From a virus: 55,272 nucleotides of DNA. The stretch covers positions 1 to 55,272 of the IMG/VR virus record IMGVR_UViG_3300031355_000070, one strand, 5' to 3'. Below are positions 1-55,272 of this stretch, in pieces. The position numbers were made by a program, and so were the translations under genes. The notes under the pieces were generated by a model. The model searched no databases. It had not been told where the DNA came from and saw only the letters and a list, made by a program, of their open reading frames with translations. How positions within the stretch are numbered: the stretch's first letter is position 1; each line of letters starts with the position of its first letter.

Positions 1-127
1 ATCCTTCGGCAATTTCGCAGGGAGCATATTAACGACTGGTTCTGATTTGAACGATGCTTTATCAGGATTATGGGGCGATATCAAGAGCTCATTTATCGGA
101 ATGATAGTCGATATGGTCGCAGATTGG
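1..127. repeat. 127-bp exact direct repeat (copy 1)
   Basis: Identical base for base to 53578-53704; the first mismatch is at 128 versus 53705. The length of exactly 127 and the location at the contig start suggest a de Bruijn graph junction (k=127) rather than a biological repeat. That is an inference. Confidence 0.9.
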
Positions 128-811
128 GTAACGAAGTTTCTTAAAAAACTGGTATCTGAAACGGCGGCGAATTGTGGGGCGATTACAGCCGCATCGGCTG
201 TTTGTGGCACTAATGCAGGAACGGCAATGGGCAGCGCAGCAACGACTGCCGCAGGAGCAGGAGGAGAAACAGCAGGAGCAGCCCTTACAGCATCATTTGC
301 TACTGCTTTGGCTGTGGAAGCTGTGGTATTCACTGCCTTTCTTGGAGCTGTAAGTCTACTCGATAAGCTTTTCCCTAAGCATGTCAAAACAATGGCAGAA
401 TTGGCAGCCATAGAAGCGAAAAAGGCTTTCGATAAGGCAGCAAAGGAATATGCTCTTCCAGGAGAATGGGGCAAAGGTGGCATAGTAGCAGAGCCAGAAG
501 CAGAACCAGGAAGTGGCTATCAGTTTGGTGGTCTTGTTCCGAAAACAGGACTTGCTATGCTTCATCAGGGAGAGTTTGTAATACCGAAAATATCTGTGCC
601 ATCAATTAATATCCCAGAAATGAGAGCTCCAGGCGTTACTAGAAATACCAATGTAGAGATAAACCTTCAACCAGTATTCCAGTTCAATAATCAAGTCGAT
701 CCTAACTTCACTAGAAAGCATGTTCAGAAAGAAGTGCTTCCAGCTTTGATGACACTCTTGGAGACTGGATCGAGAAAGACAAAGCTGAAAGAAATCATGG
801 GGGTAGCATAA
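2..811 (+). CDS. Tape-measure protein, C-terminal part (allele A), cut by window edge
   Basis: The frame is open from base 2, so this is the 3' end of a longer gene and not a gene starting at the TTG at 47. The first 42 codons equal those of the complete tape measure at 52058-54343. From base 128 the sequence is unrelated: an Ala/Gly-rich hydrophobic stretch, then a Lys/Ala-rich helix and a GLVPKTGLAMLHQGEFVIP segment of the kind seen near tape-measure C-termini. From about 613 it again matches the other copy to the stop. Joined to 52058-53577 it would give an in-frame protein of 776 residues. It probably acts in tail length control and in the membrane during DNA entry (family knowledge). Confidence 0.85.
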   Translation, partial: SFGNFAGSILTTGSDLNDALSGLWGDIKSSFIGMIVDMVADWVTKFLKKLVSETAANCGAITAASAVCGTNAGTAMGSAATTAAGAGGETAGAALTASFATALAVEAVVFTAFLGAVSLLDKLFPKHVKTMAELAAIEAKKAFDKAAKEYALPGEWGKGGIVAEPEAEPGSGYQFGGLVPKTGLAMLHQGEFVIPKISVPSINIPEMRAPGVTRNTNVEINLQPVFQFNNQVDPNFTRKHVQKEVLPALMTLLETGSRKTKLKEIMGVA

Positions 812-1721
812 AATGTCTATAGCATATGTGATTGAAAACTATATCGATATGGATACTCTTGATTCTGTGAGCTCTCATGTCAGCCCATTCTATGAAATGT
901 ATAATATCTATAATACTAGGCCGTCCCTGCCTTTAAGATTCGAGGGAAAAGGCTCTGCAGGCGATCCAGAATGGATTTGTATAGACATGGGGACGGGAAG
1001 CGGGTCAACCCAGCATGTCACATTCGTTGGAGTATTCAATCATAATCTGACTGCCAGTCCAGAAAGATTTGCCTTGAAAGGCTGTGCCGATGGCTGCGAA
1101 TCTTTAGGCTCTGGCGGCTGTGATTGGGAGGCCGCTCCTGCATGGACTATCGATTTACGTGACAGGATTTTGTCTGACGGAATTTGCTCTGATAAGTATG
1201 AGAACATATTCGAGAATTCCTGCAAGAAAATAGATAAGACTTCGCAATATTATAGGCTTGAATTCATTGACACTGCGAATCCTGATGAATATGTCGAGGC
1301 AGGGGAAGTTGTCTTGAGCGAGTGGTGCAAGTTCGGGGATAACGTCCATTTGCAACCAGGGCGTGCAGATGGCCCAATGTTCTTTACGGGCAATCAGAAG
1401 ACCTATTATGGGCAGGACTGGGCTGCCTATTATTCCTATGCGGAACATTTCACGTTAACTTTTAAGAATATAAATGACGTCAATAATCGTGATGAGCTTC
1501 AATTATTCCTTATCCGAGTCCAGCAGAATGGCGGAAAATTCATCATCATTCCCGATGACGCAAGCGACTGCTATCAGGCTGGATATAAGGCAAGATGCTA
1601 TTATGTGATAATCGAGAACCAGTCGGACTATGCACAGCGATTAGTGCACGGCTGGACTAAGGAGCTTCGGGAATGGACTCTGGAGCTCAAGACTTTGACT
1701 TCGGGGATAAAACTTTTGTGA
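613..1721. repeat. Long near-identical repeat (copy 1)
   Basis: This segment covers the last ~65 codons of the tape measure and the whole next gene. It matches 54148-55253 with scattered, mostly silent substitutions. It reads as a second allele or a duplicate of the same tail locus. Confidence 0.9.
813..1721 (+). CDS. Tail protein following the tape measure (copy A)
   Basis: A 302-residue protein starting one base after the tape-measure stop. By eye it differs from the product of 54345-55253 at about ten positions. No catalytic motif is visible. Its place directly after the tape measure suggests a distal tail or tail-tip component. A cysteine/glycine-rich patch (GCADGCESLGSGGCDW, around residue 90) could be a structural metal or disulfide site. 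The family is not recognised with certainty. Confidence 0.7.
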   Translation: MSIAYVIENYIDMDTLDSVSSHVSPFYEMYNIYNTRPSLPLRFEGKGSAGDPEWICIDMGTGSGSTQHVTFVGVFNHNLTASPERFALKGCADGCESLGSGGCDWEAAPAWTIDLRDRILSDGICSDKYENIFENSCKKIDKTSQYYRLEFIDTANPDEYVEAGEVVLSEWCKFGDNVHLQPGRADGPMFFTGNQKTYYGQDWAAYYSYAEHFTLTFKNINDVNNRDELQLFLIRVQQNGGKFIIIPDDASDCYQAGYKARCYYVIIENQSDYAQRLVHGWTKELREWTLELKTLTSGIKLL

Positions 1722-1728
1722 GGACAGA

Positions 1729-3168
1729 ATGGCAGGCGTAGGGGAAAGCTGGGAAGACCTCGGTTATTTCGATGCAGTTGCCGATCAGGGCAGCATCCAA
1801 TGTCTAATCGATTTGGGTGGTGGGAAAGTCCTGATGGGTATATATGGCGGATTTGGACCCGGCGCAAAAAGCCTCATATATCACTCAACAGATTACGGAG
1901 AAAACTGGACGGATTTGGGACGACCAATTAACGAAAGCTACTTATATTGTTTTGCTCACCTTGGCTGGGGAATAATTGTTGCAGGAACTGGAACACCTGA
2001 TGGTAAAATTATTCGTTCAATAGATTATGGACTAACCTGGACAGACGAAGGCCAATTAGCCGCAGAAAACGGCGTCACATCAATCGTTTCTATTGGTGGT
2101 GGGGCAGGATTAGCAGGAACAAATCCTAATAGAAATATTTATCGTACAATTGATTATGGCGAAAATTGGTCTGGCGTTTGCCAGTTGGGCGGAGCTGGAG
2201 GCAAAGTTGGGGCTATGATAAACATAGGCAATGATATAATAATAGCAGGAACAAACCCTGACAGCGAAATATTCCGTTCCACAGATAACGGTGCTACTTG
2301 GTCGCTTGTAGGGGTTGGGGGTTTCACTGAAATATTATGTCTTGCTTATTTGGGCAATGGAATAGTGTTAGCCGGAACAAATGCCAACCCAGGGGAGGTC
2401 CTGCGCTCCACAGATTATGGAGCTACTTGGGCAGTAGCGACAACCTTTCCAACGATTAGCTGTCAATCTCTAACAAACCTTGAGAACGGAATAGCTGTTG
2501 CGGGAACAGCCGGACCTGCGAATGGAAACATATGGCGTACAGCAGATTATGGATTGACCTGGACAGATTTAGGTAGGCAATATAATGCAAACACTATAAA
2601 CGCACTCATAAAACTTGATGATGGCAGAGGCATGGCTGGAACTGGGCCAGCGGCTACATATTCTAAAGTATTGCGTTCTTTAGCCCCCACTGCCAATGGC
2701 GATGCAGGTGGCGATATCGCTTTTTCAACCGCTAAGAATAAGAAGCCTATTATTCTGACTCACTGGGTATGGAAGGCGAAGGACGGGACTACGGTTGATA
2801 AATACTATTCTCCGATTGACACACGTTGCCGTTCATTATCGACTTTCTACGACGGCCGCATATTGTCCTGCTCTCTCGTGACCCGTGCGATAGATGACAG
2901 GACTGGACTGTATTCAGTTTCGGACATGACGATTGAGCTTGCCAACCATGACAAGGAATTCTCAAAGATGCTGGCAAGATACTTTCTCAAGAATCAGTTA
3001 GTCGAAATATTCCATGCTTGGTGCGATGAGCCTGAGGCCTGGAAACGCTCTGTCTTTCAGGGCGTAGTGGTGGATTATTCGCTCAAAGGCACATCATTCT
3101 TTGTGACAATTCGGGATGTAACACAGAAGTATTTCAAGATGAAAGTGCCTCCAGAGGTTTGCACATGA
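1729..3168 (+). CDS. Tail protein with N-terminal BNR/Asp-box beta-propeller
   Basis: 479 residues. Six Asp-box motifs (S/T-x-D-x-G-x-T/N-W) occur at about residues 53, 97, 140, 184, 227 and 271, one every ~43 residues. The N-terminus (GESWEDLG, residues 5-12) looks like a seventh half-blade. This predicts a sialidase/Vps10-type propeller. Residues ~340-479 are a different domain of tail-hub type and probably anchor it to the tail. The propeller would be a carbohydrate or receptor-binding module; no sialidase catalytic residues can be claimed. A second copy of this gene begins at 55261 at the window edge. Confidence 0.75.
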   Translation: MAGVGESWEDLGYFDAVADQGSIQCLIDLGGGKVLMGIYGGFGPGAKSLIYHSTDYGENWTDLGRPINESYLYCFAHLGWGIIVAGTGTPDGKIIRSIDYGLTWTDEGQLAAENGVTSIVSIGGGAGLAGTNPNRNIYRTIDYGENWSGVCQLGGAGGKVGAMINIGNDIIIAGTNPDSEIFRSTDNGATWSLVGVGGFTEILCLAYLGNGIVLAGTNANPGEVLRSTDYGATWAVATTFPTISCQSLTNLENGIAVAGTAGPANGNIWRTADYGLTWTDLGRQYNANTINALIKLDDGRGMAGTGPAATYSKVLRSLAPTANGDAGGDIAFSTAKNKKPIILTHWVWKAKDGTTVDKYYSPIDTRCRSLSTFYDGRILSCSLVTRAIDDRTGLYSVSDMTIELANHDKEFSKMLARYFLKNQLVEIFHAWCDEPEAWKRSVFQGVVVDYSLKGTSFFVTIRDVTQKYFKMKVPPEVCT

Positions 3169-3743
3169 ACATAGGCGATGAGATAAGAGGAATAAAACTC
3201 CAGATAGCCGATATAAATAGGCGGTTGAACTCAATCAGAGCCAGGGTTTTAAGGCATCTCATACTCGATCCGAAACGGTTTAAAATGCCCGCTGCCAATT
3301 TTCCTAATGAAAGCTTTGAGGGACTTTATTATACCTTGGATTTTGATAAAGGCACTGAAGAATCTGCATACTGCCAGGAACATGTGCCATTTAGATGGGA
3401 CGTGGCCACTGACATAGAAATAACGGTTTCCTGGCTGCATGACAGCGTCGATGCCGGTGCGGTTGTTTGGGGAATAGAATATAAGGCGATAAAAGCTGGT
3501 GAGGCTGTTGCTGGAGCAGGGACTACGATAACGCAGGCCAGCGCCGGAGGACATGCGGCTAGTGTTGAAGTAAGAACTGCATTCACAGCAAAAATACTGC
3601 ATGCTAATCTTGAGCAGGACGATGATTTGGCTATAAGATTTTTCAGAAAGGCGGCCGATGCAGGCGATACATTGGATGAGGACGCTAGAGCAATTAATAT
3701 ACATATAACATTTACTCAGTATCTCAGAGGGAAGGCTTTGTAA
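3165..3743 (+). CDS. Small tail-tip/virion protein
   Basis: The ATG at 3165 overlaps the upstream TGA (ATGA) and has an AGAGG site, so I prefer it to the in-frame TTG at 3159. About 192 residues. A short helical basic N-terminus is followed by a beta-rich domain (ITVSWLHDSVDAGAVVWGIEY). It resembles small jelly-roll or carbohydrate-binding virion proteins, but I do not recognise the family. It lies in the tail-tip operon. Confidence 0.6.
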   Translation: MNIGDEIRGIKLQIADINRRLNSIRARVLRHLILDPKRFKMPAANFPNESFEGLYYTLDFDKGTEESAYCQEHVPFRWDVATDIEITVSWLHDSVDAGAVVWGIEYKAIKAGEAVAGAGTTITQASAGGHAASVEVRTAFTAKILHANLEQDDDLAIRFFRKAADAGDTLDEDARAINIHITFTQYLRGKAL

Positions 3744-3744
3744 A

Positions 3745-5019
3745 ATGGCTGTATACCCGAATATTTATCCCGAACATGTCGGTAGAAAAATGCCTGAAAT
3801 CATAGGTAAGGCTATTTTGACAACTGGAGAATGTGAAGATATCGCAAGAGGAGCGGTCGAGGCTGTATATGTGGACACTTCAGGAGCACCTTTTTCATAT
3901 CTTGCGGCACGCGGAACTCTTCATGGCATATCACAAGTATTTTCAGATGGCGTATTGATAGCTCCAGCCAATTATACGATTGCACAACGGGATGGCGGGC
4001 GGACTTATATCGATTTTGTAGCCGATCAGGGCGATAGAAGGATCGCATTCAATGCCACCGGATATATGTTCGGTCCCTGGAATTCCGGGGCTGGCTACGT
4101 CCAGAATCCGGCATACGTAATATTATTTTATCTCGCATTCATAATTGGCGTGCCAAATGCCGATATCGATGTTGCATCCTTCAATACACTTGCGGTGCTT
4201 TACGATGCTTTGGGAGCGGGTACGTCCGGCAAGCTGATAATTCAGGATACTCAAGAAGCGGAGGCGGTACTCCAGGAGCTACTGTTCTCATACGGGGCTA
4301 AGCTCTGGACTGCGAATGACGGCCGGTTGAAGATAGAGATGAAAAGCATAGCGGCCTTCGCAACGAATATTGTTATATTCAGCCAGATAGACGTGCTTGA
4401 GGCGGCCGAACGAAGATACAATCTTGCCATAGCAATCAATAGCATAAAGAGTCAATATGATTTTATACCGACTGCTAGCTTTTATAAGGGAGCGTTTGAG
4501 GATGATCTTGGCTCAAGCATAGCCGATTACGAAGCCGAAATGGAATCCCAGACGCCGTATTATTTGCCCTGGACTGATTCGGCTGTGCTTATAGCAAAAC
4601 GGCTGACTGATGATTTGCTGAAGATGGGGCATGGCGATAAGGTTATAGCGTTTCCGGTCCCCATTAAATGGATTGATACGCTGGACATATATACGAACTT
4701 CCGATTTCAGGACCCGTATGGTTTGAGCTGGGCTAAGGCAGGCGATAAGGGCTATCGCATATATTACATCATAAGCCTTGAGGCTGACTATCAGAACCAG
4801 ATAATAAACATCGAGGCTGTGGACTTGCAGTGGCTTCTGAGGCAGTACATGATAATTGCAGACTGCGATGATTTAAGCTCGCTGGAATGGGACAGCGCAA
4901 GCGAAGAGGACAGGATGTATGCCTATATTTGCGATTGCACAGGTGAATCTGGCGCTGATGAGTATGAGTTCCCGGATGGCGAACCCTGCAAGATAATCAT
5001 AGATTGTGATGACATATAA
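3745..5019 (+). CDS. Tail hub / baseplate-like protein
   Basis: 424 residues, starting one base after the previous stop. The middle part (LQELLFSYGAKLWTANDGRL) and the segment YRIYYIISLEADYQNQ resemble siphovirus tail-hub proteins that form the ring at the tail tip. The C-terminus is acidic and cysteine-rich (about five Cys in the last 45 residues), which is odd for the family and might bind metal. The assignment rests on pattern and position only. Confidence 0.55.
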   Translation: MAVYPNIYPEHVGRKMPEIIGKAILTTGECEDIARGAVEAVYVDTSGAPFSYLAARGTLHGISQVFSDGVLIAPANYTIAQRDGGRTYIDFVADQGDRRIAFNATGYMFGPWNSGAGYVQNPAYVILFYLAFIIGVPNADIDVASFNTLAVLYDALGAGTSGKLIIQDTQEAEAVLQELLFSYGAKLWTANDGRLKIEMKSIAAFATNIVIFSQIDVLEAAERRYNLAIAINSIKSQYDFIPTASFYKGAFEDDLGSSIADYEAEMESQTPYYLPWTDSAVLIAKRLTDDLLKMGHGDKVIAFPVPIKWIDTLDIYTNFRFQDPYGLSWAKAGDKGYRIYYIISLEADYQNQIINIEAVDLQWLLRQYMIIADCDDLSSLEWDSASEEDRMYAYICDCTGESGADEYEFPDGEPCKIIIDCDDI

Positions 5020-5031
5020 GGAGAGATTAAA

Positions 5032-6648
5032 ATGGCAGACTTAATAACTGGCGCCGACTCCGTTGGCGGAGAGGCTTTCTGCGATGACATATACAATAGC
5101 CTGAAGAATCATTGGCGGGCTGACTATGGAGGCGACCCATGTGGAGAGCTTTCTGGTATTCAGCCTGGAATGATTGTCAATGACAGTTATGACAACAGGC
5201 TTTACCTGGCTCTACTTGAGAGCGGATGTGCCTGCTCAGAAATACTTCAGTCATGTGTGCCTCTATCCGATGATGAGGTTATCGGATTCGGTGATGACTG
5301 GGATGTTACGATTGGCTTTGATTCAGCTAACAATAGACTAGAGATTACTGGAAATATTTATATTGAGACCTTAGGAGATTTCTCGACTCATTGGAGGGAT
5401 GATTACGGAGGCGATCCTTGCATAGGTTCTGGAGCGCCTCCAAATATTACGGCTGGAATGATTATTAACGATAGCTATGATGATAGGCTTTATTTAGCGA
5501 TTCTCGACAGTGATTGTTCTTGCTCAGAGATACTTCAGGATTGTGTGCCACTTTCTGACGATAAGACAATCGACTTCGGGAACGATGCTGATAGCTCTAT
5601 CGGATACGAGACGACAAATGACGCATTGATTTTCGGCATTCCAGTCAGTACTGGAGCTTCTGGTGATAATAAGCGAGGGCTTATCTTCTGCGATGAGGCT
5701 GATATCGATGTGGACTTTACGGGGCTTTTAGGCTCATCGCTACAGCCTAGGGTTGCTCTGGTGGACTTGGATACTGACAGCTATCTGGGCTTTAGCTTCG
5801 CTTCTGATGACACTCCTGAGATTAGGATGCAGAGTCAGGCATATTATAACCTCATTCAGACCTCACAGGCTGAAGGGCTCGCTGGCGCTGATTTAAGGAT
5901 TGGGCTTGATCCGTCGCTTTATACGCTGAACATTCTACCCAGAGCTTTAATCGGCAATGATTTAGCATTGACACCAGCGGTTGACCCGACATTGCGAATA
6001 TGGGCTAATGATGCTTCGGATAGCCTGTTCATGTATCACGATGGCGCAAACGCATATTTCCAGACTGATGATGGTAATTTTGTATTCCAGACAGATGAGG
6101 GGGTTAATACAAATACTATTCTTGGAATTCAAGGTAAGGGAACTGGTTTTGGTAATTTACGAGTATATGACCAAGATCAAGCTGAATATGTGAGTTTCTA
6201 TGCGAATGCTGGGTCGGGTCATTTAACAATGGGAGGAGTTGCTCCTGGTAATTTACATCTTCAATACAATGTTGCACAGAATATTAGATTTTGGTGGGGG
6301 CTTGCTGCTGGTAATCCCTACTTTTATATCTACGGTTGGATAACTGCGGGAGCTGCTGTTCGTTATGCTAGAATGAGAATGGAAGACACAAATGACGAAT
6401 TCACAATTGAGGCTGAAGACAATGCGAACCATGAGGGAATAACGGTATTAATTCCACAGGCTGACCAGAAATTCAGAGTGAGAGGAGCGGCTAGTGCATT
6501 GAGGTTCTATGTGAAATCGGATGGGGAGTTAGGCACAAACCAGACGGCGTCGGCAACGACTCTGGGCAATGTGACTGACAGGTTGCCCATATATGATGAA
6601 AACCAGGCGCTTGTCGGCTACGTTCCGCTATACGATGCGATAACATAA
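5032..6648 (+). CDS. Tail fibre with two tandem N-terminal repeats
   Basis: 538 residues with ribosome site AGGAGA. Residues ~26-108 and ~119-202 are diverged copies of one unit: each has HWRxDYGGDPC, then NDSYDxRLYLA, then CSEILQxCVPLSDD. Four cysteines per unit are conserved between copies. The rest is Asp/Asn/Gly-rich and beta-repetitive. It ends with VTDRLPIYDENQALVGYVPLYD, a common phage fibre tail. It is likely the receptor-binding fibre. Confidence 0.75.
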   Translation: MADLITGADSVGGEAFCDDIYNSLKNHWRADYGGDPCGELSGIQPGMIVNDSYDNRLYLALLESGCACSEILQSCVPLSDDEVIGFGDDWDVTIGFDSANNRLEITGNIYIETLGDFSTHWRDDYGGDPCIGSGAPPNITAGMIINDSYDDRLYLAILDSDCSCSEILQDCVPLSDDKTIDFGNDADSSIGYETTNDALIFGIPVSTGASGDNKRGLIFCDEADIDVDFTGLLGSSLQPRVALVDLDTDSYLGFSFASDDTPEIRMQSQAYYNLIQTSQAEGLAGADLRIGLDPSLYTLNILPRALIGNDLALTPAVDPTLRIWANDASDSLFMYHDGANAYFQTDDGNFVFQTDEGVNTNTILGIQGKGTGFGNLRVYDQDQAEYVSFYANAGSGHLTMGGVAPGNLHLQYNVAQNIRFWWGLAAGNPYFYIYGWITAGAAVRYARMRMEDTNDEFTIEAEDNANHEGITVLIPQADQKFRVRGAASALRFYVKSDGELGTNQTASATTLGNVTDRLPIYDENQALVGYVPLYDAIT

Positions 6649-6658
6649 GGAGAATAAT

Positions 6659-6919
6659 ATGGCAAATTTACAATCTTGGGAAGATTTTGGAAGGGTCATT
6701 GGAAGCGTCAATCGGCTTGCAAGCGACATTAAAGAGATTGCTAGGGATATAGAAAGATTGGAAGAGCTGAAGGCTGAAATCATAGATGACACAGAGCGGA
6801 AAGCCGAATTGATTAAGATATTCGCTGTCCATCCAGACTATTCAGTCACATGGTTTACGACAAGATTCAACAAGCTCAAGGCGCTAAAGGCATATCTTGA
6901 GGATAATGGATATTTATGA
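6659..6919 (+). CDS. Small helical protein after the fibre
   Basis: 86 residues with an AGGAG site. Heptad-like helices span residues ~10-55, followed by a C-terminal helix. It sits directly after the fibre, where fibre chaperones or small structural proteins are often found. Not recognised. Confidence 0.55.
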   Translation: MANLQSWEDFGRVIGSVNRLASDIKEIARDIERLEELKAEIIDDTERKAELIKIFAVHPDYSVTWFTTRFNKLKALKAYLEDNGYL

Positions 6920-6944
6920 TAGCATATAAATAAAAGGAGAAACT

Positions 6945-7337
6945 ATGATAATAAAGTTAAATCATGTTTTTAAAACTTTCGACGGGGAAGCTCTGTTTGA
7001 GAACGTTCGGACTGGCAAGAAGGACGAGAAGGGCAATCCAGTTACAGAGCGTGTAGAGCTTACCATGAAGCGGCTTTGCCAGAATTTCCTGCTGATAGAG
7101 AAGAGAGATACGACTGGAAGAGACAAACCTTTATCATCAGAAGAGAAGTTCAATAGGCATAATCTTGCTCTTGAAATTCATAATGCGGATGATGAGATAG
7201 ATTTGTCAGTGGATGACGTTAAGCTGTTGAAGGACTTGGTTGGGGAGCTGGGCACTCCGCTTGTAGTCGGACAAGCTTGGCCAATCCTAGACCCGCCTGC
7301 GAAAGAGGTAAAGAAAACCTTTCCGAAGAAGCGATAG
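6945..7337 (+). CDS. Conserved phage protein of unknown function
   Basis: 130 residues with ribosome site AAGGAGA. Charged, with a beta-rich N-terminus (KTFDGEALFENV), a helical middle (EEKFNRHNLALEIHNAD) and a basic tail KKTFPKKR. Last gene of the tail operon. This kind of protein recurs at the end of tail operons, but its function is unknown to me. Confidence 0.55.
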   Translation: MIIKLNHVFKTFDGEALFENVRTGKKDEKGNPVTERVELTMKRLCQNFLLIEKRDTTGRDKPLSSEEKFNRHNLALEIHNADDEIDLSVDDVKLLKDLVGELGTPLVVGQAWPILDPPAKEVKKTFPKKR

Positions 7338-7451
7338 CCTTCATTTTCACCAAGATAATCCAAAATAATTATATTCTAGTGCCTTCCACGAACTAGGCTA
7401 CAACATCTGGTAGTCTGAAAAAACTAATTTCCATAAAACTAATAATAATGC

Positions 7452-7479
7452 TTGACAAAGGGTTACAAAGGTCTATAAT
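7452..7479 (+). promoter_or_regulatory. Sigma-70-type promoter P1
   Basis: TTGACA at 7452-7457, a 16-base spacer and TATAAT at 7474-7479, both hexamers perfect. Transcription would start near 7486, a few bases before the ATG at 7490. It begins the early/control operon. Confidence 0.75.
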
Positions 7480-7489
7480 TATATATGAG

Positions 7490-7735
7490 ATGAGAAACAA
7501 GACAGAGAAAACAGAGCCGAAAATCCTGGAAAACAAGACGCGCCAAGCGATGAGTCAAGTAGCCGAGAAACTTTTAGCATCATGCGGAGTAGGATATTTA
7601 GAGGCCGAGATTGGTGAAACAAGGCAACATACGCGGGCAAGCGAAAAACCGTATTCGATTCAATATCGAAGAGTAGCGGATGACGAGCTTGAAACAAGCG
7701 GATCTGGGCAGACACTCCATCTTGTTTCTCTATAA
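7490..7735 (+). CDS. Small unknown protein, possibly leaderless
   Basis: 81 residues from the ATG at 7490. The longer frame from 7448 would start upstream of promoter P1 and is therefore unlikely. No ribosome site precedes 7490 and the predicted start of transcription is only about 4 bases away. The protein is polar and helical at the N-terminus, with no recognised domain. It overlaps the following peptidase gene if that gene uses the 7680 start. Confidence 0.4.
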   Translation: MRNKTEKTEPKILENKTRQAMSQVAEKLLASCGVGYLEAEIGETRQHTRASEKPYSIQYRRVADDELETSGSGQTLHLVSL

Positions 7736-8183
7736 TAAGATGAAAAAGAAAGCATTAAAGAAGTTCAGTATCAGCCATATCCCAGGCTGGGAAACGGAAG
7801 TCAGGATTTCCGATTACGCACTGAAGATTATCATAGACTCGAATCATCAGCATCCGAAGATGGCTCTAGCACATGAATTCGGACACGTCTTCACTGTCAG
7901 AAATATTTCCAACACGGTATATAAAGCACTTGCGACACAGGACTTGCTGTCCATATGGTTCATCAAGCGAAAGGAAAAGGTTAATGCCATAAGGAATGAG
8001 ATGCTGGCATGGCGGTTTGCGAAGGCGATCTGCAAGCCGAAATATTGGAAGGAAGAGGAAGCGGTGAATAGCATCGCGACATACTGCAAGAACCTGATGA
8101 TTAATATGGATGAGAAACGGTTGAAGATTGTTCCGCTGGTCAGGGATTTCATGTCGATGAAGAGGCTATATAGGGGTAATTAA
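7680..8183 (+). CDS. ImmA/IrrE-like zinc metallopeptidase
   Basis: It carries HEFGH (residues 65-69 from this start) followed about 38 residues later by RNEMLAWRFAK. This is the HExxH...E..A..FA signature of the ImmA/IrrE family, which cleaves phage or stress-response repressors. The start is uncertain: 7740 (20 residues shorter) is equally open, and neither has a good ribosome site. Its neighbours include an HTH and a ribbon-helix-helix protein, in line with a repressor-cleaving role. The overlap with the preceding frame argues for 7740. Confidence 0.75.
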   Translation: MTSLKQADLGRHSILFLYNKMKKKALKKFSISHIPGWETEVRISDYALKIIIDSNHQHPKMALAHEFGHVFTVRNISNTVYKALATQDLLSIWFIKRKEKVNAIRNEMLAWRFAKAICKPKYWKEEEAVNSIATYCKNLMINMDEKRLKIVPLVRDFMSMKRLYRGN

Positions 8184-8184
8184 A

Positions 8185-8367
8185 ATGTCATTTAAAATCG
8201 TAGGTGCTCATAATGGCTGGCTCATCAGGACTGGGGATGGCAGAGACATATGCTTTTTTGCCGAAGAGAACGGCCCTCAGGAAGGCTTGGTAAAGGCTTT
8301 GCATTATGTGAATTGCAGAATCAATAACAGTAAGCAACAATTTGAGAGATTGCAAAGGCTGAATTGA
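8185..8367 (+). CDS. Small unknown protein
   Basis: 60 residues, starting one base after the peptidase stop. A beta-hairpin-like start (FKIVGAHNGWLIRTGDGRD) is followed by a helix. Likely translationally coupled to the peptidase. Function unknown. Confidence 0.5.
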   Translation: MSFKIVGAHNGWLIRTGDGRDICFFAEENGPQEGLVKALHYVNCRINNSKQQFERLQRLN

Positions 8368-8374
8368 AATATGG

Positions 8375-8435
8375 GGAGGGATAGTGTTAGCAAAAGAGTG
8401 CTTAAAAATGTTATGAGCAGTTTGCCTATCCCTTC
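8375..8435 (+). other. Intercistronic folded element E1
   Basis: Outer arms GGGATAG (8378-8384) and CTATCCC (8426-8432), extendable by about three pairs. Inner arms are GCAAA/TTTGC (8390-8394/8421-8425) and TGCT/AGCA (8399-8402/8416-8419). It starts just after a stop and ends just before TATAAGGAG of the next gene. No T-tract. Confidence 0.5.
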
Positions 8436-8451
8436 TATATAAGGAGTAACA

Positions 8452-8586
8452 ATGAATAAACCAAAACAAGCATTAATAATCGGGCTAGACGATAAGCAGA
8501 AGAAATTACTCAGAATTCTGCTTAAGCATCAGAAAGCTATCTGTGACATGAGAGAGTCCGATCGCAGGAAGGAGTATCAGAGATGA
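8452..8586 (+). CDS. Small basic helical protein
   Basis: 44 residues with a perfect AAGGAG site 8 bases upstream of the ATG. Lys/Arg-rich helix. It overlaps the next gene by ATGA. Too short for confident family assignment. Confidence 0.5.
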   Translation: MNKPKQALIIGLDDKQKKLLRILLKHQKAICDMRESDRRKEYQR

Positions 8587-8690
8587 CGTGGCAAATCATA
8601 GCTCTTCTGGGAATGCTGGTGATAGCTGGGATATTCCTTTTCTTGGCTTATTGCTTGGCCTGCAATGATATTGATGAGGAGGACAAATGA
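8583..8690 (+). CDS. Single-pass membrane peptide
   Basis: 35 residues. A hydrophobic helix spans residues ~4-27, followed by an acidic tail (NDIDEEDK). ATGA overlaps at both ends place it in a tightly coupled string of genes. Function unknown. Confidence 0.5.
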   Translation: MTWQIIALLGMLVIAGIFLFLAYCLACNDIDEEDK

Positions 8691-8983
8691 AAAATGAAAT
8701 AGATTATTCCTTGATTCCTGAGCACATGAGAGATGGGATAAGGTTATATTTAGAACATGGATTAATGCCCGGAAGTTTTCTGAGATTTGTTTTAGAAAAT
8801 AATTTAGTTGAAGCAGTTACTCATGCTGATCGAATTAACAGAACTCATCTCGTAGAATGGGCTAAATTCCTCTATAATGAAATGCCTTTAGATAGTTGGG
8901 GATCAAAAGAAATAGTTGAGGCTTGGTCAAAAAAAGGAGGAAGTAATAAATTCGAGAATTCCGAATGCCTGGAGGAAAAATGA
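8687..8983 (+). CDS. Conserved small phage protein (IPEHMR...GSFL family)
   Basis: 98 residues. The pattern IPEHMRDGIRLYLEHGLMPG, then FLRFVLENN, then WAKFLYNEMP is one I know from many unrelated phages as an uncharacterised small protein. Start and stop overlap the neighbours by four bases. Confidence 0.65.
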   Translation: MKNEIDYSLIPEHMRDGIRLYLEHGLMPGSFLRFVLENNLVEAVTHADRINRTHLVEWAKFLYNEMPLDSWGSKEIVEAWSKKGGSNKFENSECLEEK

Positions 8984-9138
8984 GAGTCTGGAAAAAGCTA
9001 TTATTGGGCTTTATTCTTATGTGCGTATGGCTTATTCTGCCAGTGTTCCCACCCTGCTGCTGGCTTCCGCTTGCTATTCAGAGCCTTATCGTGATTCTGG
9101 GGGCTGGGCTTATAGCACTGATAATTATTAGATTATGA
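8980..9138 (+). CDS. Two-helix membrane peptide
   Basis: 52 residues, start GGAGGAAAAATG. Two hydrophobic helices (about 6-22 and 29-50) are separated by VFPPCCW. It overlaps the previous stop as ATGA. An alternative frame from 8916 is poorer: it lacks a ribosome site and overlaps the upstream gene by 68 bases. Confidence 0.55.
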   Translation: MRVWKKLLLGFILMCVWLILPVFPPCCWLPLAIQSLIVILGAGLIALIIIRL

Positions 9139-9147
9139 GGAGAAATA

Positions 9148-9309
9148 ATGAGCAAGAAAAAAGAACTGGGTGATGCAGTTCATACAAGATTTTTTCCGGA
9201 AACTGAAGAGAAATTAAGACGGGTTGCGAAAGAAAATGGTAGAACGGTTTCTGGGATGATCCGATGGATAATCATGTGCTATCTACATGAATTGGATAGA
9301 GAAAAATAA
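9148..9309 (+). CDS. Ribbon-helix-helix DNA-binding protein
   Basis: 53 residues with an AGGAGA site. A beta strand VHTRFFPET, helix EKLRRVAKEN, turn GRTVS and helix GMIRWIIMCYL match the Arc/CopG/MetJ fold. It is a likely small repressor. It lies immediately upstream of promoter P2. Confidence 0.65.
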   Translation: MSKKKELGDAVHTRFFPETEEKLRRVAKENGRTVSGMIRWIIMCYLHELDREK

Positions 9310-9322
9310 TTTGCTATGGCTA

Positions 9323-9351
9323 TTGACAAGGGGGTTCTAGTGTTATATAAT
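9323..9351 (+). promoter_or_regulatory. Sigma-70-type promoter P2
   Basis: TTGACA at 9323-9328, 17-base spacer, TATAAT at 9346-9351: a consensus promoter. It drives the HTH gene at 9399. Confidence 0.8.
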
Positions 9352-9352
9352 T

Positions 9353-9378
9353 CATATATGATACATACTATATATTCA
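9353..9378. promoter_or_regulatory. Possible operator downstream of P2
   Basis: An imperfect A/T dyad (CATATATGATA facing TACTATATATTC) covers the start region of P2. It could bind the RHH or HTH protein encoded on either side. Weak evidence, because A/T dyads arise easily. Confidence 0.3.
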
Positions 9379-9398
9379 AGTCCAGGAGGCACAGAAGT

Positions 9399-9686
9399 AT
9401 GAATATAGGTAGCAAAGACCTAATATTACTTAAATCGAAAATTACAGGCGATAATTTAAAAGATTTATTAAAGCAAAAAGGGCTATCAAAATGGAAGACT
9501 GCCAAAGATTGCAGAATTACTTATCGCACATTACTGAATTGGCAGAAAGGGATAACAGATCCATCTGATGAAATTGCTTTGAGAGTTGCTGAATATTTAG
9601 GATTGATAAAACCTGATGAAGTCAAAAAGCAAGAATTACAAAAAGAAGTCAAAGAACTGCAAAAAAAAATAGATAGGTTAAGTTAA
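9399..9686 (+). CDS. HTH (XRE-like) regulator with C-terminal coiled coil
   Basis: 95 residues with a perfect AGGAGG site. The segment SKWKTAKDCRITYRTLLNWQ followed by PSDEIALRVAEYLGL is a lambda-repressor-type HTH. Residues ~72-95 are a Lys/Glu/Leu coiled coil, likely for dimerisation. Consensus promoter P2 and a possible operator precede it, so it may control itself. A repressor role is inferred; the typical C-terminal peptidase domain of CI-like repressors is missing. Confidence 0.7.
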   Translation: MNIGSKDLILLKSKITGDNLKDLLKQKGLSKWKTAKDCRITYRTLLNWQKGITDPSDEIALRVAEYLGLIKPDEVKKQELQKEVKELQKKIDRLS

Positions 9687-10129
9687 TGATTAAAAATAAA
9701 AAAATAAATAATATTTGTATATTACGAAGAAAAATTGAAAAACTTATCAATGAATATTTTCCATTTAATGAATTAATAGAAATACCAGGAGATTTATTTT
9801 GGTGTAATTATCTTATTCATGAACGAGGTATTTATTTATTATTTAATGAAAAAAACATAATTTATATTGGGCTTTCAAATAATCTTGGTTCGAGATTAAA
9901 TACGCATTTCCATAATATTGATTACGGTAATGATATTACTTCAATAGGATTAATAAGATTAAATTATGAAGATTGGGATGATTTTGCAACGATCGAAGCA
10001 TATTTAATTCATGAATTCAATCCAATTTATAACAAAAATAATCAACATTTTTGGTATCGTAAATCTATACCTTCTGATTTTAATATGAATAAAATAATCA
10101 CAAAAATCAAGGAGTTAGGATTAAAATAA
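9686..10129 (+). CDS. GIY-YIG nuclease domain protein
   Basis: 147 residues. GIY at 48-50 and YIG at 60-62, an Arg at 70 in NLGSRL, and Glu104 in IEAYLIHEFNPIYNK give the complete GIY-YIG fingerprint. The start overlaps the HTH stop (TAATG). The gene is much richer in A+T than its neighbours, which fits a homing-type or otherwise mobile nuclease. Function could also be in recombination or exclusion of rivals. Confidence 0.8.
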   Translation: MIKNKKINNICILRRKIEKLINEYFPFNELIEIPGDLFWCNYLIHERGIYLLFNEKNIIYIGLSNNLGSRLNTHFHNIDYGNDITSIGLIRLNYEDWDDFATIEAYLIHEFNPIYNKNNQHFWYRKSIPSDFNMNKIITKIKELGLK

Positions 10130-10139
10130 AGGAGGAATC

Positions 10140-10304
10140 ATGCCAAAGCAAACTTATAATTATCAGGGCAAGCGATTTGTATTTACAGGAAGCTATTTCT
10201 CGGACATTCCAATCTACGCACACAAAGCAGAGAGAATCCTGTTAGAGAATGGAAAGATATTTCAGCATTATTCTCTGGATGACAGGCTTCCGGCTCAAGG
10301 ATAA
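10140..10304 (+). CDS. Small unknown protein
   Basis: 54 residues with a perfect AGGAGG site. Aromatic-rich (YNYQGKRFVFTGSYFSD). No recognised domain. First of a run of tiny genes. Confidence 0.5.
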   Translation: MPKQTYNYQGKRFVFTGSYFSDIPIYAHKAERILLENGKIFQHYSLDDRLPAQG

Positions 10305-10308
10305 TGCC

Positions 10309-10527
10309 ATGAGAACGCTAGGAGACATTATAATCAATTCAGCAATCAATCTTTTTGAGCTTAAAAGGCTTGAGAGAGAAAAGGATTGTCGGGAATTTGA
10401 GGAAGAACTCTGCCTGAGATTTAACGAAGACCCGCAGAATGCTGATTTCAGTATTGGTCGTGATGGGCATCCTGACACTCTCCTTGACTTTGAATATATC
10501 GGTTTTTATCCTGTGGAGGAGGATTAA
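10309..10527 (+). CDS. Small acidic helical protein
   Basis: 72 residues from the ATG at 10309, which follows AAGG and the previous stop. A longer in-frame start at 10249 would overlap the upstream gene and is rejected. Helix (INLFELKRLEREKDCREFEEE) then an acidic tail. Unknown. Confidence 0.45.
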   Translation: MRTLGDIIINSAINLFELKRLEREKDCREFEEELCLRFNEDPQNADFSIGRDGHPDTLLDFEYIGFYPVEED

Positions 10528-10528
10528 A

Positions 10529-10708
10529 ATGAAAGAAAACAGTTTTAAGAATGTTTCCAAATCTGATTTAGAAAAAGCTCGATTACGGTACAAAAAACAT
10601 CTAAATGAACATTGTACAAAAGAGGAGGTTATTGAAATACTATCAAATAATGTAAAGCATACTGCTCCTGAAGAATTATATATTGCTCATGGAGATTTAA
10701 ATGAGTAA
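10529..10708 (+). CDS. Small helical protein
   Basis: 59 residues with a GGAGG site six bases upstream. Charged helices; may be a small nucleic-acid or protein-binding factor, but no family is recognised. Confidence 0.45.
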   Translation: MKENSFKNVSKSDLEKARLRYKKHLNEHCTKEEVIEILSNNVKHTAPEELYIAHGDLNE

Positions 10709-10895
10709 AGTATTATGTTGGGATTGTAAATTCAAAATGAAAGTGCCTGGCTCTGCTCATATTGAATGTGCGTGGAGACGAGGACATAAAAGACATGTTT
10801 GGTTTTATGAGGGCTTTGACCCTAATTATCCTAATCCAGTTTTTGAGTGCGAGGGGTTTCAGAAAGGAAGAGGATGGTTGAAGGAGAAGGGTTAG
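10701..10895 (+). CDS. Small cysteine-motif phage protein
   Basis: 64 residues. CWDCKFKMKVPGSAHIEC followed by WFYEGFDPNYPNPVFECEGF is a recurrent phage motif: CxxC, then Cys, then a WF..FDP...C segment, probably zinc binding. The 5' end overlaps the previous gene by 8 bases. Confidence 0.6.
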   Translation: MSKVLCWDCKFKMKVPGSAHIECAWRRGHKRHVWFYEGFDPNYPNPVFECEGFQKGRGWLKEKG

Positions 10896-10988
10896 ATGAA
10901 AACCTTTGGGGCTATCCTATTGGCTCTTTTTGCTATGCCTTTTATGCTGGGTTGTATGTGGTATGACATAGTGAGGCATTGGATATGA
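10896..10988 (+). CDS. 30-residue membrane peptide ending WYDIVRHWI
   Basis: One hydrophobic helix (residues 5-21), then WYDIVRHWI. The same nine residues end the membrane part of the peptide at 19738, so the tail is conserved between two paralogues. Unknown role; small phage membrane peptides often alter host envelope or lysis timing. Confidence 0.5.
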   Translation: MKTFGAILLALFAMPFMLGCMWYDIVRHWI

Positions 10989-10993
10989 AAACA

Positions 10994-11082
10994 ATAGGCT
11001 GGGGGCAGGAAAATTAAAAAGTTGAATCATTCTGGCATTTATAAAATTGACAGCCTTGATTCAGACCCGTTCCCCAGCCTAT
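10994..11082 (+). other. Intercistronic folded element E2
   Basis: Outer arms of 11 bases are perfectly complementary: 10994-11004 (ATAGGCTGGGG) and 11072-11082. An inner helix pairs TGAATCA (11023-11029) with TGATTCA (11057-11063). The element starts inside a 10-codon reading frame (10985-11017) and ends directly before AGGAG at 11083-11087. No T-tract, so it is not a simple terminator. Confidence 0.6.
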
Positions 11083-11093
11083 AGGAGTGAGAG

Positions 11094-11261
11094 ATGACTA
11101 AAGAAAAACTTATGAAGTTAGTTAATATTGCTTTCAAGCAAAAAGCATTAAAAGCAAAAATGTTAGAACTGCCATATCGAAAACCACCGATTATATCTTC
11201 TGAAGAATGGGAGCAAGGCAGGAAGGCTTTATTAGAAATTTTAGATACCATTAAGGAGTAA
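11094..11261 (+). CDS. Small basic helical protein
   Basis: 55 residues, translated from an AGGAG just 3' of folded element E2. Lys-rich helices. Not recognised. Confidence 0.45.
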   Translation: MTKEKLMKLVNIAFKQKALKAKMLELPYRKPPIISSEEWEQGRKALLEILDTIKE

Positions 11262-11264
11262 ACA

Positions 11265-11435
11265 ATGTCACCTGAAATGAAAATCGAACAAACGGATAAT
11301 GGTTGGATATTATCTTACTATGAAAACAGTCAGGATAAGATAACCGTATGTACAACATGGGAAGCTGTCCTGAACATCCTTGACGAATACTTTGGTTGGT
11401 ACGACGTAAAAGGAGATCTTAGGAAAAAACAATAA
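11265..11435 (+). CDS. Small unknown protein
   Basis: 56 residues, start 3 bases after the upstream stop. A beta-hairpin (KIEQTDNGWILSYYENSQDK) is followed by a helix ending LNILDEYFGWY. The fold is compact but the family is unknown to me. Confidence 0.45.
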   Translation: MSPEMKIEQTDNGWILSYYENSQDKITVCTTWEAVLNILDEYFGWYDVKGDLRKKQ

Positions 11436-11446
11436 AGGAGGGATTA

Positions 11447-11656
11447 ATGCTTTCTACAAAAAAAGTTTTTGATGGCTTTAATAATCTTTGGAGTGAGGCA
11501 GAAAAGAAGCTTGATGTAAATCATTTTCGTTTATGGCTATGCAGAATATATGGGATTTTAATGGTTCGAGGCAATGAGAAAATACTGAAAGGGAGTCAAA
11601 AAGCTTTTGAAAGCCAACTTATCAAACAAGAAAAGGAAATAAAGGAGGAACTATGA
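11447..11656 (+). CDS. Small helical protein upstream of the recombination pair
   Basis: 69 residues with an AAAGGAGG site. It overlaps the next gene by ATGA. Helical, basic N-terminal half. Unknown. Confidence 0.45.
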   Translation: MLSTKKVFDGFNNLWSEAEKKLDVNHFRLWLCRIYGILMVRGNEKILKGSQKAFESQLIKQEKEIKEEL

Positions 11657-12489
11657 ACAATGAAAAAAATGAAGGCCTGCTTCCACTGGGCAATGAGGAA
11701 ATCATTACTCTTGAGGAAGCAGAGGATTTAATCTCGATTGCGCAAAGGCGTGTTCTGATTATTCCAAAGTTGATCGAAATGTCGCTAAAGCAAACGACAG
11801 ACAGGGACTGGGTAAATCAAAATGGCAATCCATATCTTGTACATTCCGGGGCCGAAAAGGTTGCTAGATTATTCGGCATCAAATTGAGAGATATCAAAAC
11901 TGAAAAGTTCATGGCAGAAGACACGAAAGGGAAGTATTACATTTATAAGACAACAGGCACAGCGGCACTTCCTGGAAAGTATGATTCCATAGAGGCAGTC
12001 GGGACCTGCTCGCAGCGAGATAAGTTCTGGGCTTACAGCAACAAGGAATGGAAGGACAGCCTTGAGATAGACGAGACGAACATTTTAAAAGCTTCGTACA
12101 CAAACTTTGTAGTTAATTCAATCACTCATCTTCTGGGACTCCGGAACATCACCTGGGATATGCTTGAGAAAGCTGGCGTGAAAACAGCCAAAGTCCAGAA
12201 AGTAGAATACGGCAAGGGTTCTCAAAAAACTGAGGCAACTTTGACAGAAAAAGACCGAGAAACCAGAAAGAAACTGTGGGATATCTGTCTAAACATGGCG
12301 GCTGGAGCAGAAGAGGAAGCGAAATTTCTATTGAAACGGTTTACGACATTCCCCAAAGATGGCAAGGAACTTTTCAGAGATGACATCAAGAAGCTCACGT
12401 CCAGCAAGTGGATTCAAGCGGCTTATGGTAAAGCAAAAAGAGCACAGAAAGAAGCTGATGATGCAATTCCAGAAAATGGGCAGTCATGA
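11653..12489 (+). CDS. Probable phage recombination protein (single-strand annealing type)
   Basis: 278 residues with GGAGG site. The stretch NPYLVHSGAEKVARLFGIK, then a beta-rich region (KGKYYIYKTTGTAAL) and ANFV-type helix ILKASYTNFVVNSITHLLGLRNITW recur in phage proteins encoded beside a RecB/Cas4-like nuclease. That layout is the classic annealing protein plus exonuclease pair. The annealing role is inferred from neighbourhood and overall pattern; no catalytic motif is expected. Confidence 0.55.
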   Translation: MNNEKNEGLLPLGNEEIITLEEAEDLISIAQRRVLIIPKLIEMSLKQTTDRDWVNQNGNPYLVHSGAEKVARLFGIKLRDIKTEKFMAEDTKGKYYIYKTTGTAALPGKYDSIEAVGTCSQRDKFWAYSNKEWKDSLEIDETNILKASYTNFVVNSITHLLGLRNITWDMLEKAGVKTAKVQKVEYGKGSQKTEATLTEKDRETRKKLWDICLNMAAGAEEEAKFLLKRFTTFPKDGKELFRDDIKKLTSSKWIQAAYGKAKRAQKEADDAIPENGQS

Positions 12490-13469
12490 ATGCCATAGAG
12501 ATAGAACAGCAACTAACTGATAAGCTAGAATCACATATTGAATCTGGAATCAGCAATAATATCTCACGTGGCCACAATAACGCTTCTGATATTGGTTTTG
12601 AGTGCGATACGTTCCAAACCTTATGCAGATTGAAAGGAGAGCTCAAGCCGAAGATATCACATGGACTGAAGAAGTTATTCCGGATCGGAAACATACTTGA
12701 GCGGCCGAATATTCGCTGGCTCCAAGATGCTGAAATCGAAGTTGTGGAAGCAACCAATAGAAGGTTCGAGTGGGAAAGATATAATATTGTAGGCTATATG
12801 GACGCAATGATACGACTTCCAAACACTAAAACTTGGCTACCTTTCGAGCATAAAACTTGTTCAGCTAATTCATTCAGAGCAATCCGGAAGTATAAGGAAC
12901 AAGGGATTTCTCTTGCACAGGCCGATCAGCTTTGGCTTCGGAAATATCCAGGGCAACTTATGACTTACATGCTTTTCAATGGAAGTGAGGCCGGTTTATG
13001 GTTCTATTATGAGAAGCAGAGCGGGCAATATCTCTTCTGGGTTCTGCCACTCGATTATGATTATGCAGACAGCCTGATCCGACGGGCTGAGAGATGTGAA
13101 GAGAATGTAAAGGCCGGCACTATCCCCAAACCAAAATACTGTGAATTGTGCGCTCAATGTCCCTTTGCTTTGACATACTGCTTTCCGGACCGGGATTTCG
13201 GACCGGGATTTGAGCTGTTGGATGATGAATCGCTTGAGCAGAAAATCAAGAGGATGAAAGAGCTTGAAGGAACTGAAGTTAAAGAGTACAAAAGCCTGAA
13301 AAAAATACTTATCGGCAACGGAGACAAGCCAGGGCTCTTATATCAGAAGAATGCTGTTGTCGGGAACTATATCATCGAATCGAAAGAGTATGAGAAAAAG
13401 GCCTTTTCCGTGGATGCCAGCACTTATTTTAGAACGTCGATAAAAGAGTTAAAGCCAGAGGGGGAGTGA
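12486..13469 (+). CDS. PD-(D/E)XK nuclease, Cas4/RecB-like
   Basis: 327 residues, ATGA overlap with the upstream gene. D106 (GYMDAMI) and E121-x-K123 (FEHK) form the PD-(D/E)XK centre. Cysteines at 219, 222, 225 and 232, with an N-terminal Cys at 40, match the iron-sulfur arrangement of Cas4 and AddB-type nucleases. It would resect double-strand ends for the partner annealing protein. Confidence 0.75.
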   Translation: MNAIEIEQQLTDKLESHIESGISNNISRGHNNASDIGFECDTFQTLCRLKGELKPKISHGLKKLFRIGNILERPNIRWLQDAEIEVVEATNRRFEWERYNIVGYMDAMIRLPNTKTWLPFEHKTCSANSFRAIRKYKEQGISLAQADQLWLRKYPGQLMTYMLFNGSEAGLWFYYEKQSGQYLFWVLPLDYDYADSLIRRAERCEENVKAGTIPKPKYCELCAQCPFALTYCFPDRDFGPGFELLDDESLEQKIKRMKELEGTEVKEYKSLKKILIGNGDKPGLLYQKNAVVGNYIIESKEYEKKAFSVDASTYFRTSIKELKPEGE

Positions 13470-13470
13470 G

Positions 13471-13701
13471 GTGAATAATTTCACGTTTATTAATCCTAAA
13501 GAAGCAGTAGAAAAAAAGCTGAAATTTAATGGAGAAGAAAGACCATTAGAATTTTGGGAAAAAATTGCAAACCAAAAATCAAAATTATGCTGTGCTTGTG
13601 GAAATTATCCTGAATGGAAACTAGCAGGAACAGGTTTGTGCTTTAGCTGCGCTACTGGCAAATGGGATGCCTCAAATGATTATGAACTTAAGGAGGAATG
13701 A
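13471..13701 (+). CDS. Small zinc-ribbon-like protein
   Basis: 76 residues from a GTG directly behind GGGGAGTGAG. Two Cys pairs (CCACG around residue 42 and CFSC around 58) could bind one zinc. Function unknown; lies within the recombination operon. Confidence 0.5.
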   Translation: MNNFTFINPKEAVEKKLKFNGEERPLEFWEKIANQKSKLCCACGNYPEWKLAGTGLCFSCATGKWDASNDYELKEE

Positions 13702-13702
13702 A

Positions 13703-14374
13703 ATGAATAATTTACAAGAGCTTGAAAAGAAAGTCTTGTCTTTGCCAGAAATGGCAAAAGAGATTGTCATTACAAATGATGACCAGCTTTTTAAGGGCAA
13801 TCAGTTTTTATTGCTTATCAAAAATAAACAGAAAGAAATCAACAGCGTTTTTAACCCAATGATTCAGAAGGCTCATGAGGCTCACAAGGAAGCGATAGCA
13901 CAGAAAAAGAAGTTTGAGAATCCATTGAGAGAAGCAGAAGATTATCTTAAAAGCCAGATTGCCCCATACCTTGCGGAAAAAGAAAGGGCTAGAAGAGAGG
14001 CCGAATTGAGAGCCCAAAGAGAAAGAGAGGAGGCGGAAAGAAAGGCCAGGGAAGAGGAAGAAAGAAAGTTACAAGAAGCAATAAAGGCTGAAGAAGAGGG
14101 TCGAATTGAGGAAGCAGAAGAGATTCTTAATGAAGAGGCAATAGAGCCAGCATTAAAAGAGCAGATTGTTCCAGAGAAAACAAAGCTTCAGGGAACATTT
14201 TTGAGGCGTGATTGGAAGTGGCGGATCTCAAATTTTGAAGATATCCCTAAAGAATACCTAAAACTTGATGAGGTTAAAATCAATCAGGCGGTAAGAAGTT
14301 TAAAGGAAAAAGCGGCTATTCCCGGAATCGAGATATATTACGAAGATAACGTTTCATCAAGGGGCTCAAGATGA
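13703..14374 (+). CDS. Coiled-coil phage protein of the recombination operon
   Basis: 223 residues from the ATG at 13703, with AAGGAGG just upstream. A longer frame from 13667 overlaps the preceding gene and is not needed. Residues ~100-155 are an Arg/Glu-rich coiled coil. The C-terminus (WKWRISNF..IP..YL....INQAVRSLKEKAAIPGIEIYYED) is found in many phages next to recombination genes. Exact role unknown. Confidence 0.6.
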   Translation: MNNLQELEKKVLSLPEMAKEIVITNDDQLFKGNQFLLLIKNKQKEINSVFNPMIQKAHEAHKEAIAQKKKFENPLREAEDYLKSQIAPYLAEKERARREAELRAQREREEAERKAREEEERKLQEAIKAEEEGRIEEAEEILNEEAIEPALKEQIVPEKTKLQGTFLRRDWKWRISNFEDIPKEYLKLDEVKINQAVRSLKEKAAIPGIEIYYEDNVSSRGSR

Positions 14375-14622
14375 CTGATAAAATATTGATTAGAAAGACG
14401 GCTCTTTTCTGTCCTTTCTGCGGAAAGAAGCTCAGGAAATATGAATATGATACACATATTCAACAGGAATGTTATGCATATTGTTCAGCCTGCAAAAGGG
14501 AATATTCTACAAGCTTGATTTCATCAGATATTTCAACCAATACAGCAAACGGTGCTTGTTTCTACTGGATGGAAGGCGATACCAGAATATTAGACAGAAT
14601 AAGGAAGAGCAAGAAGGCATGA
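14371..14622 (+). CDS. Zinc-ribbon protein (Lar-like fold)
   Basis: 83 residues, ATGA overlap. CPFCGKK followed by CYAYCSACK gives a two-Cys-pair ribbon. It resembles the small restriction-alleviation (Lar) family in layout, but the similarity is too weak to assign that role. Confidence 0.5.
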   Translation: MTDKILIRKTALFCPFCGKKLRKYEYDTHIQQECYAYCSACKREYSTSLISSDISTNTANGACFYWMEGDTRILDRIRKSKKA

Positions 14623-14629
14623 CTAATCC

Positions 14630-14689
14630 GGGCGGGTGCAGCCAGGCTTGTCCCCCTTTCCTGGATTCTCATTTTATCTGTGCCCGCCC
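14630..14689 (+). other. Intercistronic folded element E3
   Basis: Outer arms GGGCGGGTGCAG (14630-14641) and CTGTGCCCGCCC (14678-14689) pair over 12 positions with two wobbles. Inside, CCAGG (14642-14646) pairs with CCTGG (14660-14664). It begins 8 bases after one stop and ends 7 bases before AAGGA of the next gene. G+C is far above the surroundings. Confidence 0.6.
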
Positions 14690-14706
14690 TTTCATAAGGA
14701 TAAGCA

Positions 14707-15117
14707 ATGATGATTAGCTACAGCAAAGAAAAATATAACCGTCCAGCCGAAGAGAAGCTGATGATAGCAGTCCTAACAACCCAAATCATAGCCTATCTGA
14801 ACTCGATCTCAGTATCCGAAGAGCTCTATGGAAAAGCGATTCAGCCATCGAAACTCAAGCTCTATGATGGCCGTGGTAAGGGAACAGCTCTAAAGAAGAA
14901 TAAGAAGTCCAAGAGAAGATATGCCGAGCTTAACCGTGGCCAAAAAGCCGAAGCATATATATTCGAGGACAATAGAGAATCAGAATTTTATGTATTTGGT
15001 TTTACATTCATCTGCAAGCATATCGGACTGGACCCGGGGAAGCTAAGGAAAAAGATAAAAGAGACTAAAATGGAGCAAGTAAGGTATAGAATGAGACGGT
15101 TTGAAAGGGTTAGATAA
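14707..15117 (+). CDS. Phage protein with LGLDP-type C-terminal motif
   Basis: 136 residues (ATG at 14707 or 14710). Basic linker KKNKKSKRR in the middle. The C-terminal AEAYIFEDN...F.FICKHIGLDPGKLRKKI resembles a widespread small phage protein (usually EAWIFSDD...SFxxICxxLGLDPxxLR) that looks like a DNA-binding helical unit. Role unproven; a regulator is possible. Confidence 0.55.
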   Translation: MMISYSKEKYNRPAEEKLMIAVLTTQIIAYLNSISVSEELYGKAIQPSKLKLYDGRGKGTALKKNKKSKRRYAELNRGQKAEAYIFEDNRESEFYVFGFTFICKHIGLDPGKLRKKIKETKMEQVRYRMRRFERVR

Positions 15118-15120
15118 TGC

Positions 15121-15149
15121 TTGACAAGCTAGATTGAGTTTAATAAAAT
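15121..15149 (+). promoter_or_regulatory. Sigma-70-type promoter P3
   Basis: TTGACA at 15121-15126, 17-base spacer, TAAAAT at 15144-15149 (5 of 6). It starts 4 bases after the upstream stop and leads into folded element E4. Predicted transcript start near 15156. Confidence 0.65.
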
Positions 15150-15155
15150 AAGAAC

Positions 15156-15262
15156 ATGAAAAGCTGGAGTGATGAAAATAATAATTAATAGCCCGCTTGC
15201 GGTCCGTCTTAATTGCCTATCTAAAGGCAGCTCTGGCTTTTCAGCTGCAAGCGGGCTTTTTT
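15156..15262 (+). ncRNA. Candidate ~107-nt structured RNA / leader (element E4)
   Basis: Promoter P3 would start here. GCCCGCTTGC (15191-15200) pairs perfectly with GCAAGCGGGC (15247-15256), followed directly by six T: an intrinsic terminator whose stem encloses the whole element. Two inner hairpins share bases and cannot coexist: TGCCT/AGGCA (15214-15218/15225-15229) and CAGCT/AGCTG (15228-15232/15243-15247). So it may be an independent short RNA or a switchable leader for the HNH gene, whose AGGAG lies at 15265-15269. Confidence 0.5.
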
Positions 15263-15274
15263 ATAGGAGAAAAA

Positions 15275-15832
15275 ATGGTTATATCTAAAAAGTTACGATT
15301 TGAAATATTTAAAAGAGATGGTTTTCAATGTCAATATTGCGGAAAATCTTCTCCAAGCATTGTTTTGGAACTTGATCATATTATTCCAAAGGTAGAAGGT
15401 GGTGAAGATAATCTTGAGAACCTTACTACTTCATGTTTTGAATGCAATCGGGGAAAAGGAAAGAATCTTTTAGAGGATTATAAAGAAGGAACAGATCCAA
15501 CAGAACAAGCCGTTTTATTATTAGAAAGAGAACGACAATTAAAAGAATATAATGAAGTTGTAAAGAAAATAAGAAAGCGAAAGAATAAAGATTATAAAGA
15601 TATTTTAGATTATTGGAATGATAAAATTGATATAAGCACTCATTGGATTCCTTGTGGTCCAATAAGAAATGCTCTAGATTTTCTTCCCAAAGAAAAAATA
15701 TTAGAGGCGTTTGATATTTGTTTAGGTAGTTATCAAAAATGGGAAAATAAAAGTTGGGGAGAATCATTTCGTTCTTATCTTTGTGGAATTCTAAGAAACA
15801 TGACGAATAATTATGGACAAGGAGAAAAATGA
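15275..15832 (+). CDS. HNH endonuclease
   Basis: 185 residues from the ATG at 15275, which has TAGGAGAAAAA in front; the longer frame from 15197 runs through the folded element and is rejected. CQYCG (Cys19/22), LDHIIP (Asp34-His35), NLENL and CFECN (Cys54/57) make a zinc-bound HNH domain. The C-terminal ~100 residues are helical and unassigned. The gene is A+T-rich. It could be a free-standing homing enzyme or serve in packaging or replication. Confidence 0.8.
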   Translation: MVISKKLRFEIFKRDGFQCQYCGKSSPSIVLELDHIIPKVEGGEDNLENLTTSCFECNRGKGKNLLEDYKEGTDPTEQAVLLLERERQLKEYNEVVKKIRKRKNKDYKDILDYWNDKIDISTHWIPCGPIRNALDFLPKEKILEAFDICLGSYQKWENKSWGESFRSYLCGILRNMTNNYGQGEK

Positions 15833-16638
15833 ATCGACCACCAGCCTTTCAATTCTATCCTAAAGATTTTCTTATGGATGATAAGGTTGCTGCTATGAAT
15901 TTGAAAGAAACAGGAGCTTATATTAAACTTTTATGCTATTGTTGGAACAATAATGGGCTAACAAAAAATCAAGAAGAATTAAAAAATATGTGCGGAAATC
16001 CAAGAGATTGGGAACACATATGGGGAAAGGTTGGTAAATGTTTTTACGAAAAAAAAGGAAAATTTTACAATAAAAGACTTGAGAAAGAGTATAGAAAGCA
16101 ACAAGCGTGGAGAAAAAAATCGCAGTTAGGAGGCATCCAGAGTGGCGTTTCCAGGCGTGGAATGGTTGAACCAAACGTGAAGGGTAGTTCGCAAATGGTT
16201 GCAACCAAAGGCCAACCAAAGGGCAACTCTTCAGTTTCCAGTTTGCATTCTTCTTTTAATAATAAAGATTTAAAAGATGTATGTTCGGAAAACAATTCTC
16301 CGAACCCTCCCAAACCCAAAACATATAAATATAAAGAAAATCACATGATAGAAGCTAAATATCTTGAATCTGCAATAAAAGCCACTTCTCCTAAACATAC
16401 TATTCAAGGCGGTAATTATCTTGAAAGCTGGGCCAACACTTTTAGAATTATGGAAGAAAAAAAGGAAGCAACTATAGACGAAATCAGATTCATTATCGAT
16501 TTTGCTATGAAAGATAAATTCTGGTATCGCAATATTCTTTCTGCAACTAAACTACGGAAGCAATTTGGAAGACTTTGGGAGGATGCTAGGCAGGAGTGGG
16601 AAAAGAAAAAACACTTATATGTGGGAAAGAATAAATAG
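15829..16638 (+). CDS. DUF1376 (YdaU-like) replication protein
   Basis: 269 residues, ATGA overlap with the HNH gene. The N-terminus (RPPAFQFYPKDFLMD, ETGAYIKLLCYCW) is the DUF1376 domain, a winged-helix replication-initiation domain of phages. A polar Ser/Asn/Lys linker (~110-180) joins it to a helical C-terminal domain (FIIDFAMKDKFWYRNILSA), DnaD-like in layout. It probably marks the origin and recruits host replication proteins. Confidence 0.75.
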   Translation: MNRPPAFQFYPKDFLMDDKVAAMNLKETGAYIKLLCYCWNNNGLTKNQEELKNMCGNPRDWEHIWGKVGKCFYEKKGKFYNKRLEKEYRKQQAWRKKSQLGGIQSGVSRRGMVEPNVKGSSQMVATKGQPKGNSSVSSLHSSFNNKDLKDVCSENNSPNPPKPKTYKYKENHMIEAKYLESAIKATSPKHTIQGGNYLESWANTFRIMEEKKEATIDEIRFIIDFAMKDKFWYRNILSATKLRKQFGRLWEDARQEWEKKKHLYVGKNK

Positions 16639-16647
16639 GAGGCTTGA

Positions 16648-16989
16648 ATGGATGCTAAAACATTTATCGAAATTATAATGCCTTTTCATAAGGGCAAAGA
16701 GAATGCTATTACCAGGGAAGTTCTGAGAAATACTTTGCGATATATTTATAATACTCCTTTGCCAGATCGAGAGATGCGCAGAATAGTCAAGACCATGCCA
16801 GAGATTTGCTCATCCAGTCATGGCTATTACTTAGCAGACAGCCAGCAGGATTATGATGACGCTGTCGAGTATCTCAAGAAGAAGATATATCCGCTATGGG
16901 CTGACATCAAGAATTTGCAGGAGGCCTATCCTGAGTTTTCAAAGGGGGATGAGCAATTAAGCTTATTTGAGGGGGGCATAAATGAATAA
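16648..16989 (+). CDS. Small replication-associated protein with QLSLF clamp motif
   Basis: 113 residues. An N-terminal wHTH-like region (LPDREMRRIVKTMPEIC..SHGYYLADS) is followed by a long helix and an exposed tail containing QLSLF (residues 103-107). QLSLF is the ideal bacterial sliding-clamp binding pentapeptide. Placed right after DUF1376, it suggests a link between phage replication and the host beta clamp. Confidence 0.6.
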   Translation: MDAKTFIEIIMPFHKGKENAITREVLRNTLRYIYNTPLPDREMRRIVKTMPEICSSSHGYYLADSQQDYDDAVEYLKKKIYPLWADIKNLQEAYPEFSKGDEQLSLFEGGINE

Positions 16990-17116
16990 ACCAGATAAAC
17001 CATCATCTTACTATTCAGCATTCTGGTTATTAATGGCAATGGTTTTATTCTGCACTATCTGGCTTGTGGGATTGTGGCACACAGGCAAAGCTGTAATTAA
17101 ATTTTTAGGAGGATAA
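16982..17116 (+). CDS. Single-pass membrane peptide
   Basis: 44 residues starting inside the end of the previous gene. A hydrophobic helix covers residues ~14-32. Its last codons overlap the AGGAGG that serves the next gene. Unknown. Confidence 0.45.
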   Translation: MNKPDKPSSYYSAFWLLMAMVLFCTIWLVGLWHTGKAVIKFLGG

Positions 17117-17119
17117 AGA

Positions 17120-17992
17120 TTGAAAATTGGATTGATTGATGTGGACTCTAAGATACCAAATTTGGCACTTATGAAGATATCTGCATATTTTAAGAACCAG
17201 GGTGATCAAGTTGAATTGACATCATCCCTTTTTGCTGATCAATTTGATGAATTGTTTGCCTCAAAAATATTCAACTATACAGAAAAGCCAATCTTAACAA
17301 ATAAAGCGATTATTGGAGGGTCTGGCTATTCATTGAAAATAGAGCTTGATGAGGATATGGAAAATCTTATGCCGGATTATTCGCTTTATGATTGTGACTA
17401 TGCTATGGGATTCACATCAAGAGGCTGTAATCGCAATTGTCCATTCTGTATCGTGCCGAAAAAAGAAGGGAAATGGCGATCTGTCTGCGATATTTATCAA
17501 TTTTGGAATGGGCAGAATCATATCAAATTGTTAGATAATTCGCTTAATACAGATGAAGATCATTTTGAGATGATCTTAAATCAGTTGATAGAGAACAAGA
17601 TTAAGACTAGCTTTGATCAAGGCTTGGATATTAGATATTTAACTGAAAAACAGGCATGGCTATTGATGAAGGTGCGACTATGGAAACGAATCCACTTCGC
17701 TTGGGACTTGATGATATCAGAACCTTTTGTGAGGCATGGAATTTCGAACTTATATCATCACAAGTTACGCAGAAAATCCATGTTTTATGTGCTGATCGGA
17801 TTCAACACAACACAAGAAGAGGATTTGTATCGTGTAGAGGAGTTAAGGGGCTTGGGTGTTGATCCGTTTGTGATGCCTTATGATAAATATAATAGATACC
17901 AGAAGGATTTTGCCAGGTGGGTCAATATGAAAGCTATATTCAAATCTGTGGAATGGAAAAATTATGATAGGAGTAAGAAAAATGTTCCGTAA
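17120..17992 (+). CDS. Radical-SAM protein
   Basis: 290 residues from a TTG with a perfect AGGAGG site. CNRNCPFC (Cys103, 107, 110) is the CxxxCxxC motif binding the 4Fe-4S cluster. The N-terminal KIGLIDVDSKIPNLALMKIS resembles the start of cobalamin-binding radical-SAM proteins, but the domain is short. Substrate unknown. Neighbours include a second CxxxCxxC protein at 18297. Confidence 0.75.
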   Translation: MKIGLIDVDSKIPNLALMKISAYFKNQGDQVELTSSLFADQFDELFASKIFNYTEKPILTNKAIIGGSGYSLKIELDEDMENLMPDYSLYDCDYAMGFTSRGCNRNCPFCIVPKKEGKWRSVCDIYQFWNGQNHIKLLDNSLNTDEDHFEMILNQLIENKIKTSFDQGLDIRYLTEKQAWLLMKVRLWKRIHFAWDLMISEPFVRHGISNLYHHKLRRKSMFYVLIGFNTTQEEDLYRVEELRGLGVDPFVMPYDKYNRYQKDFARWVNMKAIFKSVEWKNYDRSKKNVP

Positions 17993-18296
17993 TGAAAAAA
18001 TATTCAAGTATTCGATAGCGGTTTTCCTCGGCTTTTTGTTCGGGGCTTTAGTCTGGGTCCCCTTCTCGTACAAAATAATGAAGACCAGATTCTATGATGA
18101 TTTAAAGGCTGACCAGATCGTAATCCAGGAACAACTTAACATGGTTTTAGAGAGCCAGCCCGAGCTATATTTACAGACCAGGCACTTGATTCGGCTGATG
18201 AATGGATTTAAGGCCGACATGAACGAGCGAGAAAAGATGATACTGACAAGGGACATGCCTAGTGAGGTAATTGTTGGGCCGAGTGAGGAGGATTAG
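17982..18296 (+). CDS. Membrane protein with coiled-coil domain
   Basis: 104 residues from the ATG at 17982 (TAGGAG upstream), overlapping the radical-SAM gene by 11 bases. A membrane helix lies at residues ~10-30, then a helical soluble part. Unknown; it sits between the two radical-SAM genes and directly abuts the second. Confidence 0.5.
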   Translation: MFRNEKIFKYSIAVFLGFLFGALVWVPFSYKIMKTRFYDDLKADQIVIQEQLNMVLESQPELYLQTRHLIRLMNGFKADMNEREKMILTRDMPSEVIVGPSEED

Positions 18297-18962
18297 ATGA
18301 ACAAGCAAAAGAAAGACGGTAATATCTCCTGGACAGACTACACCTGGAATCCGATTCAAGGCCTCTGCCCTGTAGGATGTTGGTACTGCTTTGCGAGGAA
18401 GATTTATAAGCGATTTAAATTAAGTCCAGAGCTTGCTCACATTCAGACTAAATTGCCAAAGAAACCATGTAAGATTTTTGTTTGTTCAACTATTGAAATG
18501 TTTCATCCTGCAATTCCAAAAGAGTGGAGGGACATTATATTTGAGGACATTAAGAATAATCCCCAGCACACCTTCCAAATCCTGACTAAGATGCCTCAGA
18601 ATATAGACCGACCTATGCCTGATAATGTGTGGTTGGGAGTGACGGTGACAAAGAAGGATGATTTATATAGATACTACGATGGCATATGCAAAGTAGATGC
18701 AAGAGTTTTATATATATCGTATGAACCACTATTGGAAGATTCTTCATCTGCCATTCCAATGAGTCCGCCTCCATCTGTGGATTGGATTATAGTAGGAAGA
18801 CTTACTGGACATGGACACAAATATGACCCACCTAGAAAATGGATTGAGATATTAGTAGAAACTGCAATGCACTGGAAAAAACCTACCCCCGTTTTCCTGA
18901 AGAACAATCTCAAGGAAATATGGGGTGAAAAACTTATACAGGAGTTCCCGAGAGGGGATTAG
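18297..18962 (+). CDS. Phage Gp37/Gp68 (DUF5131) radical-SAM-like protein
   Basis: 221 residues, start immediately after the previous stop. ISWTDYTWNPIQGLCPVGCWYC at the N-terminus carries CxxxCxxC (Cys24, 28, 31), and ILTKMPQN, NVWLGVTV, LYISYEPLL and WIIVGRLTG are the family landmarks. Members are common in phages; the reaction is not established. Confidence 0.85.
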   Translation: MNKQKKDGNISWTDYTWNPIQGLCPVGCWYCFARKIYKRFKLSPELAHIQTKLPKKPCKIFVCSTIEMFHPAIPKEWRDIIFEDIKNNPQHTFQILTKMPQNIDRPMPDNVWLGVTVTKKDDLYRYYDGICKVDARVLYISYEPLLEDSSSAIPMSPPPSVDWIIVGRLTGHGHKYDPPRKWIEILVETAMHWKKPTPVFLKNNLKEIWGEKLIQEFPRGD

Positions 18963-19139
18963 ATGAGCAAGGCGCACAAGATTTATGACTGGGAAGAGTG
19001 GAAAGAATTCTGTGAAGAATGGAACGAAAATCCGCATGAGATTGCAGATTTGAGTGTAGGCTATCCTGGACATCCCGATACTAAATATGATTACGAATAT
19101 ATGGGTGATACACCAAAGAGGGAGGGGGAAGACGCCTAG
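18963..19139 (+). CDS. Small acidic protein
   Basis: 58 residues, rich in Glu/Asp/Trp/Tyr. The start overlaps the previous TAG. DNA-mimic-like charge, but no specific resemblance; unknown. Confidence 0.4.
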   Translation: MSKAHKIYDWEEWKEFCEEWNENPHEIADLSVGYPGHPDTKYDYEYMGDTPKREGEDA

Positions 19140-19143
19140 AAAA

Positions 19144-19641
19144 ATGATGCATACGTATACACACGCAGAGTTAGTGAAAAGAGCTGGACGATGGTTACGG
19201 ACTCAAGGGTGTGCTGTGATCATAACAGAGATGGCAGGTGGTTTTCAAGAACCTGATGCAATAGGATGGCATCCACGATATTCAATTCTGGTTGAATGTA
19301 AGGTAAGTAGAGCAGACTTCTTGAGTGATAAAAATAAAGGGCATCAAAGAATAGGAAAAAGCATGGGAGATACAAGATATTACCTTGCTCCACCAGGCAT
19401 CATTACGCTTGTGGATTTGCCCAAAAAATGGGGATTACTTGAGCCTTATAGAAATGGTGTTAAAAGAGTAGTTTACCCCACTGAATTTTTTCAAGAAAAA
19501 GATTGGAGAAATGAAATCACTTTGATTATTTCTGCATTTAGGAGAGTTCGGGGGATTATGCCGGATGGGGTGTCTGCCAAATTTTATGAGTATGAAACTA
19601 AGAATAGAGCTACTGTCGGAATAGGCAGGGAGGAGGAATAA
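19144..19641 (+). CDS. PD-(D/E)XK-fold protein (VRR/MmcB-like)
   Basis: 165 residues from the ATG at 19144. AELVKRAGRWLRTQGCAVIITE, then EPDAIGW and ILVECKVSRADF (D...E-x-K) give a restriction-endonuclease-like fold; RYYLAPPGII follows. Similar phage proteins are annotated as MmcB-like or hypothetical. Likely DNA cleavage or repair. Confidence 0.6.
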   Translation: MMHTYTHAELVKRAGRWLRTQGCAVIITEMAGGFQEPDAIGWHPRYSILVECKVSRADFLSDKNKGHQRIGKSMGDTRYYLAPPGIITLVDLPKKWGLLEPYRNGVKRVVYPTEFFQEKDWRNEITLIISAFRRVRGIMPDGVSAKFYEYETKNRATVGIGREEE

Positions 19642-19737
19642 ATGGCTTGGTATTGGATAGTGCTTATATCGGTGGGGGCTGTGTATTTTTTAGCATGGCT
19701 CGGATTTAGATTTCTGCTATGGGTGAGGAAATTATAA
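19642..19737 (+). CDS. 31-residue membrane peptide
   Basis: One Trp/Leu/Val-rich helix, AGGAGG site. Abuts the next gene with no gap. Unknown. Confidence 0.4.
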   Translation: MAWYWIVLISVGAVYFLAWLGFRFLLWVRKL

Positions 19738-19845
19738 ATGCGAACTTTTGCCTATATTGTTTTCCATGTTTGTTGGGTAATCATACTCTTGCCGTGTGCT
19801 TGGTATGACATAGTGAGACATTGGATACAAAGGAGAGAGCGATGA
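19738..19845 (+). CDS. Membrane peptide with WYDIVRHWI, paralogue of the 10896 gene
   Basis: 35 residues: hydrophobic helix (5-20), then WYDIVRHWI, then a basic tail QRRER. Shares the nine-residue motif with the peptide at 10896-10988. It overlaps the next gene by ATGA. Confidence 0.5.
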   Translation: MRTFAYIVFHVCWVIILLPCAWYDIVRHWIQRRER

Positions 19846-20651
19846 GTGAAATAAACGAGAACACACGAGCTGTCTGGTTCACTGATAATTTAATTAAAAG
19901 ATTAGAACCCTATTGTATATTACGTGGTTATAGGGGAAGCATCGCTTATAATACCTATGAGGAAAAGACAACTCACGACGATAAAGACATTATGGGAATT
20001 TACATACCGCCTGAAGATGTAATTTTTGGAATTAGGAATATGGAAACCATAGAAAGAATGATGGATGAAAAATTATCTCAAAAACGAACTATTGTATGGG
20101 ATATAGTTTATTATTCATTGCCAAAATATCTTAATCTTATTCTGAAGCAAAACCCAAATGTTATTATGCTTTTGTGGTTAGCAGAAAAGCATTATATTAA
20201 GAAAACGAAATTAGGGGAGAAATTGATTAATGCTAGAGACCAGCTAGTTTCAAAACAATGTTATCAATCTTTTTGTGGTTATGCTCACGGACAATTACAT
20301 CGAATGACCCATCATCACCCGACAGGGAGGATGGGGGCAAAAAGAAAAGAGTTAGTTGAAAGATTTGGTTATGATGTGAAAAATGCAAGTCATCTGATTC
20401 GCTTGTTAAAAATGGGGGTTGAAACCTTATTGACTGGTGAAATGATTGTCGAAAGACCAGACAATAACATGCTTTTAGAAATAAAGCGTGGTGAATGGTC
20501 ATTAAAAAAAGTCTTAGATTATTCAGATAAGCTTTTTCAATTAATGGATGAAGCCTATGTAAAATCGCCACTTCCAAATAAAGTAAACGAGCCGTTTGTT
20601 AATATGCTTTGTGAAGAAATTATAACCGAATTTTATAGAGCCAGCCTATAA
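19842..20651 (+). CDS. RlaP-like predicted nucleotidyltransferase
   Basis: 269 residues. GSIAYNTYEEKTTHDDKDIMG (Gly32-Ser33 ... Asp46/47, Asp49) is the polymerase-beta nucleotidyltransferase motif of the RNA-repair-associated family (PF10127). CGYAHGQLHRM and KNASHLIRLLKMG are the helical second half. It may act in RNA end repair against host anticodon nucleases; no ligase gene is next to it here. Confidence 0.7.
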   Translation: MSEINENTRAVWFTDNLIKRLEPYCILRGYRGSIAYNTYEEKTTHDDKDIMGIYIPPEDVIFGIRNMETIERMMDEKLSQKRTIVWDIVYYSLPKYLNLILKQNPNVIMLLWLAEKHYIKKTKLGEKLINARDQLVSKQCYQSFCGYAHGQLHRMTHHHPTGRMGAKRKELVERFGYDVKNASHLIRLLKMGVETLLTGEMIVERPDNNMLLEIKRGEWSLKKVLDYSDKLFQLMDEAYVKSPLPNKVNEPFVNMLCEEIITEFYRASL

Positions 20652-20662
20652 AGGAGTAAGAG

Positions 20663-20980
20663 ATGAAAAAGCCTAATGTTAGAAAATGGTTATGCAATTT
20701 TTTGAAATGCAAGAAGGGCTATGCACAAACAATTAAAGATTTGCAAGTTGAAAATGAGGCATATATTTCTGCTATTAATGCTTGTTATGGGGACTTGGAA
20801 GAGAAAGATAAGCAAGTAAAGGAATGGAGGCATAAATATAATGAGTGCATGAAGAATAAGCCAGAAGTGGATGAGGAGTTTATAAGAAGATGGGGGGCAG
20901 AATTCGTTAGAGGTTTTGAAGCGCCAGGGGATAATATTGTTCAGATGCTTACTGAGGCGGGAGTAAAAATCAAGGAGTAA
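20663..20980 (+). CDS. Coiled-coil protein
   Basis: 105 residues with AAAGGAG site. Residues ~22-62 form a Glu/Lys/Gln heptad helix. Four bases separate it from the next gene. Unknown. Confidence 0.45.
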   Translation: MKKPNVRKWLCNFLKCKKGYAQTIKDLQVENEAYISAINACYGDLEEKDKQVKEWRHKYNECMKNKPEVDEEFIRRWGAEFVRGFEAPGDNIVQMLTEAGVKIKE

Positions 20981-20983
20981 AAA

Positions 20984-22138
20984 ATGAGCATAAACTTTAA
21001 AAAATTCTTTAAAGAGATTGACCGAAAGGAATTAATTGTTTTATTGATGGCAGTAATACTTGGGATCGCTATGACTATTGTTGGTACTTTTAATTCTTTG
21101 CCCCTCTGCATTATTGGGATAATATTAGTAATTGCTATAGTAATTTATTTAGTCTGGGCTTATCAAATATGGATTCATCGAAAGCCAGAGCCTGTTCCTG
21201 ATGTTCCCGAACCACCAGCACCACCACCAGAGCTATTACCAAAACCAATTCTACCTCCATATTTTGGTGCAAGCGTTTATGAATTAGTTCAGCAAACACC
21301 TGAAAAGATGCGAGCCTTTTTGCAGAAGCTCAAGAAAGCTGGCGGAAATGCGACAGAGATATTTCTAGTGCATTCGCATAATTGTAACACACTTCAACCT
21401 TATTTGTGTGATGACGGAATAGAAAGATTTGATTTGAGTAGATGGAACGAAACTTTTTGGAGTCAATTTCATCATTTCCTTGTTCAATGTAAACTTTTAG
21501 GAATAGTCCCCTTCATCCGCATACATGACTTTTGTAGCATCAAGCGACCTGAAATATCGAAGTATTATTGCTTTCTTAATAATAGGCAAGGATTCACAAA
21601 TGTATATAATGATTCAAGAATATATCAATATTATTTTAAATTAAACAATAAGATAATCAAAGAATTAAGAATTGCTGGGATAGAGAAATATTATATTATC
21701 CCGATGTCGGAAGCAGATGGATCAGATTCTAATATGGATGTATTTCACGGAAGATATGTTGTGAATTTACTGGATAACGGTGTCCCCCAAGACCAGATAA
21801 TCCTCTCCACGGACCCAAAACATTTTGACAGACTTAAGAGCTTGGGATGTAGGCTAGAGGTACATGATGTGGCATATCCACTGAATATAGATGCTTATTT
21901 AATTGCGTATGGAAATTTCATCTTTCCGAATGGCGATGGTTGTCATGGGATTGGAATTGCCTCATGGAATGGGTACAGAGAGCCAGACAAGGAACAAGCT
22001 CAAAGATTAGGGCAATATACCAGAAAAAATAATCTGTTCGGATACTGCTACAAGGCACGTTCTTGCTACCAGACAAAAGATGAAGTCCATATAGAGCTGG
22101 CTGATTTTAGTGCGTTGAGGGCACTGGTGGGGAAATAA
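20984..22138 (+). CDS. Membrane-anchored protein with glycoside-hydrolase-like domain
   Basis: 384 residues. Two membrane helices (~16-35 and ~39-60), a Pro-rich linker (EPVPDVPEPPAPPPELLPKP) and a ~290-residue domain follow. Segments such as LLGIVPFIRIHDFCS, YYIIPMSEADG and QIILSTDP look like successive strands of a TIM-barrel glycosidase, with Glu in SEADG a possible acid/base. Topology puts the domain either in the cytoplasm or the periplasm; I cannot decide. Function inferred only. Confidence 0.5.
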   Translation: MSINFKKFFKEIDRKELIVLLMAVILGIAMTIVGTFNSLPLCIIGIILVIAIVIYLVWAYQIWIHRKPEPVPDVPEPPAPPPELLPKPILPPYFGASVYELVQQTPEKMRAFLQKLKKAGGNATEIFLVHSHNCNTLQPYLCDDGIERFDLSRWNETFWSQFHHFLVQCKLLGIVPFIRIHDFCSIKRPEISKYYCFLNNRQGFTNVYNDSRIYQYYFKLNNKIIKELRIAGIEKYYIIPMSEADGSDSNMDVFHGRYVVNLLDNGVPQDQIILSTDPKHFDRLKSLGCRLEVHDVAYPLNIDAYLIAYGNFIFPNGDGCHGIGIASWNGYREPDKEQAQRLGQYTRKNNLFGYCYKARSCYQTKDEVHIELADFSALRALVGK

Positions 22139-22139
22139 A

Positions 22140-22550
22140 ATGACTGAAATAACATTAACCGTCCCGGGAGAGCCGAGAGGAAAGCAAAGGCCCAGATGGT
22201 CGAAGCATGGGACATATACTCCGAAAGAGACTGTGAATTATGAGACTTATATCAAGGAACTTTTTGTTTTAAAGTATCCTGATTTTGTACCGCTAGAGAC
22301 CCCATTATCATTAAGACTTATTGTATATTTGACAATCCCGAAATCGGCAAGCAAAAAGAAAAAGATGCTTATGCGAAGTAACGTTATTAGACCAACAAAG
22401 AAGCCAGATCTGGACAATTGTATAAAAGAGATCGATGCTTTACAGGGGCTAGCATTCAAGAATGATAATCAGTTTATTGAAATTATTGCAGCGAAGTTTT
22501 ATTCAAATAAGCCTGGATTAAGAATTATAATAGAGGAATTACGATTTTAA
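22140..22550 (+). CDS. rusA: RusA-type Holliday junction resolvase
   Basis: 136 residues, one base after the previous stop. GKQRPR, KKPDLDNCIKEIDALQGLAF (Asp90, Asp92, Lys96, Asp99) and a later DNQFIE match the RusA catalytic set. It would resolve recombination junctions before packaging. Confidence 0.85.
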   Translation: MTEITLTVPGEPRGKQRPRWSKHGTYTPKETVNYETYIKELFVLKYPDFVPLETPLSLRLIVYLTIPKSASKKKKMLMRSNVIRPTKKPDLDNCIKEIDALQGLAFKNDNQFIEIIAAKFYSNKPGLRIIIEELRF

Positions 22551-22576
22551 ATTTTAATAAACGGAGGTGATTTAGA

Positions 22577-22924
22577 ATGCTCAAGAGAAGGATTTTTTTA
22601 TTCGGCTTGATAATGCTGTTTATGATTCCAGTGGCCTTATTGGCTCAAACTCAAGCGATTGAACTCGATCTAGCAAAAGTTGAATTGATACTTCTAGCAG
22701 GAGTAGCTGGTTTTGGTGTGGCAGCGTTGACAGAAATGGCGAAGAGGCTGTTTAAGGCATCAGGTCTAGCTGCTTATGGGATTTCGTTAGTAGTATCGGC
22801 GGCAGCAACCGCTTATTATCTAGTTCAGACAGGATGGGATTTGTGGCAGTTTATCGCTTATACGATATTGGTCTTTTTAGCAGCAAACGGGTTCTACAAG
22901 GTAGTGAAAAAGCCGAATCAATAA
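22577..22924 (+). CDS. Holin-like membrane protein
   Basis: 115 residues with an extended ribosome site (GGAGGTGA). An N-terminal signal-like segment (cleavage expected near LLA-QT, residue 23), then hydrophobic helices at about 33-50, 66-85 and 90-108, and a basic tail. Its place before the lysin and spanin-like genes suggests a holin. Confidence 0.6.
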   Translation: MLKRRIFLFGLIMLFMIPVALLAQTQAIELDLAKVELILLAGVAGFGVAALTEMAKRLFKASGLAAYGISLVVSAAATAYYLVQTGWDLWQFIAYTILVFLAANGFYKVVKKPNQ

Positions 22925-22967
22925 CTTTTTAGGACTTGTGGGAAGGGGTGGGCACAAAGGGTTAACT

Positions 22968-23315
22968 ATGAAAAAATATTATAGTTTTATAGGAGGCTTT
23001 CCAGGTTGGTATGAACAAATTAAGCATAAACACTATAAGCCTAAAATAAAGACTATAAAGGGAGAACTTATTTTATCAAATGACCCAGGAGAAATAGAAA
23101 TGAAAAAGATTGATATAACCAAAAAGATTGCATTTGATTTGCAGCATCTTAATTGGAACACAAAAGGATTATATGTTAATATTTACTATCATGAATCCCA
23201 TTTTAAAATACATGATGTGGGAATAGTGTATTTCAATGGGGAGCATAGATTGGAGAAAGGGTATATCCTCAAGTTATCCGATGATGAGAATGTGCACTTC
23301 TTTAAATTAGTCTGA
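22968..23315 (+). CDS. Unknown protein in lysis region
   Basis: 115 residues from the ATG at 22968; a GTG at 22938 is also open, and neither has a clear ribosome site. Basic N-terminus with many Tyr/His/Lys, then beta-rich. No membrane helix. Function unknown. Confidence 0.45.
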   Translation: MKKYYSFIGGFPGWYEQIKHKHYKPKIKTIKGELILSNDPGEIEMKKIDITKKIAFDLQHLNWNTKGLYVNIYYHESHFKIHDVGIVYFNGEHRLEKGYILKLSDDENVHFFKLV

Positions 23316-23385
23316 ATAATTATTTCCAACCACATCTTCATAGGAGGTGGAATAAGGATAGTTTAAGCTGATTCTCTAGGGGAAC

Positions 23386-23427
23386 GAGGGCAGTATAAGG
23401 GATGGCCAAACCTGCCCTCTTTTTTTT
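23386..23427 (+). terminator. Intrinsic terminator before the lysin gene
   Basis: GAGGGCAG (23386-23393) and CTGCCCTC (23412-23419) pair perfectly, followed by eight T. It ends the early/middle transcript 4 bases before promoter P4. A further hairpin (about 23327-23352) lies upstream. Confidence 0.8.
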
Positions 23428-23431
23428 GTAC

Positions 23432-23460
23432 TTGACATTTTCCAATTCATTCTTTATTTT
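23432..23460 (+). promoter_or_regulatory. Promoter P4 (TTGACA / TATTTT)
   Basis: TTGACA at 23432-23437, 17-base spacer, TATTTT at 23455-23460. It shares ATTCTTTATTTTAA with promoter P5 at 32787. The transcript would begin at or very near the ATG at 23467. Confidence 0.65.
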
Positions 23461-23466
23461 AAATAT

Positions 23467-23931
23467 ATGCCTACCAATTCCGATATTATAAGGCAGTCTT
23501 ATCTTCGCACTCAAGCCGTCTGGTATCTCAAGAAATGGCTTCTCGTTCCCTATTCATGGGGTGGGTCAGACTTCTCTGGCATGGATTGTTCAGGTCTAAT
23601 AATCGAAGTCCTCAAATCAGTCGGAATTCTACCTCATGAATTCGATGATACTGCTCAAGGATTATATCTGCGATTCAAGGAAAACATAAGAAAACCGCCT
23701 CAAATGCCGATTATGGGCTGCCTTGTTTTCTGGTTTAACAATGGCAAGGCAGTTCATGTTGAGATGACCTATGATGATAATCATGTGATTGGTGCTTCTG
23801 GTGGGGGAAGCAGAGTGAAATCAATATCTGATGCTATTCGAGATGATGCATATGTTAAATTAAGGCCGATTAACTACAGAGGTAATGCGTATAAAATCTG
23901 CGATCCGTTCCTAGATGAGGAAACTCCATGA
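23467..23931 (+). CDS. NlpC/P60-family peptidoglycan hydrolase (lysin)
   Basis: 154 residues. SWGGSDFSGMDCSGL (Cys41) and AVHVEM (His97), with GCLVFW before it, form the NlpC/P60 catalytic core, which cuts cell-wall peptides. No signal peptide, so export needs the holin. There is no ribosome site and the promoter -10 box lies only 6 bases upstream of the ATG, so the mRNA is probably leaderless. Confidence 0.8.
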   Translation: MPTNSDIIRQSYLRTQAVWYLKKWLLVPYSWGGSDFSGMDCSGLIIEVLKSVGILPHEFDDTAQGLYLRFKENIRKPPQMPIMGCLVFWFNNGKAVHVEMTYDDNHVIGASGGGSRVKSISDAIRDDAYVKLRPINYRGNAYKICDPFLDEETP

Positions 23932-24107
23932 AAGATACTATAAAATTAATACTCGAACTTATAAAAATGGGGAAAGGGATATATAAAATTTACAGGAAAG
24001 AAAAGAATGCTAGCAAGAAAAGGAAGATTATCAAGGCTCTTGAAAAGCAAGATTTGGTTGCTCTTCGTCGGGCTATTTTTAATCGTAGGCCTACTGAGCG
24101 TAAATAG
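23928..24107 (+). CDS. Small basic helical protein overlapping the spanin-like gene
   Basis: 59 residues, ATGA overlap with the lysin. Lys/Arg-rich amphipathic helix without a clear membrane segment. Its 3' 101 bases are shared with the lipoprotein gene in another frame, as in Rz/Rz1 pairs, but the protein itself lacks the membrane anchor of a typical inner spanin. Confidence 0.45.
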   Translation: MKDTIKLILELIKMGKGIYKIYRKEKNASKKRKIIKALEKQDLVALRRAIFNRRPTERK

Positions 24108-24285
24108 TTGTAGCCAGTATAATCCAGCTCTCTATCCAGCTCAGGACATATTAATTCCAGGCCCGGATGTGGATATTGTAGGATTTGCAGACGGAAACGT
24201 AATCGTGACACCTGGATATATAATGTGGGCCGAGGACTTAAAGACTGAGATTGTAAGGCTTAGGAAGTTATTAGAGGAGAAATGA
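24007..24285 (+). CDS. Lipoprotein, probable outer-membrane spanin subunit
   Basis: 92 residues. Basic N-terminus, hydrophobic helix (17-31) and lipobox-like VNSC with Cys35, then a mature part rich in Pro/Asp and a C-terminal helix. It begins inside the upstream gene. Together with the following membrane/coiled-coil gene it forms a plausible two-component spanin. The Asn before Ser-Cys is unusual for a lipobox. Confidence 0.55.
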   Translation: MLARKGRLSRLLKSKIWLLFVGLFLIVGLLSVNSCSQYNPALYPAQDILIPGPDVDIVGFADGNVIVTPGYIMWAEDLKTEIVRLRKLLEEK

Positions 24286-24582
24286 ATGATCGAGCCAATC
24301 ACAACAGGTGGAATAATCGTGCTTGTGGCTTCGAGTATCGGAAGCTGGCTGAAAATTATCAGAGATACTAGAAGACAAAGCGGAAACGGAATCGATTTAC
24401 GGGACATCAAGGAGACGGTTAAAGACACAGACAAGAAGGTTGATGATATGGCTGTGGATATAGGAAGCATAAAGACAGACGTCAAGAACCAGAAAAAGAA
24501 CTGTGTCCAAATATCGGCTAATTTTGAGAAGCAGATTAGCGAGAACAGGAACAGGATATTTGGCATGAAGGGGGAGAAATGA
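24286..24582 (+). CDS. Membrane plus coiled-coil protein (inner spanin-like)
   Basis: 98 residues, GAGGAG site, directly after the lipoprotein stop. Membrane helix at ~7-24, then a long charged helix to the end (DIKETVKDTDKKVDDMAVD). This is the layout of an inner spanin or of Mor/XhlA-type small lysis proteins. Confidence 0.5.
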   Translation: MIEPITTGGIIVLVASSIGSWLKIIRDTRRQSGNGIDLRDIKETVKDTDKKVDDMAVDIGSIKTDVKNQKKNCVQISANFEKQISENRNRIFGMKGEK

Positions 24583-24794
24583 AAGTAGTGTTTGAGGCTC
24601 AGATTATGCAGAACAATATAAAATCGCTTCGTAGTATGGATAAAGAGGCAAGGCTAACTTTGGAATATAAAGCAGAAGACGATAAACTTGTGGCTGATAT
24701 TAATAAACTTCATAGTGCAGAAAAAACAGTGTGGGTTGTAATTATGAATGAGCATTTTAATCTTCCTTATCAAAAAGGAGAATCACTAAAGTAG
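24579..24794 (+). CDS. Small beta-rich phage protein
   Basis: 71 residues, ATGA overlap. Pattern VVFEAQIMQNN, then LTLEYKAEDDKL, ending VVIMNEHFNLP. Unknown; last gene before packaging genes. Confidence 0.5.
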   Translation: MKVVFEAQIMQNNIKSLRSMDKEARLTLEYKAEDDKLVADINKLHSAEKTVWVVIMNEHFNLPYQKGESLK

Positions 24795-24810
24795 TGAAAA
24801 AATAGTGAAA

Positions 24811-25107
24811 ATGGCATATAAAGATTTTAAAAAAGGACATCCTAAGAAAGGGGGCAGAAAGAAAGGAACTCCAAACAAGTTTACCACACTCAGGAAATCG
24901 TTTCTAGACGCTTTTCAGGATAAGAGGATTGGAGGAACAGAAGGACTAATACAAGTTTTTTCAAAGAATGATATAAGAAAGATAGATTTTTTTAAACTGA
25001 TTTCTAAGATGCTTCCAACGAATATAACTGCCAATCTGTCTGAAAAAAAGATAGTTAAGATTGAGTTTGTATCTGTAAAGAAGAAAAAAGATGACAAAAC
25101 AGTTTGA
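24811..25107 (+). CDS. terS: Probable small terminase subunit
   Basis: 98 residues from the ATG at 24811 (GTG at 24805 also open). GRKKGTPNKFTTLRKSFLDAF and FFKLISKMLPT are typical of DUF5681-like small proteins that precede a large terminase. It overlaps the large subunit by 17 bases, which favours the assignment. DNA-binding role inferred. Confidence 0.6.
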   Translation: MAYKDFKKGHPKKGGRKKGTPNKFTTLRKSFLDAFQDKRIGGTEGLIQVFSKNDIRKIDFFKLISKMLPTNITANLSEKKIVKIEFVSVKKKKDDKTV

Positions 25108-26587
25108 AGTGACCCGCATATATGAGGATAATTATTATGCGGATAAGCCTGTAGTTGTTAATGTTGGAGGTGCCAGAAGCTCTAAGTCGCACAGCATAGC
25201 CCAGTTAATGATCCAGAAGTTCTGTATGGAGCATCACAAGAACTTGCTAACTACTAGAAAGACCAATCCGGCATTGAAAGTAACTGCATACCGGAAAGCA
25301 GTTGATTTGTTGAAAGAATACGGAGGATATGACGGGCTTGTACATAACAAGTCAGACCAGACAATTTTCAATCCCGATAACGGCAATATGTGGCTGTTTA
25401 CATCGATAGATAGCCCAGAGAAGATAAAGAGTACCGAATTTAATTATATACACATGGAAGAGGCTGGAGAGTTCACATACAATGACTTTGTTATTCTCAA
25501 GCTACGGTTGAGCGGTAAGTGTGAAGAAGGTGAGCGTAATCATATGTACTTGAGCCTGAATCCGAGTGATAAGAATGGCTGGATAAAGCAGCGGCTTCTG
25601 AAAGAACCGGACGTGAAAGAGATAAATTCGACTTATCTTGACGCGCTAGAATTCCTCCCGGATGAATATATTAAAATACTAGAAGGCCTGAAGGAGCAGG
25701 ATCCAGAATATTACAAGATATACACACTGGGGGAATGGACTGAGCTGAAAGGCCTGATATATGGCAAGCCTGAGATATTGCCGGAGCTTCCAGAAATGAA
25801 AGAGACAATCTATGGTCAAGATTATGGATACAATAACCCTTCGACTTTGGTTGAGATAGGAATAGACATTGACGCGATGGCTCTATATTTCAGAGAGCTA
25901 ATATATGAGACGCATTTGACTAACGACGAGTTGATAGAAGAGATGAAGACTGTAATTCCGAGAGAAAAGAGGCACTGTGAAATATATGCGGATGCAGCAG
26001 AGCCGGCAAGGATTGAAGAAATATACAAGGCAGGATTCAATATCAAGCCGGCAGACAAGGGAAAAGGTTCTGTTAAGAATGGTATTGATATGGTCAAGCG
26101 GTTCAGGCAGTACAGCCTTGAAGAGAATACGAACCTGAATAATGAATTTAGCGGCCATAAATGGAAGGTCGACAAGAATGGCAATGTGCTGGATGAGCCC
26201 GTGAAATTCAATGACCATTGTCCGGATGCAGTACGCTATGCGGTTTATACGCATATGAAAGATAGGCTGAAAGACTTAAGCCCGGCAAAGGTTTATTATA
26301 AAGGCCAGGCGAAAGAGCAGCGAACTCCTGTTGTTCTGGATGATATTGCATTGGTTGAGAAGACCAGGCGGATGATTGCCAAGTATGGCTATGCGGCGCT
26401 CGGGGCTTTCGCTTATTCGCTGTCAGTGCCAGAAGATGACTTGCGGAAGCGGTTGATAGCCCTGGGATTTAACGAGCATAAGAGAAACCGTTTCATATAT
26501 GGAAAGGATTTCAAGCCACCTCCAAAGCCTGAGCCAAAGCCAGAGATAGAGAAGCTTCAGGAAGAGAGGGAAGGCTGGGTGGTTTAA
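25091..26587 (+). CDS. terL: Terminase large subunit (PBSX/Terminase_3 type)
   Basis: 498 residues. Walker A GGARSSKS (26-33), Walker B YIHMEEAG (Glu123/124), coupling SLNPSD. Nuclease domain with Asp244 (GQDYGYNNP), Asp301 (IYADAAEP) and Asp375/379 (DHCPDA). It cuts and pumps DNA into the prohead. The C-terminal ~75 residues after SPAKVYYKG form an extra helical tail with a Pro/Lys/Glu end. Confidence 0.95.
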   Translation: MTKQFEVTRIYEDNYYADKPVVVNVGGARSSKSHSIAQLMIQKFCMEHHKNLLTTRKTNPALKVTAYRKAVDLLKEYGGYDGLVHNKSDQTIFNPDNGNMWLFTSIDSPEKIKSTEFNYIHMEEAGEFTYNDFVILKLRLSGKCEEGERNHMYLSLNPSDKNGWIKQRLLKEPDVKEINSTYLDALEFLPDEYIKILEGLKEQDPEYYKIYTLGEWTELKGLIYGKPEILPELPEMKETIYGQDYGYNNPSTLVEIGIDIDAMALYFRELIYETHLTNDELIEEMKTVIPREKRHCEIYADAAEPARIEEIYKAGFNIKPADKGKGSVKNGIDMVKRFRQYSLEENTNLNNEFSGHKWKVDKNGNVLDEPVKFNDHCPDAVRYAVYTHMKDRLKDLSPAKVYYKGQAKEQRTPVVLDDIALVEKTRRMIAKYGYAALGAFAYSLSVPEDDLRKRLIALGFNEHKRNRFIYGKDFKPPPKPEPKPEIEKLQEEREGWVV

Positions 26588-26597
26588 GGAGGAATAA

Positions 26598-26816
26598 ATG
26601 ACAAAAGTAACTGAGGATATTTTTCAACTTTCTACTTCTAATGATTATGCTGATTCTCCTCAGATTGATTTATACAATAATCCTATCACAGACCCTCTTT
26701 TGGGATTATATTTTAGAGATAATTCAATAACAGGGGATAAATTAACTACAGGTGAGAATGATAGATTTTTTGGGATACACATTAAAGAAGCTATAAAGAT
26801 ATTTAAAAAGGAATAA
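26598..26816 (+). CDS. Small unknown protein between terminase and portal
   Basis: 72 residues with AAGGAGG site. Asp/Asn-rich, contains a DPLLGLYFRDNSITGDKL segment seen in some phage structural proteins. Function unknown. Confidence 0.5.
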   Translation: MTKVTEDIFQLSTSNDYADSPQIDLYNNPITDPLLGLYFRDNSITGDKLTTGENDRFFGIHIKEAIKIFKKE

Positions 26817-26818
26817 CA

Positions 26819-28267
26819 ATGGATAAGCTAGACAAAGAATTCAAGGAATGTTGGGTAGTAACATCAACGGGCATTTATACTGCAGACAAGATATTCACAA
26901 AGCAGAAGAAAGACAAAAAGGATGTGAAGAAATCGAAGGATGTAAAGAGCAAGCAGCTTAAAGAATCGAAATATATGGATCAGAATGGGCTTGTTCCGCT
27001 GCCATTCGAGGTATCATCGCTTCTCAAGCTCCAGGATAACTGCTCATACTTCGATGCCTGCGTCAAACAGATTGCGAAAGACGTCATAGGCCAAGGCTGG
27101 ACTTTGCAGCCAGTCGAGGGCAAGAAAGAGAATGATGCGGAAAGGAAGAAGATAGAGGATTTTATTAGTGAATCTGGTGGCGACAGAGATGAGACATTCG
27201 AGGATACGCTTGAGCGAAGCATCATAGACTGGGGAGTCATAGGCTGGTGGGGCTGGGAAGTATCCAGAGATGATAAGAACATAGTCAATGGCATCTGGCA
27301 TGTGCCTGCCAGAACTATTCGGGTACACGAATCACATGATAAATATTGCCAGATACGTAACAATGATAAGATGTGGTTTGAACGATTTGGACTGGAAGGA
27401 GATATTAATAGCGAAGACGGGAAGTCGCTGAAAGAAAGCGATTCTGAAAAGAAAGCCAATGAGATGATATTCTACAGGAATTATTATTCAACTAGCGATT
27501 ACTATGGAGCTCCGAATATATTATCGTCTATCGGATCTGTTCTCGGATTAGTAGCCGTTCGAGATTATAACCTGGCCTTCTTTGAGAACTACGGAGTGCC
27601 AGCCGCTATGGTATCTCTAACGGGGAAATGGGACAAAGGTGCAGCCAAGCAGATATCGGATTTTCTTGATGTCGAGATAAAGCGGACAGAGAACGCGCAC
27701 AAAACGATAGTCATGCACTCACCGGAAGGTGGGACAATGACCTGGATTCCCCTTGATATGAAGAACCAGAAAGAGGGCTCGTTCGAGTGGCTGAAGAAGA
27801 GCATGAGTGAGGAAGTGCTGGTGGTATATAAGATGCCGCCATATCGTATAGGGATGGCAGAGGTGGGTGCGCTTGGAGGCTCAACAGCAAGCGAATCTAC
27901 AAGAATATATATAAGCTCTGTCGTGAAACCACTTGAGCAAACAGTCAACCGTCTTGTGACGAATAATATAATTCATGATGGGCTAGGATGTAAGGATTAT
28001 AATTTTGTGCTAAACGAAGTTGATTTGAGAGATAAGGATGCGGAAGTTAAAAGGCAACAGGCGCTATTCTCAATCGGAGCGATAAACTCAAACCAGATTA
28101 GGCAGCAACAGGGCAAGAAAGAATATCCAGAAGGCAATCAGTATTATGTATCCTCGGCTTATATCCCAGTTGGAGAAGAGGAAGTCGAGAAGCGGGAGCG
28201 GGCTCTGATGGCCGAGCTTGAGGGATTGAAGGCTAAAGTGGATGAGGTATTGAGCAAGGAGAAATAA
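26819..28267 (+). CDS. Portal protein (PBSX family)
   Basis: 482 residues. LVPLPFEVSSLLKLQDNCSYFDACVKQIAKDVIGQGW opens the domain; YYGAPNILS, EVLVVYKMPPYRIGMAEVGALGGS and a C-terminal coiled coil are PBSX portal landmarks. It forms the DNA entry ring at one capsid vertex. Position after the terminase is as expected. Confidence 0.9.
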   Translation: MDKLDKEFKECWVVTSTGIYTADKIFTKQKKDKKDVKKSKDVKSKQLKESKYMDQNGLVPLPFEVSSLLKLQDNCSYFDACVKQIAKDVIGQGWTLQPVEGKKENDAERKKIEDFISESGGDRDETFEDTLERSIIDWGVIGWWGWEVSRDDKNIVNGIWHVPARTIRVHESHDKYCQIRNNDKMWFERFGLEGDINSEDGKSLKESDSEKKANEMIFYRNYYSTSDYYGAPNILSSIGSVLGLVAVRDYNLAFFENYGVPAAMVSLTGKWDKGAAKQISDFLDVEIKRTENAHKTIVMHSPEGGTMTWIPLDMKNQKEGSFEWLKKSMSEEVLVVYKMPPYRIGMAEVGALGGSTASESTRIYISSVVKPLEQTVNRLVTNNIIHDGLGCKDYNFVLNEVDLRDKDAEVKRQQALFSIGAINSNQIRQQQGKKEYPEGNQYYVSSAYIPVGEEEVEKRERALMAELEGLKAKVDEVLSKEK

Positions 28268-28432
28268 ATGGCTAATTATTGTTGCGACAGGATGGAATTT
28301 TTTGTTGAGAAAAAGATTATTGAGGTTGATAAGGAAGGCTATACCTTGGTGTGGAATGACTGGAGCACAACGGATGCGTTGGACAAGTATGAGAAGATTT
28401 TATATTGCCCATTCTGTGGGAGAATATTATAA
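28268..28432 (+). CDS. Small zinc-binding protein
   Basis: 54 residues, abutting the portal stop with no gap. CC at residues 5-6 and CPFCG near the end could bind zinc. Unknown. Confidence 0.5.
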   Translation: MANYCCDRMEFFVEKKIIEVDKEGYTLVWNDWSTTDALDKYEKILYCPFCGRIL

Positions 28433-28441
28433 GGAGTAAAT

Positions 28442-28738
28442 ATGCCACTACTAATATTTCTTAAACAGCCCAACCGGGCGATTGCCGTCAAGGGGGATAG
28501 TTTATCTTTGGATGAAGAAGTATTGAGAAGTTCTGCAAAAGTATTTACAATTCGATTTGAAACAATTGAGGGGAAAAATGTACTTATTGCTAGAGACAAC
28601 ATCTCTCATATTGAAGAGATATCCGTAGAGGAAATCAAGAAGCAGAAGGTGGAATATGAGAAGAGGCTAAAGCAGAAGAGGCAACAGAATGGACAATTGT
28701 TATCGCCGAATCTTATATTTCCGAGGAGCAAGAATTAA
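28442..28738 (+). CDS. Small protein in head operon
   Basis: 98 residues with AAGGAG site. Beta-rich N-terminal half (LLIFLKQPNRAIAVKGDSL), then a basic coiled-coil tail. Unknown. Confidence 0.5.
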   Translation: MPLLIFLKQPNRAIAVKGDSLSLDEEVLRSSAKVFTIRFETIEGKNVLIARDNISHIEEISVEEIKKQKVEYEKRLKQKRQQNGQLLSPNLIFPRSKN

Positions 28739-28741
28739 AAT

Positions 28742-29575
28742 ATGCTATCATCTTTATCCAAATCAATCAGCATAGCCCTTGAGAAGCTCGGCCGAAAGCC
28801 GAAGGCGGCAAAGAATATGCGGCGGATGATTACGATTAATGAGCGGAAACTGCGCCCGAAAGTGAATGAGTGGATGAAGCTGATGATTGAGGATATTCAG
28901 CGTGGTTTATCCAAGCTCAAGTCGAAGAGCATAAAGAATCTCGCAGATTGGAAAGAGATGGAAGAAGCGGGCAATCTGATACTGAAACCTACGATCCTGG
29001 CTATACTCGGAGAGGGCGGCAAGGCAGTAGTCGAGCGAAAGATAATGAAGCAGGATCGTTTTGATGAGATAGGAGTTGATGCTGTCAAATGGGCTGAAAA
29101 GCATACGGCTGAGCTGGTGACTGAAGTGACGGTGGAAACCCAGAAGGCTATAAAGGCTTACATAGTGGAAGGGGTTAAGAAGGGCAAGTCGATCCCAGCG
29201 ATAGCGAAAGAGCTTCGGCCTCTGGTTGGGCTAACCGAGAAGCAGATATTCGCCGTTGCGAATTACGAGGAGTGGCTGATACTTAACCGTCCTGAATACT
29301 CTGTGAAAGTCATTAGAGAGATGGCCGAAGTTAAGGCAAGGCGGTTGCATCGATATAGGGCTCAATTGATAGCACGCACAGAGACGTCATCGTCCTTGAG
29401 TGAAGGAATACGTCAGGGCTATGGCCAGATGGGAGTGAAGAGATTACAGTTTGTGGCGGGTCCTGGGAGTTGTGAGGAATGCGAAGAGTTGGACGGCAAG
29501 ATATATTCGATAGGAGAGGCAGAGGGAGTGATTCCAGTACATCCGAGCTGTCGCTGCTGTATGGTAGCAGCATAG
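28742..29575 (+). CDS. Head morphogenesis protein (Mu gpF / SPP1 gp7-like)
   Basis: 277 residues. The C-terminus RAQLIARTETSSSLSEG, then CEECEELDGKIYSIGEA and VIPVHPSCRCCMV is the hallmark of the phage Mu protein F-like minor head family, with the Cys/His cluster likely binding metal. It is ejected or aids capsid assembly in relatives. Confidence 0.9.
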   Translation: MLSSLSKSISIALEKLGRKPKAAKNMRRMITINERKLRPKVNEWMKLMIEDIQRGLSKLKSKSIKNLADWKEMEEAGNLILKPTILAILGEGGKAVVERKIMKQDRFDEIGVDAVKWAEKHTAELVTEVTVETQKAIKAYIVEGVKKGKSIPAIAKELRPLVGLTEKQIFAVANYEEWLILNRPEYSVKVIREMAEVKARRLHRYRAQLIARTETSSSLSEGIRQGYGQMGVKRLQFVAGPGSCEECEELDGKIYSIGEAEGVIPVHPSCRCCMVAA

Positions 29576-29584
29576 GAGAATAAA

Positions 29585-29746
29585 ATGAATAAAATATTAT
29601 TTTTTTTATTAGAAAAAAGTATTGATATTCTGAAAATTAATCCACCAAATTCAGATGGAAAATTTATGGCTGAAGAGGTTTCGGCAATCTTTAGCATACT
29701 ATGTAAAGGATTTTTTGAGGAGCTTAGGAAAAGTGGTAATGGCTGA
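29585..29746 (+). CDS. Small helical protein
   Basis: 53 residues with AGGAG site. Overlaps the zinc-ribbon gene by 8 bases. Unknown. Confidence 0.4.
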   Translation: MNKILFFLLEKSIDILKINPPNSDGKFMAEEVSAIFSILCKGFFEELRKSGNG

Positions 29747-29861
29747 AGCTAAGAAGTGCCCGAAATGCGGAGCGGATATGCGGAAGAAACAGTCATGCTG
29801 TCGGGATATCTGGAAATGCACTAAATGCCGGTGGAAGGAAGTATATAAGAGAAAGAAATGA
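29739..29861 (+). CDS. 40-residue zinc ribbon
   Basis: CPKCGADMRKK...CCRDIWKCTKC: two CxxC pairs with a basic tail, a minimal zinc ribbon. A longer in-frame start at 29655 would overlap the upstream gene fully and lacks a ribosome site, so the ATG at 29739 is preferred. Confidence 0.55.
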   Translation: MAEAKKCPKCGADMRKKQSCCRDIWKCTKCRWKEVYKRKK

Positions 29862-29876
29862 GAATAGGAGGAGAAA

Positions 29877-30695
29877 ATGCCTTTTAAATTTAATCCATTT
29901 GCAAAGAAGTTAGATTATTATCAAAAAGCGGGAGGATTAGATATCAGTGCTTTAGATGAAGTTACGGCTCTTGATGTAGGAGCAGATTATATAGTGATTT
30001 ATGATGCGGACGCAGGAGTCAACAAGAAGGTTCTGATAGAGAATTTGCCTAAAGCAGCCTTCACTGATAATTTTGATGACGATGATATTTATTGGGGTTG
30101 GGAAACAGACGGGATTGGGGCAAACAAAACGATAGTAGAAGCTGGGAATGTCATAACATTATCTTGTACTGGTGGAGCGACTGATGCTAGGTGGCAACAA
30201 GGCACTAATGTCGCACCTAAAATTTTTACTGGAGCTCCTGGATTTCCATTGGAGATAATAGCAAAACTAAATGATTTTACCGTAAATAATGATGTATCGG
30301 CCGGAATTTTTATCGCCGTTGAGCCCAACGGAATCGGAGAACAAACTGAATATGGAATCGGTAGATTGAAGTCTGCAATAGAAGGAGTTGATGGCTTAGC
30401 AGTCTGGCATGAGGACAATGAAGCCATTGCTTCAAATGCCGTGACGACCCTGCCAATTTGGCTGAGGATAAGAGTAATTGCGCATGGCTTTAATGGTTGT
30501 AAGGTTATTTTAGGCTACAGTACGGATGGGAGTTCTTATACAGACTTACATACGTTCGACGATTTTAGCAGTGTACATCTTGCTGATGAGTATAGTTTCT
30601 TTATTGGGGTTTATGGTAAGAATTTAAATGCCGCAGCTGCCTTTGCAGCTCCGTTTGAATTCTTCACAGCAACACAAGATTCAGGACCGAGATGA
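29877..30695 (+). CDS. Virion protein with fibre-type N-terminus and lectin-like domain
   Basis: 272 residues with AGGAGG site. FKFNPFAKKLDYYQKAGG is an attachment peptide common in tail fibres. The rest is a beta-sandwich of LamG/concanavalin type (FTDNFDDDDIYWGWET ... LPIWLRIRVIAHG ... LGYSTDGSSYTDL). It sits among head genes, so it may be a capsid decoration or head fibre. Confidence 0.6.
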   Translation: MPFKFNPFAKKLDYYQKAGGLDISALDEVTALDVGADYIVIYDADAGVNKKVLIENLPKAAFTDNFDDDDIYWGWETDGIGANKTIVEAGNVITLSCTGGATDARWQQGTNVAPKIFTGAPGFPLEIIAKLNDFTVNNDVSAGIFIAVEPNGIGEQTEYGIGRLKSAIEGVDGLAVWHEDNEAIASNAVTTLPIWLRIRVIAHGFNGCKVILGYSTDGSSYTDLHTFDDFSSVHLADEYSFFIGVYGKNLNAAAAFAAPFEFFTATQDSGPR

Positions 30696-30709
30696 TTATT
30701 ATATAATAA
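30696..30709. other. 14-bp perfect A/T palindrome
   Basis: TTATTATATAATAA followed by eight T between the lectin-like gene and the next one. Could be a weak terminator or protein site; low complexity makes chance likely. Confidence 0.25.
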
Positions 30710-30733
30710 ATTTTTTTTGGGAGGTAAATGAAA

Positions 30734-30997
30734 ATGGCATCAGGCGATTCTATTATTTGGAGTGCAGACCAGTTTGCGTTGCGTATGGCTTACGAAACCA
30801 CATCTGGCTGCGAAGGTAAATTATTATATATCGGAGAGGCTTTCCCTGGGAATCAGAATAGAGAAAACAGAAACATATGGAGAATCAGGAAAATATATTA
30901 TGATGAATGTGGCAGAGAGATTGCAGTATTGTATGCAAACAACTCGAAAGAATTTGTTTTTAAGTGGAGTGATAGAGAAACCTATAATTATGAATAA
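30734..30997 (+). CDS. Small structural protein
   Basis: 87 residues from the ATG at 30734, nine bases after GGGAGG; ATG at 30728 is too close. ...RKIYYDECGREIAVLYA...F.FKWSDRETYNY matches a small protein often next to phage fibre genes. Role unknown. Confidence 0.5.
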   Translation: MASGDSIIWSADQFALRMAYETTSGCEGKLLYIGEAFPGNQNRENRNIWRIRKIYYDECGREIAVLYANNSKEFVFKWSDRETYNYE

Positions 30998-31050
30998 AAC
31001 ATGAAAACGGAATAAATATTAGCCTCTGATAATAAAGGCTACGGAGGATT

Positions 31051-32781
31051 ATGATGCGAATAGAAAGCATAACGAAAGAAAATCTTGAGAAAGAAAACGA
31101 TAACGAGCTTTTCAGTTTGCGGATGAGATTCTCACAACTCTACAAGAAATTCTATGAAACCAATCTATTCAGAAAAAGCGACTTTAATTTTCTGGAGAGA
31201 AAGGATTTTCTTGATAAGTATAGGTTACTTGTCGATGAAATAAAGAGACGGAAGCTTAAGGTAGCAAAAAGCAATAAGCTTGACAGGGTGATATTTGGCA
31301 AGGATATGGTCGGAGTTGACGTTAGAAGCTTGCCTGACATTCCCGTGACAAACGACTATATCTCGATAACTGGTTCTTTTCTCAAAAGCCCGAAGTCGAT
31401 AGGCGAATTCAGCATATATATTAGGGACACAGCCGATAAGAGGCTTATTGATGTTGAAGAGCGGGTGAAGCAAACACTCGAAGAGGAATTGAATAGAAGC
31501 CCTGCGGTAATGAAGCATGAAGAGCCTGAAGATGATTATTTGCCAATATATGAGTTGGTTTTAAAGCCAAAGGAAGGCATGAGGATAGTCAAGGCTATAG
31601 AGCGAATCGAAAAAGGTGCGATAGCCTATAAGGATTATGGGCATGCGGACGAAGGGACGTCCTGGGATGCCGGAAAGGAAGTCAAGCAGATGGAGGTAGA
31701 GCAGCTGAAAAAATACTGTGCATGGTACAAATCTGATAAGCCTGATCTGAAGTCGAGCTATAAACTTCCTCATCATAGAGTAAGCGATGGCAAGGCTGTC
31801 TGGCGGGCTGTTTATGCCGCTATGGCTGCACTTCTCGGAGCGAGGGGAGGTGTTCAATTGCCTAGCGGGGACAGGAAGGGTGTCTATAATCATTTGAAAT
31901 CACATTATAAAGCATGGGATAAAGAGCCGCCTGAGTTGAAGAAATATGAGAAAAGCGAACTTCAGGAACTATTCAAAGATGATGAAGTTGACATAAGCAA
32001 ACCATATCCTAATGAGCATTCAGCCCGGCTTCAGGACCCTAAAAAGTATGATGACTGGAGAAGAACCAAGGGAGGCAAGATATACTTCAAGATAGCTATC
32101 CCAGCCTCAATTGCCATAATCTGGGGTCACCCGAAAGGCAAGCCAGCCAGGATATGGGTCCCGCAGGCTCTGCGATTCCCGAAGGACAAGTACACGGTCG
32201 CTCAGGCAAAGAAGTTCCTGTCGGATAATAAGATTGCATCCATTAAATTTGAGCCAGCAGTGGAAAAAGCTAAAAAGGAAACGGAAGAGAAGCAAAAATA
32301 TAATTGCGAATGCATCGAGTGTGGTCATAAGTTGACTTCCGATAAGCATTGTAAAGATGTGAAATGCCCTAAATGCGGGGGGACGATGAGACGGGTTGAG
32401 AGGCCGGGACCAGGGGAAAAAAGCTTCAAGTTTGATAAGATTGACAAGAAACAGCAAATAGTTGGGGGAATAATTTACGAACCTGATACTGAAGATACTC
32501 AGGGCGATTATATGGAAGCAGATGAGATTGAGAAGATGGCTTATAAGTATATGACAGGCGATAAGAAGTTCAAAATCAATCACAAAGGAAAAGAGTATAT
32601 TTTCCCAATCATCGAATCATTCATTCCTGAACAAAATACAACAAAAAATAAGCAAATAATTTCAAAGGGTGCTTGGTGGATTATGATAAAAATTACGAAT
32701 AAGGATATTTGGAAACAGATTGAAAAAGGTGAACTTTCAGGATTTTCAATGGGGGGGACGGCTTCCTCAAAAGATATTTAA
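31051..32781 (+). CDS. Prohead protease / XkdF-like protein with zinc ribbon
   Basis: 576 residues (ATG 31051 or 31054; GGAGG site). Residues ~240-295 (KLPHHRVSDGKAVWRAVYAA ... ALLGARGG) and the C-terminal EDTQGDYMEADEIEKMA, KGAWWIMIKITN and GFSMGGTA are the PBSX XkdF prohead protease pattern. A ribbon with CECIECGHK and CPKCGG lies between them. A 6-bp hairpin precedes the ribosome site. It probably processes scaffold and capsid. Confidence 0.75.
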   Translation: MMRIESITKENLEKENDNELFSLRMRFSQLYKKFYETNLFRKSDFNFLERKDFLDKYRLLVDEIKRRKLKVAKSNKLDRVIFGKDMVGVDVRSLPDIPVTNDYISITGSFLKSPKSIGEFSIYIRDTADKRLIDVEERVKQTLEEELNRSPAVMKHEEPEDDYLPIYELVLKPKEGMRIVKAIERIEKGAIAYKDYGHADEGTSWDAGKEVKQMEVEQLKKYCAWYKSDKPDLKSSYKLPHHRVSDGKAVWRAVYAAMAALLGARGGVQLPSGDRKGVYNHLKSHYKAWDKEPPELKKYEKSELQELFKDDEVDISKPYPNEHSARLQDPKKYDDWRRTKGGKIYFKIAIPASIAIIWGHPKGKPARIWVPQALRFPKDKYTVAQAKKFLSDNKIASIKFEPAVEKAKKETEEKQKYNCECIECGHKLTSDKHCKDVKCPKCGGTMRRVERPGPGEKSFKFDKIDKKQQIVGGIIYEPDTEDTQGDYMEADEIEKMAYKYMTGDKKFKINHKGKEYIFPIIESFIPEQNTTKNKQIISKGAWWIMIKITNKDIWKQIEKGELSGFSMGGTASSKDI

Positions 32782-32786
32782 ATTAC

Positions 32787-32815
32787 TTGACAAATATGAT
32801 TTAATTCTTTATTTT
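32787..32815 (+). promoter_or_regulatory. Promoter P5 (TTGACA / TATTTT)
   Basis: TTGACA at 32787-32792, 17-base spacer, TATTTT at 32810-32815. Matches P4 in both boxes and in the 14 bases ATTCTTTATTTTAA. It lies in the gap before the scaffold and capsid genes. Confidence 0.65.
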
Positions 32816-32821
32816 AATATT

Positions 32822-32927
32822 AATTGCTATGATTGAAGTTTAAAGCCTGAAGTTAAACTTAGTTGTAACGTCTAAAGGCGTTTGAAGCTTGCGATGCAAA
32901 AAAGCAAGTTTTGAATGCCTTTTTTTA
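32822..32927 (+). ncRNA. Candidate ~105-nt short transcript ending at a terminator
   Basis: From the predicted P5 start, a hairpin (AAGTTTA/TAAACTT, 32836-32842/32854-32860) is followed by a strong terminator hairpin and seven T. No reading frame of note. Either a short RNA or a leader with attenuation ahead of the capsid genes. Confidence 0.4.
32876..32927 (+). terminator. Intrinsic terminator between P5 and scaffold gene
   Basis: A 17-pair stem (32876-32892 with 32904-32920, a few wobbles; tip CTTGC/GCAAG) and loop GATGCAAAAAA, then TTTTTTT. Strongly terminator-like although the capsid genes continue downstream. Confidence 0.75.
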
Positions 32928-32970
32928 TGGGGGATTCAAAAACAATTACAATTTAGGAGGCCAAATTTAA

Positions 32971-33681
32971 ATGGCTAGAAAATTAAAAGATATTTCGATA
33001 GAGGAACTTTCACTTTGTAAAAGCCCTGCTAATCGGAAAGAGTTCTATATTCTAAAACAGGAGAAGTTAAAAATGGAAGAATTATTGAAAATTCTGAAGA
33101 AGATTTTGGGGGACGAAACAATCGATGATAGCTCTGTCGAGAAAATAAAGGCGCTTCCTGAAGATAAGGTTGACGAAATCAGGAAGGCTCTTGAAGAAGT
33201 CGAAGGGTATCGAGATGCTTTTGGCCCAACATTGGATGAGGCTTTCTTGTCGCTTGCGAAGAGTGCGACTTATGATTACCCGGAAAAGGAATCTATACTT
33301 GATTTCGAGGACGTAGAGAAGGCTGGAGCATCGCTTTCAAAGGCAACAATCGCACAACTGAAGAAAATTCAGGAAATTATTGTGAAGCTTATTGGTGAAA
33401 AGACCGAGAAGTTCAAGGGCGAAGATGGCAAGAAGCTGCCTGATGAAATCGTGAAAAGACTTGAAAGACTTGATGAACTTGAGAAGGCTGATAAAGAGAG
33501 AGTGAAGAAAGAGGCTGAAGAGGAGCAGAAACAGAAGGATGAGGATATCGAGAATCTTAAAAAAGATGTCGAGGATCTCAAGAAAGTCAAAGGAACGAAA
33601 AAAAGCATCGAAGGTCAAGACAAAGACGCTGATGATGACGATGAGAAGGATCCCTTCCCATCAATACCAGTAATGAGATAG
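32971..33681 (+). CDS. Scaffold-like / XkdF-associated head protein
   Basis: 236 residues with AGGAGG site. The N-terminus ISIEELSLCKSPANRKEFYILK resembles the cleavage-site region of XkdF-type proteins (..VDKPANxxxFxxLK). The rest is a highly charged coiled coil with an acidic tail, typical of scaffolds. Directly upstream of the capsid gene. Confidence 0.65.
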   Translation: MARKLKDISIEELSLCKSPANRKEFYILKQEKLKMEELLKILKKILGDETIDDSSVEKIKALPEDKVDEIRKALEEVEGYRDAFGPTLDEAFLSLAKSATYDYPEKESILDFEDVEKAGASLSKATIAQLKKIQEIIVKLIGEKTEKFKGEDGKKLPDEIVKRLERLDELEKADKERVKKEAEEEQKQKDEDIENLKKDVEDLKKVKGTKKSIEGQDKDADDDDEKDPFPSIPVMR

Positions 33682-33705
33682 AAAAATTTTACGGAGGATT
33701 AAACT

Positions 33706-34821
33706 ATGAAAGATACGAAGGATTTGCTCAAAAAGAAAAGAATTGAGAAGTATAATCTGATTTCCCTGCCGACTATTGACCTGCCACCCGAAGAAGCCGA
33801 TAAGTTTATCGACTGTATTGTTGACGAATCGGTAATGAAGAACTATGCCAGAATTGAGAAGATGTCAAAGCCTACAAAGCGCATTCGTCATTTGGGTTTC
33901 GGCGATGGCCATTTCCTATATCCGGCTGATGCTTTCGATGAGAGCGACTACAAAAAACAGTGGACTCACAATCTCATAACCATCACCGCTCAGGAATTCA
34001 GAGGATGCGTACCCGTATATGATAGCGATCTTGAAGAAGGGCTGGAGGGTGCTGCATATAAGACCCATCTCATGTCGATAATTGCCAGGAAAACAGCTAA
34101 TGAATTGGAATACGCAAGCTATATGGCTGACACACATGGCACTAATGCCTGGTGTCCTAGTAATATAGAAAGCAAGTTTGATGGCTGGCGTTATATCATA
34201 AACAATAGCCAGGTTGGAGATCAGTATTACAACTCGGTTTGCGGAGCGGCACACATCAAGAGTGCATGTTTATGCGAAAGCGGAGCGGCCTGCGAGAGCG
34301 GTAATGAAGCTGCAGGTGCTCATTTCGAGATGGCTGGAAAGATTGCAGAACAGGCTACTGTCGCACCGTTTAATTTGGAGATCAAATACGGGATGATGCT
34401 GAAGAATATGCCCTCGAAGTATAAGGCTGGCGGATTGAAGGATATGGCATTTCTAAATTCTGATCTTGTTACGCAGGACTACCTGATGGCACTTGAGCGC
34501 AGAGGCACACCGCTCGGAGATGCGGTAATCACAGACGACGGCTTTAACCGCTATCATAAAGTTCCCATTGTTGATGTTCCACTTATGCCTACCAATCTTG
34601 GGGGTTTTCCAGATTATGGAACGCTTGGCGGAGAATATACAGATGCGATATTGACTCCGAAGAATAACCTGATCATCGGAATCCAGAGACAGATCAAGAT
34701 TGAGCCCGAGAGAAGCGCAGCAGATGAATGCACCTATTACTATTATTCTATGAAAGTTGGAGTGGCAATTGAGAACGTAAATGCGATAGTGTTCGTGAAG
34801 TGCCTGGAGCACAAATGTTAG
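33706..34821 (+). CDS. Major capsid protein (HK97-fold, inferred)
   Basis: 371 residues with GGAGG site. Position after scaffold and before connectors, length, and segments such as VPVYDSDLEEGLEG, KTANELEYASYMADT, YLMALERRGTPLGD and VPIVDVPLMP fit the HK97-type capsid protein of PBSX-like phages. A Cys-rich insertion (six Cys in and around residues 158-200) is unusual and could cross-link or bind metal. Confidence 0.75.
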   Translation: MKDTKDLLKKKRIEKYNLISLPTIDLPPEEADKFIDCIVDESVMKNYARIEKMSKPTKRIRHLGFGDGHFLYPADAFDESDYKKQWTHNLITITAQEFRGCVPVYDSDLEEGLEGAAYKTHLMSIIARKTANELEYASYMADTHGTNAWCPSNIESKFDGWRYIINNSQVGDQYYNSVCGAAHIKSACLCESGAACESGNEAAGAHFEMAGKIAEQATVAPFNLEIKYGMMLKNMPSKYKAGGLKDMAFLNSDLVTQDYLMALERRGTPLGDAVITDDGFNRYHKVPIVDVPLMPTNLGGFPDYGTLGGEYTDAILTPKNNLIIGIQRQIKIEPERSAADECTYYYYSMKVGVAIENVNAIVFVKCLEHKC

Positions 34822-35123
34822 CAGTAGTCACTAATTTTGGAAGGCCGAGAGTATTTCCCTCATGCCAGGGTAACCTGTGGCTTAACAGGCTTACTCCCAT
34901 AGAAGTAAGAGATCCGAATCTCATTAAGCAGTTGCAGAATTATAGCAAGCGCAGAGACATACAGTTGGAAGTTAAAGTAATCGAAGAGGTTAGAGCAGAT
35001 TATTCAAAATTCAAAATACAGCAATTGCGTTCTATGGCTTCGGCAAAGGGAATCTCTGGGGTTTTCAAATTGACGAAGAAAATATTGATTGAAAAATTGG
35101 AGGAAAAAAATGGAATATCCTAA
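34815..35123 (+). CDS. Small protein with SAP/Rho-N-like C-terminus
   Basis: 102 residues from the ATG at 34815, overlapping the capsid stop. The C-terminal DYSKFKIQQLRSMASAKGIS...LTKKILIEKLEE is the helix-turn-helix of SAP/Rho N-terminal domains. Such proteins often follow capsid genes. Likely a head or connector accessory. Confidence 0.6.
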   Translation: MLAVVTNFGRPRVFPSCQGNLWLNRLTPIEVRDPNLIKQLQNYSKRRDIQLEVKVIEEVRADYSKFKIQQLRSMASAKGISGVFKLTKKILIEKLEEKNGIS

Positions 35124-35907
35124 AGTTTTAGATAATGATGATGCCCACCAACCTGAACTGATCTGGCGTGATTTTGCGATGCATAATTTGCATATTCAGC
35201 ACGATAAGCTTCAATGGCTTAAAGATATCGTTGATATCATGGACGCTCATAGATTCGAGGATGACTTCTGTAATACCCCCTGCCTTGTCACCGAAGATGG
35301 CTGTGGAACTTGGGAAATTAATGAAATGCCCAGAACGTCAGGATTAATAGCTCCTGTCTGTAACGATATGGTTAATGGCGTGTTGGTATTGACCACAGGC
35401 GGCGATGCCGATGATTATGGAGAGCTAGTTCAAGCCTGTGAATGCTGGAAGCTATCTAATTGTTATCCGCTATATGCAGAGATTCGATTCAAGCTTAGCG
35501 ATGCCATAAACTCTGCCTCTTGGTTTGGGCTTGTGACAGGAGAATCTTATTTTGTTGCCCCTAATGATTATGTTGTTTTCCTTAATGACGATGGGAACGC
35601 TAATCTGGGTTTTGCAAATGAAATTACTGGAGGAGCACCTACAGCAACAGATACGGGAGTAGACTTGGTGGCACTTGATTGGTACAGACTCGGATTTCAC
35701 TGGGATGGAGCTGGGACTTTACATTGGTTTGTGATTGAAGATGGCGATTATCCTCAGACTGTACTTGCCACAGGCGTACACACTACTAATATTCCTACAA
35801 CAGAACTTCAGCTTGGCTTTGGTATTCAACAGGGAGCAGCGGCTAAGGGAGCAGTATCGATGTATATCGATTACGTGAAATGTGCACAGAAGCGGGTGAT
35901 TGGATGA
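35110..35907 (+). CDS. Virion decoration protein, lectin-like
   Basis: 265 residues from the ATG at 35110 (GGAGG 8 bases upstream). After ~70 residues, a LamG/concanavalin-like sandwich: ECWKLSNCYPLYAEIRFKL, WFGLVTGESYF, LDWYRLGFHWDGAGTLHWF and LQLGFGIQQGAAAKGAVSM. This pattern occurs in phage capsid or neck decoration proteins that bind surface glycans. Confidence 0.65.
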   Translation: MEYPKVLDNDDAHQPELIWRDFAMHNLHIQHDKLQWLKDIVDIMDAHRFEDDFCNTPCLVTEDGCGTWEINEMPRTSGLIAPVCNDMVNGVLVLTTGGDADDYGELVQACECWKLSNCYPLYAEIRFKLSDAINSASWFGLVTGESYFVAPNDYVVFLNDDGNANLGFANEITGGAPTATDTGVDLVALDWYRLGFHWDGAGTLHWFVIEDGDYPQTVLATGVHTTNIPTTELQLGFGIQQGAAAKGAVSMYIDYVKCAQKRVIG

Positions 35908-35954
35908 GAAGATATGCGATTCCTATAATAGCTCATTGTTCATCTGGATGTTAA
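35904..35954 (+). CDS. Possible 16-residue leader peptide
   Basis: ATGA overlap with the previous stop; MRRYAIPIIAHCSSGC then TAA. It ends five bases before folded element E5, so it could couple translation to that hairpin. Very short; may not be made. Confidence 0.2.
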   Translation: MRRYAIPIIAHCSSGC

Positions 35955-35958
35955 TTAA

Positions 35959-35988
35959 GGGGCTGTAGACTTCACGGTTTGCAGCCCC
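35959..35988 (+). other. Intercistronic folded element E5
   Basis: GGGGCTGTAGAC (35959-35970) pairs with GGTTTGCAGCCCC's 12 positions (35977-35988), two wobbles, six-base loop. No T-tract. The connector gene follows with CATAAGGAG. Confidence 0.6.
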
Positions 35989-36022
35989 ATTCTATAACCT
36001 ATCTTTTCATAAGGAGTCCCTC

Positions 36023-36679
36023 ATGCCTGAATCAGGAGAATACTGTGGAGACTATATTTGCTCTTCAGATATCGATAATTGGGCTAGCGGATCTGATTAC
36101 GATGATTGGAAAGCCATAATCGATAAGGTCGAGCAGCTGATTGACAAGGTTTGCCATACCCATTTCGGAGGGGAAGAATTCGATATCAAGATTAATGGCA
36201 ACGACAAGAACAGGCTTTTCCTTCCACTCAAGTCAGACATTATCACAGTAACTCATGTATATGTTTCTTGCATTGAGATGCCTGATTCCTGGTATACATG
36301 GGATAAGAATTCCATATTCCTTGACCCTTGCACTTCCGGCTCTGGTGGCGCTTTCGATCCGGAACTGATGTATAGACTGGCTTCTGTCTATGAGGCTGGT
36401 ATATTTCCCAGAGGCTATAACAACATCTGGATTCAGGGAACTTACGGCGATGAGGGCGATGTGCCGGAGGCAATAAAGCAGGCTGCCATAATCTTGGCCG
36501 AGTGGGAGAACGATCCGTCGCTTTATTCTAATATCTCTTACAAGAAATCCGAGAAAATAGGAGACTATGCTTATACGAACCTTGCCGGCTCACAGGATGA
36601 GATTCTAACTGGCATCTTGGAGGCTGATCAGTTCCTGCGCCTGTACATCAAGAAGAAGCCCATAATAATGGCACCATGA
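36023..36679 (+). CDS. Head-tail connector protein
   Basis: 218 residues with AAGGAG site. Helical pattern and end segment PEAIKQAAIILAEWENDPSLY...KSEKIGDYAYTN match gp6/gp15-type connector adaptors that sit under the portal. The other neck genes are 13 kb downstream because a cargo cassette intervenes. Confidence 0.75.
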   Translation: MPESGEYCGDYICSSDIDNWASGSDYDDWKAIIDKVEQLIDKVCHTHFGGEEFDIKINGNDKNRLFLPLKSDIITVTHVYVSCIEMPDSWYTWDKNSIFLDPCTSGSGGAFDPELMYRLASVYEAGIFPRGYNNIWIQGTYGDEGDVPEAIKQAAIILAEWENDPSLYSNISYKKSEKIGDYAYTNLAGSQDEILTGILEADQFLRLYIKKKPIIMAP

Positions 36680-36680
36680 T

Positions 36681-37409
36681 ATGGTTATTAATGAGAAAAG
36701 GCATCCATTCCATCCGGAAAAATACGTATTCAAGGCTGAAAAACTAAGCAATCGCTATCTGATAGAAATATTGCCCGATAACAGTTGGAAGGACAAGGAT
36801 TGCTATATCATAGGTGGCGGTCCGAGTCTTGAGGATTTCGACTGGTCTTTGCTCCGGGGCAAGCGTACGATAGGCATAAACAGGGTATTCGAGAAGTTCG
36901 ACCCAACCATCATCTTCTCAATGGACACCAGATATCTAAACTGGATTCTGATAAACCAATACGGTGTTGATGCCCGTTCAAAATTCCAAAAGTCAAAAGC
37001 TTATAAGGTCTGGCTTTGTACGTATAACTGCAAACTGCCAGAAGATATCTTTATCATTCCAGTCTATATGAACTACTCAAAAGGCTTCAAGGCCTTTCCC
37101 ATAACAATGAAAGACGGCATAGGTCATGGCAATAATTCCGGCTACGGGGCTCTGAACCTAGCTGCATGCTTAGGGGTCAAGCAAATCTATCTTCTAGGCT
37201 TCGATATGAGGTGCAATGGCAAAAAGACACACTGGCATAATGGACATAAAAGCCCGATGAAATCGAGCGTGCTAGAAAACTATAAGAAATATTTCAACCA
37301 TGCTGCGAACGAAATCAAAAATAAAACAAAGATTAAGGTGATTAATCTGAATCCTGATTCGGCATTGGATTGTTTTCCTAAAAAAGATTATCATGAGGTG
37401 TTGCAATGA
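36681..37409 (+). CDS. DUF115/MAF-like glycosyltransferase
   Basis: 242 residues. CYIIGGGPSLEDFDW, TIGINRVFEKFDPTIIFSMD, GIGHGNNSGYGALNLAACLG and IYLLGFDM form the Rossmann pattern of the MAF/DUF115 and sialyltransferase-like family that adds nonulosonic acids or related sugars. First gene of the glycan cassette; base composition is still like the phage core. Confidence 0.65.
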   Translation: MVINEKRHPFHPEKYVFKAEKLSNRYLIEILPDNSWKDKDCYIIGGGPSLEDFDWSLLRGKRTIGINRVFEKFDPTIIFSMDTRYLNWILINQYGVDARSKFQKSKAYKVWLCTYNCKLPEDIFIIPVYMNYSKGFKAFPITMKDGIGHGNNSGYGALNLAACLGVKQIYLLGFDMRCNGKKTHWHNGHKSPMKSSVLENYKKYFNHAANEIKNKTKIKVINLNPDSALDCFPKKDYHEVLQ

Positions 37410-37756
37410 AAAAAGGGAAAATATGGGGAACTACCGAGCTATTGTTCTGCAACAAGACTGTTGCTATACATTTTCTTAATATCAAGAAAGGTGGCTATTG
37501 CTCGAAACATATGCATAACTGCAAGTCGAACATATTTTATGTCATTTCGGGAAATTTAAAATTAACTGTCTGGACTCATGAAGGCGTGAAAGATGAGACG
37601 GTATTATGGCAGGGGGAGCAAACCGAGATACAGCCTGGGGTGTTACATCAATTCAAAGCATTGACAGATGTGATGTGTCTTGAGATGTATGAGGTTAAAT
37701 TTCACGACGAAGACATTGAACGAGAATCAATCGGTGGCATGGATAAGGCAAAATGA
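37406..37756 (+). CDS. Cupin-domain sugar enzyme
   Basis: 116 residues, ATGA overlap. KHMHNCKSNIFYVISG (His35, His37) and IQPGVLHQF (His81) are the two cupin motifs, close to the type-II mannose-6-phosphate isomerase-like cupins. It may epimerise or isomerise a sugar for the cassette; substrate unknown. Confidence 0.7.
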   Translation: MKKGKIWGTTELLFCNKTVAIHFLNIKKGGYCSKHMHNCKSNIFYVISGNLKLTVWTHEGVKDETVLWQGEQTEIQPGVLHQFKALTDVMCLEMYEVKFHDEDIERESIGGMDKAK

Positions 37757-38637
37757 AAATTTGCATCTACAGCAAGACACCTTTGGCTGCATCTCCGTGG
37801 GAACTGTACAAGGCGTTGAAAAAGTACACGAATCACGAAGTAGCATATATTAATGAAAGAAACAGATATAATGATGGCCGGATATTCCCTTTTCACTTGC
37901 TCTGGAATTCAAATAATGGCACAGCTAGCAAAGCGTTGGATGAAAGTAATCTCTGGCATGTGCATAATTATTTGAGTCCAGTATTGACCCAGCATAAGAA
38001 TTCGCAGAAAGTGCTTGCCCAGTTCCATTCTCTGCCGCGGCTTGGGAACTGGAGGGAGCTGATGTCATTTGCGGATGCTAAATATACCATTGACCAACCA
38101 TTGCAGCTAAAGGAATATAATCTCAAAGGCCTGCCAAACATAATTGATCCAGATGAATATAGACCTATAAAGAGGCAATCAAAAGTGAGGATAGCTTTCG
38201 CACCGACTACCAGGGCTTCGGCTGGCAGCATAATAAGCAAGGGCTATTATGAAGTGAAGGGAAGATTGGATTTAGTCGCATCAAAAAGAGATGTTGATAT
38301 TGAATGGATCGAGAGGTTACCATATGAGGAAAATTTGAAGCGGAAGCAAAGGTCTGATATACTTATCGACGATGTTGTCACTGGCAATTGGCACAGGACA
38401 AGCCTTGAAGGACTGTGTTTCGGTTGCATTGTGCTTAATCGGAATGAAAGCATGCCGTTTGTTTATGCTGATTTGGATTCACTTGAGGCCACGCTGATAA
38501 ATTTAGTTGATAACGTAGCGAACATAAGATGCCTACAGGAATATTCTCGACTTTGGATTCTGCAAAATTGGCATCCAATTGAAAGATTAAAACCTTACAT
38601 ATCTGCATATAAGGAATTATTAGATGAAAAAAATTGA
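37753..38637 (+). CDS. GT-B glycosyltransferase
   Basis: 294 residues, ATGA overlap. MKICIYSKTPLAASPWELYKAL, LWHVHNYLS, VLAQFHSLPR and RIAFAPTTRASAG then SDILIDDVVTGNWHRTSLEGLCFGCIVL give a GT-B fold with the conserved donor-site Glu (SLEG). Confidence 0.7.
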   Translation: MKICIYSKTPLAASPWELYKALKKYTNHEVAYINERNRYNDGRIFPFHLLWNSNNGTASKALDESNLWHVHNYLSPVLTQHKNSQKVLAQFHSLPRLGNWRELMSFADAKYTIDQPLQLKEYNLKGLPNIIDPDEYRPIKRQSKVRIAFAPTTRASAGSIISKGYYEVKGRLDLVASKRDVDIEWIERLPYEENLKRKQRSDILIDDVVTGNWHRTSLEGLCFGCIVLNRNESMPFVYADLDSLEATLINLVDNVANIRCLQEYSRLWILQNWHPIERLKPYISAYKELLDEKN

Positions 38638-39292
38638 TCTGATAATCCCGACTAGAAATCGTTGGGATAAATTACAGCGATGCTTGAAGTCTATCCCAAA
38701 GCAAATCCCAGGACTTATCCTTAATGTTATTGTTGTATGCGACGGAGACAAAGAAACGGCACGCAAACTCTTGACTTCAAATAATGGTTTAGTAGACCGG
38801 GTAATTTTCGTACGCGATCACAGTGGCTCAGTTTACTGTCGTAATCTTGTGACCCAAACCGTAGAAGACGCACTGCTTTATGCGGTTGATGATATAGAAT
38901 TCTTGCCAAATTCGATTTCGATTGCCGCGGAGAAGATGCGGAAGATTTTTCCAGATGAAGATGGGGTTGTGGGCTTTAAAATAGCAAATGGTCATTCACA
39001 AAGCAAGGCTGGAGTAGCCATTGTCGGTCAGAAATTTTTGTGCCGTTACCCTCAGAAAAAACTTTTCTATCCTAAATATTTCCATTTCTCATGCCAGGAA
39101 ATCGAGTGCCTAGCCGTAAAGCTAGGGAAATTGCATTTTGAAACAAAAGCTGGGATAAATCATTATCATCCGGGTTTCTATAAATCAGAAAGTGATAATA
39201 CTCACGCAGAGGCCAGGATATTCAGAAGGAAAGACCAAAAGATGTCGTTAGAACGTAAAGCAAAGGGATTGATTTGGGGCGATAATGAATAA
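38624..39292 (+). CDS. GT2-family glycosyltransferase
   Basis: 222 residues. IDLIIPTRNRWDKLQRCLKSI and VVCDGDKETA at the N-terminus, AVDDIEFLP as the metal-binding motif, then CQEIECLAVKLG. A GT-A (family 2) enzyme. Overlaps the previous gene by 14 bases. Confidence 0.75.
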   Translation: MKKIDLIIPTRNRWDKLQRCLKSIPKQIPGLILNVIVVCDGDKETARKLLTSNNGLVDRVIFVRDHSGSVYCRNLVTQTVEDALLYAVDDIEFLPNSISIAAEKMRKIFPDEDGVVGFKIANGHSQSKAGVAIVGQKFLCRYPQKKLFYPKYFHFSCQEIECLAVKLGKLHFETKAGINHYHPGFYKSESDNTHAEARIFRRKDQKMSLERKAKGLIWGDNE

Positions 39293-40031
39293 ATGTGATT
39301 ATTATGTGCAGGTATTGTTTAATGTGAAAATGCCTCATCTCGGTAACAATACCAATCCTGATTGGCTTGATTATAGGCTAGAGCTTTTCCAGCGATATAC
39401 ACTCAGATCCTTGCTTAATCAGACTGACAATAATTTTCGTGTCTGGATGACTTGTTTGGAAGAATCGGAAAGTATTCTTACTCCGAAAGTTAAGGCCATG
39501 AAAGCAAAGCATCCGGAAATGGATATTGTTGACTTTGTGTTTGATGAGAATAAAAAGATTTCATATCTTGAGAATAATAACAAATCGCTATATTTCCTGA
39601 AGATTGATTCGGATGATCTATATCATAGAGATGTTGTGAGGAAAACTAAAGAGATATTAAGTCCCATGCACGACATCCCAATGCTCATGTTCTGCAATGG
39701 CTATATATATGATATTCGTACAGGGAAAATGTCAACATTTGTTAGGTGGTCAATACCGAATATTGCCATAAAATACAGTCCTGGAACTTTCAATAAAAAG
39801 AGCTTTTATGATCGTTGCAGATGTGATTTGACGAAAGTAAGGAATCGATTTAATCCAATAATAATCAAAGACAGAATGGTTTGCTGTCTGGACCACAAGA
39901 TGAATCTTCATATTGATCCGAGAAGGAAAGGGATTGAAATTGGCAAGAGAACAGGTCAGGGTTATTCTATACCACAGGATAAAACACCAGGAATACTCGA
40001 AGAATTCGGCATCCAGAGAGTAGCAACATGA
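39285..40031 (+). CDS. Putative rhamnosyltransferase-like glycosyltransferase
   Basis: 248 residues. VLFNVKMPH...DWLDYRLELFQRYTLRSLLNQTDNNFRVWM is the start of the putative rhamnosyltransferase family; KIDSDDLYH is the metal site. Overlaps both neighbours. Confidence 0.65.
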   Translation: MNKCDYYVQVLFNVKMPHLGNNTNPDWLDYRLELFQRYTLRSLLNQTDNNFRVWMTCLEESESILTPKVKAMKAKHPEMDIVDFVFDENKKISYLENNNKSLYFLKIDSDDLYHRDVVRKTKEILSPMHDIPMLMFCNGYIYDIRTGKMSTFVRWSIPNIAIKYSPGTFNKKSFYDRCRCDLTKVRNRFNPIIIKDRMVCCLDHKMNLHIDPRRKGIEIGKRTGQGYSIPQDKTPGILEEFGIQRVAT

Positions 40032-40684
40032 ATATTAGCGTAGTGGTCTTGACACACAGACGGTACAGAGGTTTGGATACTATCTTGAAGGCCTGGCTTT
40101 CTGAAACGCCTGACGTCTGGCTTTGCGACTGTGGCCCTGGCTATAAGACCTCGCTACCAGTGAATACAGTATATATCATCCCTGACTGTGGAAGCAAAGC
40201 ACGCCATGCAGCTGCACTTCTCACTTCGGGGGATTTTGTTATCAAGGCCGATGATGATGTCATGCCGTTGCCAGGATTTGTCAATGATCTCCATAATGGA
40301 TGGGTCAAATCTGGCTCCAAAGGAATATGCGGAGTGATAGGCAGGCGCTTCAATGGGGAAAGTTATTATAAGAATACCGCATTCTGTGCATCGAATAAAG
40401 TTAATCAAATCCAGAAAGTTGATTTTGTAGGAGTTGTCACATTCTCGCCAAGAGAATATCTGGCGTTCGATTTGAAAGGCTGTCAGACCCCGATTGAGGA
40501 CTTGTATTGGCAAATGAAGGTTTTCCCGGGCGTTCCGAAATATGTAGTCCCAACCAAGAGATACAAAAATCTTGAATCATCAAGCGATAGCGGCTGTCTT
40601 TTCCATAACGAGAAGGCAAGGGAAATAAGAGAAAAATTCTATCGGGAATGGTATATAAAGAACTATAAAAAGAAGGCAGTATGA
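40028..40684 (+). CDS. GT2-like glycosyltransferase
   Basis: 218 residues. ISVVVLTHRRYRGLDTILKAWL, IKADDDVMPLPGF (DDD metal site) and PIEDLYWQM. Last cassette gene with core-like base composition; from here the DNA becomes much richer in A+T. Confidence 0.7.
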   Translation: MNISVVVLTHRRYRGLDTILKAWLSETPDVWLCDCGPGYKTSLPVNTVYIIPDCGSKARHAAALLTSGDFVIKADDDVMPLPGFVNDLHNGWVKSGSKGICGVIGRRFNGESYYKNTAFCASNKVNQIQKVDFVGVVTFSPREYLAFDLKGCQTPIEDLYWQMKVFPGVPKYVVPTKRYKNLESSSDSGCLFHNEKAREIREKFYREWYIKNYKKKAV

Positions 40685-41592
40685 AAGTTTTTCTTGTTTT
40701 TCCAATGGCTGATGGTCAGACTGGACCAGCGATAAAGCATGCCTTTGAACAATTAGGCCATGAAATTATTTCTGTTGATGCCAGATTGCAGACAAATAAA
40801 ATATATGAAACTTATCAAGAATTTAAGAGTGATTTAGTTTTCTGTACAAAAACTCCAGAAGTGACTAATCAAATAAGAAACATTAAACAGAAGTTCAATC
40901 CAATTATTTGCATGTGGAATCCAGATGCAAGGAAAAGCATTGATAATTGGGCTTCTTTGTTCCCCCTTATAAAACTAGTTGATTTTCATTTTGTGGTAGA
41001 CATAAACCTTATTGATGATTGGAAAAAATTAAATCCAAATACATTCTGGCTTCCGCAGGGATTGCAGGATGAGATTTATAATAGACCAAAAATCATAACC
41101 AAAATAGATATAAAAAAATATTCTTGTGATGTTTCGTTTTGTGGAGATCGAATTGGATCATATCATAAATTTAGAGATAAATATTTAATTCCTATAGAAA
41201 ATATGAAAATAAATTTCAAACATTGGACTGGAATATATAATGAAGAACATAATAAAATGGTTTCATTATCGAAAATTAATTTGGGTTGTTCTGGCTCCAA
41301 TAATGCAAAAATTCGCACTTCAGTATCCGTAAGGGATTATAAAATTATTGGTGCTGGGGGATTTCTCTTGACTGATTCTGGTGGTGGTTTAGATAAAATA
41401 TTCCCTTGCGAAGGCCACAAAAAAATTTTGGATTATTATAATTCACCAAATGATCTTATAAAGAAAATTAAATTCTGGCTACCGAAAAATGAAGAAAGAA
41501 AAAAAATTGCCGAACGGGGTTATGAATGGATTCATAAAAATGCAACTTACGTTCATAGAATTAAATCAGCATTAGATTATATGGGAATTTAA
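40681..41592 (+). CDS. CgeB-like GT-B glycosyltransferase
   Basis: 303 residues, ATGA overlap. NPIICMWNPDARKS, ISVRDY-like TSVSVRDYKIIGAGGFLLTD, then LDYYNSPNDLIKKIKFWL..NEERKKIAERGYEWIHKNATY: the CgeB/DUF3880 glycosyltransferase ending. Strongly A+T-rich. Confidence 0.75.
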   Translation: MKVFLVFPMADGQTGPAIKHAFEQLGHEIISVDARLQTNKIYETYQEFKSDLVFCTKTPEVTNQIRNIKQKFNPIICMWNPDARKSIDNWASLFPLIKLVDFHFVVDINLIDDWKKLNPNTFWLPQGLQDEIYNRPKIITKIDIKKYSCDVSFCGDRIGSYHKFRDKYLIPIENMKINFKHWTGIYNEEHNKMVSLSKINLGCSGSNNAKIRTSVSVRDYKIIGAGGFLLTDSGGGLDKIFPCEGHKKILDYYNSPNDLIKKIKFWLPKNEERKKIAERGYEWIHKNATYVHRIKSALDYMGI

Positions 41593-42309
41593 ATGAGAAT
41601 ATTAATAATTGGAACTGGAAGAGGAGGAACATCTATCACAAAGGAAGTAATCAAAGGATTGGGAATTATAAAATTTTATTATGGTCCACGTCAAATGGAA
41701 GAAGATTGGAATTTCTTCAAAAGAGAAACATTGCCTGAAAATTATGGTACAAAATTGGTTACCCCAAATCCGGGAGTAAATCCAACTCTTTTCACAATTG
41801 AAAATTTAATAAAGCGAATGAAAGAATATCATGATTTATTTTTAATTTTTTCCTTTAGAGAACCTATTGATACATGCATGTCTAAAATAGTTAGAGGGCA
41901 AAAACATTCTGATGGTGGGGATAAGTATTGGGAAAAAATATCTACCGACGGAACAGCCGATGGAGCTATTTTTGCAGTAAGAAAATTGCATGAAATTTAC
42001 AACAAAATTGTGAAATTATTTCCAGAAAGAATATTAGCAGTAAGAATGGAAAAATTAATATTGAATCCCAAAAGAGAAGCAAATAGAATTGCTAAATTTT
42101 TTGGTGCTAAAATAACTAATAAATCATTAGAATTTTATAAATATAATACTAATCCTTACCAAATCAAAAGATATAATGGTAAGCTAGATAAAAACCAAAT
42201 TGGCTTATATAAAAAATGGGAAATATGTTTTAATGGTTATTTCAAAGATAAGAAAGGAATAATTAATAAGTTGAAAAAAGAATTTAAGGATTTAAAATTA
42301 CCATGTTAA
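41593..42309 (+). CDS. PAPS-dependent sulfotransferase
   Basis: 238 residues, abutting the previous stop. GTGRGGTSIT (7-16) is the 5'-phosphosulfate loop and FSFREPIDTCMSKIVRG (Arg89, Ser97) the 3'-phosphate site. Also ILAVRMEKLILNPKREANRIAKFFG typical of the family. It would sulfate a glycan built by the cassette, using host PAPS. Confidence 0.75.
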   Translation: MRILIIGTGRGGTSITKEVIKGLGIIKFYYGPRQMEEDWNFFKRETLPENYGTKLVTPNPGVNPTLFTIENLIKRMKEYHDLFLIFSFREPIDTCMSKIVRGQKHSDGGDKYWEKISTDGTADGAIFAVRKLHEIYNKIVKLFPERILAVRMEKLILNPKREANRIAKFFGAKITNKSLEFYKYNTNPYQIKRYNGKLDKNQIGLYKKWEICFNGYFKDKKGIINKLKKEFKDLKLPC

Positions 42310-43421
42310 AATGCAATAGATGTCTTATAGATAAAAGTATTCCTGGCGCAGACATTAAAGATGGAATGTGTAGCTATTGTAGAATGCATGATAGATTTGA
42401 AAAACAATATACAATAGATAATATAAAACTACAAAAATTGATTAAAAAAATTAAAAAAACAGGGAAGAGGAGATCATATGATTGCCTTATAGGAATAAGC
42501 GGAGGATGTGATTCTTCATATTTATTATATTTAGCCGTGAAGAAATTCAATCTGCATCCACTTGTTGTTCATTTCGATAATCGATTGAATACGAAATGTG
42601 CAGAGAATAACATGAGGAATCTTGTGGATTTTTTAAATGTGGATTTTATTAGATACCAGTTACCGAAAAAAACATATAATGAATTGAATAGAGCATTCTT
42701 TGAATCCTCCGTAAGCGATGCTGATATACCCAATGATATGGCAATGTTAGCAATATTTAAAAAGGTAGCAAGACAATTTGGGATTAAGTTTATTTTTAAT
42801 GGTCATTCATTTAGAACTGAAGGAAGCAACCCCCTATCATGGACTTATATGGATGCAAAATATATTCAGAGTGTTTATCGTTCATTCTGGAATAAACCAC
42901 TTGTAGGCTTCCCGTTACTTACTGTTTTAGAACAATTAAAAGCGGGTTTTTTGGGAATTAAGGAAATCAGATTATTAAACTATATAGATTATAGAAAAGA
43001 CGATGCGAAGAAAGTTTTAAGAGAAAATGTAGATTGGGAAGATTATGGTGGTCATCATTTAGAAAATAAATATACAGCATTCATATCATCCTATTTTCTT
43101 CCTAAAAAATTTGGTATCGACAAAAGAATTATCGAATATTCAGCCCTTGTCCGTTCAGGACAATTAACAAGGGAAAAAGCAGAAAAAATGCTAAAAAAAG
43201 AACCAAACTTGCCGAATAATATATTAAAGGAAATTAAACAAAAATATTCTAATTTTGATAATATAATGAAATCAAAATCGAAAAAATCATTTCAAGATTT
43301 TGAGACATATCATAAGCTTTTTAAAAGGTATAAATTTCTAATTTGGATTGGCTCTAAACTTCAATTGTTACCAAAAACATTTTATATCAAGTATGCAAAA
43401 AAGAATAGTAATGAAAAATAA
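42303..43421 (+). CDS. N-acetyl-sugar amidotransferase (WbpG-like)
   Basis: 372 residues. CNRCLID and CSYCRMHDRF form an N-terminal zinc site; ISGGCDSSYLLYLA (66-72) is the PP-loop; FIFNGHSFRTEGSNPLSWTYMD is family-specific. WbpG/PseA relatives make acetamidino sugars in LPS or flagellin glycans, with ammonia from HisF/HisH-like partners; none is encoded here. Confidence 0.8.
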   Translation: MLKCNRCLIDKSIPGADIKDGMCSYCRMHDRFEKQYTIDNIKLQKLIKKIKKTGKRRSYDCLIGISGGCDSSYLLYLAVKKFNLHPLVVHFDNRLNTKCAENNMRNLVDFLNVDFIRYQLPKKTYNELNRAFFESSVSDADIPNDMAMLAIFKKVARQFGIKFIFNGHSFRTEGSNPLSWTYMDAKYIQSVYRSFWNKPLVGFPLLTVLEQLKAGFLGIKEIRLLNYIDYRKDDAKKVLRENVDWEDYGGHHLENKYTAFISSYFLPKKFGIDKRIIEYSALVRSGQLTREKAEKMLKKEPNLPNNILKEIKQKYSNFDNIMKSKSKKSFQDFETYHKLFKRYKFLIWIGSKLQLLPKTFYIKYAKKNSNEK

Positions 43422-44340
43422 AAAAATAGCTCATTTTTCACCCGAAGCCTTCAGTTCTCTTTTTGAAAAATATATTAATGATTATACATTCTTGCATAAC
43501 CGTTGCGATAAGGATGTGGATATAATATATTGCGGAAGCATGTCTCAATTAAGCAAGGCGATGATAGCCAAGGAGATTTTCAACAAGCCTCTAATATGTT
43601 GGGTTTGGGACATTCCCTATAATTGGAGGGAATGGTGCAGATCAGATAATGAAATTCAAAATAATCAGAGAAGAGAAGCGTATGTTAAAAAATCGATTCT
43701 GAATCTCCGAAAATGCGATAAAGTAATTAGTGCAAGCAAATATACTCAAAGAATACTGAAAAAAAAGTTCAATATAGATAGTGACCAGATTTATTTTTAT
43801 ATAGATACTGAAGAATTGGATTCAATTCATATAGATTCAAAAAAAGGGCATATTATTCAAATAGGTCGATTTGCTCCCAATAAAAGATTTGATATTTCGA
43901 TTAGAGCGATGAAAGGAATAGATCGAAAATTTATTTGTATTGGCATTGGTAGATACAAAAAATTAGAGGAATTATCTCATAAATTAAATGTTGATGTTGA
44001 TTTTTATTGTAATCGGGAAAATAAAGTTAAAATCAAACTTCTGAAAGAGTCAGAAATTTTAGTATCACCTTCTATTTTTGAGGGTTGGGGCATGACTCCG
44101 ATTGAGGCTCTATATTGTAAGGTGCCAGTTTTATTGAATGATTTAGAAGTATTCAAAGAGATATATGGAGACAATGTACTCTATCATAAAAAGGATAATG
44201 TTGAAGACATGAGAGAGAAGTTACGCTATTTATTGAGTGATAAACAGCTTCAGAGGAAAATAGTAGAGAGATGCCGTCCTCTGATTTCTGAATTTACAGT
44301 TTCCAAATTTGCTAAGAGATGGGAGAAAGTAATTGAGTAA
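43411..44340 (+). CDS. GT4-family glycosyltransferase
   Basis: 309 residues from the ATG at 43411; in-frame ATG at 43393 also possible, no clear ribosome site. IIQIGRFAPNKRFDISIRAM, CIGIGRYKKLEEL, and ILVSPSIFEGWGMTPIEAL with the E-x7-E motif and VPVLLNDLEVFKEIYGDN are the GT4 core. Confidence 0.85.
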   Translation: MKNKKIAHFSPEAFSSLFEKYINDYTFLHNRCDKDVDIIYCGSMSQLSKAMIAKEIFNKPLICWVWDIPYNWREWCRSDNEIQNNQRREAYVKKSILNLRKCDKVISASKYTQRILKKKFNIDSDQIYFYIDTEELDSIHIDSKKGHIIQIGRFAPNKRFDISIRAMKGIDRKFICIGIGRYKKLEELSHKLNVDVDFYCNRENKVKIKLLKESEILVSPSIFEGWGMTPIEALYCKVPVLLNDLEVFKEIYGDNVLYHKKDNVEDMREKLRYLLSDKQLQRKIVERCRPLISEFTVSKFAKRWEKVIE

Positions 44341-44995
44341 TTTAGACATGGCAACTAAGTTCTGTATTGATTTTGGTATAGGACTGGAAGAAGCAGAGAG
44401 CAAACTTCGAGGGATTTTCCCAGCAGATGGAGGCGGATATTTTAATGAGAATGGGAGCAGACCGGGGAACTGGCGATTGCTTTATTTTTCTGTTGTTTCA
44501 TGCCTATTGAAAGCTGCAAAAAATATTCTTGAACTTGGGACTGGCCTAGGAAAGACAACTGCTGCGCTATCTGTATTATTCCCAAATGCAACAATCTATA
44601 CAATTGATATTCCCAAGGATGATAATGATTATAAAGCATTTGCATGGCGGGGTCAATGCAAAGAAAATATGGAATATTTCAAGAAAAATATAAGCAAAGA
44701 TAATATTATTTTTATCGAAAAAAATAGTTTCTTTTTGCCATTTCTAAAGCTTCCCAACACGTTTGATTTAATATGGATTGACGGAGGTCATTATTATCCT
44801 ACAGTAGCATGGGATATTATGTTTTCCTATAATAGATTATGCTCAAAAGGCTTTATGTTTATGCATGATTATGGCCTAAAATTGGACGTCAAGCCTACTG
44901 TAGATTATATAAACAATCTAATAGAAGAAGATATAAAATTTCTTCCTTCCAAGATGACAGGAAGTCTTTCTACTGCATGGCTCAGAAAGGCATGA
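44333..44995 (+). CDS. Class I SAM-dependent methyltransferase
   Basis: 220 residues from a TTG with GGGAGA upstream; the ATG at 44348 is an alternative. NILELGTGLGKTTAALSVLFP (motif I), YTIDIPK and FDLIWIDGGHYYPTVAWDI are the Methyltransf_24 pattern. Likely methylates a sugar in the cassette's product. Confidence 0.75.
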   Translation: MSNLDMATKFCIDFGIGLEEAESKLRGIFPADGGGYFNENGSRPGNWRLLYFSVVSCLLKAAKNILELGTGLGKTTAALSVLFPNATIYTIDIPKDDNDYKAFAWRGQCKENMEYFKKNISKDNIIFIEKNSFFLPFLKLPNTFDLIWIDGGHYYPTVAWDIMFSYNRLCSKGFMFMHDYGLKLDVKPTVDYINNLIEEDIKFLPSKMTGSLSTAWLRKA

Positions 44996-44999
44996 TGAA

Positions 45000-45788
45000 A
45001 TGAAAGTAGGGTTTATACAAGTTTTTAATGAAGTCAATTGGATTGGCTATGCGATAGAACAAGCCATGAATTTCTGCGATGAGCTAATTGTTTGCGAGGG
45101 ATCTCAATTCGTTGCCTTCCCTGATATTCCAGAAAGATCTGATGATGGCACATTAGACATTATAAATGATAAAGTGAAGCAGTATCCTAAGAAGATAAAA
45201 ATTATCAAAACTATAAGAAAATATAATAATTATAGAAAAAATCAATGTGCTAATTTTAATCTGGCACTTGATGATTGTAAAATTGGAGATTATTTCATTC
45301 ATCTTGATGCAGATGAATTTTTTACTGATGAATGGATTACAAAAGTAAACGAACTAATGAGAGAAAATAAAATTGATATTATTAATACACTTGGCTATAG
45401 ATTTATGTTTAGTTTTAAGTGGCGATTTGATTTTGGTAAAATACAGCCACGCTTTGTTATTGTTAAAAAAATTAATGGACTTCATTTTAGGCCTACCCAT
45501 CATTACGTAAATCCAGGCAAACATATAATAACGTTTCCCAAAAATAGTCATTATCATTATTGCTGGCTAAAACCGCAAGAGAGAATGCACATAAGAATGA
45601 AAACATCTGGGATGTATCCGAATATGCTGAATTGGTTTGATAAAAATTGGGATAATTTCAAATTGGAAAATGGAAAAGAATATTCAGGCTATTCAGGCAA
45701 ATTTAATTTGCATAGATATGAAGGCAATCACCCTGAAATACTAAATAATCACCCCTGGCGACACGTTGAAGATATAAGAAAATTATGA
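45000..45788 (+). CDS. GT2-like glycosyltransferase, paralogue 1
   Basis: 262 residues. FNEVNWIGYAIEQAMNFCDELIVCEGS, HLDADEFFT (DxD) and a C-terminal HPEILNNHPWRHVEDIRK. The ending and overall layout match the next gene, so they are tandem paralogues of beta-1,4-GlcNAc/GT2-like enzymes. Confidence 0.7.
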   Translation: MKVGFIQVFNEVNWIGYAIEQAMNFCDELIVCEGSQFVAFPDIPERSDDGTLDIINDKVKQYPKKIKIIKTIRKYNNYRKNQCANFNLALDDCKIGDYFIHLDADEFFTDEWITKVNELMRENKIDIINTLGYRFMFSFKWRFDFGKIQPRFVIVKKINGLHFRPTHHYVNPGKHIITFPKNSHYHYCWLKPQERMHIRMKTSGMYPNMLNWFDKNWDNFKLENGKEYSGYSGKFNLHRYEGNHPEILNNHPWRHVEDIRKL

Positions 45789-46618
45789 AAATATTGGGTG
45801 GGATGACAACGTGGAATAATTTTGAATTCTTTAAATATTCATTAAAACAAGCACTGGATTTTTGTGATGAAGTAATTGTAGTTGAGGGTTGTCATTCAAG
45901 GCAATATCCGAAACATTCTACTGATGGAACAGTTGAATATTTAAATTCTTTAAAACATTCAAAGCTAAAAGTATTAGATTTTGATTATAAGAAATATGGC
46001 TTAGAAGGGAAAAGATATGATTTAGTTCAATGCAAGATATGGAATTTAATAAACAGTTCCTTTAAATCATGGAAGCCGGGAAATTGGTTAGTTCGATGGG
46101 ATGATGATAGATTTTGGTTTAAAAAGGATTTAGAAAAAGTAAGAGATATTCTTAAAACTACAAAACAGGACAGAGTGAATTTTAGGGAAAGATTTTTTAC
46201 ATATAATTTTAGATTCAATCTTATTCGAGGGCCTGGACATAGATTTGACAGGATTACAGAAGGATGTTTTTATACGCCAATTGTTAATTTGTGTTATGAA
46301 AATAGCACACGCTATCAAGATATGCCAATACAATCAGAGATCATTGTTTTTCATTATACTTCCGTTAAGAAATCCGAAAGAATGAATGCTCGCTGGATTA
46401 TGTCTGTTGAGAAAGGAACAGAAAGTTCAAGAACACGATTCAAGAAATGGATGAACATTAAATGGAAAAATGATGATGATTTTTTAAAGTACAGAGATAC
46501 TATCGCTTTTATATTAGGAGGCGATCCCAGCAATGTTAATATTTATAATGGAAAACATCCTGAAGTATTAGACAGCCATCCTTGGCGATATATTGAGGAT
46601 ATAAGGAAAATAAAATGA
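45785..46618 (+). CDS. GT2-like glycosyltransferase, paralogue 2
   Basis: 277 residues, ATGA overlap. FEFFKYSLKQALDFCDEVIVVEG, VRWDDDRFW (DDD) and HPEVLDSHPWRYIEDIRK. Paralogue of the preceding protein; they may act in succession on the same glycan. Confidence 0.7.
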   Translation: MKILGGMTTWNNFEFFKYSLKQALDFCDEVIVVEGCHSRQYPKHSTDGTVEYLNSLKHSKLKVLDFDYKKYGLEGKRYDLVQCKIWNLINSSFKSWKPGNWLVRWDDDRFWFKKDLEKVRDILKTTKQDRVNFRERFFTYNFRFNLIRGPGHRFDRITEGCFYTPIVNLCYENSTRYQDMPIQSEIIVFHYTSVKKSERMNARWIMSVEKGTESSRTRFKKWMNIKWKNDDDFLKYRDTIAFILGGDPSNVNIYNGKHPEVLDSHPWRYIEDIRKIK

Positions 46619-46626
46619 GGTATTAA

Positions 46627-47175
46627 ATGCCAGATATAGAACGACCTGCATTGTTTTATGACAAAAATTTTAATAAAACGGGATGGAAGAAACCCGAAAT
46701 GATACCTCGACATCAATATGTTATTAATGAATTGAAACGACTTAAAGTAAAGACCGTGCTTGATATTGGATGTGGAATAGGAACACTTCTTTCGCTCTGT
46801 CGGGATAGTGGTCTTACGTGTCATGGGTTTGATTTTAGTTCTGTAGCTATTAATATCTGTAAAAAATATAATAAATTAGATAATGTATGGGTTGGGAATG
46901 CTTTGGATAAAAAGAATTATGAAGGTGAATATGATGCTTATTTGGTCATAGAAGTTTTAGAGCACATTGAAAGGGATTTTGATGTTATCAAAAACCTGAG
47001 GTCAAATATTCCATTTATATTTTCTCTTCCAAATTGGGCTAATGTTGGGAGTAGTCATGTAAGATGCTTTAGTTCTGATTTTGCGATAAGGCAGAGATAT
47101 GGTGAAATTGTTGATATAAAAAGCATTAAAAGATTCGGAGCTCGCAGAGTTATTATAAGCATAACAAAAATATAA
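46627..47175 (+). CDS. SAM-dependent methyltransferase
   Basis: 182 residues. VLDIGCGIGTLLSLCRDSG (motif I), HGFDFSSVAINICKKY, YLVIEVLEHIERDFD and PFIFSLPNW: a class I (Methyltransf_11/23-type) enzyme, UbiG-like. Confidence 0.8.
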   Translation: MPDIERPALFYDKNFNKTGWKKPEMIPRHQYVINELKRLKVKTVLDIGCGIGTLLSLCRDSGLTCHGFDFSSVAINICKKYNKLDNVWVGNALDKKNYEGEYDAYLVIEVLEHIERDFDVIKNLRSNIPFIFSLPNWANVGSSHVRCFSSDFAIRQRYGEIVDIKSIKRFGARRVIISITKI

Positions 47176-47240
47176 AAAATGCAAAAAGACAACAATATTG
47201 AAAGAATATAAATTATTAAAAATAACGCAATGAAAAGGAC

Positions 47241-47661
47241 ATGAAGCTATTAGACATAAGAGACATTTCGATTATAGATTCTTTCCCTTTGTATAATTGC
47301 AAAAAAGATTCTTCCTTTACCAAATATTTTAATGGTAGCAATACATGATATGTCTGTAACAATAGGAAGATTTCAAACAGATTGCCTTCTTGGGAAAAAA
47401 GGAGAGCTTTATTATCAAGAAGGACGAATTGAGTTTGACAAGTGGGAATTAGGGCAGTTCTTAACTGACGAGAAATGGTTCGTTAAAGAATATTCATGGC
47501 TTGATAAGGACGAATCTCAATATGATATTAAACAAAAGGCTACTTGGTATCCATATCAATATATTTATAGCGAAAATAATATTCCTAATAAAGAATTAGG
47601 AAGTTATGGGCCTACTATTGGATTTGCCTTTCAAATTGAAAAAGAAACTGGGAAAAACTAA
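47241..47661 (+). pseudogene. Frameshifted gene in glycan cassette (methyltransferase-type start)
   Basis: A 35-residue frame from 47241 starts DIRDISIIDSFPLYNCKK, like DIVIIDAFSLYDCKK at the start of the methyltransferase at 48961. It stops at 47348, but after the A6 run at 47300-47307 the +1 frame reads KKILPLPNILMVAIHDMSV and runs to 47661. One lost or gained A would join them into a protein of about 139 residues lacking the SAM-binding core. Likely a decayed, internally deleted methyltransferase; a functional 109-residue protein from 47332 cannot be excluded. Confidence 0.5.
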
Positions 47662-47663
47662 AT

Positions 47664-48308
47664 ATGATTAATAAAAAAGAGATAAAGATTGTATTCCCTG
47701 AGAGTGTGAAAAAATATATGAGGCTTCAATGTAACGATGAGATTAGACTTTATAATCATTTGATAGAGATTGAGAAAATAGAAAAATACTTAAAAGATTT
47801 AAAGCCTAAAATAGCATTGGATATGGGTTCGGGAATAGGGCGTGCGAGCGTTTTTTTCTTCAAATATTTTAATTGGACAGATACTCTATTTATAGAGGCT
47901 GACGGGAATTCAGGTGAAATACAGCTATCAGGGATAAGAAATGGGGAAAAAGAATTTTATAATTCTCTAAAAGCAACAGAATTGTTTTGTAGAGCGAATG
48001 AGATTGAGAATTTAAAATTATTTAATCTTGAGAAGCATACATGGAAAGAATTAGATTGCAAACCCGATTTAGTTTATAGCTTTGCCGCATTGGGATTTCA
48101 TTGGTCTTTTAATCAATTTTTAATAGACATTTATCCTTTTTTGGAAAGTAAATGTATTTTAATTTTTGGATTAAGAGGTAAAACACAAATAAAGAGTTGG
48201 ATTGATAATCAAGTAAAAAATATTAATTTTGACGAATATCGAATTATAGAGTTTTTTTTTGATGCAAAAAATAAAAAAGGAGGATTTATAATTTTGGAGA
48301 AAAAATGA
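47664..48308 (+). CDS. SAM-dependent methyltransferase
   Basis: 214 residues. IALDMGSGIGRASVFFFKYF (motif I), LFIEADGNSGE and DLVYSFAALGFHWSFNQFL: sugar O-methyltransferase-like, class I. Very A+T-rich. Confidence 0.7.
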   Translation: MINKKEIKIVFPESVKKYMRLQCNDEIRLYNHLIEIEKIEKYLKDLKPKIALDMGSGIGRASVFFFKYFNWTDTLFIEADGNSGEIQLSGIRNGEKEFYNSLKATELFCRANEIENLKLFNLEKHTWKELDCKPDLVYSFAALGFHWSFNQFLIDIYPFLESKCILIFGLRGKTQIKSWIDNQVKNINFDEYRIIEFFFDAKNKKGGFIILEKK

Positions 48309-48964
48309 AGCCTTTATACATTACTTATTCAAATGAATTGGAACCATTTAATAGCATGGCGAATGAGCTTTGCCATAAAGTTAAAAAACTTAATTGTGGC
48401 GATTGCATTCATTTGCATCAATCTAAACCAGGAGCTGAAACGAATTTTTCTATTGCTATGTATTCTATGATTTTTGCCGAAGTTAAAAAGATTATAGTTA
48501 AACGCCCTATAATAATTCTTGATGCTGATCATATATTATTGAAGCCGATAATAGAAATTTTTAATGGTGATTGGGATGTTGGCGCTGTATATCGTAGTAA
48601 ATGTATTAATAAATATGGTAGGCATGATTATTGTAGCGGATTAGTGTTATTAAATAATCGACGACCAGACCGTATAATAAAATTCTGCTATGATTGGTTG
48701 CATAGCATGTCTTCATATATACTATCTCCAGGGTTCTGTCCAGAAGGATTGAAACAACAAGGTTGGCAAGATACATGGTGGAATGATCAAGCATCATTGA
48801 ATGAAATTATTACTGTTGATGAAGTAACATTTGGAAAGATTTATACCATTAAGGGCTATCGTGTTTTGCCTTTGCATTGGAATAAATATACATTACCAAG
48901 CAAAGAAGCCGTTATCTTACATCTTAAAGGAGGTAGAAAAAAGCAATGGAAAAAATTAATATGA
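48305..48964 (+). CDS. Glycosyltransferase-like protein (GT-A, DxD)
   Basis: 219 residues, ATGA overlap. RPIIILDADHILLKPI is a DxD metal site after a beta strand; DYCSGLVLLNNRRPDRI and VILHLKGGRKKQW resemble the GT8/galactosyl family end. Assignment by motif only. Confidence 0.6.
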   Translation: MKPLYITYSNELEPFNSMANELCHKVKKLNCGDCIHLHQSKPGAETNFSIAMYSMIFAEVKKIIVKRPIIILDADHILLKPIIEIFNGDWDVGAVYRSKCINKYGRHDYCSGLVLLNNRRPDRIIKFCYDWLHSMSSYILSPGFCPEGLKQQGWQDTWWNDQASLNEIITVDEVTFGKIYTIKGYRVLPLHWNKYTLPSKEAVILHLKGGRKKQWKKLI

Positions 48965-49482
48965 AAGATATTGTTATTATAGATGCTTTTTCTTTATATG
49001 ATTGTAAAAAATTAGTCCTGAATGTTGGTTGTGGGAAAGGCAGAATAGATTATCATCTTGCAAAAATGGGTTATAGAGTTTATGCTATTGATATTAAAAG
49101 ACAGAATGCTTGGAAGGATAATAAGCAATTGACTTTTCATTTGGCAGACATCTTTGATTTATCAAGTTTTCCCATAGCGTCTGCTCCCATTGTCATATGT
49201 AGCCAGGTTTTAGAGCATCTGAAGGATTATAGAAAGGCTCTGGCAAACTTATTGAAATTGACAGAAATCAGATTAATTTTGACTGTTCCCTTTAAGAAAT
49301 CTTTTTATAGCCCAGAACATGTTAATTTCTGGGATGATAATAATGTAGGAGAATTCATTGAATTATGCAAACCTTACTCTGTGTCCATTTCCAAGATAAT
49401 TACTAAACCAGAGGATATAAGAAGAAAACAATGTGATTATTTAATAGTAATAGATAAGAGGCAAAAAAATGTCATACAATAG
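48961..49482 (+). CDS. SAM-dependent methyltransferase
   Basis: 173 residues from the ATG at 48961 (ATGA overlap); ATG at 48946 lies inside the previous gene. LVLNVGCGKGRIDYHLAKMG (motif I), YAIDIKR, VICSQVLEHLKDYRKAL and ILTVPFKKSF. Last gene of the cassette; its start overlaps a remnant-like sequence at 47241. Confidence 0.75.
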   Translation: MKDIVIIDAFSLYDCKKLVLNVGCGKGRIDYHLAKMGYRVYAIDIKRQNAWKDNKQLTFHLADIFDLSSFPIASAPIVICSQVLEHLKDYRKALANLLKLTEIRLILTVPFKKSFYSPEHVNFWDDNNVGEFIELCKPYSVSISKIITKPEDIRRKQCDYLIVIDKRQKNVIQ

Positions 49483-49789
49483 CCTGTTAATAAACAAAGT
49501 CGATTTGATAACCATAACAACAATCGCATGGGGTGAAACGGCAGAGGCGGTGATTCCGAATGTCGTCTGCCGGATCATGTATACGAATAAGCTTATCCGG
49601 AACTATCAGGGAGAGGAAGTACTGTCATTCGCAAAGCTGTTCTTCAAGCCAGCCCAGATGATCAACCATATGATGAAGGTCCGGATAACTGGTCCGCAGG
49701 ATGCGTCGAAGATAAAGCATCCGATAATCATGATTACGAGACCTCAAAATTCAACAGCGATACATCATACGGAAGTATGGATAGCATAA
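49469..49789 (+). CDS. Head-closure / neck protein
   Basis: 106 residues. AEAVIPNVVCRIMYTNKLIRNYQGEEVLSFAKLFF is a pattern of head-closure (stopper) proteins. It overlaps the last cassette gene by 14 bases and restores core-like base composition, marking the 3' edge of the insertion. Confidence 0.65.
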   Translation: MSYNSLLINKVDLITITTIAWGETAEAVIPNVVCRIMYTNKLIRNYQGEEVLSFAKLFFKPAQMINHMMKVRITGPQDASKIKHPIIMITRPQNSTAIHHTEVWIA

Positions 49790-49796
49790 TTAAATA

Positions 49797-49825
49797 TTGA
49801 CAAATGAGCTGGGATTATGTAAATT
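49797..49825 (+). promoter_or_regulatory. Possible promoter P6
   Basis: TTGACA at 49797-49802, 17-base spacer, TAAATT at 49820-49825 (4 of 6). It would serve the neck/tail genes after the cassette. Confidence 0.45.
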
Positions 49826-49842
49826 TATGATATATGGAAATT

Positions 49843-49908
49843 AGGATGAGATGCTAATGATAACGTGCAATTTTGCTATGCGGTCTCTGCTCTCATCCTT
49901 AATTTTTA
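49843..49908 (+). other. Long hairpin in the neck-gene leader
   Basis: AGGATGAGA (49843-49851) pairs perfectly with TCTCATCCT (49891-49899), followed by TTAATTTTT. A second hairpin GAATGTTCCT/AGGAAATTC lies at about 49974-50000. The 238-base gap 49790-50027 holds only these elements and P6. Weak terminator or leader structure. Confidence 0.45.
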
Positions 49909-50027
49909 GTTAAGAGGATTAAGGCGAAAGTCTAAAACTTGCTGCGCTTAAACGCTCAAAGCATTTAAAGCTTGAATGTTCCTTCCAAGCGTAGGAAATT
50001 CAAAATTTATTGAGGTTATAGAGAATT

Positions 50028-50423
50028 ATGGCTGATAAGACTGGATTTTCGGTTGATTTTTCAGACTTCGATAAGAAGTTCATGAAGATTGTTACTACCG
50101 CCATACCGTCTGCTGGAGCTAGAGGGCTTAAGAAGTCGGCAGCACATCTATTGAGAGATGCGATATTGGAGAGGCCAACAGCACCCAAGAAGACTGGTAA
50201 TTTGAGAAGGACGCAGAAAGTAGAAGAGCCGGTCTTGAGGCCTGACATATCGGTCGAAGCTGGATTCACAGCAGACTATTCAGCAGCAGTACATGAAATG
50301 CCAAGTTCTAATAATTTTACTGAGCCTGATAGCGGACCGAAATACTTGGAATCGAAGCTAATACGTAATAAAGAGAAGTATATGAAGATAGCAGCGGATG
50401 AAATACTTGGTGAGGCCAAATGA
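50028..50423 (+). CDS. Neck/minor tail protein (HK97 gp10-like)
   Basis: 131 residues. GLKKSAAHLLRDAILERPTAPKKTGNLRRT and VSVEAGFTADYSAAVHEM are classic HK97 gp10 family features. It bridges head and tail. Confidence 0.8.
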   Translation: MADKTGFSVDFSDFDKKFMKIVTTAIPSAGARGLKKSAAHLLRDAILERPTAPKKTGNLRRTQKVEEPVLRPDISVEAGFTADYSAAVHEMPSSNNFTEPDSGPKYLESKLIRNKEKYMKIAADEILGEAK

Positions 50424-50911
50424 TAAGAGAGATAACGACTTATATCCAGAATCACATTCCTTTAGACCCGCTTATAACGTGGACTGCACCAGCTCTGACT
50501 ATTGATATTAATCTATTTGCCGGCCATATTCCGATAGAGAATGTAGCAGGCGCTAAAATTCCATCTGGTTTAACTAATCAGAGATATGTTGCTGTGCTTG
50601 AGAATGCGGGCGGGGCAGTGGATAATCAGCAGCCGGATATGATTGAGAAGGCCATACAAATCTATAGCCAGGCTGATAATTATTTTCAGGCTCGCAAGGA
50701 CGCAATGGACATATACACATTACTGCATCAGGATGTGAATACTTATGGAACTGCGGGGATTGACTTGCCAGTTGTGGCCGGCGGTCCGAACTGGCTTGCT
50801 ATGGTTATCGATGCTATATCTGTGCCAGCTCCGATACAGAATCCTGATGCCAAGAAAAATTTTGTGTTTAGTTGTAATTTTATATTTAGGATGGAGAAGG
50901 CAATTTGTTAG
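50420..50911 (+). CDS. Tail completion / terminator protein
   Basis: 163 residues, ATGA overlap. ENAGGAVDNQQPDMIEKAIQIYSQADNYFQARKDAMDIYTLL is typical of the minor-capsid/tail-terminator family (PF12691-like) that caps the tail tube. Confidence 0.7.
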   Translation: MIREITTYIQNHIPLDPLITWTAPALTIDINLFAGHIPIENVAGAKIPSGLTNQRYVAVLENAGGAVDNQQPDMIEKAIQIYSQADNYFQARKDAMDIYTLLHQDVNTYGTAGIDLPVVAGGPNWLAMVIDAISVPAPIQNPDAKKNFVFSCNFIFRMEKAIC

Positions 50912-50946
50912 CCTTTGAAATAAATTTTTTATGGAGGTAAAGAAAA

Positions 50947-51513
50947 ATGGCGAAACTTGCAATAGGTGACATTGGACCTGCCGAGGTGGTCTGGGACTAT
51001 GACGGAACGCCTGTAACCTTGAGCCCAGTATTAGGTACAATTAGTCTGACTATGGAAGATCACGTGGCTGATGCACAAGAAGAGAATTACGGCGATGCTC
51101 CAGTTGACGGCGTTTTCCAAGGCACGATCACTGAGCTATCCGTTCCAATGACCCGCTCAACTATTGCCCAGCTTGAGAATAGCATTGCTTATGATGTTCT
51201 GGGCAGGAAAGGTGGATCTAAGAATCAGATTATCACGCTCAATAATGTAGCTGGCTGTGATATGTATGCGAATGCGAAACAGATAGTTATTGCTCCGATC
51301 TGCAATAATGTCGTTGATACAGACCCAGCACATTGGACATTGCTCTACAAGTGCTATCCATACCGCACAATTGATTTGGGATGGGATAGAGGAACACAGA
51401 GAGTGCATCTCATGAAGTTCAAAATATTCCCGAACCAGGATTCAGGTTATTGTGGCGAATATGGCACAGAGGGCATGGAATCAGGCTCAACTCCGATAAC
51501 TGGGATATGTTAA
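50947..51513 (+). CDS. Tail tube protein
   Basis: 188 residues with GGAGG site. Beta-rich, IGPAEVVWDYDGTPVTLSPVLG, a VADAQEENYGDAPVDGVFQG loop and MKFKIFPNQDSG. Position between tail terminator and chaperone genes makes it the major tail protein. Confidence 0.7.
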   Translation: MAKLAIGDIGPAEVVWDYDGTPVTLSPVLGTISLTMEDHVADAQEENYGDAPVDGVFQGTITELSVPMTRSTIAQLENSIAYDVLGRKGGSKNQIITLNNVAGCDMYANAKQIVIAPICNNVVDTDPAHWTLLYKCYPYRTIDLGWDRGTQRVHLMKFKIFPNQDSGYCGEYGTEGMESGSTPITGIC

Positions 51514-51532
51514 GCCTAGAGGAGAACGTAAA

Positions 51533-51859
51533 TTGAAAAAACTTGTACTGCATACTACGAAAAGTCTCTATAGACCACTTGAGATTGAGGTTGATAACAA
51601 AGCATATTGTTGCAGGAAGTTGACGAAAGATGTAATTGATAAAATATTCAAATTCAGCCAGAAAGCTAAAGAGGGCGACGTCAATGCTCCATACGAGCAG
51701 GCTCATTTTGCATTTGGTGTTCCTATGAAAACACTATATGAACTACATATTAAAGAAGTCGGAGACATAAACAATAAGATTATAGAGGCGATTGTAAACC
51801 CAACTAAAGCAGAGCCGGAAGAAGAAAAAAACGTGAAAGGGCCTGGAGACAAAAGCTAG
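51533..51859 (+). CDS. Tail assembly chaperone, short form
   Basis: 108 residues from a TTG with GAGGAGAA site. It precedes the tape measure and contains the slippery site near its end, like lambda G. It would bind the tape measure during tail assembly. Confidence 0.75.
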   Translation: MKKLVLHTTKSLYRPLEIEVDNKAYCCRKLTKDVIDKIFKFSQKAKEGDVNAPYEQAHFAFGVPMKTLYELHIKEVGDINNKIIEAIVNPTKAEPEEEKNVKGPGDKS

Positions 51860-52056
51860 CAATAATTGCTGCTGAGTTCCCGGGCCAGTTTCCCGGCTTG
51901 GAATTATATAATCTGGACTTCCGTGAGGAGGATTTCTGGATGAGAGAATCTGCAAAGCATCGGCTTCAGAGGCAGTTGGAGAACCCTAACTTGACAAAAG
52001 AAGGTAGGGACAAGCTCATCTGGACTTTGAGGCTGATAAGTGCTGAGGAGAATTAA
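51533..52056 (+). CDS. Tail assembly chaperone, frameshifted long form (G-GT type)
   Basis: The zero frame to AAC at 51832 joined by a -1 shift to 51832-52056 gives about 174 residues. The added part has LAIIAAEFPGQFPGLEL, DFREEDFWMRESAKHRLQRQ and a helical end, and would otherwise be an unexplained open stretch between chaperone and tape measure. The frames are 51533-51832 and 51832-52056. Confidence 0.8.
51826..51832 (+). other. -1 ribosomal frameshift site A AAA AAC
   Basis: In the zero frame the codons read GAA AAA AAC (51824-51832), so A AAA AAC is in the exact X XXY YYZ register. Slipping back one base continues at CGT GAA AGG and stays open to TAA at 52054-52056. I do not see a clear stimulatory stem. 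Confidence 0.8.
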
Positions 52057-52057
52057 A

Positions 52058-54343
52058 ATGGCAGGCGGATGGAACGCAGGTAGTATAACTTCTAAATTAG
52101 TTTTAGATAAATCCAAATGGTCTGCATCTGTCAAAGATGTAGCAAAAGACCAGAAAACTCTTGGTGGAGCTATACAAAAGAACTCTGCCAGCTTTAAGAA
52201 AATGGGTATGGCCATGACGGTAGCTGGTGGAGCTATCGTTGCCTCTATGGGGTTGATGATAAAGAAGTATGTTACCGCAGGTGATCAGATTGATAAGATG
52301 TCAAAACGCACAGGATTCGCAGCCGAGACGCTTTCGGAATTGAGATACGCCGCAGAGATAAGTGGAGCTAATATTGAGAGTCTTGAGAAAGGCGTCAAGC
52401 GGATGGCGAAAACCATCGTTGATGCTGGTGATGGCATGGCTACGTATATAAGGTCTTTTGACAGAATAGGAGTTTCAGTTAAGGATTTACAAGATCTCAA
52501 TCCAGAACAGCAATTCCTAACGATAGCTGAAGCTATTGCGAAAGTAGAAGACCCAACAATCAGGGCGGCGACAGCTCAGGATATATTCGGGCGGGCTGGA
52601 ACGCAACTACTCCCGCTTTTCAATCTAGGTGTTGATGGCATGGAGGCATTGCGAAAAAAAGCCCATGAGCTTGGTATAGTATTCGATAAGGAAGCAGCCG
52701 AGAAGGCTGCAAGGCTTGCTGATGCACAGCTTACATTATCTTCGGCTTTGCGTGGCGTAACAATATCTATAGCTGAAAACCTTGCCCCAGCATTGTCTAA
52801 ACTGGCTGAGGACTTGAGCGAAACTATTGCTAAGGTTGGAGCTTGGATTAAGGAGCATCCGAAACTCACAGGCATAATAGCGAAAGCGACTCTTGGGATA
52901 GGTGCTTTACTGACCGTTCTCGGACCATTGACAATGATGCTGCCAGGGATAATTGCAGCCTTGCCAGCTATAGCTATGGGTATTCATGCGATTCTTGGTC
53001 CGCTCGGATTGGTCACGGCGGCTGCCGTTGTTGCATATAATGTTATAAACAATCTTATAGAAGCCCAGAAATCGCTTGCCGATGCTGAAATGACAGCGAT
53101 AATGAGCGAAACAGAGCATTATAAGCAGCTTACTGAGATAGGTCGTGCCGCAGGACTTACAGCGAAAGAAATTCATAACCTCAAAGACAAATACAATGAC
53201 AATTATGCTGCACTTGGGATGGCTATCAGGAAAGGAAAAGAAGGGGTTGAACTTCAGAAAGCTCAGATTGAATATGGGAAAAAACATAAAGAAATTATCG
53301 ATGAGCAGAAAAAATCACTTATCACTTTAAAGGATTTTGGGATTAAACCTGTAATTCAAAGCTTGGAGCAAGTTGCAACCGTGATAACAAATACGGCAAT
53401 TCCAGCAGGCAAAAAGTTTCTCGGATTCAATTATAATTTACAGAGCGAATTGAAGAGTGGGTTCTTTCAAACATGGGATGAAATGGAAGCTAAGGGAGAA
53501 GAAACTGAAAAAGCTGTTGAGAAATCCTGGGACGAACTTCACCCATACTGGAGCAACCTTTGCACTGATTTAGGCACATCCTTCGGCAATTTCGCAGGGA
53601 GCATATTAACGACTGGTTCTGATTTGAACGATGCTTTATCAGGATTATGGGGCGATATCAAGAGCTCATTTATCGGAATGATAGTCGATATGGTCGCAGA
53701 TTGGACAACCAAATTCGTTAAAAATATTCTTTCAAGCGTAACAAATATCGGTAGTGAAATAACGAAAGGAATCGGGGGCGCCGCCACTGGTGCATCAAGC
53801 GTGATCTCAACAACAGCTTCGGCTGCTGGCTCTTTACTTGGTACGGTAAATACCTTAGCGATTGTAGCGCTTGCGGTCGCCGCAATATTTAGCCTATTCA
53901 AGAAGGGCGCAGATCTCAGCTATACGAATACGCTTCTTGAGGATATCAACTGGATACAACTAAATGCGGTAAACAAGAAGCTTGATGTTGCAAATGAGAA
54001 TCTTCATGCTATATATAAAAATTTATCTGGAGCTACAAGCGCTCAATTTGGAGCAGTAATAACATCGCCTCAATTAGTCATGGCTCATGGAACGCCATCA
54101 GCTCCTGAATATATAGTGCCATCAAGAGCGGTAGAATCATTTATTCCAGAAATGAGAACTCCAGGTATTACTAGAAATACCAATGTAAATATAAGTCTAC
54201 AACCGGTATTCCATTTCAATAATCAAGTCGATCCTAACTTCACTAGAAAGCATGTTCAGAAAGAAGTGCTTCCAGCTTTGATGACACTTTTGGAGACTGG
54301 GTCGAGAAAGACAAAGCTGAAAGAAATCATGGGGGTAGCATAA
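52058..54343 (+). CDS. Tape-measure protein (allele B)
   Basis: 761 residues from the ATG at 52058 (GAGGAG upstream; a longer start at 52040 is not needed). N-terminal coiled coil (SASVKDVAKDQKTLGGAIQKN), membrane-like GMAMTVAGGAIVASMGLMI, TGFAAETLSELRYAA typical of tail tape measures, and a hydrophobic run around residue 280-325. Residues ~550-697 differ wholly from allele A; the last ~65 match it. Confidence 0.9.
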   Translation: MAGGWNAGSITSKLVLDKSKWSASVKDVAKDQKTLGGAIQKNSASFKKMGMAMTVAGGAIVASMGLMIKKYVTAGDQIDKMSKRTGFAAETLSELRYAAEISGANIESLEKGVKRMAKTIVDAGDGMATYIRSFDRIGVSVKDLQDLNPEQQFLTIAEAIAKVEDPTIRAATAQDIFGRAGTQLLPLFNLGVDGMEALRKKAHELGIVFDKEAAEKAARLADAQLTLSSALRGVTISIAENLAPALSKLAEDLSETIAKVGAWIKEHPKLTGIIAKATLGIGALLTVLGPLTMMLPGIIAALPAIAMGIHAILGPLGLVTAAAVVAYNVINNLIEAQKSLADAEMTAIMSETEHYKQLTEIGRAAGLTAKEIHNLKDKYNDNYAALGMAIRKGKEGVELQKAQIEYGKKHKEIIDEQKKSLITLKDFGIKPVIQSLEQVATVITNTAIPAGKKFLGFNYNLQSELKSGFFQTWDEMEAKGEETEKAVEKSWDELHPYWSNLCTDLGTSFGNFAGSILTTGSDLNDALSGLWGDIKSSFIGMIVDMVADWTTKFVKNILSSVTNIGSEITKGIGGAATGASSVISTTASAAGSLLGTVNTLAIVALAVAAIFSLFKKGADLSYTNTLLEDINWIQLNAVNKKLDVANENLHAIYKNLSGATSAQFGAVITSPQLVMAHGTPSAPEYIVPSRAVESFIPEMRTPGITRNTNVNISLQPVFHFNNQVDPNFTRKHVQKEVLPALMTLLETGSRKTKLKEIMGVA
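53578..53704. repeat. 127-bp exact direct repeat (copy 2)
   Basis: Identical to 1-127 and inside the tape-measure gene in the same frame. Joining 53577 to base 1 gives a complete tape measure with allele-A C-terminus and a circle of 53,577 bp. Confidence 0.9.
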
Positions 54344-55253
54344 AATGTCTATAGCATATGTCATTGAGAATTATATCGATGAGGACACTCTTGATTCTGT
54401 GAGCTCCCATGTCAGCCCATTCTACGAAATGTATAACATCTATAATACCAGGCCGTCCCTGCCTCTGAGATTCGAGGGCGTTGGTTCTGCGGGCAATCCG
54501 GAATGGATATGTATCGACATGGGGACTGGAAGCGGGTCTACTCCTCATGTCACATTTGTTGGAGTATTCAATCATAACTTGACTACCAGCCCGGAAAGAT
54601 TTGCCTTGAAAGGCTGTGCCGATGGCTGCGAATCTCTAGGATCTGGTGGTTGCGACTGGGAAGCCGCTCCTGCGTGGACTATCGATTTGCGTGATAGAAT
54701 TCTGTCTGATGGAATTTGCTCTGATAAGTATGAGAATATATTCGAGAACTCCTGCAAGAAAATAGATGTGACTTCGCAATATTATAGGCTTGATTTCATC
54801 GATATTGCGAACCCAGACGGCTATGTCGAGGCAGGGGAAGTCGTCTTGAGCGAGTGGTGCAAGTTCGGGGATAACGTCCATTTGCAGCCAGGGCGTGCAG
54901 ACGGCCCAATGTTCTTTACAGGCAATCAGAAGACCTATTATGGGCAGGACTGGGCTGCCTATTATTCCTATGCAGAACATTTCACGCTCACTTTTAAGAA
55001 TATTAATGATGTCAATAACCGCGATGAGCTCCAATTATTCCTTATCCGAGTCCAGCAGAATGGCGGAAAATTCATCATTATTCCAGATGATGCGAGCGAC
55101 TGCTATCAGGCTGGATACAAGGCAAGATGCTATTATGTGATTATTGAGAACCAGTCGGATTATGCCAACAGGCTTGTGCATGGCTGGACAAAAGAGCTTC
55201 GGGAGTGGACTCTGGAGCTCAAGACTTTGACTTCGGGGATTAAACTGCTGTGA
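54148..55253. repeat. Long near-identical repeat (copy 2)
   Basis: Partner of 613-1721. Differences are scattered, many at third codon positions, as expected for two alleles under purifying selection. Confidence 0.9.
54345..55253 (+). CDS. Tail protein following the tape measure (copy B)
   Basis: 302 residues, nearly the same protein as that at 813-1721 (about ten substitutions by eye, for example in IDEDTL for IDMDTL and ANRLVHG for AQRLVHG). Full length, same start context. Function as for copy A: probable distal tail component. Confidence 0.7.
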   Translation: MSIAYVIENYIDEDTLDSVSSHVSPFYEMYNIYNTRPSLPLRFEGVGSAGNPEWICIDMGTGSGSTPHVTFVGVFNHNLTTSPERFALKGCADGCESLGSGGCDWEAAPAWTIDLRDRILSDGICSDKYENIFENSCKKIDVTSQYYRLDFIDIANPDGYVEAGEVVLSEWCKFGDNVHLQPGRADGPMFFTGNQKTYYGQDWAAYYSYAEHFTLTFKNINDVNNRDELQLFLIRVQQNGGKFIIIPDDASDCYQAGYKARCYYVIIENQSDYANRLVHGWTKELREWTLELKTLTSGIKLL

Positions 55254-55260
55254 GGATAAG

Positions 55261-55272
55261 ATGGCAGGCGTA
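55261..55272 (+). CDS. Start of a second propeller-type tail protein, cut by window edge
   Basis: ATGGCAGGCGTA encodes MAGV, the same first four residues and spacing as the gene at 1729. Only 12 bases are visible. Confidence 0.5.

Follow-up and report, generated by a model that had tools for sequence, protein, structure and literature searches.

A neck-operon locus of glycan-type genes with a conserved first gene and mosaic downstream content in a siphovirus-type genome

Glycosylation of the phage particle has been proven in few phages. Among them are the mycobacteriophages Che8, Corndog and Myrna, whose virion glycosylation is attributed to Freeman 2023 in PMC11256854 and PMC12363180, which also describe mycobacteriophage capsids and tails as glycosylated by phage enzymes. 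In pelagimyophages, hypervariable islands rich in glycosyltransferase genes adjoin the neck gene gp14 and are called a 'host recognition cluster', and in PMC7029224 they are interpreted as modifying the host surface. Maf enzymes with a Maf_flag10 domain, which are similar to Cst-II, glycosylate Ser/Thr residues of flagellin (PMC11339370), and flagellar glycosylation in Campylobacter involves acetamidino-modified sugars (PMC3068675).

Here we analyse a locus in a viral DNA window, by which we mean the whole stretch of 55,272 nucleotides. An earlier note on this DNA had regarded the locus as the window's best candidate for an undescribed system. This is true in part: glycosyltransferase-rich islands beside neck genes (pelagimyophages) and virion glycosylation (mycobacteriophages) are already published, but we found no published description of a locus that is fixed in place and headed by a conserved MptE/Maf-like starter gene.

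Gene content of the locus

The earlier note had described a run of overlapping same-strand genes between those at 36023 and 49469, and these coordinates hold. The run comprises 18 ORFs of 109-372 aa each at 36681-49482 (~12.8 kb), and all features given below lie, like these, on the + strand. Neighbouring ORFs overlap or nearly abut, with most starts overlapping; the exception is a 156-bp gap at 47176-47331. Upstream lies the head-tail adaptor gene (36023..36679; phrog_442, E 2.5e-12), 83-85% identical in the closest relatives, and downstream the head closure/connector gene (49469..49789; phrog_3881, E 1.3e-3), 67-84% identical in the closest relatives and followed on its 3' side by a Neck1/HK97-gp10-like gene at 50028 (phrog_5, 4e-9). 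The products are mostly of glycan type, namely glycosyltransferases, a sulfotransferase, a WbuX-type amidotransferase, a cupin and four methyltransferases, and the enzymes named in the earlier note are backed by Pfam, NCBIfam or PHROGs, with good support for the methyltransferases at 44333, 46627 and 48946 and weak support for that at 47664.

Gene 1 (36681..37409) is the conserved, MptE/Maf_flag10/sialyltransferase-like starter gene. It matches phrog_4603, annotated 'alpha-2;3-sialyltransferase', with E 4e-32 over model positions 1-173 of 178. Its match to PF01973 (E 8e-7, 29.4 bits) lies under the curated cut-off of 34.6, which is exceeded by the homologues of four of seven relatives. An AF2 model, built from an alignment of sequences from the window and the relatives' loci only, has a pLDDT of 90.7; its top fold in the PDB is MptE (8sd5, E 2e-4), at a modest TM of 0.42-0.47, and its second is ST6GALNAC2 (E 0.056). 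A gene 1 profile matched CstII-type chains alone in the PDB (E 0.03-0.1), and the link to sialyltransferases is sub-significant. The pN/pS of gene 1 is 0.12-0.26. When the records of seven relatives were searched whole, no second gene 1 match was seen outside the locus; in one of the seven, a single protein contains two tandem copies.

Gene 2 (37406..37756) encodes a WbuC/mannose-isomerase-like cupin (PF07883 8e-7; TIGR04366 WbuC 6e-7, under cut-off), which is present in 12 of 19 distinct genomes. Gene 3 (37753..38637) lacks a Pfam match and is assigned to the GT-B glycosyltransferases from the fold match of its AF2 model to BshA/GT4 (E 1.3e-10; pLDDT 72.5, which is modest); it is found in 11/19 genomes at 53-62% identity, and the GT2 glycosyltransferase gene 4 (38624..39292; PF00535 1.7e-7) also in 11/19. 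Gene 5 (39285..40031) belongs to a putative rhamnosyltransferase family (PF11316, Rhamno_transf, 1.4e-10), and gene 6 (40028..40684), with 50% identity to a protein of one relative (L053), is GT2-like by a weak match (PF00535 1.3e-3).

GC content is 0.36-0.44 up to 40684 and then falls to 0.28-0.35 within the cassette, with flanks of 0.43-0.45; the low-GC block at 40681-49482 has no counterpart in the relatives. It starts with gene 7 (40681..41592; GC 0.31), a GT-B glycosyltransferase (PF13524, Glyco_trans_1_2, 3.5e-17), and gene 8 (41593..42309), a sulfotransferase (PF13469, Sulfotransfer_3, 4e-8; PF00685 1.6e-5). Gene 9 (42303..43421) encodes a WbuX-family N-acetyl sugar amidotransferase (TIGR03573, 217.7 bits, cut-off 203.2; PDB match to the N-acetyl sugar amidotransferase 8wex, 1.8e-8). 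WbuX was not found in 50,697 phage records, and relatives of gene 9 at 45-46% identity occur on three IMG/VR contigs. Gene 10 (43348..44340), a GT4 glycosyltransferase (PF00534 4.8e-26), probably starts at the ATG at 43411, as judged by inspection. There follow the methyltransferase gene 11 (44333..44995; PF13578 8.8e-12), the GT2 glycosyltransferase gene 12 (45000..45788; PF00535 7e-8), its paralogue gene 13 (45785..46618), which has no Pfam match and clusters with gene 12, and the methyltransferase gene 14 (46627..47175; PF13489 7e-12). At 47241..47306 lies a scar in which the N-terminus of a methyltransferase gene, a paralogue of gene 18, survives (54.5% identity across 22 aa; 83% across 36 nt). 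The short gene 15 (47332..47661) matches nothing in Pfam or PHROG and might be the 3' remainder of a gene otherwise lost. Gene 16 (47664..48308) is methyltransferase-like by a weak match (PF05219 5e-3). Gene 17 (48305..48964) has no Pfam or PHROG match and appears GT-A-like by inspection, with a DAD motif in its translation, and gene 18 (48946..49482) is a methyltransferase (PF08241 7e-13) sharing 14 nt with the closure gene.

Promoters and terminators within the cassette are in no excess over shuffled expectation, and no tRNA genes or Rfam families were found. None of the 18 ORFs matches a tail-fibre gene in Pfam or PHROG profiles.

The same junction in related genomes

Relatives were recovered via the capsid or closure protein, and not via gene 1, giving 22 contigs. 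The junction between adaptor and closure genes is filled in all 22, by 2.8-12.1 kb compared with 12.8 kb here, and a gene 1 homologue stands at the adaptor end in every relative with that part sequenced. The earlier note had spoken of a cassette 'inserted' between neck genes and proposed a comparison with relatives having an intact, empty junction; there are none among the 22. As the junction is occupied throughout, the locus is old and its content exchanged. Methanobacterium virus Drs3 lacks a cassette in the stretch from capsid to Neck1, but at 28% capsid identity it is too remote to serve as evidence of an insertion event.

In the two closest relatives, whose flanking proteins are 75-79% identical, none of the 16 genes beyond gene 1 and the cupin is shared with the present locus. 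Genes 3-4 instead match distant relatives, with gene 3 ~60% identical to those whose adaptor is just 47-49% identical. These two observations, together with the GC break and the scar, indicate exchange of content: the downstream part is mosaic, with gene 1 kept and much of the rest swapped. One relative (L005) carries alternative content of GT2s, LicD, an epimerase, a radical SAM-B12 protein and a methyltransferase. In all the relatives a glycan-type gene set occupies this place behind the same starter gene, often with other contents. Elsewhere in the head operon, the relatives have a second variable block with different metabolic genes.

Could the cassette be foreign DNA joined to a phage contig during assembly? 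The drop in GC across 40681-49482 and the lack of any DNA match among sequenced phages would fit such an artefact. However, locus and starter genes recur in the relatives and gene 18 overlaps the closure gene at the 3' junction, so a chimeric assembly is very improbable; the genome is also otherwise complete, with near-repeated ends.

A proposed virion glycan and the alternatives

We favour, with a confidence barely above even, the reading that the region is a fixed neck-operon glycan locus making an exchangeable virion glycan, which gene 1 would start on a virion protein. The cassette genes would be co-expressed late in infection with capsid and neck proteins. Gene 1, predicted to be a small cytosolic enzyme with an MptE/Maf/sialyltransferase-type fold, may draw on a nucleotide sugar made by the host to place the first sugar on the acceptor. 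Judging from their families, genes 3-7, 10, 12, 13 and perhaps 17 would extend the chain, and the methyltransferases, the sulfotransferase and WbuX would methylate, sulfate and amidinate it. The finished glycan would coat the particle, with effects on its adsorption, its stability or the binding of other molecules to it. Retention of gene 1 with recombination of much of the rest would resemble bacterial O-antigen and flagellin glycosylation loci. An acceptor can be conjectured in the product of 35089..35907, encoded between capsid and adaptor, which has a lectin-like C-terminal domain (PF22237 1.1e-5, just under cut-off) and is kept at 40-67% in the relatives.

The earlier note had called the genes close to a complete set, which is too strong, since no donor synthesis, glutaminase partner or acceptor was found. 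Nucleotide-sugar synthesis, which the note had reported missing, is indeed so for the tested families: Epimerase and NeuB were unmatched in the record. PF00117 (GATase) was unmatched across the whole record, and the glutaminase partner of gene 9 could come from the host. A cytosolic acceptor is favoured, because we see no flippase of the PF01943 family, no lipid-phosphate sugar transferase and no membrane protein in the cassette (no strong transmembrane segment; highest KD19 1.61). The lack of PF01943 and of strong transmembrane segments also sets the cassette apart from O-antigen conversion of the gtrABC-like kind, which has a membrane flippase and a membrane glycosyltransferase.

The main rival, which we rate as rather unlikely, is that late in infection the enzymes remodel the glycan on the host surface by elaborating a chain that the host itself makes and exports, to prevent superinfection or to keep progeny from re-adsorbing to debris. 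This is the reading already published for the similar pelagimyophage islands by gp14 (PMC7029224). O-antigens and exopolysaccharides typically carry methyl, sulfate, amidino and LicD-type modifications, the low-GC distal block looks as if it had been acquired elsewhere, and the enzymes could complete host-made lipid-linked chains. Yet the cassette has no export or membrane component, the late timing would presumably leave little time for surface remodelling, and the locus lies within the virion operon, as do gene 1 homologues beside capsid and tail genes in unrelated phages. As to the host itself, a scan of genomes with the capsid offers a weak hint: the one contig recovered belongs to a Desulfobacterales MAG (62%).

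It is less likely still that gene 1 serves morphogenesis or metabolism on its own account, as an MptE-like enzyme that binds pterins or nucleotides might, and that the downstream region is no more than a permissive site for diverse cargo. Its top fold match is a pterin diphosphokinase, its P7 homologues carry head-morphogenesis gene names, and the second variable block in the relatives' head operon holds metabolic genes. Against this, one relative (L014) has gene 1 and a GT2 domain in a single fusion, most identifiable cargo in the relatives is of glycan type, and the order of gene 1, cupin and two glycosyltransferases is kept in most cupin-bearing genomes.

Glycosylation of phage DNA in the manner of T4, a role of phage glycosyltransferases elsewhere (PMC7029224), is scarcely credible here. 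The record has no gene of the thymidylate synthase/hydroxymethylase family (PF00303), and the placement is among late structural genes. To our knowledge, neither sulfation nor amidination is known in DNA hypermodification. In short, a glycan set is embedded in the virion operon, as the earlier note had it, and modification of the virion, with a putative glycan and acceptor, is the best explanation.

Comparison with described systems

Homologues of gene 1 occur among virion genes in the unrelated D3, P7, Caulobacter phages and virus S20, often with glycosyltransferase or methyltransferase neighbours. The P1 gene pmgO, which gene order would equate with P7 hdmB, was non-essential in a knockdown screen (PMC10695390), so its product is dispensable for assembly, at least in P1. 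We tentatively suggest, at less than even confidence, that gene 1 stands for a widespread but so far overlooked enzyme class for protein glycosylation, which unrelated tailed phages (D3, P1/P7, Caulobacter phages) would carry among their virion genes to start a particle glycan. The rest of the present locus would then be swapped as a 'serotype' cassette, so that each phage has its own methylated, sulfated or amidinated coat. If so, the conserved starter gene would be an annotation marker for virion glycan loci, the homologues in the laboratory phages P1 and D3 would make virion glycosylation testable in E. coli K-12, and O-antigen-like gene sets that lack export genes in phages would be explained.

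The pelagimyophage island resembles the present locus in being variable, rich in glycosyltransferases and placed in a structural region beside a neck gene. According to the excerpt of PMC7029224, however, it is ~45 kb long, includes tail-fibre genes and belongs to T4-like phages, and no conserved starter gene is described there; the locus studied here has such a gene, spans 2.8-12.8 kb, lacks a tail-fibre gene and lies in a siphovirus-type genome. Che8, Corndog and Myrna likewise have phage-encoded glycosyltransferases and a proposed coating of virion proteins; their glycosylation is experimentally proven, and the tailoring set of the present locus is far larger. In Maravista, an F1 relative of Che8, the glycosyltransferase genes lie toward the 3' end of the genome and not at the neck.

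Maf and flagellar glycosylation islands combine a starter enzyme, whose PF01973 domain resembles Cst-II, with variable tailoring genes, an arrangement like that of the present locus; the acetamidino-modified sugars of Campylobacter are a further parallel. Gene 1 differs in its sub-threshold PF01973 match and in having no extra Maf domains, and the record differs in having no nonulosonic-acid synthase. Parallels in position are D3 orf7/orf13, P7 hdmA-D (P1 pmgN-Q) and the Caulobacter runs of gene 1, glycosyltransferase and methyltransferase, which lie, as here, among capsid, neck or tail genes, but comprise fewer enzymes and have gene 1 homologues that are ~23-34% identical.

A filled locus between adaptor and closure

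The viral record has a length of 55,272 bases, and its two ends (1-1740 and 53578-55272) repeat one another at 90-96% identity. The tape-measure C-termini of the two ends are unlike each other, so that the window most probably represents one complete, circularly permuted genome (~53.5 kb) closed by two strain variants. On the + strand, we see a gene succession of terminase, portal, protease, capsid, adaptor, closure, Neck1 and tape-measure. The cassette (36681-49482) consists of 18 ORFs, with the head-tail adaptor (36023-36679, + strand) as its upstream flank and the closure gene (49469-49789, + strand) as its downstream flank. Elsewhere in the record, a weak radical SAM match (E 1e-3) has a DUF5131 protein close by (17120-17992 and 18297-18962), and a protein of the RlaP RNA-repair-type nucleotidyltransferase family is found at 19821-20651.

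Relatives were collected from viral contigs by their capsid and closure proteins, with no selection for the cassette. The adaptor-closure junction was filled in every one of them, namely 21 in which both flanks were recognised plus 28837_3314, a relative that was counted although its adaptor went unrecognised. The content of the junction ranges from 2.8 to 12.1 kb. The earlier note had described the cassette as inserted between neck genes. No empty junction was seen among the 22 relatives, so insertion cannot be inferred, and the cassette instead reads as a locus. All 22 relatives have a homologue of gene 1 (36681-37409 in the window) at the adaptor end, and truncated contigs that include this part show the same arrangement. 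In one contig (L023:4595-7497) a cupin gene lies upstream of gene 1, opposite to the usual order. After four near-duplicates were dropped, a set of 19 genomes remained, the window included.

Gene 1 and its homologues

Purifying selection acts on gene 1, as it does on the capsid: pN/pS is 0.12-0.26 for gene 1 and 0.15 for the capsid, and in the majority of pairs the synonymous sites are close to saturation. We assigned its product to the MptE/Maf_flag10/phrog_4603 group, a correction to the earlier note. The structure model is confident, but the fold search gave an ambiguous answer, with MptE at the top (E 2e-4, TM 0.42-0.47) and the sialyltransferase ST6GALNAC2 next (0.056). A profile search against PDB sequences gave CstII-type sialyltransferases only, at a sub-significant E of 0.03-0.1, and Maf_flag10 has been said to resemble Cst-II (PMC11339370). 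In one relative (L018:13414-16692) the homologue is a 1093 aa protein with two tandem gene 1 domains.

Homologues of gene 1 were found in 61 sequenced-phage records, and those inspected are placed among virion genes, a pattern rather than a count, as it is drawn from 7 of the 61. In D3, the homologue orf7 lies between capsid and adaptor, and a methyltransferase gene stands ahead of gp10. In P7, hdmB is found within the head-morphogenesis operon together with the glycosyltransferase (GT) gene hdmD. In CcrColossus and CcrBL9, a tail protein gene immediately precedes the homologue, and genes for a GT and/or a methyltransferase come after it; in virus S20, the prohead protease gene and two unnamed genes lie upstream of it and a GT accompanies it, and in Domovoi it is near tail and lysis genes. 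By gene order, pmgO of P1 can be equated with hdmB of P7, and pmgO, pmgP and pmgQ are non-essential in P1 (PMC10695390).

Cassette enzymes and their exchange

Profile searches bear out the enzymes that the earlier note had listed (GTs, methyltransferases, a sulfotransferase, an amidotransferase and a cupin), with four corrections, two of them being the reassignment of gene 1 and the recognition of 47241-47306 as the remnant of a lost methyltransferase gene. The other two concern the methyltransferase at 47664, whose match is weak, and gene 3 (37753-38637), which gave no match in a Pfam search of its sequence but has a fold predicted to be GT-B from a model with a pLDDT of 72.5. The activities of all cassette enzymes are putative, as assigned from family membership. 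WbuX amidotransferases are also seen in viral contigs L008, L009 and L010 (45-46% identity), and none was found in 50,697 phage records.

Twelve of the 19 genomes carry gene 2 (the cupin gene), and genes 3 and 4 each occur in 11. One clade has a stable order of g1-cupin-GT-GT-C5-(MT)-sulfotransferase-C9-GT. The window's closest relatives, with 75-79% identity over the flanking proteins, have none of its cassette genes other than gene 1 and the cupin gene, although gene 3 is ~60% identical to its counterparts in the more distant g1-cupin-GT-GT clade. Overall, the closer two genomes are, the more cassette content they still have in common (Spearman 0.50; 171 pairs, not independent of one another), so that exchange is overlaid on descent. 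A low-GC block is formed by genes 7-18 (40681-49482); at the clustering threshold applied, none of the other 18 genomes has a homologue of them, and weak matches are seen among generic methyltransferases. At the same site, the relative L005 carries three GT2s, LicD, an epimerase, GT7C, a B12-radical SAM protein and a methyltransferase. In 88 non-core genes tallied from relatives, the commonest families are GT2, methyltransferases, sulfotransferases and Glyco_trans_1_2, and the same tally includes 3 epimerases.

The head operon of three relatives (L018:2661-6059, L019:4339-8102 and L024:3805-5842) holds another gene block, absent from the window, that encodes a zinc alcohol dehydrogenase, TPP-dependent E1/transketolase-type pairs and a short-chain dehydrogenase, with a TauE sulfite exporter in L018. 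This block may provide the proposed neck glycan with unusual sugars, or it may be unrelated cargo.

Proposed mechanism and known systems

Searches of the record found no gene for a flippase (PF01943), a sugar-phosphate transferase (PF02397), an epimerase, NeuB or GATase, and no strong transmembrane stretch was seen in the cassette proteins. These results speak for an acceptor in the cytosol and for donors made by the host. A virion protein would be the likeliest glycan acceptor, given where the cassette lies in the operon and that unrelated phages show a parallel placement. The protein at 35089, which has a lectin-like domain and is conserved in relatives, is a candidate purely by its position.

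None of the open-access papers searched was found to describe a fixed neck locus that joins a conserved MptE/Maf-like starter to tailoring genes that can be exchanged, which leaves the absence of this combination from the literature as a whole unproven. Two parts of this arrangement are already known: variable GT-rich islands next to neck genes (PMC7029224), and glycosylation of virions (PMC11256854, PMC12363180).
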